DNA from: a virus
DNA length: 45,778 nucleotides
IMG/VR virus record: IMGVR_UViG_3300034066_002030
Span: 1 to 45,778 of that record
Strand: one strand, 5' to 3'
Shown here: in pieces, positions 1-45,778 of the stretch
Layout of the letters: each line of letters opens with the position of its first letter
Numbering within the stretch: the first letter of the stretch is position 1
Program-made: the position numbers and the translations under genes
The notes under the pieces: generated by a model
Database searches by the model: none
Seen by the model: only the letters and a program-made list of their open reading frames with translations
Told to the model about the DNA's origin: nothing

Positions 1-471
1 TATTTTTATTCTGGAGCATATGGTGGAGGGCAATACTCTTGTAGGTATCTCCACTCTAAACAATCATTCACTGCTTACGGAACAGATCTAAAACTTTACG
101 ATGAGGAAACTGAAATGACTGCTGACGCTAAAACTCTCTATTCTTTCACTGTTGATGGTGTGGTTGCCTATGGTACCCACATTGGCACCAACAGTAGCAA
201 CCAATATCTGATTGAAGAAAAAGGTACTGGTAAGATTCATGTCTTTGATAAGAAAGATCTGGAAGAAGTTGTACCTTATACTTTTAGTGCCACTATGGGT
301 GGTAAAGAAACCCATTATGTTGGTACTCCTGGTGCTCTGAACAAAGGTGATGTGCTACTCTACACTGGTTCCAGCACTCCTCAAGTTGCCGTGGTAACTG
401 GTGTGGATACAAAAAACAAAAGTGCCCGATCCAAGTTCAAGGGTGCTAAAATCGTAACTGAGGCAATCTGA
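1..471 (+). CDS. 5'-truncated hypothetical protein
   Basis: The frame is open from the first base of the window, so this is probably the 3' part of a longer gene. It starts inside a Tyr/Gly-rich stretch (FYSGAYGGGQYSC) and continues through an internal Met at position 115. That Met has a weak GAGG upstream and could be a separate start. The C-terminal half is rich in Gly, Thr and Val and looks like a small beta domain ending in a basic tail (KNKSARSKFKGAK). Its TGA overlaps the ATG of the next gene, which suggests translational coupling. I do not recognise a family. Confidence 0.7.
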   Translation, partial: YFYSGAYGGGQYSCRYLHSKQSFTAYGTDLKLYDEETEMTADAKTLYSFTVDGVVAYGTHIGTNSSNQYLIEEKGTGKIHVFDKKDLEEVVPYTFSATMGGKETHYVGTPGALNKGDVLLYTGSSTPQVAVVTGVDTKNKSARSKFKGAKIVTEAI

Positions 472-662
472 TGAAAACTACTACTGCTATTGGTGTTACT
501 TTTGGTGTAATTGTTCTTGTTGTTGCTGGACTTCTTTTTGAAGCGTGGTTGCTTGGTTTGATTCTATCTTGGTTTGGTGTTAATTTTACGATCTGGCAAA
601 CTTTTGCTATGGTCTTTCTTGCTAACCTTATTTTCAAAAATACTGGAGTATCTTCTAAATGA
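471..662 (+). CDS. small membrane protein, 63 aa
   Basis: The ATG overlaps the upstream TGA (TGATG). The product has two hydrophobic segments, residues about 5-32 and 40-57, separated by a short loop around GVNFTIW, so it is predicted to be a double-spanning membrane protein. It overlaps the following SPFH-like gene by 4 nt and heads a run of four tiny membrane or near-membrane genes that overlap one another. The function is unknown, but tight coupling with the SPFH-like gene suggests they act together. Confidence 0.7.
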   Translation: MKTTTAIGVTFGVIVLVVAGLLFEAWLLGLILSWFGVNFTIWQTFAMVFLANLIFKNTGVSSK

Positions 663-1066
663 AACAACAAAACGGATTTATTGACCCCGCTGCTATTCTG
701 TTTATTGGTGGCATCTTTGTGATTGGTGGTCTCATCTTCATTGGTGGTCCTCAATACAACGTATGGCAACAATCTCTTGCAGGTAAAGCAGAACTGCAGA
801 AAGCAGAATATACTCGTCAGGTAGCAGTTCTTGAAGCACAAGCAAAGAAAGATTCTGCACAACAACTTGCTGATGCTGAAATCATCCGTGCTCAAGGTGT
901 TGCCAAGGCAAACCAAATCATTGGTAATTCACTGAAAGATAATCGTGAGTATCTTCAGTATCTGTATATCACGGGCATTGAAGATGGTAGCAAGAATGGT
1001 AATGTGACGATCTATGTTCCTACCGAAGGTGGTATGCCTGTTCCTACACTTCAAATGAACAAATGA
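659..1066 (+). CDS. SPFH/band-7-like membrane-anchored protein
   Basis: This is a 135-aa protein with an N-terminal hydrophobic anchor (residues about 11-30, rich in Ile and Gly). A long charged helix follows (about 40-90, with KAELQKAEYTRQVAVLEAQA and then ADAEIIRAQGVAKANQIIG). The Ala/Glu-rich helix with A-x-A-N-x-I-I-G followed by YLQYLYITGIED resembles the C-terminal half of prohibitin/band-7 proteins. The usual N-terminal band-7 beta domain is missing, so this is a minimal version. It probably oligomerises at the membrane. The family call is inferred from the pattern and the role is unknown. It overlaps both neighbours by 4 nt. Confidence 0.65.
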   Translation: MKQQNGFIDPAAILFIGGIFVIGGLIFIGGPQYNVWQQSLAGKAELQKAEYTRQVAVLEAQAKKDSAQQLADAEIIRAQGVAKANQIIGNSLKDNREYLQYLYITGIEDGSKNGNVTIYVPTEGGMPVPTLQMNK

Positions 1067-1197
1067 ACAAAAAGCACATTGTCGCTGGATTGATTAGTCT
1101 TGCAGTCATTCTTGGTTGGAATATGTTTCTAATCCAGCGTGATGATTCTCTCCATAAAGCGTATTATCGCCAACAAGCAGTTCAACAAATGAAATGA
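1063..1197 (+). CDS. small single-pass membrane protein, 44 aa
   Basis: The ATG overlaps the upstream TGA as ATGA. The N-terminus is MNKKHIVAGLISLAVILGW, a positively charged start followed by one hydrophobic helix, then a short polar tail ending QQAVQQMK. It could be an uncleaved anchor or a signal peptide. It belongs to the overlapping membrane-protein run and ends in another ATGA overlap with the next gene. No family recognised. Confidence 0.6.
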   Translation: MNKKHIVAGLISLAVILGWNMFLIQRDDSLHKAYYRQQAVQQMK

Positions 1198-1319
1198 GCT
1201 TAGGAATTGCTTTTGCAATCTACACTACACTGGTTGCATTTGTATCGTCCATTATGATATATTACTTCAAGGTAATGTATCCTACTGAAGAAGCACAACT
1301 TAAGGAGAAATCCAAATGA
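1194..1319 (+). CDS. small membrane protein, 41 aa
   Basis: It starts in an ATGA overlap with the previous stop. Residues about 3-24 form one hydrophobic helix, followed by a short acidic and basic tail (EEAQLKEKSK). A strong ribosome-binding sequence for the next gene (AAGGAGA) lies inside its last codons, and the stop again overlaps the next ATG. Its size and context match the neighbouring membrane genes. Function unknown. Confidence 0.6.
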   Translation: MSLGIAFAIYTTLVAFVSSIMIYYFKVMYPTEEAQLKEKSK

Positions 1320-1453
1320 TCCCCAAACAACTCCGCGACCTTATTAAACAAGCAGAAATGGACAAAGTAGCAGAAGAGTTCTGGAAAGAAGTTGAACGCG
1401 AAGCAGCAAAAATGGAAGTGACTGTTGACTATTATCTTGCAGAGTTTTATTGA
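1316..1453 (+). CDS. hypothetical protein, 45 aa, with VTxDYYLxEF C-terminus
   Basis: A charged helical peptide (KVAEEFWKEVEREAAKM) followed by the C-terminal motif VTVDYYLAEFY. The same arrangement (helix, then VTIDYFLDEF) occurs in the 46-aa product at 13724-13864, so the two are probably small paralogues. Translation is supported by AAGGAGA 7-8 nt before the ATG and by the ATGA overlap with the upstream gene. Its last codons overlap the -35 box of a sigma70 promoter for the next gene. Function unknown. Confidence 0.65.
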   Translation: MIPKQLRDLIKQAEMDKVAEEFWKEVEREAAKMEVTVDYYLAEFY

Positions 1454-1478
1454 CAAACTGCAATCTTAAACTTATACT
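1450..1478 (+). promoter_or_regulatory. sigma70-type early promoter
   Basis: A perfect -35 TTGACA (1450-1455), a 17-nt spacer and -10 TATACT (1473-1478). The -35 overlaps the stop of the upstream gene. The first gene downstream starts at 1502, leaving a short leader. Consistent with transcription by unmodified host RNA polymerase early in infection. Confidence 0.75.
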
Positions 1479-1501
1479 AAAGGACTAATTTACAAATACA
1501 A

Positions 1502-1741
1502 ATGGCACAAAAGTTTCTTTATATCGTTGATCACTTTTGCAACTTTCCCCGTTCAGAATATGGAGGAGTTTGGAACGTGATTGCAGAAGATGACGATGAA
1601 TGTTTTGATTTGATTAAAGATTATGATGAGGGATTCAATGAAGAGTTTTATGTAAATCTTCGGGAAAAAGTAGTTAATGCAAGAACTTATGCTCTTGCTG
1701 AAGATGTAGAATCTGCTGTAGTTGAATCCTTTACGACCTGA
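1502..1741 (+). CDS. conserved cyanophage-type hypothetical protein, 79 aa
   Basis: The product begins KFLYIVDHFCNFPRSEYGG, followed by an acidic DDDECFDLIKDYDEG section and an AxxYALAEDVESAVVESF helix. I recall similar small proteins in T4-like cyanophages, without a known function. The start is the ATG about 23 nt after the TATACT box of the upstream promoter. The TGA overlaps the next ATG (TGATG). Confidence 0.75.
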   Translation: MAQKFLYIVDHFCNFPRSEYGGVWNVIAEDDDECFDLIKDYDEGFNEEFYVNLREKVVNARTYALAEDVESAVVESFTT

Positions 1742-1908
1742 TGACTCACAACGTTGCTCACACTAATAAAATAGTGTTTGATTTAAAGACACGGTATCAA
1801 GAACGCATTGAACAACTGCAAAATAAAATTGCAGAACAAGAACACGAAATCTCACAACTGCAGAAGCAAATTGAGTATATGTCGCGAGATAAGTTCTATG
1901 ACTGTTGA
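1741..1908 (+). CDS. small coiled-coil protein, 55 aa
   Basis: From about residue 15 to 48 the sequence shows heptad spacing of Leu and Ile (YQERIEQLQNKIAEQEHEI and onward), so a coiled coil is very likely. It starts in a TGATG overlap and overlaps the next gene by 11 nt. It could be an oligomerising partner or adaptor. No family recognised. Confidence 0.65.
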   Translation: MTHNVAHTNKIVFDLKTRYQERIEQLQNKIAEQEHEISQLQKQIEYMSRDKFYDC

Positions 1909-2188
1909 AGTTCCACTTCTTCCTTATTCTCCTCCTGAAGGATACTATTATGAGTATGAAGAGTTCAAGCGAAATGTTGTCAGTATTTGGTTATGCAACA
2001 CTCGCAAGTTTGTCTATAATGGCGGTGCTCCAACCAGGACTATACACTCCTTCTACAATACAAAAACCAGAGAATACTTCTCCCCCATCAATAGTAAGTC
2101 CATCGGTGCTCGTGTAAATATCAAGGAAACGCGAAACTACACTACGATGCCTATCAAACAGTCTCCATTGGATGCGTTTTTTGTTTAG
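1898..2188 (+). CDS. conserved cyanophage-type hypothetical protein, 96 aa
   Basis: The N-terminus MTVEVPLLPYSPPEGYYYEY and the section RNVVSIWLCNTRKFVYNGG resemble a conserved T4-like cyanophage protein as I remember it. It is rich in aromatic residues and probably a compact beta-rich fold. The frame is open upstream to 1808, but the 1898 ATG matches the remembered N-terminus and limits the overlap with the preceding coiled-coil gene. Function unknown. Confidence 0.75.
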   Translation: MTVEVPLLPYSPPEGYYYEYEEFKRNVVSIWLCNTRKFVYNGGAPTRTIHSFYNTKTREYFSPINSKSIGARVNIKETRNYTTMPIKQSPLDAFFV

Positions 2189-2190
2189 AT

Positions 2191-2454
2191 ATGGATTACA
2201 CTCCAAGAGTCAACGACTATGTAAAATGGACTAAAGGTGTTGAGGGTTGGGTTTATTTCAAGTGCGAAGAATACATCACTATTGAATACAATGTTCGCCC
2301 CAAAGATGAACTCAACTATCGTGCTTGTTCTATTCACGCAAATGAAAGATTGCTTGTAATTTGTTATAATAATCAATGGAAACAGTTGGAGTATGTTAAA
2401 TCAAGACAATCAAAATATGAAGAAGAACAAAACTGTCTGGCGACTGCTTGCTAA
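2191..2454 (+). CDS. conserved cyanophage-type hypothetical protein, 87 aa
   Basis: The product opens MDYTPRVNDYVKWTKGVEGW and contains ACSIHANERLLVIC. The D-Y-V-K-W-x-x-G-V-E-G-W pattern resembles a small SH3/KOW-like beta barrel, but this is only a fold guess. It starts two nt after the previous stop. The C-terminal 20 codons overlap the next ORF. Confidence 0.7.
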   Translation: MDYTPRVNDYVKWTKGVEGWVYFKCEEYITIEYNVRPKDELNYRACSIHANERLLVICYNNQWKQLEYVKSRQSKYEEEQNCLATAC

Positions 2455-2683
2455 GGCACTTGGAGAGAAAGCAAGTAAATGTGATAAAGAAGCGGATAAG
2501 GTAGCACTTATCCGCCTTTTGATGTTTCTATCCATTCTTATTACTAACTGTTTCATTGTAGCAAATGCAATCCGTCATTGGAATGATGAGACTAAAATAG
2601 AAGTATATGTTGAAACTTCCACAATTCCAGAATATAAAACTCCACCTATGAAAGTATCAAATAGAACGCTGGAGTTTGAGTGA
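2393..2683 (+). CDS. small membrane protein, up to 96 aa
   Basis: A basic N-terminal section (MKKNKTVWRLLAKALGEKAS) precedes one hydrophobic helix (about residues 42-60, LLMFLSILITNCFIVANAI) and a polar tail. The 2393 ATG has TTGGAG just upstream. The internal Met at 2417 would also give a plausible protein and reduce the overlap with the previous gene. Probably an inner-membrane protein; function unknown. Confidence 0.65.
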   Translation: MLNQDNQNMKKNKTVWRLLAKALGEKASKCDKEADKVALIRLLMFLSILITNCFIVANAIRHWNDETKIEVYVETSTIPEYKTPPMKVSNRTLEFE

Positions 2684-2685
2684 AA

Positions 2686-2692
2686 CTAAATA
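2686..2692 (+). promoter_or_regulatory. possible late promoter (CTAAATA)
   Basis: CTAAATA lies 19 nt before the ATG of the internal-protein candidate at 2711. It differs by one base from the ATAAATA core seen before the baseplate genes. The same variant precedes the second candidate at 3749. Weak by itself; the shared position supports it. Confidence 0.4.
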
Positions 2693-2710
2693 TTCAAAAG
2701 TACAAGTAAG

Positions 2711-3124
2711 ATGCTAACATTCAGAGAGTTCTATCAAATCTGTGAAGGTAAGAAACCTGACACCCCACCACACGCAGTTCCTGGAACTTACAAGAGAGAT
2801 GATGATGGTACTATCTCTTATACTCTTCAGAAATATGATGGTCCATTAGGTAAACCAAAGAAGAAAGAGATTGATAAGTTAGTTGTAAAGCGTAGTGGTG
2901 GAAAGGCAGTAACAAATAGATTGAAAAAGTTAGCAAAATCAGTTAATAAAATCTCTGAGGATTTGGAGCAACGAAGACAAGATCTTCGCCAGAGACAACT
3001 GAAGCAAGTTGCGACACAAAAACAAAAGGTTGCTGACTATCAAGCATCTCAAAGAGAAAAACAAAAAGTATCTGCAGAAAGAGAAAACCTGAAGAAAGAA
3101 ATCAAGAGAGAGTTGCAGAATTAA
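2711..3124 (+). CDS. basic coiled-coil protein with capsid-targeting-like N-terminus
   Basis: A 137-aa lysine- and arginine-rich protein. The N-terminus MLTFREFYQICEGK resembles the T4 capsid-targeting sequence (MKTYQEFIAEA) of internal head proteins. I-C-E|G at residues 10-13 fits the T4 prohead protease rule (L/I-x-E), so cleavage there is plausible. The C-terminal half (about 75-137) is a long charged coiled coil. The role as a DNA-associated protein packaged in the head is an inference; charge and N-terminus support it, and position among early genes argues against it. The final Asn codon and TAA lie in repeat copy 1. Confidence 0.65.
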   Translation: MLTFREFYQICEGKKPDTPPHAVPGTYKRDDDGTISYTLQKYDGPLGKPKKKEIDKLVVKRSGGKAVTNRLKKLAKSVNKISEDLEQRRQDLRQRQLKQVATQKQKVADYQASQREKQKVSAERENLKKEIKRELQN

Positions 3125-3154
3125 AATTACTCACCTCTAAAGTGGACCTATAAT
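3121..3154 (+). promoter_or_regulatory. 34-bp promoter repeat, copy 1
   Basis: First copy of the repeat: ACTCACCTCT, then GTGGACC, then a perfect -10 TATAAT. It supplies the last Asn codon base and the TAA of the upstream gene. No ATG abuts the -10; the next gene starts 19 nt later at 3173, as expected for a normal promoter with a short leader. It differs from the consensus by AAAATT in place of AAAGTT. Confidence 0.8.
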
Positions 3155-3172
3155 GTAAGCACGAAACAAGTT

Positions 3173-3325
3173 ATGGATTGCTTTGACGACATTCAAATCG
3201 AAGAGTTTTCTTCTTTTGATTTTGTTGAGGAAATGAATGAAGGTCTCTTTGATGAAGATGAAGAAGGTGAGCAACCTTCAAAGTTTAATTTGAATGAATA
3301 CATTAACGGTAACTACGATTATTGA
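3173..3325 (+). CDS. small very acidic protein, 50 aa
   Basis: The product is dominated by Asp, Glu, Phe and Asn (MDCFDDIQIEEFSSFDFVEE, then LFDEDEEGEQP). It is the first gene after repeat copy 1 and has a leader of about 18 nt after the -10 box. Very acidic small phage proteins can mimic DNA or bind host factors, but nothing here proves that. It ends immediately before the next ATG. Confidence 0.65.
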   Translation: MDCFDDIQIEEFSSFDFVEEMNEGLFDEDEEGEQPSKFNLNEYINGNYDY

Positions 3326-3327
3326 TT

Positions 3328-3516
3328 ATGAATCTTGATACTTACACTTTCACCGGTGATGCTGTTACCTTCATTGGTTTGGTTGGTGTTATCTCAGCGT
3401 TTATTATTGTTTCTACTGCTTTTCGCAGGTTTTTCAATTCTCCTTACAATGTTCGTGTGACGCCTAAACAAGTGTCTACTCAAACCTCTATTGACTCTGA
3501 TTCTACTGTATCCTGA
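3328..3516 (+). CDS. small membrane protein, 62 aa
   Basis: One hydrophobic helix (about residues 13-31, VTFIGLVGVISAFIIVSTA) is followed by a basic FRRFFNSPYNVRV section and a Ser/Thr-rich tail. I chose the ATG at 3328 rather than the upstream TTG because it follows the previous stop by two nt. The helix followed by Arg residues predicts N-out/C-in topology. Function unknown. Confidence 0.65.
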   Translation: MNLDTYTFTGDAVTFIGLVGVISAFIIVSTAFRRFFNSPYNVRVTPKQVSTQTSIDSDSTVS

Positions 3517-3520
3517 ACAA

Positions 3521-3721
3521 ATGACTGAACAAATCCCTAACGTGCTGCCTCACATTCGTGACCTTAAAGATGCTTGGAGGCGTCAAGATTTCAAGTTTAC
3601 CAAGCAACAACAAGAAGAATATGATCTCTTGCTTGCTACTCGTCGTGAACGTGTGAAACAATTTTATGCCGAAGGTCGTGTATTCAAAGGTGCTTACAAA
3701 GCAAAGGAAGATGACATCTAA
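3521..3721 (+). CDS. hypothetical protein, 66 aa, conserved cyanophage type
   Basis: A charged helical protein with the section DAWRRQDFKFTKQQQEEYD and then RRERVKQFYAEGRVFKG. The pattern resembles a small T4-like cyanophage protein that I remember as unannotated. The ATG at 3521 is preferred over the upstream TTG. The TAA overlaps a CTAAATA motif that may serve the next gene. Confidence 0.65.
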   Translation: MTEQIPNVLPHIRDLKDAWRRQDFKFTKQQQEEYDLLLATRRERVKQFYAEGRVFKGAYKAKEDDI

Positions 3722-3724
3722 ATA
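3718..3724 (+). promoter_or_regulatory. possible late promoter (CTAAATA)
   Basis: CTAAATA overlaps the TAA stop of the preceding gene and lies 25 nt before the ATG at 3749. That is the same spacing range as the ATAAATA motifs before gp25 and gp8. It would give late expression of the candidate internal head protein. Confidence 0.45.
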
Positions 3725-3748
3725 CTAAAAAGTAGTGTTTAGATACCA

Positions 3749-4438
3749 ATGAAAACATTTCAGGAGTTTATGTCTTTTTGTGAAGAAGTTGAAGACAAGT
3801 CCAAAGTATTAGGATTTGCTGCAACTATCAGACGTGCTCAGGCGGGCGGTAGAGTTCGCCCTGAGCGTAAGAAGACAACTCCTGAAATACGTCGAATGAG
3901 AGCAGTTGGTGGGGGTAAAATGGAACCCGTTAGTAGTTACAAACCACGCAAAGATATTGGAACTCAACGCCAAGCATCTACAAGAGTTCAGCAACCAGAA
4001 CAAGAACGTGGATCTGCTGATGTAAAAGCAAAAGCAGCAGCAGCAGCAAAAGAAGAAAGAAAGAAAGCAGCACTTGCTAGAATTGCTGCAAAGAAAGGAG
4101 GTGCAAAACCCGAAGCAGAAAAACCAAAGGCAAGAGATGTTGAGAAGCAAGCAAGTAAACTTCTTTCCACAAAGAAATCTGAAGCACCAAAACCAACACC
4201 AGCAAAACCACGCAGAAAGTGGGAACATGAAGGTGGTGGTGGTATGACACGTCAGGAAAGAGATCAAGCAAGAAACGCAGAGAAAACATCAGCAGCACAA
4301 AAGACAAAGAAATCTTCTACTGAGATTCTTGCACAAATGCGTAGAGAGTATGAAGAAGGTGGTGGAAAATGGAGCAATGCTGTTGCTGTTCGTATGAGAG
4401 CAAAAGCAAAAGCAGCAGCACAAGCATCAGGAAGTTGA
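3749..4438 (+). CDS. Ala/Lys-rich basic protein with capsid-targeting-like N-terminus
   Basis: A 229-aa protein with many Lys, Arg and Ala residues and low-complexity runs (VKAKAAAAAKEERKKAALAR). The N-terminus MKTFQEFMSFCEEVE is close to the T4 capsid-targeting sequence MKTYQEFIAEA of internal proteins IPI-IPIII. The rest is mostly disordered or helical and histone-like, suited to binding DNA. I infer a protein packaged with DNA in the head and trimmed by the prohead protease. T4 scaffold and internal proteins are expressed late, and a CTAAATA motif sits 25 nt upstream. The alternative is a non-virion DNA-binding protein. Confidence 0.6.
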   Translation: MKTFQEFMSFCEEVEDKSKVLGFAATIRRAQAGGRVRPERKKTTPEIRRMRAVGGGKMEPVSSYKPRKDIGTQRQASTRVQQPEQERGSADVKAKAAAAAKEERKKAALARIAAKKGGAKPEAEKPKARDVEKQASKLLSTKKSEAPKPTPAKPRRKWEHEGGGGMTRQERDQARNAEKTSAAQKTKKSSTEILAQMRREYEEGGGKWSNAVAVRMRAKAKAAAQASGS

Positions 4439-4444
4439 GTCTAA

Positions 4445-4478
4445 TTAAAGTTACTCACCTCTAAAGTGGACCTATAGT
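4445..4478 (+). promoter_or_regulatory. 34-bp promoter repeat, copy 2
   Basis: ACTCACCTCT / GTGGACC / TATAGT. The upstream gene has already ended (TGA at 4436-4438). The -10 is followed by ATAAGCA, not an ATG, and the gene starts at 4496, 17 nt after the -10. Confidence 0.8.
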
Positions 4479-4495
4479 ATAAGCAAGATTTTTGA

Positions 4496-4729
4496 ATGAA
4501 CTTCACTGTTACTGACAAACCGCAAATCATCAACGGTATTGAGCACACTGTTACTGCAGTCAATGGTTTAGACCGTGTGGAGATTAACAATAAACTGCAT
4601 CACCTTGGCGATCAGATTATGAAACTGCGGATGCAACAAGATGCACTCATTCAGATGCGTAACTTGATTGATCGCCAGAATGAAATGAGTGAAATGAATG
4701 ATCTTTTTGATGAGATGTTCGGCGGTTGA
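4496..4729 (+). CDS. small coiled-coil protein, 77 aa
   Basis: The N-terminal half is beta-like (MNFTVTDKPQIINGIEHTV). The C-terminal half is Met/Gln/Asp-rich and helical with heptad-like Leu and Ile spacing (LGDQIMKLRMQQDALIQMRN), ending MNDLFDEMFGG. It is the only gene between repeat copy 2 and a strong hairpin, so it is a single-gene transcription unit. Function unknown. Confidence 0.7.
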   Translation: MNFTVTDKPQIINGIEHTVTAVNGLDRVEINNKLHHLGDQIMKLRMQQDALIQMRNLIDRQNEMSEMNDLFDEMFGG

Positions 4730-4740
4730 TTAACTACCAC

Positions 4741-4773
4741 TAGCACCCTCTACAGTCCCCTGTAAGGGTGCTA
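4741..4773 (+). terminator. stem-loop, probable terminator
   Basis: A 9-bp stem TAGCACCCT/AGGGTGCTA encloses a second stem TACAG/CTGTA around TCCC, giving a nearly continuous hairpin. The downstream sequence (TTATTGTCTTT) is T-rich but has no long U run. It sits right after a single-gene unit. An ORF reading through it from a GTG at 4768 is not the real start of the next gene. Confidence 0.65.
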
Positions 4774-4806
4774 TTATTGTCTTTAGGTATCAAACTACTT
4801 GAAACT

Positions 4807-5004
4807 ATGAATTGCGTTCAAATTCCCGATTACGTCTTCGATAGCATCATTCAGACTCTTCAACAAGGTGTTGATGTATGCTTGAATGTTGACGGCAGTT
4901 CTGATGAAACTGAAAAGTCTCCCCACTTTGCAAATGGCTACAGTCGTGCTACAATGCAAAATGTGATTCGAGACCTTAAGCGATACGAAAAGAATGGGAA
5001 TTAA
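4807..5004 (+). CDS. hypothetical protein, 65 aa
   Basis: The protein starts MNCVQIPDYVFDSIIQTLQQ and contains a Gly/Asp section (LNVDGSSDETEKSPHFANGY), then a helix (MQNVIRDLKRYEKNGN). I chose the ATG at 4807 because an upstream GTG in frame lies inside the terminator hairpin. The last codon AAT and the TAA stop lie in repeat copy 3. Function unknown. Confidence 0.65.
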   Translation: MNCVQIPDYVFDSIIQTLQQGVDVCLNVDGSSDETEKSPHFANGYSRATMQNVIRDLKRYEKNGN

Positions 5005-5034
5005 AGTTACTCACCTCTAAAGTGGACCTATAAT
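5001..5034 (+). promoter_or_regulatory. 34-bp promoter repeat, copy 3
   Basis: ACTCACCTCT / GTGGACC / perfect -10 TATAAT. It supplies the stop codon of the upstream gene. The -10 is followed by GTAGGTAC, with no ATG; the next ORF opens at a GTG at 5081 after a 46-nt leader. It drives the first nuclease-like/methyltransferase pair. Confidence 0.8.
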
Positions 5035-5080
5035 GTAGGTACACTACCAAACTCAACTCAACTCAATCTTATTATTCAAA

Positions 5081-5716
5081 GTGCAACAAACTTCTTATTC
5101 TGTCTCAAAACCCTATCTTAAAAATCACAAACTTCACAACTTCCAACAATCTCTTGAAAAGGAAAAGCAAATTATTGAAAGAGGCGAACATCTTTCTGTT
5201 ATTCACCAACTAAATGTTGAACTGGAGAGTAAGTTTGGTTTGTCTATAGATTATGATAGTTTTGAAGATAACTATGGAAAAGATAATCTTTCTCAATTCA
5301 AAAATAAAGCAGGAGTTGATTGTACCTTTGATCTGGTTGAGTTCAAATCAAAAGTAGTAAAGCGTAAGGGATTTACTTTAGACTACAAGTTCAGGGATAA
5401 AAATCTGTACTATGATGATTTTCTAGCAGAAATTGTAAGTCAAGATTTTGGACCTTATTCTAACAAAATGCCTGTTCCTGGTTGGGCAGTCTGTAATCAC
5501 AAAATCAATGATGCTATTCTTTACATTCTCCCATATCACAAAAAAGCAGCATTGATTATGCGTAAAGAATTGAAATCTGGATTTGAAAAAAATAAATTTC
5601 CAATGAGAAATCACAAGTATGCAAAAAACAATGGATGGACTACAATTAGTGTTCCTGTTAGTTGGGATCGCCTAATTAAAGTATGTCCAAGTACAATTAT
5701 ATTCAACTATGAGTAA
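5081..5716 (+). CDS. putative PD-(D/E)XK-type endonuclease
   Basis: A 211-aa protein opening with GTG. A central block (GVDCTFDLVEF, then GFTLDYKFRDK) is followed by DDFLAEIVSQ, VPGWAV, then INDAILYILPYHK, and ends with a VPVSWDRL strand. This order of D, D-x-K, an 'L-E-I-V-S' helix and 'P-G-W' resembles predicted phage endonucleases of the PD-(D/E)XK fold as I remember them. The likely catalytic residues are Asp in VDCTFD and DYK. The gene overlaps the next gene, a DNA methyltransferase, by 8 nt, which supports a restriction-modification-like pair. The call is inferred, and a replication or repair role is possible. Confidence 0.45.
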   Translation: MQQTSYSVSKPYLKNHKLHNFQQSLEKEKQIIERGEHLSVIHQLNVELESKFGLSIDYDSFEDNYGKDNLSQFKNKAGVDCTFDLVEFKSKVVKRKGFTLDYKFRDKNLYYDDFLAEIVSQDFGPYSNKMPVPGWAVCNHKINDAILYILPYHKKAALIMRKELKSGFEKNKFPMRNHKYAKNNGWTTISVPVSWDRLIKVCPSTIIFNYE

Positions 5717-6380
5717 TGTAAAACTTTATAACGACGATTGTATGAACGTGCTCCCTTCACTTGCTGATGGGAGCATTTCACTTACGCTCACTGATATACC
5801 ATATGATGAGGTAAATCGTAAGAGTGGTGGTTTAAGAAATCTTGATAAAAGTTACGCAGATATTATTACATTCCCACTTGATAATTTCATTGATGAAATT
5901 GTCAGAGTGACATCTGGAAGCATTTATATTTTTTGTGGATCAGTTCAAGTCTCACACATTCGCAATAGATTGATCGAACAAGGTTTATCTGTACGGCATT
6001 GTGTCTGGGAAAAAACAAATCCTTCCCCAATGAATGGGCAGCACATATGGTTATCCAGCATAGAAAACTGTGTATTCGCAAAGAAGTCTGGGGCAACGTT
6101 TAACGAGCATTGTAAATCTGCAGTTTGGCGTTGTGCGACTGAAAGATACAAAGATCATCCCACACCAAAACCAGTCAAACTAATGTCCAGATTGATTGAA
6201 GCAAGTTCAAACCCAGGAGACATAGTTCTAGATCCTTGTATGGGTAGCGGTGCTATTGGTGTTGCTGCTAAACAATGCGGCAGAAACTTTATCGGAATAG
6301 AGCTAAACAAGGAATATTTTGATTTAACAAAAAACCGCATAAACAGTCAAACCGAAAGTATTTTATCTTTCATCAATTAA
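5709..6380 (+). CDS. DNA methyltransferase, N4-cytosine/N6-adenine type (beta class)
   Basis: A 223-aa amino-methyltransferase. The catalytic motif IV is DIPY (residues 29-32), a DPPY variant. The conserved HPTPKPVKL lies at 150-158, and the AdoMet-binding motif I DPCMGSGAIG at 175-184 is followed by GIELN. Motif IV before motif I is the beta-class order. It adds a methyl group to adenine N6 or cytosine N4 in duplex DNA; the specificity cannot be read here, as no target-recognition domain is evident at this size. It overlaps a nuclease-like gene. The final Asn codon and TAA are supplied by repeat copy 4. Confidence 0.88.
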   Translation: MSNVKLYNDDCMNVLPSLADGSISLTLTDIPYDEVNRKSGGLRNLDKSYADIITFPLDNFIDEIVRVTSGSIYIFCGSVQVSHIRNRLIEQGLSVRHCVWEKTNPSPMNGQHIWLSSIENCVFAKKSGATFNEHCKSAVWRCATERYKDHPTPKPVKLMSRLIEASSNPGDIVLDPCMGSGAIGVAAKQCGRNFIGIELNKEYFDLTKNRINSQTESILSFIN

Positions 6381-6410
6381 AGTTACTCACCTCTAAAGTG
6401 GACCTATATT
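6377..6410 (+). promoter_or_regulatory. 34-bp promoter repeat, copy 4
   Basis: ACTCACCTCT / GTGGACC / TATATT. It supplies the last Asn base and TAA of the methyltransferase. The ATG of the helicase ORF abuts the -10 directly (TATATTATG). It is the first copy in the window with this ATG-fused arrangement. Confidence 0.8.
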
Positions 6411-7658
6411 ATGAGCACAACTTCAATGCAAATCCAACTCCGTCCGCATCAAGAACGTGGCGTTGTTGCTATGCAAAAGCACAACAAAGGTCAAATTATT
6501 GTTCCGACTGGCGGAGGTAAGACTCTGAAGATGATCTATGATGCTCTGCGTGAGTTACAGTCACAAACTCCACAGACTATTGTAGTGGTTGCTCCTCGTA
6601 TTTTGCTGGCAGAGCAACTCTCTGCAGAGTTTCTTGAGTTCATCACCAACGCAAAGGTTTTCCACGTTCACAGTGGTGAAACTCATCACGAGTCTTCTAC
6701 TCGCCCGCGTGAGATTCGCAACTGGGTTGATGCTAATGTTGACAATCACAAACTGATTGTAACCACCTACAACTCTCTATCGCGTCTTCAAGTTGCAGAA
6801 GTTGATGTGGATACGATCTATTTTGATGAGGCACATAACAGCGTTCAGCGTCACTTCTTCCCTGCAACTGAACACTTTGCTGCTACTGCACGTCGCTGCT
6901 ACTTCTTTACTGCAACTCCCAAACATTCTCTGGCAGTAGGCAAACCTGGGATGAATGATGCTGCTGTTTATGGTCAGGTAATCTGTAAAGTTCCTGCTCC
7001 TGAGTTGGTTGAAGGTGGTTACATTGTGCCCCCTAAAGTTATCGTCAAGCAACTTGCGATGGTAACTGGCAAGCAGACTAACTTCGATCGTGATGCTGAG
7101 AATCTGCTGGAAACGATTGATGAGAACCAAGTCGGCAAGATCTTGATCTGTGCTAAGGCAACCAAGCAAATTGTGTCGCTGGTGACTGAAACTGACTTCT
7201 GCTTTCAACTAGAGCAACGTGGTTTCTCTTGGATGTATATCACTGCCAAGACTGGCGCTGTGATCGATGGTCAGAAGGTCAACCGTGAGGTATTCTTCGA
7301 CACTCTATCTGCATGGGGCAAAGACAACGACAAGAAGTTTGTTGTGCTACACCACAGTATCCTCGCTGAGGGTATCAATGTGAGCGGTCTGGAAGCAGTG
7401 CTGTTCCTGCGTAATATGGACTTCATTGGTATCAGTCAGACCATCGGACGTTGCATCCGTTTGCATCACGATGATGCCAAAGGTATGCGCGATGGACGTA
7501 TCGAACCTGGCAACCTGAGTCAGTATAGCAAATCGTTCGGTCTGGTTTGTATTCCTGTCTACAGCAAGGTAGGTATTGCTACTGCTCGTGCAGTTCAGTC
7601 GGTTGTTGATACTATCTTCGAGAAGGGAGAACCTGCTATCAGCACGGTGAGGCGGTGA
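6411..7658 (+). CDS. superfamily 2 DEAD/DEAH helicase
   Basis: A 415-aa ATP-dependent helicase with a Q-motif-like start (LRPHQERGV), Walker A VPTGGGKT (31-38), DEAH (139-142), motif III TATP (167-170), and motif VI QTIGRCIR (343-350) after a second RecA-like domain. This is the ResIII/UvsW-like type, which remodels branched DNA or unwinds duplexes. T4 UvsW has an additional N-terminal domain that is absent here, so I do not use the uvsW name. The ATG abuts the repeat -10; a second Met at 6426 just before IQLRPHQ could be the real start. It ends inside a hairpin (7656-7675). Confidence 0.88.
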   Translation: MSTTSMQIQLRPHQERGVVAMQKHNKGQIIVPTGGGKTLKMIYDALRELQSQTPQTIVVVAPRILLAEQLSAEFLEFITNAKVFHVHSGETHHESSTRPREIRNWVDANVDNHKLIVTTYNSLSRLQVAEVDVDTIYFDEAHNSVQRHFFPATEHFAATARRCYFFTATPKHSLAVGKPGMNDAAVYGQVICKVPAPELVEGGYIVPPKVIVKQLAMVTGKQTNFDRDAENLLETIDENQVGKILICAKATKQIVSLVTETDFCFQLEQRGFSWMYITAKTGAVIDGQKVNREVFFDTLSAWGKDNDKKFVVLHHSILAEGINVSGLEAVLFLRNMDFIGISQTIGRCIRLHHDDAKGMRDGRIEPGNLSQYSKSFGLVCIPVYSKVGIATARAVQSVVDTIFEKGEPAISTVRR

Positions 7659-7675
7659 GTCTCACCTGAGACTCA
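7656..7675 (+). terminator. perfect 8-bp hairpin overlapping the helicase stop
   Basis: TGAGTCTC-ACCT-GAGACTCA, a perfect inverted repeat with a 4-nt loop. The TGA stop of the helicase forms its first three bases. No T-run follows, but a true intrinsic terminator lies 8 nt downstream. The same hairpin core (AGTCTC-ACCT-GAGACT) recurs at 13976-13991. Confidence 0.6.
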
Positions 7676-7683
7676 AGTGCTGG

Positions 7684-7708
7684 TCGGGGTCAAAACCCCG
7701 ATTTTTTT
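7684..7708 (+). terminator. rho-independent terminator
   Basis: TCGGGGT-CAAA-ACCCCGA followed by seven T. A classic GC-rich stem with a U tail just after the helicase gene. Confidence 0.9.
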
Positions 7709-7776
7709 GCAATTCTACCTGGAGGGTGTCATAGGTCATCCACCGCAACAAAATTAACGATTTTTTAGAAAGTATA

Positions 7777-7956
7777 ATGACTGAAGGTTTCTTGGTTTCT
7801 GGTGGACTTTATGCGGCAGTTCCTTTCGGAAAGTCTCAATTAATGATCATTCACAATGGACAACAACTCAAACTGTGCAGGACTGAAGCATCGGCAAGGA
7901 AGTTCATTGATGCTCATAAAAAGGGTAAGTCACTGGGCAAACTTCCCATCAATTAA
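7777..7956 (+). CDS. hypothetical protein, 59 aa
   Basis: The product is MTEGFLVSGGLYAAVPFGKS followed by LMIIHNGQQLKLCRTEASAR and a basic tail KKGKSLGKLPIN. It is a small, probably beta-beta-alpha, basic protein. The last Asn codon and TAA are in repeat copy 5. It follows the terminator at 7684-7708 with no clear promoter; a TATAAT overlaps its start (TATAATG, 7773-7778) without a matching -35. Function unknown. Confidence 0.6.
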   Translation: MTEGFLVSGGLYAAVPFGKSQLMIIHNGQQLKLCRTEASARKFIDAHKKGKSLGKLPIN

Positions 7957-7986
7957 AGTTACTCACCTCCAAAGTGGACCTATAGT
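7953..7986 (+). promoter_or_regulatory. 34-bp promoter repeat, copy 5
   Basis: ACTCACCTCC / GTGGACC / TATAGT. It supplies the stop of the upstream gene. The -10 is followed by GTAGTCACC; the next gene starts at 8005, so this copy is not ATG-fused. The first copy with CTCC rather than CTCT. Confidence 0.8.
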
Positions 7987-8004
7987 GTAGTCACCCATTC
8001 CTGA

Positions 8005-8280
8005 ATGACTTTCTACTGGAAGTTCGTTGATACTCTCGTCCACAACATTGCTACTATTAGTGCTATTGTTGTTGGTGTGGTTCAGTTCTTCATTCGTTCT
8101 TTCAATGAGAACAATGGTCGTGAAAAAGTTCGTGTTGCAATGCTTCAATTCCTGAAGTTTGTTGATACACTGATTGAGTTCGGTAAAGCACAACTTTCTC
8201 CTGCTGAAGTAGTGGAGCAACCTCAAGTTGTATCTGCTTTTGATACTGTTACCAAAATCCGCAAGCGTCGTTCCGCTTGA
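8005..8280 (+). CDS. membrane-associated hypothetical protein, 91 aa
   Basis: A hydrophobic segment (residues about 13-31, HNIATISAIVVGVVQFFI) is followed by an amphipathic section (REKVRVAMLQFLKFVDTLIE) and a basic C-terminus (KIRKRRSA). Similar small proteins occur in cyanobacterial phages as far as I recall. It starts 18 nt after the TATAGT box. A hairpin follows it. Confidence 0.65.
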   Translation: MTFYWKFVDTLVHNIATISAIVVGVVQFFIRSFNENNGREKVRVAMLQFLKFVDTLIEFGKAQLSPAEVVEQPQVVSAFDTVTKIRKRRSA

Positions 8281-8293
8281 TAAACTGTCACAA

Positions 8294-8325
8294 GAGCACT
8301 TGTAATTTAGCAGGTGCTCCTTTAT
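8294..8325 (+). terminator. weak terminator-like hairpin
   Basis: GAGCAC and GTGCTC form a 6-bp stem with a 14-nt loop, followed by CTTTATT. Less convincing than the terminators at 7684 and 20484, but it sits right after a gene end. Confidence 0.5.
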
Positions 8326-8349
8326 TGTACTCTTGTTCTTAAAACTCCA

Positions 8350-8553
8350 ATGATTTTTCTCACTGTTCCTGGTCACGGTTGTGTCTACACTCTGTCGCAA
8401 GAAGATGGTGATGAGTTGTATTATGCGCCCATTTATGCTGACGGTAATGTAAATCTTGAGGAGTTTGCTCCTGTAGATTTAGACAGTGCAGATATGGATG
8501 AAATGGAACTCTTTGATGTTCGCAATCGTCTACAGAAACTGATGGAAGTTTGA
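8350..8553 (+). CDS. acidic hypothetical protein, 67 aa
   Basis: The protein MIFLTVPGHGCVYTLSQEDG continues through YYAPIYADGNVNLEEF and an Asp/Glu-rich tail with the helix DVRNRLQKLMEV. I selected the ATG at 8350 because an in-frame GTG at 8314 is inside the hairpin. It is probably a small beta domain with a helical tail. Function unknown. Confidence 0.65.
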   Translation: MIFLTVPGHGCVYTLSQEDGDELYYAPIYADGNVNLEEFAPVDLDSADMDEMELFDVRNRLQKLMEV

Positions 8554-8558
8554 CCTAA

Positions 8559-8592
8559 TTAAAGTTACTCACCTCCAAAGTGGACCTATAGT
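8559..8592 (+). promoter_or_regulatory. 34-bp promoter repeat, copy 6
   Basis: ACTCACCTCC / GTGGACC / TATAGT, directly followed by the ATG of the 299-aa KxDG protein. The start cannot be moved downstream here, since the conserved-looking HLEH section begins at residue 5. This makes it a key test of how ATG-fused copies are translated. Confidence 0.8.
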
Positions 8593-9492
8593 ATGAAGAA
8601 CACCCACCTAGAACATCCTGAAGATAGTATTCTCACTGGGGATCTATCTGTGCTTGATTGGTTCTCCGAACCTGATAGTTCGATCAGTGTCAAGATAGAT
8701 GGTGCTCCTGCTATAGTTTTTGGCACTGATCCCGAAACTGGTAAGTTTTTTGTGGGCACCAAGTCGGTATTCAACAAGAAAAAGATCAAGGTTAATTACA
8801 GTGTTGAAGACATATTGCACAATCACGGTCACACTGTTCGCGTTGCAGAGATTCTTATTGCCTGCCTCGACAATCTGCCCAGAATTGATGGTATCGTACA
8901 AGGTGACTTCATCGGATATGGTGGGAACGACACTTATTGCCCCAACACTATCACTTACAAGTTTCCGAATTGTGTAGAAGAAGCAATTATCTTTGCTCCT
9001 CACACTACCTATTCTGGTCTCAATCTGCGTGAATGTGTTGCATCATTTGGTGTAGATGTTCCCAACTGTGAGAATGTGAAATGGGTGCAACCTGCAGTTG
9101 AACTGAATCCTTATCGTGAGGATCTGGAGGATGTGTGTAACTTTGCCAAGCAAATGAGCACTCTGTGTGAGTTTGTGTCTGATCGCAAGGCATCACAAAT
9201 CAAAAAAGAGATCAATGCCTGCATCCGCGAGCAAAGGGTCATTGATGAGGATGAAATTGCAGAAAAATGTGATTGTGACAAATACCTGATCTCTTTGTGG
9301 AAGTTGGTGAAGACAATCAAGGACGATTTGTTCCTGTTCATTCACGAAGAGGACGACATCGAATGTTCTATCGACGGCATTGATTCCTTCCACGAAGGTT
9401 ATGTCATTCACAACAAGTTTGGATCCTACAAAGTAGTTGATCGTGAGACATTCTCTCACGCAAACTTCACAATGGCAAAGAGTTGGAGTTGA
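8593..9492 (+). CDS. nucleotidyltransferase/ligase-like protein (DUF6267 type)
   Basis: A 299-aa protein. The opening HLEHPEDSILTG and the block VKIDGAPAIVFG (residues 33-44) match a T4-like phage family that I recall as DUF6267. KIDG resembles the K-x-D-G nucleotidylation motif of ATP-dependent ligases, GDFIGYG (about 104-110) resembles motif III, and EGYVIHNK with SYKVV near 268-281 resembles motifs IV and V. If active, Lys34 would be AMP-modified. A ligase or other nucleotidyltransferase activity is inferred from the motifs only. It is a single-gene unit between repeat copies 6 and 7. Confidence 0.65.
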   Translation: MKNTHLEHPEDSILTGDLSVLDWFSEPDSSISVKIDGAPAIVFGTDPETGKFFVGTKSVFNKKKIKVNYSVEDILHNHGHTVRVAEILIACLDNLPRIDGIVQGDFIGYGGNDTYCPNTITYKFPNCVEEAIIFAPHTTYSGLNLRECVASFGVDVPNCENVKWVQPAVELNPYREDLEDVCNFAKQMSTLCEFVSDRKASQIKKEINACIREQRVIDEDEIAEKCDCDKYLISLWKLVKTIKDDLFLFIHEEDDIECSIDGIDSFHEGYVIHNKFGSYKVVDRETFSHANFTMAKSWS

Positions 9493-9526
9493 TTAAAGTT
9501 ACTCACCTCCAAAGTGGACCTATAGT
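9493..9526 (+). promoter_or_regulatory. 34-bp promoter repeat, copy 7
   Basis: ACTCACCTCC / GTGGACC / TATAGT. It begins immediately after the TGA of the upstream gene. The -10 is followed by ATAACCACTG, not ATG; the next start is at 9545. It drives the second nuclease/methyltransferase pair. Confidence 0.8.
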
Positions 9527-9544
9527 ATAACCACTGAGAAATCA

Positions 9545-10042
9545 ATGACTCCTGAACAGAAATTTCAAGAACTTTTCGAGCAAATGTATCAACTTTGTGA
9601 AGAACAAGGTTGGGGAGATCCATTCTCCTATGCTCGCTCCCGTGAGATTCATCTTGCTGGTATTCTTGGACATAAAGTAGCAGAAACCTATTCGGGTGCT
9701 GACGCTGTTGATGAAGATGGAGAATGTGAGTATAAATCTACCATTGCAAAATCTATCAATGGGACTTATAATGGTATCAGTGTTCAAGATACTTGGGAAG
9801 AGCAGGAGCGTTATCTGATTGAGGAGAAACTTGGTAAATACTCTAACCACTATATTGCCCGATATGATGGTGGCAAAGTGGTGGAAGTGTGGAAACTCAC
9901 TGGTAACGATGTGCTGATGGTTCTCCTACCCAAACTCAAGAAAGATTGGGAGCGTAAGATTCACGGTAAGCACAAAGATCCCCGTCTCTCTGGTAACCTG
10001 ACCAAGAAAGAAATCCAACAGTTTGGGACTCGTGTTGTATGA
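9545..10042 (+). CDS. putative type II restriction-like endonuclease, PD-(D/E)XK
   Basis: A 165-aa protein with the pattern REIHLAGILGHKVAETYSGAD and then EDGECEYKST. Asp53 followed by E-Y-K (62-64) fits the PD-(D/E)XK catalytic signature D-x(n)-E-x-K. The 'R-E-I-x-L-A-x-x-L-G-H' helix before GAD is typical of small type II restriction enzymes as I remember them. It starts 18 nt after the -10 of repeat copy 7 and overlaps the downstream methyltransferase by 4 nt (ATGA). A restriction or host-DNA degradation role is inferred. Confidence 0.6.
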   Translation: MTPEQKFQELFEQMYQLCEEQGWGDPFSYARSREIHLAGILGHKVAETYSGADAVDEDGECEYKSTIAKSINGTYNGISVQDTWEEQERYLIEEKLGKYSNHYIARYDGGKVVEVWKLTGNDVLMVLLPKLKKDWERKIHGKHKDPRLSGNLTKKEIQQFGTRVV

Positions 10043-10596
10043 CGATTGATAGTGGAAAACTGATGTATTCGGAGGGTAACAATGACGAATGTTACACTCC
10101 GTTTTATGGTGTAACTCCAATCCTTAAATACATTCCCAAAGATGTAAAGGTTTGGTGTCCATTTGATACTGTTGAGAGTGAGTTTGTAAAGCAAATCTCT
10201 CCACATAATACAGTCATTCATACGCACATTTCAACTGGGCAAGACTTTCTCACTTGCATTCCTGACTTTGAGTGGGATGTAATCGTATCCAATCCACCGT
10301 TCACAAACAAGCGTAAGTTCTTTGAGCGAGCACTATCATTTGAGAAACCATTTGCTCTCATTATGACTAACACTTGGTTGAATGATAGTGCTCCCAAGCA
10401 GTTATTCAAGGACAAGGATCTTCAACTGCTAATGTTTGATAAGAGAATGAAGTTTCACAGTCCCGATGGTAGACCAAACGACAAGATTACGTTCAGTTCT
10501 AGCTACTATTGTTGGAACTTTCTACCAAAGCAGATCATTATGGAAGAACTTGTGATCCCCAAGAGTACATCAGAAGCAAAACTACCACTGAATTAA
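10039..10596 (+). CDS. phage adenine-type DNA methyltransferase
   Basis: A 185-aa protein with motif IV SNPPF (84-88) in the context DVIVSNPPFTNKRKFFERAL, and a motif-I-like VWCPFDT (38-44) near the N-terminus. Such PFD...NPPF proteins resemble phage N6-adenine methyltransferases. Compared with beta-class enzymes it is short and has no G-x-G loop, so the activity may be reduced or the fold compact. It overlaps the nuclease-like gene by 4 nt. The last Asn codon and TAA come from repeat copy 8. Confidence 0.7.
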   Translation: MTIDSGKLMYSEGNNDECYTPFYGVTPILKYIPKDVKVWCPFDTVESEFVKQISPHNTVIHTHISTGQDFLTCIPDFEWDVIVSNPPFTNKRKFFERALSFEKPFALIMTNTWLNDSAPKQLFKDKDLQLLMFDKRMKFHSPDGRPNDKITFSSSYYCWNFLPKQIIMEELVIPKSTSEAKLPLN

Positions 10597-10626
10597 AGTT
10601 ACTCACCTCCAAAGTGGACCTATAGT
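10593..10626 (+). promoter_or_regulatory. 34-bp promoter repeat, copy 8
   Basis: ACTCACCTCC / GTGGACC / TATAGT, ATG-fused. It supplies the stop of the methyltransferase and the start of the next ORF. Confidence 0.8.
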
Positions 10627-10824
10627 ATGAGCACTGCACAAAGTCAAATGATTAACCAAATCGCTGAAATGATTGTGGATGCTGCTAATGATCCACGCAC
10701 CGCAGATAACATCCGCGAAATGCACAAACATCCGCAAGGTGCAGAAACTCTGCGACTGATTGTGCGTGATAATGTAGCAGGTGCTGCTGATGTAGTTGCT
10801 AATGCTCTCTGGAACAATCTCTGA
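10627..10824 (+). CDS. small helical protein, 65 aa
   Basis: Starts MSTAQSQMINQIAEMIVDAA; the M-S-T start is derived from the repeat junction and an internal Met at 10648 could also serve. The rest is helical and Ala/Asn-rich (DNVAGAADVVANALWNNL). First of three genes behind repeat copy 8. No family recognised. Confidence 0.6.
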   Translation: MSTAQSQMINQIAEMIVDAANDPRTADNIREMHKHPQGAETLRLIVRDNVAGAADVVANALWNNL

Positions 10825-10843
10825 AACTAAAATCTTTCCACAA

Positions 10844-11080
10844 ATGAGTGACTACCAACAAGGAATCAAAGACCTGACAGTAACACGTTCTCTGCGTCTG
10901 CTGCGTGATGGTTTCAAGAGTGATTTTGCGACCTTTGTATATGCTGACGAACGAATGAATGAACTTTTGGTTCAACTTTCTACGGAGTTTGTTGATGCAA
11001 ACATTCTCGTGGTTGATGAAGAAAATCAGGTAGAACTTGCTCTGATGCTGATGGAATCACTGGACATTATTGCACGATGA
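10844..11080 (+). CDS. hypothetical protein, 78 aa
   Basis: A mostly helical acidic protein (MSDYQQGIKDLTVTRSLRLL, then VELALMLMESLDIIAR). I use the ATG at 10844; the frame is open earlier but overlaps the previous gene. The stop overlaps the next ATG (ATGA). Function unknown. Confidence 0.65.
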   Translation: MSDYQQGIKDLTVTRSLRLLRDGFKSDFATFVYADERMNELLVQLSTEFVDANILVVDEENQVELALMLMESLDIIAR

Positions 11081-11340
11081 CTTACTCTAACCTCTCAAAG
11101 ATTAAACCTAAACTTCGCACTGAAGGTCGTGTATCTGGTAACTTCGGCAAGAGCAAAGTTAAGGCAGGTTCTGCACTGAATGAGATTGGAATGAGCACCA
11201 AAGAAACAATCAAATGTGCAACACAAGATGATTATCTGAATCGTCTTTATTATGCTTTTGATAATACCACGGATGCTAAACTTCGTCAGTTCATTTATAC
11301 AGAAATCCGAAAGATTCACGTTCAAAGAGGAACTTGGTAA
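11077..11340 (+). CDS. basic hypothetical protein, 87 aa
   Basis: The N-terminal third is basic and Gly/Ser-rich (KIKPKLRTEGRVSGNFGKSK). A helical section with DDYLNRLYYAFDNTTDAKLR and QFIYTEIRKIH follows. It starts in an ATGA overlap and ends 7 nt before repeat copy 9. It could bind nucleic acid, judging only from charge. Confidence 0.6.
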   Translation: MTYSNLSKIKPKLRTEGRVSGNFGKSKVKAGSALNEIGMSTKETIKCATQDDYLNRLYYAFDNTTDAKLRQFIYTEIRKIHVQRGTW

Positions 11341-11347
11341 CAAGCAA

Positions 11348-11381
11348 TTAAAGTTACTCACCTCCAAAGTGGACCTATAGT
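11348..11381 (+). promoter_or_regulatory. 34-bp promoter repeat, copy 9
   Basis: ACTCACCTCC / GTGGACC / TATAGT, ATG-fused. The upstream gene ends at 11340, just outside the repeat. Confidence 0.8.
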
Positions 11382-11645
11382 ATGAGAACAACCACTGAAA
11401 CCAAGATGAACACCAACATCGTCTCCGAAATCTACTCCTACCACACCGATTGGAAGGAAGGTAAAGTCAACCAGATGTGGATTGAGCAGTCTGGTGATGA
11501 GAACAAAGGTTATTCCTATGTCGCTGTTGCACACAATCCTCGCAATGGTTCTACAATGGAGATGAGCAATCCTCGCACATCTTACCACGAAACTCTAAAC
11601 TGGGTTCGCGGTTGGTGTGGCACTTTCTGTATTCTTCCTGCTTGA
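11382..11645 (+). CDS. hypothetical protein, 87 aa
   Basis: The first residues MRTTTETK look like repeat-derived sequence; a second Met at 11406 starts MNTNIVSEIYSYHTDWKEGK. The body has a Trp/Tyr-rich beta pattern (NQMWIEQS, YSYVAVAHNP) and ends with HETLNWVRGWCGTFC. No family recognised; the C-terminal WCGTFC has two Cys that might bind metal or form a disulphide. Confidence 0.6.
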   Translation: MRTTTETKMNTNIVSEIYSYHTDWKEGKVNQMWIEQSGDENKGYSYVAVAHNPRNGSTMEMSNPRTSYHETLNWVRGWCGTFCILPA

Positions 11646-11647
11646 TT

Positions 11648-11926
11648 ATGTCTGACTTTATCACAATCTCTTTCGGTCCTTCTGATGACATTGCCCGCAC
11701 GGGTTGGTGGAATTGTAAAGAACAATTTGGCAACCTAAATGATGCAAAACAATGTGGTCGTAGAGCACTCTCAAAACTTGGAACTTTCGGTTATGTTGTA
11801 ATCGAAGAAGGTGAGGATTTCTGGGAAGTTGTTGATGAGTTGGGTGCTCCATCTTCCAAGGTTTCGATAACTGCGAAACGCTTCACTTATACTGTTCAAC
11901 CTGCACAAGAACTTTCATTCGTTTGA
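11648..11926 (+). CDS. hypothetical protein, 92 aa
   Basis: The protein MSDFITISFGPSDDIARTGWWNC continues with an alpha helix (NDAKQCGRRALSKLG) and strands (YVVIEEGEDFWEVV, SKVSITAKRFTYTV). The alpha/beta pattern suggests a compact single domain. The ATG follows the previous stop by two nt. Function unknown. Confidence 0.6.
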   Translation: MSDFITISFGPSDDIARTGWWNCKEQFGNLNDAKQCGRRALSKLGTFGYVVIEEGEDFWEVVDELGAPSSKVSITAKRFTYTVQPAQELSFV

Positions 11927-11932
11927 TTCATT

Positions 11933-12076
11933 ATGAAGTACATTGTTGATTTGTATGTTGGTGGCAAAGTCTTCAAAGAAGAAGTGTATGCCAACTCTCC
12001 AAAAGATGCACGGGAAACTGCAACAGCACGAAATCCTACTGCAAAAGTTGTTGGTGTCAATGCAACTTTCAAGTAA
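11933..12076 (+). CDS. small protein, 47 aa
   Basis: The sequence MKYIVDLYVGGKVFKEEVYA then SPKDARETATARNPTAKVV looks like a short beta-beta-alpha-beta element, resembling small phage proteins that carry a 'Y-A-x-S-x-x-D-A' helix. Its TAA directly precedes repeat copy 10. Function unknown. Confidence 0.6.
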   Translation: MKYIVDLYVGGKVFKEEVYANSPKDARETATARNPTAKVVGVNATFK

Positions 12077-12110
12077 TTAAAGTTACTCACCTCCAAAGTG
12101 GACCTATAGT
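12077..12110 (+). promoter_or_regulatory. 34-bp promoter repeat, copy 10
   Basis: ACTCACCTCC / GTGGACC / TATAGT, ATG-fused. The upstream TAA ends at 12076, the base before the repeat. Confidence 0.8.
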
Positions 12111-12281
12111 ATGAACAACACTTTCACCGTCCGTTTCGAATCACCTTCACCCAATTCTCCCGAGTATATTGGACCTTTCTACACTGAAAAAGATGCAGAA
12201 GACTATTGCGATGCCCGCAACGGTTCGCTATCGCTAAGTGGCATCCCTTCCTGGGTTGCTTGTTACTCTGTTGTTGACTGA
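12111..12281 (+). CDS. small protein, 56 aa
   Basis: Starts MNNTFTVRFESPSPNSPEYI directly at the repeat ATG, with no later Met in the protein, so either this ATG is used or a non-ATG start is. A helix (TEKDAEDYCDARNG) and strand (SWVACYSVVD) follow. First of four genes behind repeat copy 10. Confidence 0.6.
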   Translation: MNNTFTVRFESPSPNSPEYIGPFYTEKDAEDYCDARNGSLSLSGIPSWVACYSVVD

Positions 12282-12315
12282 TTCCACCACTACTGACATT
12301 TTTCCCGAACCGATT

Positions 12316-12522
12316 ATGCAATTCCAAGTTACTGAAATTGAGTTTGATTTCACTGATGATCTTGATGATGAAGCACTTGATGTTGAGTCTCAAGATGAAA
12401 TCTACGATGAAGTCTTAGGCACAATCTGGGAAGCATCTGATGAAGATGATCTAGTCGAAGAGATCACATCTACAACTGGTTGGTGCATCAAATCCATTGA
12501 TTATCGTCACATTCTGAAATGA
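12316..12522 (+). CDS. acidic protein, 68 aa, paralogue of the 13355 product
   Basis: The protein MQFQVTEIEFDFTDDLDDEA, then EIYDEVLGTIWEASDEDDLV and GWCIKSIDYRHI, has the same layout as the product at 13355-13582: TxIxFDF, an acidic helix, an E/D loop, and G-x-x-(I/V)-x-S-(I/L)-x-Y. Both are very acidic. I use the ATG at 12316 because it matches the paralogue start. Function unknown. Confidence 0.65.
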   Translation: MQFQVTEIEFDFTDDLDDEALDVESQDEIYDEVLGTIWEASDEDDLVEEITSTTGWCIKSIDYRHILK

Positions 12523-12659
12523 GAATCGCATTTTTGATCGCTACTCTAGCACTCGGACTTCGCTTTGGTTTGATTGCTCACGCAAGTGTGAATGAGTATC
12601 AAGAATCACAAGCAGAAAAGTTCTGCCAAATCAATCCCAACTACTGCAACGCAAAATGA
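12519..12659 (+). CDS. small exported protein, 46 aa
   Basis: The N-terminus MRIAFLIATLALGLRFGLIA looks like a signal peptide, with A-H-A-S as a possible cleavage site near residue 23. The mature part has two Cys (FCQINPNYC). It would be a tiny periplasmic or membrane peptide. It overlaps both neighbours by 4 nt, indicating translational coupling. Confidence 0.6.
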   Translation: MRIAFLIATLALGLRFGLIAHASVNEYQESQAEKFCQINPNYCNAK

Positions 12660-12871
12660 CTCTTACCAACGAACAACTTTCTGCTCTGACTGAATCTTAT
12701 GCAGAGATGGTAGTAGATGGAATGGATATGGATGATCTTATCACCTTTGCCATCGAATCTCTGGTTGCTGAGTATAACAAATATACTGAAGCAGAACTTC
12801 TCTCTGAGATCGAAGAATTGTATGACACTGATGTGTTGATTGATCTCGTAGAGAGTGTAACGCAAGACTGA
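12656..12871 (+). CDS. acidic hypothetical protein, 71 aa
   Basis: Helical and acidic: TNEQLSALTESYAEMVVDGM, DMDDLITFAIESLVAEY, then ELLSEIEELYDTDVLIDLVE. The pattern YAE-x-V-x-D-x-M-D-M resembles a small cyanophage protein that I recall. It starts in an ATGA overlap and ends just before repeat copy 11. Function unknown. Confidence 0.65.
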   Translation: MTLTNEQLSALTESYAEMVVDGMDMDDLITFAIESLVAEYNKYTEAELLSEIEELYDTDVLIDLVESVTQD

Positions 12872-12876
12872 ACCAA

Positions 12877-12910
12877 TTAAAGTTACTCACCTCCAAAGTG
12901 GACCTATAGT
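12877..12910 (+). promoter_or_regulatory. 34-bp promoter repeat, copy 11
   Basis: ACTCACCTCC / GTGGACC / TATAGT, ATG-fused. The upstream gene ends 5 nt before it. Confidence 0.8.
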
Positions 12911-13102
12911 ATGAGCACTTCCCAAATGACCGAAACCTACTTCGAAACTGTTATCTCTCCCTGTCTGCGTTCTTTTATGTGTGACAATTACCCCGATCTG
13001 AATGATTGTGTAGATTGGGTTTGTAATGCCTTTGACATTAACGCAACTGATGAACTAATTGATCAGATTGCAGACGAGTTTGATGCCTTCTTCGGCAACT
13101 GA
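12911..13102 (+). CDS. acidic hypothetical protein, 63 aa
   Basis: The first residues MSTSQ are repeat-derived; Met at 12926 (MTETYFETVISPCLRSFM) could be the real start. It has four Cys in the body and a strongly acidic C-terminus (DELIDQIADEFDAFFGN). Function unknown. Confidence 0.6.
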   Translation: MSTSQMTETYFETVISPCLRSFMCDNYPDLNDCVDWVCNAFDINATDELIDQIADEFDAFFGN

Positions 13103-13138
13103 TTCTCACTAACTGTTTTCCCACTAAATTACACTGAA

Positions 13139-13318
13139 ATGACAAACTACAATCCTTACGTTCAAACCCTAGTTGAGATGGGTTATGATGAGAAAGACTG
13201 CCAAACTGTAGCAGTTGCTGGTGTTAAAAAACAATTTCCGCTTAACATTTACGGTCGCATCTTTGAGACTGAAGCAGACTATAAAGAAGCACTTGCTGAC
13301 TTCATCAACGGACTGTAG
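13139..13318 (+). CDS. small UBA-like helical protein, 59 aa
   Basis: The section NPYVQTLVEMGYDEKDCQTV has the L-x-x-M-G-Y-x-x-x-x-C pattern of small three-helix UBA-type folds, although this is a weak pattern match. It follows the previous gene by 36 nt. The TAG is 2 nt before repeat copy 12. Confidence 0.55.
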   Translation: MTNYNPYVQTLVEMGYDEKDCQTVAVAGVKKQFPLNIYGRIFETEADYKEALADFINGL

Positions 13319-13320
13319 AG

Positions 13321-13354
13321 TTAAAGTTACTCACCTCCAAAGTGGACCTATAGT
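13321..13354 (+). promoter_or_regulatory. 34-bp promoter repeat, copy 12
   Basis: ACTCACCTCC / GTGGACC / TATAGT, ATG-fused. It follows the TAG at 13316-13318. Confidence 0.8.
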
Positions 13355-13582
13355 ATGAGCACCACTGAAACCAATCAAAAACTGACTATGAACTACTACA
13401 AAATCACACAAATCGACTTCGACTTCGATGGCGAAGATCTCACTCAAGACGAGATGGATTCTATCATCACTGAAGCAAAATCTTGCCTCTGGGATGTACC
13501 TAACCTGAATGAGTTTGGGGATGCAATCTACCGCAATCTTGGTTACACTGTAACCTCTCTGCAATACGATGTCATTAACTGA
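13355..13582 (+). CDS. acidic protein, 75 aa, paralogue of the 12316 product
   Basis: The first residues MSTTETNQK come from the repeat junction. From the internal Met at 13388 (MNYYKITQIDFDFDGEDLTQ) it aligns with the 12316 product (QFQVTEIEFDF), then a helix and GYTVTSLQYDVIN. The comparison suggests that the functional protein starts at 13388 and that the repeat added about 11 residues. It overlaps the next gene by one base. Confidence 0.65.
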   Translation: MSTTETNQKLTMNYYKITQIDFDFDGEDLTQDEMDSIITEAKSCLWDVPNLNEFGDAIYRNLGYTVTSLQYDVIN

Positions 13583-13731
13583 TGGCACGGAGACTAACAT
13601 TCAAGTCACCTTGCAAAGTGAAAACAATTCTGTTAATCTTTGCTGTTGCGTTTATACTCTCTCCTGGAGTTCGCAACATCACCTCCAACACTTTACACAC
13701 TGTAGCAGATGTTATTCGACCCTATGATTGA
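13582..13731 (+). CDS. small membrane protein, 49 aa
   Basis: A basic N-terminus (MARRLTFKSPCKVK) followed by one hydrophobic helix (TILLIFAVAFILSPGV) and a polar tail. It starts in a TGATG overlap and overlaps the next gene by 8 nt. Predicted single-span inner-membrane protein. Confidence 0.6.
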   Translation: MARRLTFKSPCKVKTILLIFAVAFILSPGVRNITSNTLHTVADVIRPYD

Positions 13732-13864
13732 GACTGATTTTTACATTTTGAACGGCAAACAATATCAAGAGTTTTATACCGAAGCACAAAAGATTGGTGT
13801 AACTATTGATTATTTTCTTGATGAGTTTTGTGAGGTTGAAGGGCCAAATGTGTACGTTGATTGA
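13724..13864 (+). CDS. hypothetical protein, 46 aa, with VTIDYFLDEF motif
   Basis: The sequence YQEFYTEAQKIGVTIDYFLD plus EFCEVEG parallels the product at 1316-1453 (EREAAKMEVTVDYYLAEFY). A shared helix plus V-T-x-D-Y-x-L-x-E-F suggests a paralogous small family. The TGA at 13862-13864 is followed by a longer stretch without clear genes. Confidence 0.6.
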   Translation: MIETDFYILNGKQYQEFYTEAQKIGVTIDYFLDEFCEVEGPNVYVD

Positions 13865-13940
13865 CACTTTCACTTTTTTTGAGATTCTGACTGCAGAGGA
13901 TGCCCTAGACTACCTGACAGGTGAAATTGCAGGTTTTTGA
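13848..13940 (+). CDS. possible very small ORF, 30 aa
   Basis: An ATG inside the end of the previous gene opens MCTLIDTFTFFEILTAEDAL and ends TGEIAGF. The helix-like ILTAEDALDYLTGE looks protein-like, but at 30 residues and without a ribosome-binding site the support is weak. It could be a remnant of a longer gene. Confidence 0.3.
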   Translation: MCTLIDTFTFFEILTAEDALDYLTGEIAGF

Positions 13941-14051
13941 GGTTTTTGCTTGAGTGCTGGACTGGGTTCTCAGCGAGTCTCACCTGAGACTGCGGCACGA
14001 TACCTGCCACAACGACCAAACTCCACAAAGTAACACAAACTCTTCAGTGAA
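13941..14051 (+). other. non-coding stretch with hairpin, between operons
   Basis: I see no convincing gene here. It contains the hairpin AGTCTC-ACCT-GAGACT (13976-13991), the same core as that after the helicase at 7656. The surrounding words (TTTTTGC, GAGTGCTGGACTGGGT) also recall the helicase downstream region (AAGTGCTGGTCGGGGT). This suggests a partly copied terminator region. Confidence 0.5.
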
Positions 14052-14085
14052 TTAAAGTTACTCACCTCCAAAGTGGACCTATAGT
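14052..14085 (+). promoter_or_regulatory. 34-bp promoter repeat, copy 13
   Basis: ACTCACCTCC / GTGGACC / TATAGT, ATG-fused, but the fused ATG opens only a 7-codon ORF (14086-14109). The real downstream gene starts at 14111. Confidence 0.8.
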
Positions 14086-14109
14086 ATGAACACCACTGAT
14101 TCCAACTGA
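14086..14109 (+). other. 7-codon mini-ORF from the repeat ATG
   Basis: Encodes MNTTDSN and stops at TGA, two nt before the next ATG. Its second half is identical to the junction after 15186 (CACTGATTCCAACTG...), where CAC-TGA is the end of a real gene. It looks like a recombination scar that left the repeat start codon without its gene. It could also act as an uORF coupled to the 14111 start. Confidence 0.55.
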
Positions 14110-14110
14110 A

Positions 14111-14311
14111 ATGACCAAAATGACACAAACTGAAACAATTCAAATGTTTATTGAACAACTTGAATCTGAGATGGAAGAATTATCCTGGGAGATTCGAGAA
14201 GAAACTAACTTTGAATACAATTCGGTTGATGAACTTTCGGACTATTATGATCAAAAGAAAGAACATCTAGACAATCTCAAAAGTATTCTATCCCAACTGA
14301 CACTTTCCTGA
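14111..14311 (+). CDS. acidic coiled-coil protein, 66 aa
   Basis: Starts MTKMTQTETIQMFIEQLESE. The rest is acidic and helical with heptad spacing (MEELSWEIREETN, then KKEHLDNLKSILSQL). The first seven residues MTKMTQT are identical to those at 14332 and 15202, although the bodies differ, which suggests that the 5' end was exchanged by recombination. Confidence 0.6.
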   Translation: MTKMTQTETIQMFIEQLESEMEELSWEIREETNFEYNSVDELSDYYDQKKEHLDNLKSILSQLTLS

Positions 14312-14331
14312 TTTCATTCACACAAACTCAA

Positions 14332-14580
14332 ATGACTAAAATGACACAAACTCTCTCTGAAATTGTTTATGCTGATGCTCTGTTCTTTCTGACTCGCTAC
14401 TTTAATCAGTTTGATGAATGTGAGTTGCAAGAGCACGGTGATTTGACTGTTCAGGACATTGTTGATGTTCTTGGTTATGCAGGTTTTGAAGATCATTATC
14501 ATCCTGATGTAGCATATATTTCTGATGTTCGGAAACTCAAGAGTCTGCGCGATGAAATTCATAATCGCTTCTATTCTTGA
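14332..14580 (+). CDS. hypothetical protein, 82 aa, paralogue of the 15202 product
   Basis: The protein MTKMTQTLSEIVYADALFFL through RYFNQFDECELQEHGDLTVQ to LRDEIHNRFYS aligns over its whole length with the 15202 product (MTKMTQTFSELLYNEALNFL ... LRNEIADRFYN). A recent duplication within about 900 bp. No family recognised. Confidence 0.7.
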   Translation: MTKMTQTLSEIVYADALFFLTRYFNQFDECELQEHGDLTVQDIVDVLGYAGFEDHYHPDVAYISDVRKLKSLRDEIHNRFYS

Positions 14581-14613
14581 TAGTAACTGGGCCCCTGAAA
14601 GTGTACCTATAGT
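14581..14613 (+). promoter_or_regulatory. degenerate promoter repeat, copy 14
   Basis: The 5' half is diverged (GTAACTGGGCCCCTG) while the 3' half is recognisable (AAAGTG, ACCTATAGT), followed by an ATG-fused ORF. It has the same end position and 33-34 nt length. It shows which bases tolerate change: the -10 and the GTG-ACC part are kept. Confidence 0.65.
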
Positions 14614-14850
14614 ATGAACACCACTGAAACCAAGAAAATGAATCTCTATATCATCAACGAAGTTCTGTCCGATTATACCTCTGGAATGGCAGTGATTGCT
14701 GCTGAGTCTAAAGAACAGTGCCGTGAGTTCTTTATCAAAGAGTTCGGCGAATACTATACTGAAGAGTTTGATAACTGTGCAGAGTTCACTGTCATCGAAG
14801 GCGTGAATCATGCTGCTGGTGTGGTAAATTATGTGTACGGTGGAGGTTGA
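14614..14850 (+). CDS. hypothetical protein, 78 aa
   Basis: MNTTETKK is repeat-derived; an internal Met at 14638 starts MNLYIINEVLSDYTSGMAVI. The body then contains a helix (ESKEQCREFFIKEFGEYY) and strands. Two starts are possible. Function unknown. Confidence 0.6.
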   Translation: MNTTETKKMNLYIINEVLSDYTSGMAVIAAESKEQCREFFIKEFGEYYTEEFDNCAEFTVIEGVNHAAGVVNYVYGGG

Positions 14851-14868
14851 TGTCTACCTCACTGTCAA

Positions 14869-14902
14869 TTAAAGTTACTCACCTCCAAACTGGACCTATA
14901 GT
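14869..14902 (+). promoter_or_regulatory. 34-bp promoter repeat, copy 15
   Basis: ACTCACCTCC / CTGGACC / TATAGT, ATG-fused. The G-to-C change inside AAAGTGG (AAACTGG) falls in the loop of the TCCA/TGGA hairpin, so pairing is kept. Confidence 0.8.
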
Positions 14903-15190
14903 ATGAACATCACTGACCTCTTCGATTCCATTAAACTCAGCGAGCAACTTGCGCTCGAAAACTATCAACAACGTAATGGAGTTGTTGACTATTGCCTTCC
15001 TGGAGTTTGCAATCACTACTTCGCAAAGTATGATCTGCAAGGTATCCGAAATGGCGAAGTTTGCCTGACCTGCAAAGTTACCAAGACGGTAAAAGGTCAA
15101 CTGCGTTATACTTTCCAAATCGATGGTAAGCGTATTGCAGAGAAGTCAATCCCTGCAGAGTTTAACCTTCTGGGTGTCTTTGCTCACTGA
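14903..15190 (+). CDS. hypothetical protein, 95 aa
   Basis: The protein MNITDLFDSIKLSEQLALEN continues with a Cys-rich centre (DYCLPGVCNHYF, then CLTCKVTKTVKG) and the basic beta section LRYTFQIDGKRIAEKS. The CxxxxCxH and CxxC pairs could bind zinc. There is no later Met, so the repeat ATG or a non-ATG start must be used. Confidence 0.6.
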   Translation: MNITDLFDSIKLSEQLALENYQQRNGVVDYCLPGVCNHYFAKYDLQGIRNGEVCLTCKVTKTVKGQLRYTFQIDGKRIAEKSIPAEFNLLGVFAH

Positions 15191-15201
15191 TTCCAACTGA
15201 A

Positions 15202-15450
15202 ATGACCAAAATGACTCAAACTTTCTCCGAACTTCTCTACAACGAAGCACTCAACTTTCTGGTTAATTACTTCAATCAATTTGATGAAGAAGAACTACAA
15301 TCTTATGGCAAACTGTATGTGAGCGATATTGTCAACATTCTTGGATATGCGACCTTTGAAGATAATCTTAACCCTGAGGTTGGTTATATCTCCAATGTGA
15401 CGACTCTGAATCGTCTCCGTAATGAAATTGCCGATCGTTTCTATAACTGA
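15202..15450 (+). CDS. hypothetical protein, 82 aa, paralogue of the 14332 product
   Basis: Begins MTKMTQTFSELLYNEALNFL and aligns fully with the 14332 product: identical length, NQFDE, DIVxxLGYAxFED and RLRNEIADRFYN in place. The sequence upstream of its ATG (GATTCCAACTGAAATGACC) is identical to that near 14098. Function unknown. Confidence 0.7.
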   Translation: MTKMTQTFSELLYNEALNFLVNYFNQFDEEELQSYGKLYVSDIVNILGYATFEDNLNPEVGYISNVTTLNRLRNEIADRFYN

Positions 15451-15454
15451 ATCA

Positions 15455-15643
15455 ATGATTGCATTTGTAACTCCCAAGAGCAAGAAATCTCACAATCGTT
15501 TCTGTAACTTAATGAATCGCAATAGTGAATGTATTGTAGAGCAACATAAGGGAGACAAAGTGTTTCTCACTTCTGTCAACGGTAAGAATCACTTTTGGGT
15601 CAATCTTACCGCAGATGTTGACTGGAACATCAAGTTGAATTAA
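15455..15643 (+). CDS. hypothetical protein, 62 aa
   Basis: Begins MIAFVTPKSKKSHNRFCNLM and contains beta-like KGDKVFLTSVNGKNHFWVNL. Its ATG is 4 nt after the previous stop. The last Asn codon and TAA are in repeat copy 16. A small, perhaps KOW/SH3-like, beta domain; unknown function. Confidence 0.6.
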   Translation: MIAFVTPKSKKSHNRFCNLMNRNSECIVEQHKGDKVFLTSVNGKNHFWVNLTADVDWNIKLN

Positions 15644-15673
15644 AGTTACTCACCTCGAAACTGGACCTATAGT
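15640..15673 (+). promoter_or_regulatory. 34-bp promoter repeat, copy 16
   Basis: ACTCACCTCG / CTGGACC / TATAGT, ATG-fused. It supplies the TAA of the upstream gene. The C-to-G and G-to-C changes alter the hairpin. Confidence 0.8.
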
Positions 15674-16006
15674 ATGAACACCAACGTTTCCCAAATGCGT
15701 AAGATCGAAACCCAAATGAATCAAGCAATCTCTCAAGAGATTGACTGGAAGAAAGACAACACCGAAGTGATTAACATTGAAGGTGTATCTTTCGTCTATC
15801 TGTATAACAATCTGATTGCAATGGTAGGTGATACCTGGTTGGAATTGTTTGATGGCGGTGTTCAATCAAACACGACCAAATCACGTCTCAATGCTATTCT
15901 CCAAGCACACGGAAATGGAGAGTATATCTTCCAGAAAAACTTTGAGTGGATTGTTTATACCAATCAAGTCAATGTTCCCTTCGGTAATGGTATCAAACTG
16001 AACTGA
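15674..16006 (+). CDS. conserved cyanophage-type hypothetical protein, 110 aa
   Basis: The section MNQAISQEIDWKKDNTEV, VSFVYLYNNLIAMVGDTWLE, FDGGVQSNTTKSRLNAIL and NFEWIV resembles a T4-like cyanophage family that I remember. The repeat contributes MNTNVSQMRKIETQ; Met at 15692 or at 15716 may be the ancestral start. First of six small genes behind repeat copy 16. Confidence 0.65.
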   Translation: MNTNVSQMRKIETQMNQAISQEIDWKKDNTEVINIEGVSFVYLYNNLIAMVGDTWLELFDGGVQSNTTKSRLNAILQAHGNGEYIFQKNFEWIVYTNQVNVPFGNGIKLN

Positions 16007-16033
16007 CCATCATACTCAAAAGGCAATTTTCTG

Positions 16034-16186
16034 ATGAACGAAACACTTAAAACCCAAGCAGTTGTTGAAGCATTAGAGTTCTACATTCAGAATCTCAAAG
16101 ATAACAACTGCACTCAATCTTCAATCGACTTTTATACTCAAGTGTTGAAAGAAGTTGATTCTGAACTCCAACATTCCGTACTCTAA
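16034..16186 (+). CDS. small helical protein, 50 aa
   Basis: MNETLKTQAVVEALEFYIQN followed by SIDFYTQVLKEVDSELQ. Entirely helical with coiled-coil-like spacing. It lies 27 nt after the previous stop and 4 nt before the next ATG. Function unknown. Confidence 0.6.
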   Translation: MNETLKTQAVVEALEFYIQNLKDNNCTQSSIDFYTQVLKEVDSELQHSVL

Positions 16187-16190
16187 ACTA

Positions 16191-16340
16191 ATGACAAAAA
16201 CATTCAAAAAGTTCATTTGGATTGACTCTAACTCAAACCAAACAAAGGTTATCCTAGCACGTTCAGAATACTCAGCAAGGAAACAAAACTTCGGCAATCT
16301 TGCTGGTCATAAGTTCTCTCACTCTGTTCCTCTTAACTGA
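16191..16340 (+). CDS. basic protein, 49 aa
   Basis: MTKTFKKFIWIDSNSNQTKV followed by LARSEYSARKQNFGNLAGHK. A small basic alpha/beta protein. The stop overlaps the next ATG (TGATG). I use the internal ATG at 16191 because the ORF otherwise overlaps the previous gene. Confidence 0.6.
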   Translation: MTKTFKKFIWIDSNSNQTKVILARSEYSARKQNFGNLAGHKFSHSVPLN

Positions 16341-16471
16341 TGTTCACCATTCGCTATTTCACTCCTTATCAACAACAGTGGAGAACGCAATCATTCTCTA
16401 CATTAGATGAGGCAAATAGGATGATTGACTTCTATCGCTCTTGTGGATCTCCTGCCGAATTGATTAAATGA
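16340..16471 (+). CDS. small protein, 43 aa
   Basis: MFTIRYFTPYQQQWRTQSFS followed by the helix TLDEANRMIDFYRSCGSP. It starts in a TGATG overlap and ends in an ATGA overlap, so it sits in a strictly coupled chain. The S-x-x-T-L-D-E-A helix after an aromatic strand recalls small phage proteins with a 'D-A/E-A' helix, unknown function. Confidence 0.6.
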   Translation: MFTIRYFTPYQQQWRTQSFSTLDEANRMIDFYRSCGSPAELIK

Positions 16472-16659
16472 ACAACGAACAAAAGGATACAATGATTGCT
16501 GACATTCTCCAACAAGTTCAATGTCGAATTGTCTATCTTGTTCATCAAAATCTAATTGAAGAGTCTTATGCTCTGTATAAGGAATGGGAAGAACATCTAG
16601 ACGATAATATCAGAGAACTTGAGATCATCACTGTTATCGACCTCACTGCAATTAACTGA
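16468..16659 (+). CDS. acidic helical protein, 63 aa
   Basis: MNNEQKDTMIADILQQVQCR, then IEESYALYKEWEEHLDDNIR and ELEIITVIDLTAIN. Mostly helical. ATGA overlap with the upstream gene and only 2 nt to the next. Function unknown. Confidence 0.6.
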   Translation: MNNEQKDTMIADILQQVQCRIVYLVHQNLIEESYALYKEWEEHLDDNIRELEIITVIDLTAIN

Positions 16660-16661
16660 TT

Positions 16662-16889
16662 ATGATCACTCTCACGACCGTTAATCTTCCGTTCATCATT
16701 AACAAGGAAAAGACGAAAGATGAGAAGCAAGAAGGTATGTTCTCTCTTTACTTTTATAGTCGAAAGATTATACACAAGAACAGAGTAAGGTATAAGTTTG
16801 AACCCCTAAGATTTGATGGAGAGCAAGCACGATTCAAGTCAAGAAAGGATGCAAAGCGTTATGCTCAGTACCGATTAGGGATTGATTGA
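16662..16889 (+). CDS. basic hypothetical protein, 75 aa
   Basis: MITLTTVNLPFIINKEKTKD, then EGMFSLYFYSRKIIHKNRVR and FKSRKDAKRYAQYRLGID. Very basic with a beta-rich centre and a C-terminal helix R-K-D-A-K-R-Y-A. Last gene of the repeat copy 16 unit; a clear terminator follows at 16901. It might bind nucleic acid. Confidence 0.65.
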   Translation: MITLTTVNLPFIINKEKTKDEKQEGMFSLYFYSRKIIHKNRVRYKFEPLRFDGEQARFKSRKDAKRYAQYRLGID

Positions 16890-16900
16890 TGATAACATAG

Positions 16901-16925
16901 GGATGCCTAATCAGCATCCTTTTTT
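16901..16925 (+). terminator. rho-independent terminator
   Basis: GGATGC-CTAATCA-GCATCC followed by six T. Ends the long unit that begins at repeat copy 16. Confidence 0.88.
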
Positions 16926-17152
16926 ATGCGTTTTTAGCACAATATAACGATAAAATGATATAAAATCATTAATAAATGTGTTTTTAAATATAAATGAGTT
17001 GTTTAAATGTTTGTGGAAAACTCTTATAGATAGGTGCTTATAATAGTGCTTATACCTTATAAACCTTCGGAGACCTTGTTATCTTACCGAGCATAACATA
17101 AGGACCACACTTTTGTCAATCCCAGGGTCACAAAATCCTCACAATCCCCTCA
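16926..17152 (+). other. AT-rich intergenic region
   Basis: No ORF with a plausible start is visible. The first half is very AT-rich (runs such as TTTTTAAATATAAATGAG). The second half has GTGCTTATAATA and GTGCTTATACC as a short direct repeat. It is the longest gene-free stretch in the early region, about 320 nt including the downstream promoter area, and a candidate place for a regulatory RNA or an origin, with no direct proof. Confidence 0.45.
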
Positions 17153-17190
17153 CATAAATCCCCCAGGACCGCATAAATACCCCCAAGACC
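17153..17190 (+). repeat. 18-19 nt tandem direct repeat upstream of a promoter
   Basis: Two units, each CATAAAT followed by CCCCCA and GACC (17153-17170 and 17172-17190), directly abut the -35 box of the following promoter. The second unit also contains CATAAATA, the late-promoter core. It is suited to be an activator or repressor site. Confidence 0.6.
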
Positions 17191-17219
17191 TTGACACTTA
17201 TGCCCAGAAGACTTATAGT
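17191..17219 (+). promoter_or_regulatory. sigma70 early promoter
   Basis: Perfect -35 TTGACA (17191-17196), 17-nt spacer, -10 TATAGT (17214-17219). The TATAGT hexamer is the same as in the repeat family, which supports reading that hexamer as a -10 box there. The gene starts at 17247 with a good ribosome-binding site. Confidence 0.82.
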
Positions 17220-17246
17220 ACTCTCATAACACACAGGAGCGAACTT

Positions 17247-17420
17247 ATGTCAGTTGCATATCAGCAAGCACAGAAGCAGCGTTATAGGATCACTCTGGAT
17301 CTATCAGTGTTCAGTGACTTCGACCCGCATCAGATTGACTGGGAGAAACTCTTCAAGTTGGAAGGTGCAGAGAAGTGTGATGCATACGTTGAGGACCTAA
17401 GTACACCTGATCGTTGGTAA
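17247..17420 (+). CDS. conserved cyanophage-type hypothetical protein, 57 aa
   Basis: MSVAYQQAQKQRYRITLDLS, then FDPHQIDWEKLFKLEG and VEDLSTPDRW. The D-P-H-Q-I-D-W-x-K-L-F motif resembles a T4-like cyanophage family as I recall. It has a strong SD (CAGGAGC, 8 nt before the ATG) and its own sigma70 promoter, so it may be one of the earliest and most strongly expressed proteins here. Function unknown. Confidence 0.75.
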   Translation: MSVAYQQAQKQRYRITLDLSVFSDFDPHQIDWEKLFKLEGAEKCDAYVEDLSTPDRW

Positions 17421-17483
17421 TTTGGTAGCAATTTATACCATATAAGGCATTTTAGTTTTGCTACTTTAATACATCTAAAAACC

Positions 17484-17491
17484 TATAAATA
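17484..17491 (+). promoter_or_regulatory. T4-type late promoter (TATAAATA)
   Basis: Full TATAAATA, 28 nt upstream of the HNH gene start. Matches the T4 late consensus read by the gp55-type sigma factor. Confidence 0.65.
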
Positions 17492-17518
17492 ACTAGGTAT
17501 TAAAGTAACAAAATACGT

Positions 17519-17941
17519 ATGAACTTATTAAGAGAAATTCTCATCGAAAGGATGGGCGGAAAGTGTGTAGAATGTGGATGCACAGAAACATTAGAGTTTG
17601 ATCATATTGATCCTTCTACAAAGTCATTTAACATTGCTGCTGGGTATAACAAACCAAAGGAAGTTTTGTTAGAGGAAGTCGCAAAGTGCCAACTCTTATG
17701 TAATAAATGCCACATCGAAAAGACTAAGAAAGACGCTAAGTTTCGCCCTAAAAGTTGTGCTGGAGGGAGACCACTAAAGTATAAGAATCTAGGGTATGGC
17801 GTGATGATACGAGTGCCCGAAAGTGTCACCACTATTCTACCACAACTGCAAGACGTTATGCAACAATTAGAGGAGAACGGTGAGGATAGTCGTGAGGTGA
17901 TCTTGCAGGTCCTCAGTGATATCGAAGAACGCATTAATTAA
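17519..17941 (+). CDS. HNH endonuclease
   Basis: A 140-aa protein with a zinc-binding HNH core: C16-x2-C19, FDHID (27-31) carrying the catalytic His, and C61-x2-C64-H65 (CNKCH). The C-terminal half has a PESVTTILPQLQDVMQ helix, perhaps for DNA binding. Such free-standing HNH enzymes in T4-like phages are commonly homing or host-DNA nucleases. A TATAAATA late promoter lies upstream. The last Asn codon and TAA are in repeat copy 17. The target and the mobility are unknown. Confidence 0.82.
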   Translation: MNLLREILIERMGGKCVECGCTETLEFDHIDPSTKSFNIAAGYNKPKEVLLEEVAKCQLLCNKCHIEKTKKDAKFRPKSCAGGRPLKYKNLGYGVMIRVPESVTTILPQLQDVMQQLEENGEDSREVILQVLSDIEERIN

Positions 17942-17971
17942 AGTTACTCACCTTGAAAGTGGACCTATAGT
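17938..17971 (+). promoter_or_regulatory. 34-bp promoter repeat, copy 17
   Basis: ACTCACCTTG / GTGGACC / TATAGT, ATG-fused. The last copy in the window. It supplies the TAA of the HNH gene. CTTG replaces CTCC, so the TCCA/TGGA hairpin is lost. Confidence 0.8.
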
Positions 17972-18172
17972 ATGAGCAACGCACAAAACCAAGTGAAAGT
18001 CTACGCTGTGATCGGTGGTTGGAATTATGAAGGCGAATGCTTCGATTCTCTGTGCCTCTTTGATTGTAAGTCTGCTGCCGAAGCATATGCCAAGAAACTG
18101 GAAGAAGGTGACTTTGATTATGTTCTAATCGACACCAAAGAAGTTAAGATGGAATTGGCAATCGCTGCCTGA
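17972..18172 (+). CDS. hypothetical protein, 66 aa
   Basis: MSNAQNQVKVYAVIGGWNYE, then ECFDSLCLFDCKSAAEAYAK and EGDFDYVLIDTKEVK. The layout (strand, G-G-W/Y, helix A-A-x-A-Y-A, strand) suggests a small ferredoxin-like fold. A GTG at residue 8 is an alternative start. Function unknown. Confidence 0.6.
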   Translation: MSNAQNQVKVYAVIGGWNYEGECFDSLCLFDCKSAAEAYAKKLEEGDFDYVLIDTKEVKMELAIAA

Positions 18173-18216
18173 TTAACTCATTCACTTTCTCTTTTAACTA
18201 ACTGAAACTCAACAAA

Positions 18217-18471
18217 ATGACTGTTACTTACCAACGTAATGCTCTCGACATTTCCTATAACGGTTGGGAGAATTATGAGACCTGGAATGTTGCTCTCTGG
18301 ATCAACAATGATCAGGGTTTGTATAACCTTGCCTGTGAGTGTGGTGATTATCAAACCCTGGTAGATTGCCTCTACAATGAGTATGGGGTGAAGGAAACAA
18401 AGGACGGTGTTAAGTTCAACGACCCCAAGGTAAATGTGATCCAAATCAATAGCGACGTGTTCGACTTCTAG
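18217..18471 (+). CDS. NGWENYETWNVALWI-motif protein, 84 aa
   Basis: The motif NGWENYETWNVALWINNDQG is characteristic of a widespread phage and cyanobacterial family of small unknown proteins (N-G-W-x-N-Y-E-T-W). It ends in an acidic strand region. The start MTVTYQRNALDISY has no clear SD. Second gene behind repeat copy 17. Confidence 0.72.
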   Translation: MTVTYQRNALDISYNGWENYETWNVALWINNDQGLYNLACECGDYQTLVDCLYNEYGVKETKDGVKFNDPKVNVIQINSDVFDF

Positions 18472-18540
18472 GTAACACCAACTCCTGTCGTATGAGTATA
18501 AACTAGGCACTCACAGTTCACTACACTTTTCTTCTTCACT

Positions 18541-18681
18541 ATGTCCAAGACTGTTGCAATCTCTCTGCTGGATCGTGCTAACAACGGCAACGATCTTCTG
18601 CAGATCCTGGATACTCTTGCCACTGACAATCAGCGGGACGTTGCTTATACTGAACCGACCGCAGATGTGAACGAGTTCTGA
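18541..18681 (+). CDS. small conserved-looking protein, 46 aa
   Basis: MSKTVAISLLDRANNGNDLL and QILDTLATDNQRDVAYTEP. A short amphipathic helix with L-L-x-I-L-D-T-L and a polar tail. I recall similar mini-proteins in cyanophages but no function. A 13-bp hairpin follows. Confidence 0.6.
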   Translation: MSKTVAISLLDRANNGNDLLQILDTLATDNQRDVAYTEPTADVNEF

Positions 18682-18689
18682 TAACTTAG

Positions 18690-18723
18690 AGGTGCTGCAG
18701 TGATTGACACTGTGGCACCTTTA
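18690..18723 (+). terminator. hairpin terminator-like element
   Basis: AGGTGCTGCAGTG pairs with CACTGTGGCACCT around ATTGA; the two central positions are G-T wobbles, so the stem is 13 bp. Only a short T run follows. TTGACA (18704-18709), 17 nt before TATGCT (18727), lies inside it, so a promoter may be overlapped. Confidence 0.6.
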
Positions 18724-18779
18724 TGTTATGCTTGGTGATTATAGTGATTCGGCAGTGTTTTACCGCCGATTGTTTATAG

Positions 18780-18791
18780 CGCCGCGCGGCG
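18780..18791 (+). other. GC-rich perfect palindrome
   Basis: CGCCGCGCGGCG, a perfect 12-bp palindrome in an AT-rich region without genes, flanked by TATAG and TTTATA. A striking compositional outlier. It could be a protein-binding site or a structured leader. Confidence 0.6.
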
Positions 18792-18845
18792 TTGCGGTTT
18801 ATAAAAATCGATAAGTCCCTAACCTACAGAGGTGACAAATCGACC

Positions 18846-18853
18846 TATAAATA
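18846..18853 (+). promoter_or_regulatory. T4-type late promoter (TATAAATA)
   Basis: A full TATAAATA, 32 nt before the ATG at 18885, marking the change from early repeat-driven genes to late genes. Confidence 0.65.
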
Positions 18854-18884
18854 TCAATCCCATAAAAAATTTCCGGAGATAAAA

Positions 18885-18995
18885 ATGTTTACCCGTTGGA
18901 TTCATAAAAACGGCAAATCAAGACCAGATAAACGCTGCAAGAGTTGCAAGAGTCAAGCAAAGACAAATGGCACACGTAAGAGGAAAAAGAAATAA
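18885..18995 (+). CDS. small basic Cys-pair protein, 36 aa
   Basis: MFTRWIHKNGKSRPDKRCKS then CKSQAKTNGTRKRKKK. C-K-S-C within a very basic context, possibly a tiny nucleic-acid-binding peptide. I prefer the ATG at 18885 with CGGAGAT upstream over the in-frame TTG at 18792. It overlaps the next gene in another frame. Confidence 0.55.
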   Translation: MFTRWIHKNGKSRPDKRCKSCKSQAKTNGTRKRKKK

Positions 18996-19125
18996 ACCTT
19001 ATTGGAATTTCTGGAAGGTTGTCTTTGCAGGATGGTTAATACGATATCCACAACAGTGCTTTACGATTTTCGGAGGCACTGTTAGTTTTTTATTTGTTCT
19101 GATATATAATGCGGTAACAAAATAA
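18967..19125 (+). CDS. small membrane protein, 52 aa
   Basis: A basic N-terminus (MAHVRGKRNKPYWNFWKVVF) and one or two hydrophobic segments (FAGWLIRYPQQCFTIFGG, SFLFVLIYNAV). It overlaps the preceding basic ORF by 29 nt in a different frame. Probably a single-pass inner-membrane protein. Function unknown. Confidence 0.55.
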   Translation: MAHVRGKRNKPYWNFWKVVFAGWLIRYPQQCFTIFGGTVSFLFVLIYNAVTK

Positions 19126-19157
19126 AAAGCACTGAAAAAAATTCTGGAAATATTTTT

Positions 19158-19352
19158 ATGACTGAAAAGGTTTATCACATATACGCAAAGAATCGGTGCG
19201 TGTATCACAACCTCTCAGAGAGCAAATTCTCTGAGACCTGGGAGATGATGCACAGAATGATTGATTTACTTAATTTAGATCTTACAAAAGATGATTTGAG
19301 TTATGAAGAACTTTGTGTAAATAAGGAAGTATTGCTCAATTCTTCACATTAG
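19158..19352 (+). CDS. conserved cyanophage-type hypothetical protein, 64 aa
   Basis: MTEKVYHIYAKNRCVYHNLS, then FSETWEMMHRMIDLLNLDLT and LSYEELCVNK. It resembles a small T4-like cyanophage protein that I recall. The helix has a Met-rich interior. TTCTGGA lies upstream without a good SD. Function unknown. Confidence 0.7.
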   Translation: MTEKVYHIYAKNRCVYHNLSESKFSETWEMMHRMIDLLNLDLTKDDLSYEELCVNKEVLLNSSH

Positions 19353-19358
19353 TGCTGA

Positions 19359-19387
19359 TTGACAAATACTAAATAGGACGATAAAAT
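19359..19387 (+). promoter_or_regulatory. sigma70-like promoter overlapping a late-like motif
   Basis: -35 TTGACA (19359-19364), 17-nt spacer, -10 TAAAAT (19382-19387). CTAAATA (19369-19375) in the spacer resembles the late core. Together these could give continuous expression of the glycosyltransferase-like gene at 19412. Confidence 0.6.
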
Positions 19388-19411
19388 TGATCTGAAGGTT
19401 GATTTAACTTT

Positions 19412-20179
19412 ATGGCAAAAGGATTTACGATTAAAGCAACAGCACCTAAACCCAAAGAACAAGAATGGGATTACGATGCAATTAAAGAACGAATGAAAGG
19501 TAAGTCGATTGTTTTCTGTCTTCCTGGCAGAGGATGTTCGTTTATTTTTCTAAAAGCATTTGTACAACTTTGTTTTGATCTTGTACAAAATGGAATGAGT
19601 ATTCAAATTTCTCAAGATTACTCTTCAATGGTGAACTTTGCACGATGTAAAGTTCTTGGAGCAAATGTTCTAAGGGGTCCAAAGCAAATTCCTTGGGATG
19701 GTAAACTAGAATATGATTATCAACTTTGGATTGACTCGGATATTGTCTTCAACACAGAAAAATTCTGGCAACTCTGTGATGTTGCACTGAATGAAGAAGG
19801 TGAAGAGAAAGAAGTTGTTGCTGGTTGGTATGCCACAGAAGATGGTCACACAACCTCAGTAGCACACTGGTTGGAAGAAGATGATTTCCGCAAGAATGGT
19901 GGAGTCATGAATCACGAAACTGTCGAGTCTATCTCAAAGCGTCGTAAACCATTCACCGTGGATTATACAGGTTTTGGATGGGTTCTGATTAAGAATGGAG
20001 TATTTGAGCAACTTGAATATCCTTGGTTTGCTCCTAAGATGCAAGTCTTTGAATCTGGCGCTGTTCAGGATATGTGCGGAGAAGATGTTTCATTCTGTCT
20101 TGATGCAAAAGAAGCTGGGTTTGAAATCTGGTGCGATCCTCGTATTAGAGTTGGACATGAAAAAACTCGCGTAATCTAA
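19412..20179 (+). CDS. glycosyltransferase-like protein (GT-A type)
   Basis: A 255-aa protein. The core VFCLPGRGCSFIFLKAF is followed by a section with YDYQLWIDSDIVFN, where D-S-D (108-110) acts as the DxD sugar-nucleotide motif of GT-A folds. EVVAGWY and DYTGFGWVLIK follow, then EDVSFCLDAKEAGFEIWCDP, typical of family-2-like transferases. It probably transfers a sugar, perhaps to DNA bases, a virion protein or host glycans. The acceptor is unknown. It lies just before the baseplate genes, with a sigma70-like promoter. Confidence 0.75.
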   Translation: MAKGFTIKATAPKPKEQEWDYDAIKERMKGKSIVFCLPGRGCSFIFLKAFVQLCFDLVQNGMSIQISQDYSSMVNFARCKVLGANVLRGPKQIPWDGKLEYDYQLWIDSDIVFNTEKFWQLCDVALNEEGEEKEVVAGWYATEDGHTTSVAHWLEEDDFRKNGGVMNHETVESISKRRKPFTVDYTGFGWVLIKNGVFEQLEYPWFAPKMQVFESGAVQDMCGEDVSFCLDAKEAGFEIWCDPRIRVGHEKTRVI

Positions 20180-20340
20180 TGAGCAATCTTTACAATCTTT
20201 TATACAAAGGGCGTAAAATTTATACCAATCTCACTGCAGAAGACTGTAGTGAGATTTTACAAACCTTCTCAGAGCGTTTTTACTCGGGAGAAGATATTGA
20301 TCCTAATGAATTAGAAATGGAGGAAATTTCAAATGGCTAA
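20179..20340 (+). CDS. small protein, 53 aa
   Basis: MSNLYNLLYKGRKIYTNLTA then EDCSEILQTFSERFYSGED. The ATG overlaps the upstream TAA (TAATG), so it is coupled to the glycosyltransferase-like gene. The acidic C-terminus contains the SD (GGAGGAAAT) of the next gene. Function unknown. Confidence 0.65.
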   Translation: MSNLYNLLYKGRKIYTNLTAEDCSEILQTFSERFYSGEDIDPNELEMEEISNG

Positions 20341-20473
20341 AGGTGGATTGAATAAGACCGTATTTGAAGCTGGAGCACCAAAAAAGACACGTCAAGGACG
20401 TTCTGCTCGTACATTACTCAGTGCAACCTCTCGTAATGGACGTAAGAAAAAGTATCGGGGTCAAGGAAAATAA
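20333..20473 (+). CDS. small basic conserved cyanophage-type protein, 46 aa
   Basis: MAKGGLNKTVFEAGAPKKTR then SARTLLSATSRNGRKKKYRG. Strongly basic, with a K-K-x-R-Q-G core. I recall near-identical small proteins in T4-like cyanophages. It overlaps the previous gene by 8 nt, with GGAGG 8 nt before the ATG. It may bind DNA or the ribosome, judging only from charge. A terminator follows. Confidence 0.7.
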   Translation: MAKGGLNKTVFEAGAPKKTRQGRSARTLLSATSRNGRKKKYRGQGK

Positions 20474-20483
20474 TATAGATAGA

Positions 20484-20508
20484 GCAGGAAGAAATTCCTG
20501 CTTTTTTA
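20484..20508 (+). terminator. rho-independent terminator
   Basis: GCAGGAA-GAAA-TTCCTGC followed by six T. A GAAA tetraloop caps a 7-bp stem. Confidence 0.9.
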
Positions 20509-20518
20509 TTATCAACTT

Positions 20519-21160
20519 ATGGCATATTTAAATCATAATCTTCCAACAATCACTTGTTACATTCGTAATGAATTTCTATATAATCACAAAAAAGGATATG
20601 GAGAGGTAACTTTATGCGATGTACACTCCGTAGCGTCCTTAGAGAAGCACGTACCCCTCTTTGAAGCGTTTCTTGAGAATGGTGTGAATTGGACAAGAAG
20701 ACCAATTCATGCATTTTGTTGGAAACCTGATGCTCCGACACCCAAATTAGAGGAGTGTATGTGGTGGGATTGTTTTTCTCCTTATATTGATGTGCAAGTT
20801 CGTTCAAGATTGTCTAACCTACGTGCAGAATTAATCAATTATCGCGGAGAAAAGAATGAAGGAACTTATATGTTCACTCTCGATTGGTCGTGGGAGTCAA
20901 AATCTACTCTGAATACCAACTTTAGTGAGACTCCAGAGCATAAATGTGCTCATTTTTTCAAAATGGACAATGGGAATTTCTATGCATATCCCAATAATAA
21001 AATTTTATGGTATGATGATGCATGGACAAAGAATAGAATTGCCAAAAATCCAGGTTATGAAATCGATTTAACCGAATATTCAGTCGAAAATCGTCGCAAA
21101 ATTGAGACTTCTGACGATTTTATGTACGAAATTACAGAAATCGGGATAGAAACCCCGTAA
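20519..21160 (+). CDS. conserved cyanophage-type hypothetical protein, 213 aa
   Basis: The opening MAYLNHNLPTITCYIRNEFL and the sections CDVHSVASLEKHVPLFEAFL, HAFCWK, EECMWWDCFSPYIDVQVRSR and DWSWES resemble a T4-like cyanophage protein that commonly lies near gene 25, as I recall. It is Trp- and Cys-rich and probably a globular enzyme or structural factor. It starts 11 nt after a terminator without a visible promoter. Function unknown. Confidence 0.75.
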   Translation: MAYLNHNLPTITCYIRNEFLYNHKKGYGEVTLCDVHSVASLEKHVPLFEAFLENGVNWTRRPIHAFCWKPDAPTPKLEECMWWDCFSPYIDVQVRSRLSNLRAELINYRGEKNEGTYMFTLDWSWESKSTLNTNFSETPEHKCAHFFKMDNGNFYAYPNNKILWYDDAWTKNRIAKNPGYEIDLTEYSVENRRKIETSDDFMYEITEIGIETP

Positions 21161-21193
21161 AAAGTTCTGATTTTAACGAATCAGGAGAAAACA

Positions 21194-21451
21194 ATGACCA
21201 AAAAAGTCGATAAAGATCAAAATTTTATGAAAAATGAGTGGGGAACTCAGTATTTAAGTAGTGAGTATGGTTGGGAGGACCAAATTCAAAAGCAAAAAAT
21301 GCTTCGAGAGATCGCAAACGACAACCTAACACCCAAAAAACACGATTTTTATCATCAAAATGAGATTCATCAAAAAATTCGCAATGATGAAGACTATGAT
21401 GATTGGGAATATGGTACAGAACCTCTTTATGAATTTAAAAAACACGAATAA
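21194..21451 (+). CDS. acidic hypothetical protein, 85 aa
   Basis: MTKKVDKDQNFMKNEWGTQY, then LSSEYGWEDQIQKQKMLREI and DDYDDWEYGTEPLYEFK. Charged and probably partly disordered. It has a good SD (CAGGAG, about 6 nt before the ATG). The TAA overlaps the late promoter of gene 25. Position next to gp25 suggests a baseplate-related or assembly role, without direct proof. Confidence 0.65.
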   Translation: MTKKVDKDQNFMKNEWGTQYLSSEYGWEDQIQKQKMLREIANDNLTPKKHDFYHQNEIHQKIRNDEDYDDWEYGTEPLYEFKKHE

Positions 21452-21454
21452 ATA
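21448..21454 (+). promoter_or_regulatory. late promoter (ATAAATA) for the baseplate operon
   Basis: ATAAATA overlaps the upstream TAA and lies 21 nt before the gene 25 ATG. It is positioned to drive genes 25, 6 and the 2436-aa gene. Confidence 0.68.
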
Positions 21455-21474
21455 ATACAGATTTTATACTTTTT

Positions 21475-21876
21475 ATGCCGGTAGAGCGGATCAGTAAAGA
21501 ATTTAAAGATTTGAGTATGACCTTTCAGGTCAATCCACTCAACTATGACTTAATTACCCTAAAAAACGTGACTGCTATATCACGCTCTATTCAAAACTTG
21601 GTATTTACATACCCAGGAGAACGATTTTTCAATGAAAATTTGGGTTCAAAAATGGGTCGTTCTCTTTTTGAAACTCTTGATGATGTTTCTGCCTCAATTA
21701 TTAAAGATGAAATTCAAAGCACTATTCGAAATTACGAACCAAGAGCAAATTTAATTTCAGTAGATGTATCACCAAATTATGAAAACAATGAATTTAATGT
21801 TACAATAAATTATAAAATTATAGGTATTGACGTTTTACCTCAACAATTATCATTTGCACTTCAGCCAACACGATAA
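21475..21876 (+). CDS. 25: baseplate wedge subunit gp25
   Basis: A 133-aa protein with the gp25/lysozyme-like wedge pattern: KNVTAISRSIQNLVFTYPGE, RFFNENLGSKMGRSLFETLD and IQSTIRNYEPRANLISVDV all line up with T4 gp25 (ISLGLRSIKNSLLG, RPFDPEFGCDLSDQLFE, SAVRNYEPRI). gp25 joins gp6 and gp53 in the inner baseplate wedge and starts sheath polymerisation. Length matches the family. Its stop overlaps the next ATG by one base. Confidence 0.93.
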   Translation: MPVERISKEFKDLSMTFQVNPLNYDLITLKNVTAISRSIQNLVFTYPGERFFNENLGSKMGRSLFETLDDVSASIIKDEIQSTIRNYEPRANLISVDVSPNYENNEFNVTINYKIIGIDVLPQQLSFALQPTR

Positions 21877-23786
21877 TGGCATTAGTTAACTTTACTAATT
21901 TAGATTTCGATCAAATAAAAATTTCAATTCGCGAGTATTTAAGAGCGAATTCAAATTTTACTGACTATGATTTTGAAGGATCTAACCTTTCTAATTTGAT
22001 TGATGTTTTAGCGTATAATACTTATATCTCATCATATAATGCTAATATGATTAGCAATGAGGTATTCCTTGATAGTGCAACTCTGAGAGAAAATGTAGTT
22101 TCTCTCGCACGAAACATTGGATATGTTCCACACTCTCGATCGGCATCAAAGGCAGATATTTCTTTTTTTGTTGACACAACAGGATTTGCAACAAATCCAC
22201 TTACAATGACATTAAAAAATGGTGTAGTTTGCTCAACAAATACCAATTTTGGAAGTCAAAGTTTTTCTTTTATTGTTCCGCAAGATATCACAGTCCCTGT
22301 GGTCAATGGAATTGCTTTATTTGAAAATGTCAGTATATATGAGGGAACATATGTCATTAATAGTTTTACAGTTGATGCCAATATCGAAAAACAAAGATTT
22401 ATTTTAGATAATGCAAATATTGACGTAGATTCTATCAGTGTTTTTGTGAGAGATACTGAATTAAGCACTGTTAAAAATGTATATAAAATATCAAAAAATC
22501 TTTTCGATATCACTTCAGAGTCAAGAGTTTTCTTTATTCAAGAAATTGAAGATCAAAGATATGAGTTAATTTTTGGCGATGGTATATTTGGAAAAAAACT
22601 TTCAAATTTAAATTATATTGAAGTATCTTACAACATTACCAATGGAGAAAGTGGAAATGGCATTTCCTCATTTAATTTCAATGGACGTATTGTAGATAAT
22701 AATAATAGAGTGGTTACAACGGGTATTTCGCTAATTACAACAAATTCGCCATCTCAAAATGGAAGAGAAATTGAATCTGTTGAATCTATTAAAAAATATG
22801 CTCCAAGAAAATATTCTTCACAGAATCGTGCAGTTACTACTACAGATTATGAAACGATAATTCCTATGATATATCCAGAAGCAGAATCAATTGCTGTTTT
22901 TGGTGGAGAAGATTTAACGCCCCCGCAGTATGGAAGAGTTTTCATTACTATCAAACCAATTAATGGACCATTTGTTTCAAATCAGATTAAAGATAATATC
23001 GAAAAAGAGTTAAGGAGATATTCAGTTGCTGGGATTGTGCCGGAAATTATTGATCTGAAGTACTTATACCTAGAAGCAGACACTACTGCATATTATAATG
23101 CAAATGCAACCAATGATCCAAATAATCTAAAAGATATTATCTTTAATAATATTAAAAATTATGCAGATTCAAAAGAACTTAATAAATATGGAGCAAGATT
23201 TAAATACAGTAAATACTTAAAAATCATCGATGATTCAAATAGTGCTGTTACATCTAATATCACTAAAATTGCAATGAGAAGAGATCTGGGGGTACGACTT
23301 AATGCGTTTGCTGACTATGAAATTTGTTACGGAAATCAGTTTCATATTAAAGATACAAATGGATATAATATCAAGTCTTCTGGATTTAAAATTGCAGGAA
23401 TAAGTGATACTATTTACATTGGAGATACTCCAAACTCTAACGGGTTAACTGGAAGTATATTTTTCTTTAGACTGCAAGCAGAAAATAATCCAATTATTGT
23501 GAGATCTAACGTTGGAAAAATTGATTATGCAAAAGGTGAAATACTATTAAATTCTGTAAATATATCAGAAACTTCAAAAACTTCATTTTTACAACCCATC
23601 ATTCAAATCTCGGCAGTTCCAAAGTCTAATGATGTAATTGGATTGCAGGATTTATATTTGCAACTAGATATTAATAACAGTACGTTAAATATGTTATCTG
23701 ATGTCATTTCTTCTGGTTCAGACACATCTGGATCAACATATACGGTTACATCAAGTTACACTAACGGAGACCTCGTAAGAACATAA
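21876..23786 (+). CDS. 6: baseplate wedge subunit gp6
   Basis: A 636-aa protein. NSNFTDYDFEGSNLSNLIDV, LAYNTYISSYNAN and RENVVSLARNIGYVPHSRSA match T4 gp6 (FLDYDFEGSRLNVLCDLLAYNT, RSSVVQAAQDNGYLPTSKSA). The region YAPRKYSSQNRAVTTTDYET and PQYGRVFITIKP matches T4 sections CVTATDYDTF and PGYAFIAAKP. gp6 forms the inner ring joining wedges around the hub. It directly follows gp25, with a single-base overlap. Confidence 0.93.
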   Translation: MALVNFTNLDFDQIKISIREYLRANSNFTDYDFEGSNLSNLIDVLAYNTYISSYNANMISNEVFLDSATLRENVVSLARNIGYVPHSRSASKADISFFVDTTGFATNPLTMTLKNGVVCSTNTNFGSQSFSFIVPQDITVPVVNGIALFENVSIYEGTYVINSFTVDANIEKQRFILDNANIDVDSISVFVRDTELSTVKNVYKISKNLFDITSESRVFFIQEIEDQRYELIFGDGIFGKKLSNLNYIEVSYNITNGESGNGISSFNFNGRIVDNNNRVVTTGISLITTNSPSQNGREIESVESIKKYAPRKYSSQNRAVTTTDYETIIPMIYPEAESIAVFGGEDLTPPQYGRVFITIKPINGPFVSNQIKDNIEKELRRYSVAGIVPEIIDLKYLYLEADTTAYYNANATNDPNNLKDIIFNNIKNYADSKELNKYGARFKYSKYLKIIDDSNSAVTSNITKIAMRRDLGVRLNAFADYEICYGNQFHIKDTNGYNIKSSGFKIAGISDTIYIGDTPNSNGLTGSIFFFRLQAENNPIIVRSNVGKIDYAKGEILLNSVNISETSKTSFLQPIIQISAVPKSNDVIGLQDLYLQLDINNSTLNMLSDVISSGSDTSGSTYTVTSSYTNGDLVRT

Positions 23787-23790
23787 TAAA

Positions 23791-26700
23791 ATGACAGAAA
23801 CCAGAATCAAAATTAGTTCTATTGTTGAAAATCAACTACCCCAATTTGTCGCAGAAGAGTTTCCTCTTGTTTCTGAATTTTTATCACAATACTATACCTC
23901 ATTAGAAAGTCAAGGAAATATAAGTGATATACTTCAGAACATTGATCAATATGTTAAAGTTGATAAATTAACAAATTTAGTAAACTCAACGACTTTAACA
24001 ACAGATTTAACATTTTTTGATACTAGAATTAATGTATCTTCTACTGCAGGATTTCCAGATTCTTATGGACTTTTATTAATTGACTCTGAAATTATTACAT
24101 ATACCTCAAGGACATCTACAACTTTTGAGGGGTGTGTACGTGGTTTTAACGGCGTAACTTCTTATGGAACTAAAGACGAACTGACTTTTTCACAAACTCA
24201 AGCAGAGGATCACTTTGCAGCAGTTGATAATAATCCAACTGTCGTAACAAATTTAAGTGTTCTCTTTCTTAAAGAATTTTTTAAAAAAGTCAAAAAACAA
24301 ATTACCCCCGGATTTGATGATAGAGAATTATACTCTGATTTAAATGAAAGACTTTTTGTAAAGCAGGCTATAGATTTTTATTCATCAAAAGGCACTGACA
24401 GTTCATTTAAAATTCTTTTTGCTGCTTTGTATGGTGAAAATGTTGAGGTCATAAAACCTAGAGACTATTTAATTCAACCATCAGATGCCCAATATCGTAT
24501 CACTTCTGATTTGGTTGCAGAAAACATTGAAGGGAATCCAGAATTTCTTGTAAACAGAACTCTTTATCAAAAAGATGCTGAAGGAAAAATAATCTCTCAA
24601 GGAACTGTTACTCAAGTAGAAAAAATTAGAAGAGGGTCTAAAAATTATTATGTAGTAAGTTTAGATTCTGGTTATGACAGAGATATTCAAGCACTCGGAT
24701 CAATTTATGGGGAATTTAAAATTCATCCAAAAACAAGAGTTGTGTCCACAATACCTTTAGGATCAACCACTTTAGAAGTAGACTCTACAGTATCATTTCC
24801 AATTTCTAATGGCAATCTTGTTGCTGATCTTGAAAATGGAACAACTCTAAACATTACATACAAATCAAAAACATTAAATCAGTTTTTAGACTGTCAGGGT
24901 ATAAACCAAGAAATACCTGAGTCTACTGAGATAAAGAGCAATCTTTTCGCATCTTCAAGTGATGAAACTATAAAAATTAGGATTCTTGGAGTTTTGTCCG
25001 AATTAAATCTGCCAAATAATAGTGCATTTTATTCTGAGGAAGATGTGGTTAGGATAAAATCTTTGGGTTTAAACTCAAAAGATTTCAAATTCAATAATTG
25101 GTTTTTTAACGTTGCTTCAAAGTATGAAGTAAGTTCAGTAAGACTTTTAGATGCTTCAGATAGGCTGTATAGAATTGATCTATACGATGAACATTCTTTT
25201 AGAGTAGGAGATCTGGTAACGTTATCTTCATCGATAGGTGAAGATCAAACTGGATATGTGGTTTTTTTCAATAACGAAAAATCTTTTAGTATTCAATTTG
25301 GATCAAGAGCAAAACTTCTTAATGTAAGATTAAATTATATTGTTAAAAAGAATATATCAAAAGTATCAAGTCAAGATTATCCTTCCGTTAATAATTACAC
25401 CTCTAATGTACAAAATGTTTACTTGGATGATGTTGGATCTTTATATGTAGCTTCACCTTCTTTGCCGTCATATTTAAATTTACCAATCGAAATAAATGAC
25501 AGATCAGTAACTTTTAGTGGAACTTTTAGTGGAACTACCCTTAATATTGGTAATCACGGTTTTTACACAGGAGATTCGATTGTATACAAACCAACTGCAA
25601 ATAATACACTAGGAATTTCTACCGGAATTTACTTTATTAAAAAGGTAAGTGCAACTCGAATAAGATTGGCGAGAAGTAGAAATAACATTTTTACAGAAAA
25701 TTTTGTATCAGTAAATGGAGTTGTTAAAGATGCAAAATTTGAACTTACAGATTTTACATATACAGATTTGAGTACTCAATTACTTGAACCTCAAAGATTA
25801 ATTAGAAAAATTTCAAATCCAGAAATTGCTGAAAGTATTAATGAAACAAATCCCGGTCTAACTGGTATTTTTGTTAATGGGGTTGAACTTTTAAATTACA
25901 AGTCAAAAGACAATGTTTTTTATGGACCAATTCAAAGTATAATTCCATCTGCACCTGGATCTGGATATGATGTAATAAATCCTCCGACCTTATATATTAG
26001 CGATCCTATTGGAACTGGAGCCACAGGTCATTGTTCTATATTGGGCAAATTAGAAAAAATTAATATTATAGATCCTGGATTTGATTATCTCGAAGAACCA
26101 GTTATTGAAATTACCGGAGGTAACGGGTCTGGTGCAATTGCTAAGGCAAATTTAGTAACTTTAGAACATAATGTTCGATTTAATTCTCAATCTAATGCAG
26201 GATTGGTTAAATTAAATCCAACTAATGAAATAGGATTTTCTACTTATCACAAATTTAGAAACGCTGAGGAAGTAATATACATAACGGATCAACAAAGAAA
26301 TGTTGGTGGATTATCGACAAGTTCAACATATTTTATATCGATAAAAGATTTAAGTACAATAAAATTTCACAGATCCTATTTGGATGCAGTTGCGGGTATT
26401 AATACCATTCAACTGACTTCTTTTGGAACAGGGAATCATTTTATCAGATCAAAAAATTTGAAGAAAAATGTAGGATCAATTACTATCACAAACTCCGGAT
26501 CAAATTATCAAAATAAATTAACTATTACTGGCACAAGTGGCATTAACACTGTTTCGGATAGTATTATGATACCAAACCATGGATATGAAAGTGGCGAAAT
26601 AATTGTATATAATTCAACAAGAATTTCAGTTGGAGGTTTATCCTCATCCAAATCTTACTATGTAACTAAGATTACTGATGATGAATTTAAATTGTCAAAT

Positions 26701-29700
26701 ATTGGTCCAGAAAACGACAGAAATTTATTTTTAAATACAAAACAATATATTAATTTAACTTCAGTTGGCACTGGTAATCATAGGTTCAATTATCCAGAAA
26801 TTAAAGTATCTATTAAGGGACGAATAGGAGTCTCAACTTTTTCTGGTCAAAATTTTGATGCAGTTATTCAACCAATTTTTAGAGGTGAAGTACAATCTGT
26901 ATTTGTTTCCTCCAATGGAAAAAATTATGGATCAGAAGAAATTATTAATTACAACAGACAACCTTTAATTAGATTAGAATCTGGTTCAAAAGCAGAACTT
27001 ACTCCAATAATTTCATCGGATGGGAGAATTGCTCAAGTATTAGTAAAAAATCCCGGAAGTGGGTATAATTCTCCACCAGATCTTCAAATTAATGGATCAG
27101 GAACTGGTGGTTTATTGACTCCGATTATAACAAATGGATCTATAATTGAAGTTAAAGTAATTAATGCAGGAGTGGGATATAAAAAAGAAAACACATCTAT
27201 AACAGTCAACTCTCCTGGGACTGGAGTAAGATTTGAGGTAAAAATTCAACCTTGGAAAATTAATTTGGTTGAAAGAATGCTAATAACTTCGAAAATAAGT
27301 GAAGATGATGGTATCTTATCCGAAGGACTAAATCGCAATTATGGTCTTCAATATACTCACGCATATGCCCCTAGAATGCTAAGACGATCTGTTCAAGCAG
27401 TTAATTTTTCAAGAGGTACAAAAGTTTTTGTTGCAGATTTACAAATTTTAAATAATAAAGAATTAACATCAAATTCACATTCCCCAATTATTGGTTGGGC
27501 TTACGATGGAAATCCGATTTATGGTCCTTATGGATATGTATCAAAAACAGGAGGATCTATTAAATCATTAAATTCTGGGTATCAACTAGCATTAAAAGAA
27601 AACAGACCCAGAACTTCCATTTATCCTCAAGGATTTTTTGTTGAAGATTATTCATATACTGCTGATGGAGATTTAGACGAACATAATGGCAGATTTGGTG
27701 TTACTCCAGAATATCCTAATGGAGTTTATGCATATTTTGCAACAATTAATAGTGGATTAATAGAATCTACAGGATTTTTTGCCAATTATAAAAAACCCAC
27801 TTTTCCATATGCAATTGGTCCTACTTATAAGTCTAAACCGATTGATTTTAACTTTGATAATTTATCTAATCAAGATTATATTGATATAAATCAAACAACT
27901 TGGAAAAGAAATATCAATTCATATAATCCACCATTATATGATTATCTTTTTAATCCGAACAGTGTTAGAAATCAAACTGCGATTGTTAAACATATTTCTA
28001 GAGGTTATTTAAGTTCTTTAAAGGTTAAAGAAGGTGGACAAAATTATAAAGTAGGAGATGAAATAATTTTAAATGACAATTCGGCGAATAATTTCCAGGA
28101 GTCTAGAGCAAAGGTTTCTTTAATTAAGGGGAAAACTGTAAGTCAAATCAGCGTCGCAACTTCTTCTTTTGAAAATGTTCAACTTTATCCCAAAGGACAA
28201 AATTTTATAGGTTTTACAACAGTACCTCACAACTATTTGAATAATGATTTAGTTACTTTTACTGGCGAATATGATTACAAAAAATTTGCTAACATAATTG
28301 TCACACAAAATGATCTTTTTATAACGTCTGGTGTCGGATCTGCTCGATACACTGGACTGGTTACTTATTTCAACGTTACTGGAAATTTACAATTTCCAAA
28401 TATCAAAGAAAATGATATTTACATAATTGATAATGAACAAGTTAAAATTTTAAATGTAGATCGAAGATCATCTAGAATTAGAGTTATCCGTAATCAAAAT
28501 GGAACTACGGGAATAACCACATATAGAATTGGAACTTCTATTATTGAAAGACCAAAGAAATTTGAATTAAATGCTGGTATTTCTACAACATACAATTTTA
28601 ATATTGATCGTGAATTTTACTTTGACCCCAAAGAATCTGTTGGAGTGGGAACAACAGCTGGTGTTGGAATTGTTAGTACAATTTATTTTTCAAATCCAGG
28701 CGCTGGAATTACCCAATTAACAATTCCAACAAGATCAATTTATATTGAAAATCATAATTTAAACAGCGGAAATTCCTTAATTTATTCTACAAATGGGGGG
28801 AATCCGATTTCGGTTTCCACTAATGGCACTTCAACATTCCAATTAACAAATAACTCATTAGTTTATGCATTAAGGATTACAAAAGATTTGATTGGAATTT
28901 CGACCGTAGTACCTGTTTCGCGAAATAATATTTTATACTTTAATTCTGTAGGTCTTGGAAATACTCACAGTTTCAAAACAATTTTTTCCAATACTTTAGT
29001 TGGAGAGGTTAGTAAAAATGTTGTAAGGGTTTCTACTTCTGAAACTCATGGATTATCTTTATTTGATACTGTAGTTGTTGATGTCAAGTCAGGAATTTCT
29101 ACTACAGTTGTTGTTAGATATAATGATTTTAATAGAAGATTGGTATTAAATCCCAGAGCATTTACTTCTATAGACACTAATAATAATATTATTACAATTA
29201 ATGATCATAGATATTATACTGGACAAAAAGTAATATATACTTCATCATCTCCTTCGATAGGATTGGCAAATGAAAGTATGTATTATGTTATTGTTATAGA
29301 TTCAAACAGAATTAAATTATCAAATAGTTTTTATGGAGCTACAAAAGTAAATCCAGAAATTATTGATATAGTTTCTTCATCCTCCGGATTTATTTCACCA
29401 ATTAATCCTCCACTAAATTTAACAAGAAATCAAACAATAATTTTTGATTTATCAGATTTTTCATTATCTTATAGAAATAATTCTATTGATTATTCTGCAT
29501 TTGATTTTAATTTCTACAAAGATGAAAGATTCACTGAAGAATTTAATACAACTAAATCATCAAAAGTTTTTAATGTAATAAAATCAGGAAGAATTGGAAT
29601 CGATGCTAGGGCAAGGGTTACTCTAACTTTAAATAATGACGTTCCAACAGATTTATATTATACTTTAGTTCCAATTGACCTAAAATCAAATTCTCAAGTT

Positions 29701-31101
29701 AAAAAAGATATTGTAATAGATAATGATGTAATTGGTTCAAGTAAAATAACTCTACAGGAAAGTGTTTATAACGGAAGTTATTCTGTCGTTGCCATTTCCT
29801 CAAACACTTTCAGTTATAATGTATTAGGAATTCCAGAGTCTAAATCCTATTTGAATAATGATAGTAATGACATTGAATATTATACAAACTCTTTAAGTGC
29901 AGAAGGTCCAATTAAGGAAATTTCAATTTCAAAGAGTGGAGAGTATAAATCACTTCCGAATATATCTTCAATATTATCAGAAGAAGGATCTAACGCAATA
30001 TTAGAACCTAGTTCAGTTTCCATCGGGAAAATAAAAAATGTCGAAATTGAAGACATTGGTTTTGATTACCCTTCTGACTATAGTGTTAGACCGATAGCAA
30101 AATTGCCAAGTTTCTTGGTATTAGAACCATCATATTCGTTTGATTATATTGGAATATCCTCTGTTGGAAGAAATTACAACGTTGCACCATCACTCATAGC
30201 TATTGATGGTTTAACTAATAAAGTTATTGGTGATGTTGATTTATCTTACAAATTAAGAGATTCTAAAGTTACCATAAAAAGAAACAGTACATTAATCAGT
30301 GGCGTAAAACCAAAAATAATACCAATAAATAATTCTAATGGAGTTAAGATTAACAATATCGTATTTAATAATTCGACAAAAGATGTAATAGTGACTTTGG
30401 GAGCAAGTTTTACTAATGTTCAAAATTATCCTTTTGCTCTCGGAAGTAAAGTTTTAATCGAGAATACAAGTGTTGGGATTGCCACTACCGGAAAAGGTTA
30501 TAATTCAGCAAATTATAATTATTCTCTTTTCACTCTCACCGGAATAAACACAAATACAGGAACAGTTACTTATAATTTATCATCACATTTAAAGAGTGGA
30601 GAAATTCCTGGCAGATTTGATGCTAGATATTCTGTAGGAAAAATAATTCCAGAATCTCATTTTCCAATTTTCAATCCAGTTCTTAAGAAAAATGATTTTT
30701 ATGTCGGAGAGACTGTTTATTCACCAACATCAACAGGAAAAGTAGAGTCTTGGGACCCTATTAACCAGTATCTTAAAGTCTCTACAGTTGATGATTTTGC
30801 TCTTGGCGAATCCATAAGAGGTGAAACAACTAATTCGGTTGGTATTATTAAAGAAGTATTATCATTTGAAACTGATTACAAAATTGATTCGACTTCTTTA
30901 GTTAAGAAAGGTTGGTATAAAGAAACAGGATTTTTGAACAATGATCTTCAAAGACTACATGATAGTGATTATTATCAGTATTTTTCATATTCATTAAAAT
31001 CAAAAAAAGATTTGAGTACGTGGGACAATCCCGTGAGTTCTTTAAATCATACTGCAGGATTTAAAAAATTTAGCAATCTAATTATAGAGTCAGGAGCATA
31101 A
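23791..31101 (+). CDS. 7: giant baseplate wedge protein, gp7-like with YHYH domain
   Basis: A 2436-aa protein, more than twice T4 gp7 (1032 aa). Residues about 190-222 (KQAIDFYSSKGTDSSFKILF then AALYGENVEV) match T4 gp7 (DFYSTKGIEASYKFLFKVLYNEEVEI). A YHYH-like domain sits at about 1230-1312 (IIGWAYDGNPIYGPYGYV, then PEYPNGVYAYFATI). Between and after come repeated beta modules (H-G-x-x-T-G...YYV...KL...GTGNHRF) and G-S-G-Y modules. gp7 links the wedge to peripheral fibres; the expansion probably adds outer decoration. The symbol follows the gp7-like section and position. Confidence 0.8.
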   Translation: MTETRIKISSIVENQLPQFVAEEFPLVSEFLSQYYTSLESQGNISDILQNIDQYVKVDKLTNLVNSTTLTTDLTFFDTRINVSSTAGFPDSYGLLLIDSEIITYTSRTSTTFEGCVRGFNGVTSYGTKDELTFSQTQAEDHFAAVDNNPTVVTNLSVLFLKEFFKKVKKQITPGFDDRELYSDLNERLFVKQAIDFYSSKGTDSSFKILFAALYGENVEVIKPRDYLIQPSDAQYRITSDLVAENIEGNPEFLVNRTLYQKDAEGKIISQGTVTQVEKIRRGSKNYYVVSLDSGYDRDIQALGSIYGEFKIHPKTRVVSTIPLGSTTLEVDSTVSFPISNGNLVADLENGTTLNITYKSKTLNQFLDCQGINQEIPESTEIKSNLFASSSDETIKIRILGVLSELNLPNNSAFYSEEDVVRIKSLGLNSKDFKFNNWFFNVASKYEVSSVRLLDASDRLYRIDLYDEHSFRVGDLVTLSSSIGEDQTGYVVFFNNEKSFSIQFGSRAKLLNVRLNYIVKKNISKVSSQDYPSVNNYTSNVQNVYLDDVGSLYVASPSLPSYLNLPIEINDRSVTFSGTFSGTTLNIGNHGFYTGDSIVYKPTANNTLGISTGIYFIKKVSATRIRLARSRNNIFTENFVSVNGVVKDAKFELTDFTYTDLSTQLLEPQRLIRKISNPEIAESINETNPGLTGIFVNGVELLNYKSKDNVFYGPIQSIIPSAPGSGYDVINPPTLYISDPIGTGATGHCSILGKLEKINIIDPGFDYLEEPVIEITGGNGSGAIAKANLVTLEHNVRFNSQSNAGLVKLNPTNEIGFSTYHKFRNAEEVIYITDQQRNVGGLSTSSTYFISIKDLSTIKFHRSYLDAVAGINTIQLTSFGTGNHFIRSKNLKKNVGSITITNSGSNYQNKLTITGTSGINTVSDSIMIPNHGYESGEIIVYNSTRISVGGLSSSKSYYVTKITDDEFKLSNIGPENDRNLFLNTKQYINLTSVGTGNHRFNYPEIKVSIKGRIGVSTFSGQNFDAVIQPIFRGEVQSVFVSSNGKNYGSEEIINYNRQPLIRLESGSKAELTPIISSDGRIAQVLVKNPGSGYNSPPDLQINGSGTGGLLTPIITNGSIIEVKVINAGVGYKKENTSITVNSPGTGVRFEVKIQPWKINLVERMLITSKISEDDGILSEGLNRNYGLQYTHAYAPRMLRRSVQAVNFSRGTKVFVADLQILNNKELTSNSHSPIIGWAYDGNPIYGPYGYVSKTGGSIKSLNSGYQLALKENRPRTSIYPQGFFVEDYSYTADGDLDEHNGRFGVTPEYPNGVYAYFATINSGLIESTGFFANYKKPTFPYAIGPTYKSKPIDFNFDNLSNQDYIDINQTTWKRNINSYNPPLYDYLFNPNSVRNQTAIVKHISRGYLSSLKVKEGGQNYKVGDEIILNDNSANNFQESRAKVSLIKGKTVSQISVATSSFENVQLYPKGQNFIGFTTVPHNYLNNDLVTFTGEYDYKKFANIIVTQNDLFITSGVGSARYTGLVTYFNVTGNLQFPNIKENDIYIIDNEQVKILNVDRRSSRIRVIRNQNGTTGITTYRIGTSIIERPKKFELNAGISTTYNFNIDREFYFDPKESVGVGTTAGVGIVSTIYFSNPGAGITQLTIPTRSIYIENHNLNSGNSLIYSTNGGNPISVSTNGTSTFQLTNNSLVYALRITKDLIGISTVVPVSRNNILYFNSVGLGNTHSFKTIFSNTLVGEVSKNVVRVSTSETHGLSLFDTVVVDVKSGISTTVVVRYNDFNRRLVLNPRAFTSIDTNNNIITINDHRYYTGQKVIYTSSSPSIGLANESMYYVIVIDSNRIKLSNSFYGATKVNPEIIDIVSSSSGFISPINPPLNLTRNQTIIFDLSDFSLSYRNNSIDYSAFDFNFYKDERFTEEFNTTKSSKVFNVIKSGRIGIDARARVTLTLNNDVPTDLYYTLVPIDLKSNSQVKKDIVIDNDVIGSSKITLQESVYNGSYSVVAISSNTFSYNVLGIPESKSYLNNDSNDIEYYTNSLSAEGPIKEISISKSGEYKSLPNISSILSEEGSNAILEPSSVSIGKIKNVEIEDIGFDYPSDYSVRPIAKLPSFLVLEPSYSFDYIGISSVGRNYNVAPSLIAIDGLTNKVIGDVDLSYKLRDSKVTIKRNSTLISGVKPKIIPINNSNGVKINNIVFNNSTKDVIVTLGASFTNVQNYPFALGSKVLIENTSVGIATTGKGYNSANYNYSLFTLTGINTNTGTVTYNLSSHLKSGEIPGRFDARYSVGKIIPESHFPIFNPVLKKNDFYVGETVYSPTSTGKVESWDPINQYLKVSTVDDFALGESIRGETTNSVGIIKEVLSFETDYKIDSTSLVKKGWYKETGFLNNDLQRLHDSDYYQYFSYSLKSKKDLSTWDNPVSSLNHTAGFKKFSNLIIESGA

Positions 31102-31102
31102 A

Positions 31103-34100
31103 ATGCGGGTATTTCAAGACACCACTACCGTTACAGACTTATCTAGAACTATTGATTTAAACTGTGTTTATGATTTTGACTTAGCACTAGAAAATAATCT
31201 CCTAATTAATGGTAGTGTTAAATCAAATGAAATTTTATTTAATTCTAGAATTATTGACGATTATATTGAATCGATCAATAATAGAGTTTTAATGATCGAT
31301 GACATTTCAAATGAGTTTAATAGCAATCCAAGATCAACACCTTTTAGTGTAATTGACACTTTTAATCTTGATGATTTTAGATCTCAAAAATATTTTATTT
31401 TAGTAAAAGACAGAAAATATACCAACGAAGTTCAATCCTCTATAATATCATTAATTCATGACGGAAATACTGGATTTATAAACCAGTATGGAATGTATTC
31501 AACAAGCGATTTAGGATTTTTTGACTTTAATGTTACGGAAAATGTTGGAAATTTATTATTCTATCCAACAAAGTTTAAGATTAATGATTATTATACTTCA
31601 AATCTATCATTCTCGTTAACTGATATAGTTAGTGGAGTTGGAACAACTGACTTGGGAACATCTGTTCGTATTAGAACCAACACTTCTACCATATCAACAG
31701 GTACTAGCATAGCAACAACTGTGGTTAGTATTGCAACTACCTATAGATCATCAAAAGTTTTAGTTCAGATTGGTGCAACAGATTCTTCTTATTATGAATA
31801 TGATGAAATAACTTATATTCATAATGGATCTGAAGTTTTTTTTATTAATTATGGACAATTAAGCACAGATAATTTTGTACAAAAATCAACTTCGGGAATA
31901 GGAACATATAATGCATATATTTCTTCAAATAATGTAGTGATTGATCTAATACCAGATAGTTCAACAACAGTTAATTATGTGGTTAATACTTTTAATATTT
32001 CTCTCGCAAATACAAGTTTCAGTGGAGTTGGAACTTTAACTATTGGTGGATCTTCTCTAGATTCTTCTTCGGTAGCGATTGCATCTAGTACTTCTCCGAC
32101 TGCAAATGTTATTGCCAGTTATTCCAATATTAACAACGATTCTTCATATTCAATTATTAGTATTGAAGATAAAACAAACTCACAGTATCAAATTTCTGAA
32201 TTTGTAACAATTACAGATTCTTCCAATAATGAGTGTTATACAACAGAATTTGCAATTTTAAATTCTAACAATTCTTTAGGGATAACAACTGCAGGTATTT
32301 CTGGATCAACTACAAAAACGTATTTTACTCCAAATGCAAATATTGATGTTGATGTTAAAGTCTTTCAAGTTGCACTGTCTCTAAATGATGAAATAGGCGA
32401 TATATCATTAACTAATGGCGGTATTCATTATGATTTTGGATCTTATACAGGAACGGATAATGATATCAAAAAGAGTTTTAATTTAACACATAGAAATAAT
32501 AATATTTTCCAGAGATATTTTGATGGAAGTAGTTCTTCAGTAGTAACAACATCTACTGATACTATCAGAATTCCAAATCATTTCTTTGTTACTGGAGAAG
32601 AGATTCAATATTCTTACTCTGGAACTGGTTCAAGTTCCATTGGAATTGCAACAACTTCTATAGCAGGTATTGGAACTACTGATAAATTACCATCAACTTT
32701 ATATATTGTAAAAGTTAGCAATCTTGACGTACAAGTAGCATCTTCGGCATCTAATGCTCTTAAATCAATTCCAACTGTTTTAGATATAACATCGGTTGGG
32801 ATAGGAACTTTACATACATTTACTTCAAAAAAACAAAATAATAAGTCAATTATTAGTATTGACAATTTAATCCAATCGCCTGTTACTTCAACTGCAGTTA
32901 CGTCTACTCTTTCAACAAATCTTGGGCTTTTTGAATCTCAATTATCTATTTCTGGGATTACATCGATATTTGGGGGAGATTTAATTAAAATTGATAACGA
33001 AATTATGAGAGTTACTTCAGTTGGTGTAGGAGGTACAAATGAAATTTCTGTTTTAAGACCTTGGTTGGGAACTGAATTATCAACACATACTTCCACATCT
33101 CTTGTTACAAAAGTTTTAGGAAATTATAATATAGTTGATAATACGATTTACTTTGATGAAGCACCTTATGGAAAAGTTCCTATTTTAAATCCAACAAGTA
33201 GACCAGATGAAATTGACTACACTGGAATTGCAACTGGATCTTCATTTACAGGAAGAGTATTCTTAAGATCTGGAGAAGAAGATGCATTAACAGAAACCTA
33301 TACCAAAAATTACATATTTGATGACATTTCAAATAGTTTTAATGGTATAGGTAAAACTTTTACTTTAAAATCAAATGGATTAGACGTTACTGGAATATCA
33401 ACCGATAATGCCATTGTTTTAATCAATAATATATTTCAAGGACCAAATACATTAAACATCATTGACAATTATGATTTAGTAAACAATGCAGGTATTACAT
33501 CTATTAATTTTACTGGCAATCCAAGTCCAACAACTTATGACATTAACGCTGGGAGTGTTCCTAGAGGAGGAATTATTTTATCAATAGGTTCCACTGAAGG
33601 ATTTGGATATCAGCCACTTGTATCAGCAGGTGGAACTGCTATCGTGTCTTCTGCAGGAACAATTCAATCAATTAGTATTGGAAATAGTGGATCTGGATAT
33701 CGAATAGGAATTCAAACTGTTGTACGTGTTGGAGTTAAAACTGAAAGCACCGGAATCCCTAACATTGAATTTATTGGAACCGCAGCAGTGAGTAATGGAC
33801 ACGTAGTCAGTATTGCTATTACTAACCCTGGTATTGGATATACAACGTCCAATCCACCAATTGTTGTTTTTGATTCCCCACTATCATATTCAAATATTCC
33901 TTTAATTTACAGTTCTCAGTCACCGTTAGGTCTAGGAACGGGTGCCGTAGTAGATATTATTGTTGGGCAAGGATCTAGTGTAATTTCATTTGAACTGAAA
34001 AACTTAGGTTATGGATATAAACCAAATAACATTTTAACAGTTTCTATTGGAGGAACTATTGGAATTCCAACAAATACTTCATTGAATTTTTCAGAATTCC

Positions 34101-35752
34101 AAATTAAAGTAGACGAAGTTCAATTTGATAACTTTGCTGCCTGGTCTGTTGGAAGACTTCAAGTGATTGATCCGTTAGATAATTTGTTTGATGGTAATAG
34201 AAAAACATTCCCAATTCTTATTGATGGCAATCAAACGACAATCAGATCTAAAAAAGGATCAAATATTGATGTTCAAGCAACTTTATTAATTTTTATTAAT
34301 GATGTTCTTCAAGTTCCGGGAAAGGGTTATATATTTAATGGAGGAAGTATCATAAGATTTACAGAAGCTCCAAAGGAAGGAGACACTTCAAAACTACTTT
34401 TTTATAGAGGAACTGGAGATGTTGATACTCAAGACATAGATATATTAGAAACAATTAAAGTTGGTGATAAGGTATCTTTAATTGATGATAATATCAATTT
34501 AACACAAGAGGATAGAATCGTATCCGAAATTATTTCTTCTGATGCAATCAACACAGATCTTTATTCGGGACCAGGAGTAACTGAAAACGAAACACTTTTT
34601 AGATCACTAACATGGTGCAGACAAACTGAGGATTTAGTTATAAATGAATCTTATATTGGTAAAGATAGAATCATTTATGAGCCATACATCCAACCAACTA
34701 CAAATATAATTCAAAATGTTGGTATTGGATCTACCGTAATTTTTGTGGAAAGTGTTAAGACGTTTTTTGATAGTGAGAGAGAATATGTCCATGATGGGAC
34801 AAATGAAAAACCACAAAATGAAATTATTCTAATCTCACAAGACAATGTAGTTTCTGCAGCTGCAACTGCAATAGTATCAATCGCTGGCACTATTTCTTCT
34901 GTTGTCATTTCCAATAGTGGTGTTGGATATACAACTGCACCAACTATACTGATTGCGAATCCTGTCGGACTCGGCACTACAGCAAAACAAAACACTGCAA
35001 ATGCAATTTCGACAATTTCTGGAGGAATTGTAATTGGTGTTGCAGTTACTTTTGGTGGATTTGGATATACATCATCAAACCCACCATCTGTTCTTATAGA
35101 ATCTCCAAGGTTTAATAAGGAAACAATAAATAATGTTTCTTATTCTGGGGATTATGGGACAATAATTGGATTTGGTACTACAACTATTTCAGGATCAAAT
35201 CTTAATATTTTTGATTTTTATATTCCAAGCGATTCTTATCTTAGAGATGAAAATATTGTTGGATCTGCTATAACAATGAGTCAATTGAATGTTGGAGATT
35301 TCTTTGTAGTCAAAAATTCTAGCGTAGGAATTGCTAGTACTCAATTATCCACTTATAGAAATGATAACTCAATAATAGGAATTTCTACACAGTTTATTGA
35401 TGGAATATACCAAGTTAACGCAATACAAACTCATTATGTATTTGTTGGAACTGCAAACACATACGTAAAAAGAATATTTGCAAAGTCTGATATTTCTTCC
35501 GGTCTCAATGCAGTAGGACTTGCTTCAACTGCAACCACATTCGATGCAAGCATTTATACTTTTGATTCTACTAGAAAAACATTTGATTCTGATCAATATT
35601 ATCAGTTTTATGGACAATTTACTTGGGGCAAAATTATTACACCTTCCAGAACTAATCTTAGAGAATTTAACTCATATGGATTTGGCGGTATTAGTACTTC
35701 GGCAAGTGTGATTAGATATAATCGATTAAAATATGTGGGTTATTCTACTTAA
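31103..35752 (+). CDS. large baseplate/tail-fibre-like structural protein, 1549 aa
   Basis: Begins MRVFQDTTTVTDLSRTIDLN. Very rich in Ser, Thr, Ile and Gly. It has the same modules as the gp7-like protein: one H-x-x-x-T-G...YIVKV...GIGTLHTF section (nt about 32530-32870) and G-S-G-Y modules at nt about 33570-34100 and 34850-35110. A DGDEIMxV..RPWLGT-like section (nt 32980-33100) is common in phage tail proteins. It lies between gp7 and gp8, so it is probably an added baseplate or fibre component. A GGAG SD lies inside the end of the upstream gene. Confidence 0.75.
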   Translation: MRVFQDTTTVTDLSRTIDLNCVYDFDLALENNLLINGSVKSNEILFNSRIIDDYIESINNRVLMIDDISNEFNSNPRSTPFSVIDTFNLDDFRSQKYFILVKDRKYTNEVQSSIISLIHDGNTGFINQYGMYSTSDLGFFDFNVTENVGNLLFYPTKFKINDYYTSNLSFSLTDIVSGVGTTDLGTSVRIRTNTSTISTGTSIATTVVSIATTYRSSKVLVQIGATDSSYYEYDEITYIHNGSEVFFINYGQLSTDNFVQKSTSGIGTYNAYISSNNVVIDLIPDSSTTVNYVVNTFNISLANTSFSGVGTLTIGGSSLDSSSVAIASSTSPTANVIASYSNINNDSSYSIISIEDKTNSQYQISEFVTITDSSNNECYTTEFAILNSNNSLGITTAGISGSTTKTYFTPNANIDVDVKVFQVALSLNDEIGDISLTNGGIHYDFGSYTGTDNDIKKSFNLTHRNNNIFQRYFDGSSSSVVTTSTDTIRIPNHFFVTGEEIQYSYSGTGSSSIGIATTSIAGIGTTDKLPSTLYIVKVSNLDVQVASSASNALKSIPTVLDITSVGIGTLHTFTSKKQNNKSIISIDNLIQSPVTSTAVTSTLSTNLGLFESQLSISGITSIFGGDLIKIDNEIMRVTSVGVGGTNEISVLRPWLGTELSTHTSTSLVTKVLGNYNIVDNTIYFDEAPYGKVPILNPTSRPDEIDYTGIATGSSFTGRVFLRSGEEDALTETYTKNYIFDDISNSFNGIGKTFTLKSNGLDVTGISTDNAIVLINNIFQGPNTLNIIDNYDLVNNAGITSINFTGNPSPTTYDINAGSVPRGGIILSIGSTEGFGYQPLVSAGGTAIVSSAGTIQSISIGNSGSGYRIGIQTVVRVGVKTESTGIPNIEFIGTAAVSNGHVVSIAITNPGIGYTTSNPPIVVFDSPLSYSNIPLIYSSQSPLGLGTGAVVDIIVGQGSSVISFELKNLGYGYKPNNILTVSIGGTIGIPTNTSLNFSEFQIKVDEVQFDNFAAWSVGRLQVIDPLDNLFDGNRKTFPILIDGNQTTIRSKKGSNIDVQATLLIFINDVLQVPGKGYIFNGGSIIRFTEAPKEGDTSKLLFYRGTGDVDTQDIDILETIKVGDKVSLIDDNINLTQEDRIVSEIISSDAINTDLYSGPGVTENETLFRSLTWCRQTEDLVINESYIGKDRIIYEPYIQPTTNIIQNVGIGSTVIFVESVKTFFDSEREYVHDGTNEKPQNEIILISQDNVVSAAATAIVSIAGTISSVVISNSGVGYTTAPTILIANPVGLGTTAKQNTANAISTISGGIVIGVAVTFGGFGYTSSNPPSVLIESPRFNKETINNVSYSGDYGTIIGFGTTTISGSNLNIFDFYIPSDSYLRDENIVGSAITMSQLNVGDFFVVKNSSVGIASTQLSTYRNDNSIIGISTQFIDGIYQVNAIQTHYVFVGTANTYVKRIFAKSDISSGLNAVGLASTATTFDASIYTFDSTRKTFDSDQYYQFYGQFTWGKIITPSRTNLREFNSYGFGGISTSASVIRYNRLKYVGYST

Positions 35753-35758
35753 TAAATA
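35752..35758 (+). promoter_or_regulatory. late promoter (ATAAATA)
   Basis: ATAAATA begins on the last base of the upstream TAA stop and lies 22 nt before the ATG of the short fibre-like gene. Confidence 0.65.
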
Positions 35759-35779
35759 TTTTTAAAGGTATTTTAGAAT

Positions 35780-36178
35780 ATGTCAAAGTTAGGAATAAAT
35801 ACAGGAACTTCTCCCAACGATGGAACAGGCGATTCTTTATTGCAAGGTGCCATTAAAATTAATAGTAATTTTGACGAAATATATTCAGCAATTGGTAATG
35901 GCACAACAATAACTAATTTTGCAACTGGACCTGTTCTTATAGGATCAACATCTTCAACAGGAACAATATTACAAACACTTCAAATAACTGGCGGTGCTTA
36001 CATAAGCAGCAGCGTGGGTATAGGAACGACAAATCCTTTATCAAAGTTTGAAGTTTGTGATGGTGATATTAAAGTTGGTGTCGACACTTCTAACGGATTA
36101 ATTTTAACATCACAAAACGGAACAAAATATAGAATACTTGTTAATAATGATGGTTCCATATCAAGTGTTGCCGTATAA
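35780..36178 (+). CDS. short tail-fibre-like protein, 132 aa
   Basis: MSKLGINTGTSPNDGTGDSL and LLQGAIKINSNFDEIYSAIG form a motif (G-T-x-x-N-D-G-T-G-D-x-L-x-x-G-A-x-K-I-N-x-N-F) that is frequent in phage fibre N-termini. It then has GSTSSTG and VGIGTTNPLSKFEVCDGDIK, the G-I-G-T-x-x-P fibre repeat. A trimeric beta fibre is likely. It lies between the 1549-aa protein and gp8, with a late promoter upstream and another downstream. Confidence 0.72.
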   Translation: MSKLGINTGTSPNDGTGDSLLQGAIKINSNFDEIYSAIGNGTTITNFATGPVLIGSTSSTGTILQTLQITGGAYISSSVGIGTTNPLSKFEVCDGDIKVGVDTSNGLILTSQNGTKYRILVNNDGSISSVAV

Positions 36179-36181
36179 GTG

Positions 36182-36188
36182 ATAAATA
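36182..36188 (+). promoter_or_regulatory. late promoter (ATAAATA) for gene 8
   Basis: GATAAATAAAT 4 nt after the upstream stop, 19 nt before the gene 8 ATG. Confidence 0.65.
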
Positions 36189-36206
36189 AATAAAAACCTC
36201 TGTAAA

Positions 36207-37757
36207 ATGTCTGCAATTATAACTGATCAATTAAGAATTTTGAACGCAAAGAATTTTGTTTCTTTAGCGTCTTCTTCATCAAATTCTTATTATACTTTCG
36301 TCGGTTTAACTAATGCAACTGATTATTTCTCCGAGTGGGAAAGAAATCCGCCGGCACCTAAAGATAGTTTTGATCAAGAAAATGACTATTGGGATACAAT
36401 GGTTGCTTTAAAAAAAATTAAAGAGACCGATGTGACTCAAGTAGTTAAAAAAACAACTTGGTTATCCGGAACTATCTATGATATGTATCGACATGACATC
36501 AGCAGAACTAATACATCAAAACCATCTGGAGCAACTAATCTATATTCGGCAAATTACTATGTAATTAATAGTGATTATAGAGTTTATATTTGTCTTAACA
36601 ATGGAACAGATCCAGAAAATCCATTAGGAAGACCTTCTTTAGATGAACCAACTTTTACTGATTTAGAACCCAGAGAAGCAGGCAATAGTGGAGATGGATA
36701 TATTTGGAAATTTCTTTACAGCATTAAGCCGAGTGAATTTGTAAAGTTTGATACTATCAACTTCATTCCAGTGCCTAAGAATTGGGAAACTAGTTTAGAG
36801 AGTGCCGCAATAAGAACAAATGCATCTGTTCCCAATAATCAACTTAAAATTGTTACAATTACTAATCGTGGTGTTGGAGTTGGCACTGCAGGCAGAGTAT
36901 ATACAAAAGTTCCGATTAAGGGGGACGGAACAGGGGGACAAGTAACAATTGTGGTCAATTCAGACTCTAAAGTAGAGTCTATTACTGTTTCATCGGGTGG
37001 TGATGGATATACTTATGGAACTGTTGATTTAATTGGAGGAAATGTTCCAACAGGTATGACAACACCAACTTTTAATGTCATTATTCCCCCACAAGGTGGA
37101 CACGGATATGACATTTATAGAGAACTCGGTGCATATAACGCTCTCATTTATTGTAGGATAGAAAATGATTTAGAAAATCCAGATTTTGTAACGGGAAATA
37201 GAATTGCAAGAATAGGCATTGTAGAAAGTCCACAAGCACACAACTCAACCTCACTTTTGAATATTGAAAAAGCAAGCGCAGTTTATGCATTGAGACTTGC
37301 TGGAGCAGGTTATAGTACAGCTACATTTACAGCAAATTCTAGATTTACTCAAAGAATAAGTACAGGAACAACAGCTGTGGGTAGAGTTATTTCTTATGAT
37401 AGAGATACAGGAGTTTTGAAGTATTGGCAAGATAGAAGTTTTGCTGGATTTAATACAGATGGATCCCAAAACGTATCTCCAACTTTTGGAATTAACTTAA
37501 ATAGATTTACTAGTTCTGTTGGAACTGGTGGGACAACATTTATAACAGGAACAAATCTTTATATTGATTCTACTTTTACAGGCGTCTCTACCTCGATAAA
37601 TAATAGAACATATAATCTTGGTCAATCATTTATTGGTGGAGTAGCAAATCCAGAGGTTAAAAAATACTCAGGAAATATTATTTACGTTGATAATAGACCC
37701 TCGATTACCAGGTCACAAAACCAAAAAGAAGATATCAAAGTCGTTTTGCAATTCTAA
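36207..37757 (+). CDS. 8: baseplate wedge subunit gp8
   Basis: A 516-aa protein, longer than T4 gp8 (334 aa). The section AGNSGDGYIWKFLYSIKPSE matches T4 GDGYVWEYLFEI, and the end KYSGNIIYVDNRPSITRSQN with QKEDIKVVLQF matches T4 EMIYMENRPPIIMAMDQTEEINILFTF. The extra length includes a G-G-D-G-Y module (nt 36850-37080) shared with the adjacent large proteins. gp8 binds gp7 and gp10 in the wedge. Confidence 0.92.
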   Translation: MSAIITDQLRILNAKNFVSLASSSSNSYYTFVGLTNATDYFSEWERNPPAPKDSFDQENDYWDTMVALKKIKETDVTQVVKKTTWLSGTIYDMYRHDISRTNTSKPSGATNLYSANYYVINSDYRVYICLNNGTDPENPLGRPSLDEPTFTDLEPREAGNSGDGYIWKFLYSIKPSEFVKFDTINFIPVPKNWETSLESAAIRTNASVPNNQLKIVTITNRGVGVGTAGRVYTKVPIKGDGTGGQVTIVVNSDSKVESITVSSGGDGYTYGTVDLIGGNVPTGMTTPTFNVIIPPQGGHGYDIYRELGAYNALIYCRIENDLENPDFVTGNRIARIGIVESPQAHNSTSLLNIEKASAVYALRLAGAGYSTATFTANSRFTQRISTGTTAVGRVISYDRDTGVLKYWQDRSFAGFNTDGSQNVSPTFGINLNRFTSSVGTGGTTFITGTNLYIDSTFTGVSTSINNRTYNLGQSFIGGVANPEVKKYSGNIIYVDNRPSITRSQNQKEDIKVVLQF

Positions 37758-37763
37758 AGAATT

Positions 37764-40700
37764 ATGCCACAGGAAACTAACCTCAACATCTCTCCATATT
37801 TTGATGATTTTGATCCACTGAATGAATATTATAAAGTACTTTTTAAACCAGGATACCCTGTCCAGGCAAGAGAACTAACTACTGCACAGACTATTCTACA
37901 AAATCAAATTGAGAGACTTGGTGATCATCTATTTAAAGAGGGATCTGTTGTTGATCCCGGAAATATAGTTTACAAGAATGATTTAAATAGTGTTATATTG
38001 GAAAACACTTATCAAGGATTTCCAACTGATTTATATCTCAATTCTTTGACTGGCGTAAGAATAAGAGGAAGTCAAAGTGGAGTAACTGCCGTAATTGAAA
38101 ATTATTTAACAACATCACCTAATATAGCAAATATTACAATATTTGTTAAATATCTAACCTCAGATTTACAAACTAACTCTTTAAAATCTTTTATTGATGG
38201 AGAAATACTACTGGTCGATGAAGATATATCAGTAATTGATCAAAATACGTTAGATGACGAAAATCCAATTGAAACTTTACTACAAACCGGAAAAGGATTC
38301 GCTACAACAGTTTCTCAAAACAGCACTTATAAAGCATCTGCAGTTTTTTTGGATGAGGGAGTTTATTATCTTAGAGGGCATTTTGTAAATGTTCCTAATT
38401 GCGTTTTATATTTAGATCCATATTCAAATGTCCCAAGTGCTAAGGTTGGTTTACGAATTTATGAAAAAATTGTAACTGCTTATGATGATGAAGATCTGTA
38501 TGATAATGCCAAAGGTTTTTCTAATTTTGCAGCTCCAGGGGCAGATAGATTCAAAATTTCCGCAGTATTAGAAAAAATACCTTTAGATTCGGTTGACACT
38601 AATAATTTTGTTCAGTTATTGGAAATTAATAATGGATTATTAATTAGTGATAGAAATAAAACAAAATATGGAGTTCTTGCTCAAGAATTTGCTAGAAGAA
38701 CTTTTGATGAGTCGGGAGATTATTATGTTAATCCACCTATTGTCAAAACACAAGAAACTTTAAATAATTTTTTGGGAAATAATGGAGTTTTTAATCCAGG
38801 ACAGTTAACTTATGATGGAAATGTTGCTGATGAAGGATTAGGAACATATAATATTTCGCCATTCAAAGCTTATATTAGAGGATATGAAATTGAAACTATA
38901 AGTCCTACATTTTTAGATTTTGATAAACCAAGAGATACAAGCACTTTGAGAAATCAAAGTATAAATTACTATACTGGGTCAACTTTCACTCTTAATAGAG
39001 TTTATGGATCTCCTATAGTTAGTATAGCTACAACTTACTATGTGAGTCTTAGAGATTCTAGGGTTGGAGTATCTTCAATAACTGCAGCAGGTAAAGAAAT
39101 TGGTCTTGCTAGAGTTTATGATTTTGCTTTAGAGACTGGATCATACGTCACATCAAATCCAAATGAAAATCAGTGGGATATTTCACTCTATGATGTACAA
39201 ACATATACCGATTTAACACTAAATGAACGTATAAGTTTATCCACACCAGTTCATGTTAAAGGGAAAGAAAGTGGTGCAGTCGGATTTCTTAGATATAATG
39301 TTTCTGCTGGTGTAGCAATTACTGTTTATAATTCTCAAGGAAAATTTTCTATTGGGGAAAAACTTATTTTTAATGGCATAGAAAACACTAGAGTTACTAG
39401 AAGAGTTCGCTCATATGGAATTGATGAAGTAAAATCGCTTTATGGAATAGTTGGATCTGCGTATACTTTTACGGCCGATACTGTTCAAAGTTCTGGATTA
39501 AATTTTGGACAGGTAACAATAACACCAAGATCTTCGGGAATTAGTACAGTTACACTAACTGACAGATTTTTTGCTGGAATAGCTACCGTAGGAAATTTAG
39601 TTGCATTTTCCAACCCAGGTCTCAGAGTAGATACTTTTGCAAGAATTGAATCAGTATCCGATAGATCGTTAACAATTAGTGGAATTACTACAGTTAGTGG
39701 TATTTGCGATGGTGCTCTTCCAACTACAACTATAAATCCTAGTAATTTTAGAATTTTAACAACAGGATTGCAACAATCTATAGATAATTCCCTGTATACG
39801 GTTTTACCAAAATCTAATGTATCTGACGTAAATTTATCATTATCAAATTTGACAATAAGGAAACAATTTGATGTTACTATTTCATCAAATTCTACAGGAG
39901 TTATAAATGCAGGTGATAATGAGACATTTTTGCCATATGATGAGGAAAGGTATGTTTTAATAGGAAGAAATGGTATAGTAGAGCCTTTGAGTTCTGATAA
40001 GTTTGTATTTACAAATGGATCTAAGTCATTAAGAATAAATGGTATTCCTAATAATGGAGATGCAAAATTAATTGCAACTCTTAGAAAAATAAACGTAAAG
40101 GAAAAAATTAAAAATAAAAATAGAGTAAAAATTCTTACTATTGACAATTCAAAGTATTCTGCATCTGGAATTGGATCTACTACTTTAAATGATGGACTTC
40201 AGTTTGGCAATTTTCCTTACGGAACTAGAGTTCAAGATGAAGAAATATGTTTACTTGAACCAGATGTTACCCATGTTTATGGAGTATTTGAATCAAATGA
40301 TCAAAATAATCCAGAACTTCCTTCTGTTATTTTATCTTCATTAAGTGGGCCTACAAATAAAACTTCAGATCTTGTTCTCGGAGAGCAATTTTTTGGGCAA
40401 GAAAGTCAGGCTATAGGAATGTATGCAGAAAGAATAAATGATTCAAAAATAGGTTTTGTATATTTAAACTCAAATAACTTTATTGAAGGCGAGCAAGTAA
40501 CATTTGGGGATTCTAAAATAACTGCTTTTGTTTCAACCCTTGATCAAGGAGATAAAAATATTGGTTTTCTTTTTAATTTAGATAATGGTCAAAGAGAAAC
40601 CATATACGATTATTCCAAAATTTTTAGAATTCCTAATACACAAGAACCAACAAGAAAATTAAAAATTATTTACGAATCTGCAAGTTTTTCTGAATCAGAT

Positions 40701-43415
40701 ACAGGGGACTTAACAACTGTAAACTCATATAGAGAATTTGATTATTCTGAAATAGGTTATACGTACACCGACTTAAGAAATTCAGATATTTTAGACATTA
40801 GACCAAGAGTTTCCAATACTTCTGTCGTTTCTTTAAGAAATTCTAATCGTTCTCCATTTGAATTTTTATCAAGAAATTTTACACAAACAGGTAGTTCTTC
40901 AGCAAATATTCTAGCATCAGATGAATCAATTTTATTAACATATTCTTTTTATCTTCCAAGAATTGACAGAATTTCTGTAGATAAAGAGGGTGGTTTTCAA
41001 CTAAAAACTGGAGTTTCGGCAGAAAACCCTCAACCACCGATCCTTGCAGCAGATTCTTTAGAAATTGCTTCAATTTATCTTCCACCATATCTCTTTAATA
41101 TTAATGATGTTAATATTGATTTAAAAGAACATAAAAGATATCGAATGTCTGATATCAAAATGCTCGAAGATAGAATTGAAAATTTGGAATTCTACACTTC
41201 ATTGTCTCTTCTTGAAGTTAATGCTTCAAACTTTCCAGTAACTGACGATAGTGGAATTAATAGATTTAAATCTGGATTTTTTGTTGACAACTTTACATCA
41301 AAGATTTCGCAAAACAAAAACACAATCAGCAAAAACTCCAATGATGATAATAATAAAGAATTAAGACCTCCACATTTTACAACATCAATTGACTTATTAC
41401 TAGGAACAAATTCTTTAACTGGTATAGGTGCTTCAGCAGATTCTCTTTCTGACCAAAGAACCAATAACAGTTTAATTGGATCTGGTGTGACGAGAACAGG
41501 TCAACTAGTTACATTAAATTATCAAGAAGTTCCTTATATAATTCAGCAATATTCAACAAGATCTGTAAATGTAAATCCTTATGCAGAAGATTTTTACAAT
41601 GGAACGATTGAACTATTTCCATCCTCCGATAATTGGCTTGATCAAGTTAAAAATACTGCAAATACTATTTTAATTAACAGAGAACAGGGTGAACTTGCCT
41701 TATTAACACAATTCGATCCACAAACAGGATTTGCCGGAGCTACATGGAATTCTGTGGAAAAATTTTGGTTAGTACCAGAAAAAAGAACATCTTTAGGTAG
41801 TGTAGTAGTAGATACTAGAGTAATACCGTATATGAGGTCCAGAAATATTGAATTTATTGCCAAGAGATTAAAACCCCTTACAAGGGTATATCCTTTCTTT
41901 GGTGGTATTGATATTAGTAGGTATATTGTTCCAAAATTACTTGAAATACAAATGACCAGTGGAGTTTTCCAGGTTGGTGAAACAGTAGAAGGAAGAAGTG
42001 GTGGAGTTGGTGGAATAGGCAACCCATTTATAAAATTTAGAGTTGCCAAATCAAACCACAAGTATGGCGATTACAGAACCCCATCAGATATTTATTTGAA
42101 AAATCCATATAATTCTACAATACAAATTCCAGAATCATATTCTTCCACTTCTACGATTTTAAATATTGACACTTTTAGTTTGTCAAATTTACCACAAGGC
42201 GAATTTACGGGTTATGTAATACAAAATCTTGTACTGAAAGGTAGAACAAGTGGAGCGGAAGCTAGAGTTACTAATATTAGGTTAGTAGCAGATGAATTTG
42301 GTACTACTATTGGATCATTCTATATTCCAAATCCAAACGCAGATATTAATCCAAAATTTGAATGTGGTAGCAAAACTTTTAGATTAACTAGTAGTTCTAC
42401 CAATTCTTTAATTTATGGAACATACTCAACTAGTGCTGAAGAAAAATATACTGCTGAGGGAAGAATTAATAGTACTCAGGAAAATATTCTTGTTTCAAGG
42501 CCAATAAGACTAGAAGTGCCAGCAGCAACTCCTACTATACCTGGACCAGGATCACCTAGACCAGAACCACCAAGAGAACAACCAACACCACCAAGACCAT
42601 CATCACCAGCACCATCGCCAGCACCATCGCCAACACCATCGCCAACACCATCACCAACAATACCAAGACCAACAATACCAACACCCGCACCAATACCGCC
42701 AGTTACTCCAACTACCGTTTTTTATAATATAAACACACCTAAATTATTTGAGTCTGGTGCAAATAGATTAGAGAAAGTGGCCAAGGCGGCTGATATTCCC
42801 AAATCATTAATTAAAACAATTGATGCTGATATGACTGCAAAACAACAACAAAAAGTCGCTAACGCAATTAACAAATCAAGCTATGCAAAAGAAAATAACG
42901 TTGTTATATCCACTGGAAGTGCCAAAAATGCATCTCTCACTCAAATAGGAAGTGGTCAAGCCGTTGCTGTTGTAGGTAACAACACAAAAGTAGGTGGCGG
43001 AACTGCTGCAACCAACTCAAATAAGAATGCCGATAAAGGCAATAATTCCCAAGGAGGCGGCGGAATGGGCGACGGAGGTGGAATGGCGTCGAACAACTGG
43101 CAGCCAGCGCCGGGCACATGGGCAGCAATTGCACAGGGGACCGGAAGCGGCGGCGGCGGAATGGGCGACGGAGGTGGTGGCGGCAGATCATCTCCTGCAC
43201 CGGCACCAGCACCAGCACCAGCGCCGGCAATGAATGGAGGTAGCGGCGGCGGAATGGGCGACGGAGGTGGAATGGGCGACGGAGGTGGAATGGGTATGGG
43301 CGACGGAGGTGGAATGGGTATGAGTGATATTCAACTAAAAAATAACATTCAACCTATCGATAACGCACTAAATAGATTATTAAAAATTAATTTGAATAAT
43401 GTCACTTTATCTTGA
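37764..43415 (+). CDS. DUF4815-type virion structural protein with Pro/Gly-rich and partial S74 C-terminus
   Basis: An 1883-aa protein. The opening MPQETNLNISPYFDDFDPLN and EYYKVLFKPGYPVQARELTT is the DUF4815 signature of cyanomyovirus structural proteins. ESGDYYVNPPIV and RSRNIEFIAKRLKPLTRVYP are further recognisable parts. After the typical body come a Pro-rich linker (residues about 1590-1653, PSP/PAP repeats), a Gly/Met-rich block (about 1763-1853, G-G-G-M-G-D repeats) and the first half of an S74 intramolecular chaperone (SDIQLKNNIQPIDNAL, about 1854-1869), where the frame stops. Probably a surface-exposed, possibly host-binding, baseplate or fibre protein. Confidence 0.8.
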   Translation: MPQETNLNISPYFDDFDPLNEYYKVLFKPGYPVQARELTTAQTILQNQIERLGDHLFKEGSVVDPGNIVYKNDLNSVILENTYQGFPTDLYLNSLTGVRIRGSQSGVTAVIENYLTTSPNIANITIFVKYLTSDLQTNSLKSFIDGEILLVDEDISVIDQNTLDDENPIETLLQTGKGFATTVSQNSTYKASAVFLDEGVYYLRGHFVNVPNCVLYLDPYSNVPSAKVGLRIYEKIVTAYDDEDLYDNAKGFSNFAAPGADRFKISAVLEKIPLDSVDTNNFVQLLEINNGLLISDRNKTKYGVLAQEFARRTFDESGDYYVNPPIVKTQETLNNFLGNNGVFNPGQLTYDGNVADEGLGTYNISPFKAYIRGYEIETISPTFLDFDKPRDTSTLRNQSINYYTGSTFTLNRVYGSPIVSIATTYYVSLRDSRVGVSSITAAGKEIGLARVYDFALETGSYVTSNPNENQWDISLYDVQTYTDLTLNERISLSTPVHVKGKESGAVGFLRYNVSAGVAITVYNSQGKFSIGEKLIFNGIENTRVTRRVRSYGIDEVKSLYGIVGSAYTFTADTVQSSGLNFGQVTITPRSSGISTVTLTDRFFAGIATVGNLVAFSNPGLRVDTFARIESVSDRSLTISGITTVSGICDGALPTTTINPSNFRILTTGLQQSIDNSLYTVLPKSNVSDVNLSLSNLTIRKQFDVTISSNSTGVINAGDNETFLPYDEERYVLIGRNGIVEPLSSDKFVFTNGSKSLRINGIPNNGDAKLIATLRKINVKEKIKNKNRVKILTIDNSKYSASGIGSTTLNDGLQFGNFPYGTRVQDEEICLLEPDVTHVYGVFESNDQNNPELPSVILSSLSGPTNKTSDLVLGEQFFGQESQAIGMYAERINDSKIGFVYLNSNNFIEGEQVTFGDSKITAFVSTLDQGDKNIGFLFNLDNGQRETIYDYSKIFRIPNTQEPTRKLKIIYESASFSESDTGDLTTVNSYREFDYSEIGYTYTDLRNSDILDIRPRVSNTSVVSLRNSNRSPFEFLSRNFTQTGSSSANILASDESILLTYSFYLPRIDRISVDKEGGFQLKTGVSAENPQPPILAADSLEIASIYLPPYLFNINDVNIDLKEHKRYRMSDIKMLEDRIENLEFYTSLSLLEVNASNFPVTDDSGINRFKSGFFVDNFTSKISQNKNTISKNSNDDNNKELRPPHFTTSIDLLLGTNSLTGIGASADSLSDQRTNNSLIGSGVTRTGQLVTLNYQEVPYIIQQYSTRSVNVNPYAEDFYNGTIELFPSSDNWLDQVKNTANTILINREQGELALLTQFDPQTGFAGATWNSVEKFWLVPEKRTSLGSVVVDTRVIPYMRSRNIEFIAKRLKPLTRVYPFFGGIDISRYIVPKLLEIQMTSGVFQVGETVEGRSGGVGGIGNPFIKFRVAKSNHKYGDYRTPSDIYLKNPYNSTIQIPESYSSTSTILNIDTFSLSNLPQGEFTGYVIQNLVLKGRTSGAEARVTNIRLVADEFGTTIGSFYIPNPNADINPKFECGSKTFRLTSSSTNSLIYGTYSTSAEEKYTAEGRINSTQENILVSRPIRLEVPAATPTIPGPGSPRPEPPREQPTPPRPSSPAPSPAPSPTPSPTPSPTIPRPTIPTPAPIPPVTPTTVFYNINTPKLFESGANRLEKVAKAADIPKSLIKTIDADMTAKQQQKVANAINKSSYAKENNVVISTGSAKNASLTQIGSGQAVAVVGNNTKVGGGTAATNSNKNADKGNNSQGGGGMGDGGGMASNNWQPAPGTWAAIAQGTGSGGGGMGDGGGGGRSSPAPAPAPAPAPAMNGGSGGGMGDGGGMGDGGGMGMGDGGGMGMSDIQLKNNIQPIDNALNRLLKINLNNVTLS

Positions 43416-43665
43416 TAAAATTACAAAATTAAGCGGAAAATATTATGAATGGAATGAAAAAATGAAAGAAATAACAGGAATTACTGGTAATGCTTATGGA
43501 GTTATAGCTCAGGAAGTTCAAAAAGAATTTCCTGAGATGGTTGAACTGCAAGAAAATGGTTATCTTGCAGTTGATTATAGACAATTGGTTCCAGTTATGA
43601 TCGAAGCAATAAAGGAGTTAAAATATGAAGTCGATTTTTTAAAGAAAAAATTTGAGGTGAACTAA
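43399..43665 (+). CDS. second half of the S74 chaperone domain, 88 aa
   Basis: LDKITKLSGKYYEWNEK, ITGNAYGVIAQEVQKEFPEM, YLAVDYRQLVPVMIEAIKEL. This is the C-terminal part of a Peptidase_S74 (endosialidase-type) domain, which trims and folds trimeric fibres; the first half ends the upstream ORF in another frame. The two ORFs overlap by 17 nt and a +1 shift is required to join them. There is no SD before the ATG, so frameshifting or translational coupling is likely. An inactivating indel or assembly error is also possible. Confidence 0.75.
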   Translation: MSLYLDKITKLSGKYYEWNEKMKEITGITGNAYGVIAQEVQKEFPEMVELQENGYLAVDYRQLVPVMIEAIKELKYEVDFLKKKFEVN

Positions 43666-44067
43666 ATGAGAACAAATGAAAATAAATCAATTTATTTAAA
43701 TGAACTTTTGTTTTCTGAAAAATTAATTGTTAGGAGATCAAAAATTCATAGATGGGGAGTTTTTGCGAGGCAACCAATAAAAAAATATGAAATTTTAGAG
43801 GAATTTCCTTATTTTAAGGTATTGACAGATCATATTAGTAATTTTAAAGGTTGTATAGAGTATAGTTATGTTTTTGATGATAAATTTAGTATCATAGGAA
43901 TGGGATTTTGTGGTCTATATAACCACAGTTGCGATCCAAATGTACATTTTGAAATTGATAGAGTAAATGAGGTAATGAGGCATTACGCTATTACTGATAT
44001 TAATGTTGGCGATGAATTGACTTTAGATTATGGTGAAGAAAATGCTTCATATTTCAATCTAGAATAA
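43666..44067 (+). CDS. SET-domain protein-lysine methyltransferase
   Basis: A 133-aa compact SET protein. KIHRWGVFARQPIKKYEILE is the N-terminal SET strand, with NHSCDPNV at 86-93 (AdoMet and pseudoknot motif) and GDELTLDYG at 115-123 carrying the catalytic Tyr. No pre-SET, post-SET or additional domains. It transfers methyl groups from AdoMet to Lys in protein. It lies among virion genes with GAGGTGA as SD, so a structural or host protein substrate is plausible. SET proteins occur in some cyanophages as I recall; the substrate is unknown. Confidence 0.88.
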   Translation: MRTNENKSIYLNELLFSEKLIVRRSKIHRWGVFARQPIKKYEILEEFPYFKVLTDHISNFKGCIEYSYVFDDKFSIIGMGFCGLYNHSCDPNVHFEIDRVNEVMRHYAITDINVGDELTLDYGEENASYFNLE

Positions 44068-44070
44068 ATA
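44064..44070 (+). promoter_or_regulatory. late promoter (ATAAATA)
   Basis: ATAAATA overlaps the TAA of the SET gene and lies 22 nt before the ATG of the final ORF. Confidence 0.65.
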
Positions 44071-44091
44071 AAGAATAATAAAGATAAAAAA

Positions 44092-45778
44092 ATGAAAGTT
44101 GTAGATCCACTAGCACAATCATTTTATGTTGAAAACGCGAAGGGAGTTTTTATTACCTCTGTTGATTTGTTTTTCATAACAAAGGATCCTACCTTACCCG
44201 TAACTGTTCAGTTAAGACCAATGGAACTTGGTCAACCTACTGAAAAAGTTTATCCTTTTGGTGAAGTTGTAGTAGATCCGAAAAATATTAATGCTTCCGG
44301 GAGTTCTCTGGTACCTACCAGGATAACTTTCCCTTCTCCGGTATATTTGGCAGGACAAAAATTTCACGCGATTAGTATATTATCCAATTCACAGAATTAC
44401 ACTGTTTGGGTTGCCAAACTAGGAGAACCTAATATTACTACAATAGGCACACCAGAATCTAAACAAAATATCGTTACAAAAAACCCAATTTCCGGAGGTC
44501 TTTTTAAATCACAAAACGCATCTACTTGGAATGAAAGTCCTTATGAAGATTTAAAATTTACATTATATAGAGCAAATTTTACTTCAACATCAGGCAATTT
44601 CAATTTTTACAGTCCCGAATTAAATACAGGAAATAATCAAATAGCAACGTTGGTTCCAGATCCATTTGTATTTTCATCAAGAAAAATAAGAGTTGGATTA
44701 GGATCAACAGTTGCTGATAATGTCGATCTAGTGTTTGGAAATACGGTATATCAAAAAGGTAGTAATGCAACTGGGGATTATGTTGCGGCGGCAGGAATTG
44801 CAACACAGAGTCTATCAATTATTAATGCTGGCATTGGATATACACCCGATTCTGGTTCTTTAATTTATTACAATGTTCCACTAACAAATATAACAGGAAG
44901 TGGAGCAAATGCTACTGCAGATATCACCATTTCAGATGGTGTCGCTATTGCAGCAACAATACAAAACGGTGGAACTGGATATGTTATAGGAGATGTTCTT
45001 TCCGTATCACAAATTGGATCAGAGACTTTAGGGAAAAATTTAAGACTTTCTGTTTCCGATTTGGCAGGAATAAATCAATTAATTCTTCACAATGTTCAAG
45101 GCGATTTTATAACGGGAACTGGAAGTACAATTAGTTATTTTAACAGCCTTGGTGTTGCTAAAGATTTAGACGCTGCACTTGGTGGTAAAGTTTCGGTTCC
45201 AAATGGTGGAATTGAAGTGGAAAATAATGGACTGAATATTAGGGTAAATCATAGAAATCATGGAATGCACGCAGGAGAAAACGTCGTAAGCATATCAAAT
45301 GTTTTAAGCGATGTAAAACCAATTAAGTTAACTGCTGGATATGATCTAAATTCGACAGCAAATATTGCGGTTGATTCTACTGCCAATTTTTCGAGATTTG
45401 AAAATGTAGGTGTAAGTAGTACAAATCCTGGATACATTTTAATCGGAAATGAAATAATTTCATATCAAGGAGTTACCAGTAATTCGTTAATTGGAATAAC
45501 AAGGCGGATTGATCAAACTTTAGCATCTTCTTATACTACAGGTGCTAGAATATTTAAATATGAATTAAATGGAATTTCGTTGAGAAGAATTAATACTGAA
45601 CACACACTCCAAAACTCAGATGCTTTTGATCCAATAGATTTTGACTATTATAATATTAAAATCGATACTTCATCCGCAGGAAAAACAGGTTCTCTTCCGC
45701 AAGGGCAAGTAAATAGAACTCTTGGAACAAATTTTCCCAAATTATATGCTAGTAGAACAAAATCGGCAGGTGGAAATT
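44092..45778 (+). CDS. virion structural protein (DPLAQSF type), 3'-truncated
   Basis: At least 562 residues; the frame is open at the window end. The opening MKVVDPLAQSFYVENAKGVF, then SVDLFFITKDPTLPVTVQLR, is as I recall found in the C-terminal halves of DUF4815-type cyanophage proteins; here it starts a separate ORF after the S74 and SET genes. It then has FKSQNASTWNESPYEDLKF, two G-x-G-Y modules (nt 44810-45000) and an LIGNEIISYQGV...LIGITRR element. Probably part of the same fibre or baseplate structure. Confidence 0.72.
   Translation, partial: MKVVDPLAQSFYVENAKGVFITSVDLFFITKDPTLPVTVQLRPMELGQPTEKVYPFGEVVVDPKNINASGSSLVPTRITFPSPVYLAGQKFHAISILSNSQNYTVWVAKLGEPNITTIGTPESKQNIVTKNPISGGLFKSQNASTWNESPYEDLKFTLYRANFTSTSGNFNFYSPELNTGNNQIATLVPDPFVFSSRKIRVGLGSTVADNVDLVFGNTVYQKGSNATGDYVAAAGIATQSLSIINAGIGYTPDSGSLIYYNVPLTNITGSGANATADITISDGVAIAATIQNGGTGYVIGDVLSVSQIGSETLGKNLRLSVSDLAGINQLILHNVQGDFITGTGSTISYFNSLGVAKDLDAALGGKVSVPNGGIEVENNGLNIRVNHRNHGMHAGENVVSISNVLSDVKPIKLTAGYDLNSTANIAVDSTANFSRFENVGVSSTNPGYILIGNEIISYQGVTSNSLIGITRRIDQTLASSYTTGARIFKYELNGISLRRINTEHTLQNSDAFDPIDFDYYNIKIDTSSAGKTGSLPQGQVNRTLGTNFPKLYASRTKSAGGN

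Follow-up and report, generated by a model that had tools for sequence, protein, structure and literature searches.

Putative late-made internal head proteins with capsid-targeting-like N-termini encoded in a T4-like cyanophage genome fragment

According to the accessible parts of PMC9026906, residues 4 and 7 are the main determinants of targeting by the capsid targeting sequence (CTS) of phage T4, processing depends on residues 8 and 10, and the prohead protease gp21 cleaves after L/I-x-E. The internal proteins (IPs) are highly diverse and share only a conserved CTS (PMC3012670). In the T4 genome record (AF158101), ipII and ipIII start with MKTYQEFIAEA and lie between denV and e, while ipI starts with MKTFKEF and lies beside tRNA genes. 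Cyanophage virion proteomes recurrently contain enzymes without a structural role, and the accessible texts on S-CREM2 and S-SCSM1 do not decide between cargo and carry-over (PMC10665884, PMC9602691); as far as accessible, the S-CREM2 paper does not propose a sorting signal and leaves co-purification possible (PMC10665884). A search of the open-licence literature found no report of a CTS in cyanophages.

The DNA analyzed here (the window) comprises the 45,778 bases of a virus record and, by comparison with relatives, resembles T4-like cyanophages (Kyanoviridae). An original prediction had placed two genes for strongly basic, partly Ala/Lys-rich proteins near its start, and both were verified. 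ORF1 (2711–3124, + strand) encodes 137 amino acids, consisting of a module A (residues 1–83) and a module B (84–137), and ORF2 (3749–4438, + strand) encodes 229 amino acids. Beyond residue 12 the net charges are +16 and +29, respectively; Lys and Arg together make up about 25% of both proteins, and the Ala content of ORF2 is 17%. Comparison with four relatives each revealed purifying selection on both ORFs, with whole-ORF dN/dS values of 0.13–0.37 (0.14–0.37 for ORF2).

Neither body could be assigned to a family. ORF2 had no Pfam match, tblastn of ORF1 against annotated phages yielded none, and searches of the PDB gave no informative match. A Pfam hit of ORF1 to NagJ_C (E 0.005) was below the cut-off of that family and was rejected. 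Residues 67–133 of ORF1 weakly matched the chain sc-apCC-4 (phmmer, E 0.03), which is only an indirect test of the coiled-coil proposed originally. PHROG contained no internal-protein family matching ORF1 or ORF2, and one ORF2 homologue (L036) weakly matched phrog_2667 (E 0.077). Because IPs are highly diverse (PMC3012670), the missing family match was not taken as an exclusion. The AlphaFold2 model of ORF2 has helices at residues 4–20, 89–116, and 168–226 around a long low-confidence middle (pTM 0.27); it is consistent with a flexible DNA-associated protein and is no proof of one.

ORF1 starts with MLTFREFYQICE (2711–2746, + strand) and ORF2 with MKTFQEFMSFCE (3749–3784, + strand). Both have Phe at positions 4 and 7, and residues 10–12 resemble a prohead protease site, I-C-E in ORF1 and F-C-E in ORF2, with predicted cuts after Glu12 (ICE/G and FCE/E, the slash marking the cut). 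The likeness to the T4 CTS, which had been proposed originally, was verified: the pattern M-x-[TSNK]-[FYW]-x-[EDQ]-F fitted only the starts at 2711 and 3749 among 123 ATG starts of the + strand (60 or more amino acids, nested starts counted), and when residues 2–26 were shuffled at every start, two or more matches arose in only 1 of 1000 runs (mean 0.039). Residues M1, T3, F4, F7, and E12 of ORF2 were invariant in 22 homologues. In the 12 CTS codons of ORF1, 3–5 synonymous and 0–1 non-synonymous differences from relatives were found, indicating that the peptide is conserved and not the RNA; the abundant synonymous changes rule out conservation of the tag at the RNA level.

A CTS profile was constructed from positions 2–8 and the protease site, using the 33 body clusters described below. 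It gave scores of 25.4 for ORF1 and 29.7 for ORF2, and of 25.9, 25.9, and 16.2 for T4 ipII, ipIII, and ipI, of which only the T4 scores are independent, because both ORFs and their homologues are part of the profile. The I-C-E site of ORF1 fits the L/I-x-E rule of gp21, whereas ORF2 has Phe at P3 in place of the Leu or Ile of T4; its relatives mostly have Leu or Ile. A gp21 or gp22 gene was not identified in the 45,778-nt fragment, which was inspected without a profile search; the gp21 protease and the gp22 core protein are annotated in S-SM1, S-SZBM1, and S-CREM2.

The sequence upstream of the two genes gives further support. A late motif reported for S-PM2 is NATAAATA (accessible part of PMC2984593). 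The original prediction had reported CTAAATA 19–25 nt upstream of both starts; it is indeed present on the + strand at 2686–2692, ending 18 nt before the ATG of ORF1, and at 3718–3724, ending 24 nt before that of ORF2. These are the only two [CA]TAAATA sites on the + strand of positions 1–17000. CTAAATA occurs five times in the window compared to a mean of 11.2 in shuffled sequences, i.e., it is rarer than expected; on this ground and on that of the reversed-motif control given below, a chance occurrence was rejected. Relatives of ORF2 are encoded in 157 IMG/VR stretches, of which 80 were kept, and the isolates SynMITS9220M01, S-SM2, P-TIM68, and S-B05 have an ORF2 homologue. Among the 79 homologues with 45 nt of upstream sequence, which had been chosen by protein alone, 78 have the late motif, ending 22–27 nt before the ATG; the exception is L078, the match of which begins at query residue 5. 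The motif also precedes 21 of 25 ORF1 homologues, but only 48 of 865 other ORFs of the same loci. CTAAATA followed by a CTS was found in at least 120 IMG/VR stretches, versus 15 with the motif reversed. The homologue-based count is evidence for the promoter; a larger count of 231/256 is not, because its loci were chosen via the promoter.

The motif was also compared with two cyanophage virion proteomes. In S-CREM2, 31 coding sequences have CTAAATA within 45 nt upstream, and 19 of these are among the 52 listed virion proteins (p 1.2e-6); no coding sequence has the reversed motif there. In S-SZBM1, ATAAATA is enriched at virion genes (7/13, p 4.5e-4), and CTAAATA has no association with them (2/9, p 0.36). 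Late expression of ORF1 and ORF2 is predicted, supported by their conserved late-promoter-like motif.

Both genes are directly followed by another recurring element. A 33-nt repeat, TTACTCACCTC[CTG]AAA[GC]TGGACCTATA, is present in 16 copies (up to 9 mismatches) between 3127 and 17944, all on the + strand; none was found on the - strand or beyond the copy at 17,944. It is read as early-promoter-like from its TATAAT-like end. One copy (TTACTCACCTCTAAAGTGGACCTATAATG; 3127–3159, + strand) begins 2 nt past the ORF1 stop codon, another (4451–4483, + strand) 12 nt past that of ORF2. The short gap between CTS gene and repeat recurs in many relatives, and some relatives lack a recognizable repeat. With its own late motif in front and an early-like repeat behind it, each CTS gene has the appearance of an isolated late gene set between early units. 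The location in an early region had been called unexpected: the genes do lie among 16 early-like repeats, yet their position appears less odd given their own late motifs and the parallel of the T4 ip genes. A search of the + strand for terminator-like sites from the 3127 repeat up to ORF2 gave none, and thus early read-through into ORF2 would be possible. In S-SM1, the gene T4-GC 495 occupies the same position before a helicase, and its N-terminus is quite different. Two further genes of the window were noted by eye: the ORF at 5709–6380 looks like a DNA methyltransferase, and the ORF at 8593–9492 resembles DUF6267; a DUF6267 protein of another locus (L231:3573) bears a CTS.

Comparison with relatives indicated that ORF1 is composite. 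Module A (82 amino acids, with its own CTS) stands alone in L011, where it is 70% identical, and module B occurs within a separate 118-residue CTS protein of L008 (66% identity over 61 residues, with the alignment running into the tag). The slot takes the forms A, A+B (the window), A+C, A+B+C, B+C, and C among the relatives, and 23 of 35 distinct module A proteins are longer than 90 amino acids. At the A/B junction, I81-S82-E83 (2951–2959, + strand) may form a second prohead protease site. At 22 located junctions P3 is Ile in 21 cases and Leu in one, and P2 takes at least eight different residues. A Glu at P1 had served to locate the junctions, and 11 of 12 unfused module A forms likewise end in Ile-x; a second cut is therefore put forward as a hypothesis. 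ORF1 thus appears to be a fusion of two modules joined at I-S-E, and the locus an exchangeable cassette between early-promoter-like repeats; both points are new.

The same kind of tag was found on many different bodies. Loci were gathered by homology to ORF1 or ORF2, by the promoter together with residues 1–7, by a reversed-promoter control, and from a small number of annotated phage stretches. They contain 238 distinct, complete CTS ORFs of at least 60 amino acids, 235 of which have a hydrophobic-x-E site with Glu at residue 9–16, mostly at 9, 10, or 12. The P3 residue is Ile in 93, Leu in 68, Phe in 42, Met in 17, Val in 14, and Tyr in one. The 238 ORFs form 33 clusters of mutually non-matching bodies, including ORFs of control loci; 27 clusters have at least one member with a late motif and 6 have none. 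Averaged over the clusters, and counting I, L, M, V, or F at P3, the rate of the site is 0.91 versus 0.03–0.07 at positions 15–50 residues downstream. Since hydrophobic-x-E had not been used to find the ORFs, this signature is independent support.

Several bodies could be named. The 41-member cluster C2 consists of S-adenosylmethionine lyases (Pfam PF23780, one member, E 5e-18); S-CREM2 gp6 has this domain as well. A late motif precedes 40 of the 41 cluster members (L133, L137, L230, and others), and gp6 was detected in virions. Further Pfam-named bodies are a cytidylyltransferase, a GNAT acetyltransferase, DUF6267, and a double-psi beta-barrel. An ADP-ribosyltransferase-like group stayed below the Pfam cut-offs (PARP, E 4e-4; ART-PolyVal, E 0.006–0.012), and a structure model of this cargo was left out (mean pLDDT 41.7); its proteins (L180, L190, L194, L210, L219) carry the tag MKTFQEFIAEA, one residue off that of T4 ipII and ipIII. 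PHROG families of internal head or virion proteins matched some CTS proteins via residues 1 to 14–40 alone (E 0.003–0.08). By eye, a GLxSDGHGxWxD-like stretch after the tag is common to L118:5310, L212:8053, and S-CREM2 gp12 and gp14 (L263), the cargo of which otherwise differs (cytidylyltransferase, Cas9-annotated protein, kinase). The Cas9-annotated gp12 (L263:7704-10313, - strand) has a CTS-like RFASFMAEA about 17 residues in, and its annotated start may be too early.

Virion proteomes of two other cyanophages were compared with the CTS profile. The S-CREM2 list (PMC10665884) comprises 52 proteins, 24 of them structural; gp143, 144, 145, 147, 201, and 203 were added because the genome record annotates them as ‘virion protein’, and the total agrees with the paper. 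At least gp13, 17, 86, 127, and 165 rest on one peptide each. The top four of 219 proteins by profile score (gp136, gp154, gp14, gp6) are all in this list. Among the nine proteins with a score above 0, six are virion proteins (p 0.0065), and with the 24 structural proteins removed it is 5/8 (p 0.0018). All five matches of a regular expression were also listed; this expression had been written after the virion N-termini were known, and thus a fairer test is the profile, for which other sequences were used. In S-SZBM1 (PMC9146016, 30 detected proteins) none of the five proteins scoring above 0 is in the virion list, and the two best candidates, gp192 and gp191, are absent from it; the detected cytidylyltransferase has a shorter tag (MRFRQFIIEA), which the profile missed. 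The S-SM1 cytidylyltransferase (T4-GC 190), listed as detected in virions in the accessible part of PMC3037559, starts with MKKFSAFLNEA. Among 79 IMG/VR relatives identified for a related cytidylyltransferase, 65 start with a CTS pattern; a late motif within 45 nt is missing throughout, indicating that the tag is not always paired with its own late promoter.

The best explanation, which we hold with good confidence, is that ORF1 and ORF2 encode internal head proteins that a T4-like cyanophage makes late in infection and that would be loaded by a CTS, trimmed, and probably injected. Comparison supports this through the N-terminal tag, the late motif, the protease site signature, and the presence of other tagged proteins in virions; the idea of head-packaged proteins, as originally put forward, gains support from the CTS profile, the protease signature, the late motif, and the S-CREM2 list, which favour capsid targeting, a predicted trimming by the prohead protease, and probable late expression. 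We infer docking on the core, cleavage, injection, and function. Despite their site among early genes, both genes would be transcribed late from the CTAAATA promoters; the first 12 residues would act as the CTS and dock the proteins on the prohead core, and a gp21-type protease would then cut after Glu12. The strongly basic mature proteins would remain beside the DNA inside the head, probably follow it into the cell, and act on DNA or host defence. Candidate roles are shielding the injected DNA, countering a host nuclease as IPI does (PMC3012670), or helping to build the head.

That last role leads to a rather unlikely alternative, in which the proteins are components of the prohead core, as proposed for T4 IPIII and for gp67/gp68, and assemble the core without delivering an effector. 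Targeting and processing would be common to both readings, and only the purpose would differ. Small, basic, partly helical proteins, as in the ORF2 model, would suit a core role, and the multi-module ORF1 with its internal I-x-E is reminiscent of core proteins from which gp21 produces several pieces (accessible part of PMC9026906). However, the slot content varies among relatives, unlike conserved assembly parts, and a motif scan of S-SM1 gave no ORF of this kind. It is improbable that the proteins are instead made early for DNA binding or host takeover and stay unpackaged, with a CTS likeness due to chance or common ancestry. The 16 early-promoter-like repeats around them and the possible read-through into ORF2 point that way, but the ORF2 homologues nearly all have a late motif of their own, the protease site is conserved, and chance is unlikely. 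A tail or other structural role is more improbable still. It was suggested by a match of ORF2 to PHROG 10574, a tail length tape measure family (E 0.003); this weak match covers a stretch rich in Ala and Lys, and the CTS pattern fits no tail protein of the S-CREM2 or S-SZBM1 virion lists. For ORF2 a tail role was rejected.

Beyond the preferred reading of ORF1 and ORF2 as internal head proteins, the relatives compared suggest that the tag serves many such viruses as a means of bringing in proteins together with their DNA. It is tempting to speculate, as a tentative joint reading, that in marine T4-like phages a portable, usually late-promoted tag of 9–12 residues could be a general loader for injected cargo (SAM lyases, ADP-ribosyltransferase-like proteins, acetyltransferases, nucleotidyltransferases, and small basic proteins), that the window could hold an exchangeable cargo slot between early promoters, and that ORF1 could be a two-protein polyprotein cut twice (ICE/G and ISE/D). 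The readable N-terminal tag would then give a simple rule to tell which proteins a virion brings in and delivers, and it would connect abundant phages of the sea with T4, one internal protein of which is a known counter-defence.

The closest described systems can be set against the locus as follows. With T4 IPI, IPII, and IPIII the window proteins share an aromatic residue 4 and Phe 7 (MKTYQEF and MKTFKEF in T4, MKTFQEF and MLTFREF in the window), a site ending in Glu that closes the tag, genes located among non-head genes, and a small and basic nature (for T4, accessible part of PMC9026906). They differ in that the window tag has 12 residues versus 10 in IPII and IPIII and up to 19 among T4 IPs (same source), that the bodies are without a family match, with ORF1 being modular and possibly cut a second time, and that the genes immediately precede an early-promoter-like repeat. 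The SAM hydrolase gp6, the kinase gp14, the cytidylyltransferase gp154, gp13, and gp136 of S-CREM2 are CTS-like and, in the accessible part of PMC10665884, virion-associated by mass spectrometry; N-termini such as MKDFDSFLEE, VKRFDAFLTE, and MKNFSSFLTE follow the logic of ORF1 and ORF2, although the proteins are mostly enzymes rather than small basic proteins. The polymorphic internal-protein genes of the T-even phages (Repoila et al., 1994, cited in the accessible parts of PMC9026906 and PMC3012670) likewise combine varying genes with a common tag, whereas the slot of the window lies between early-promoter-like repeats and varies also by fusion of modules.
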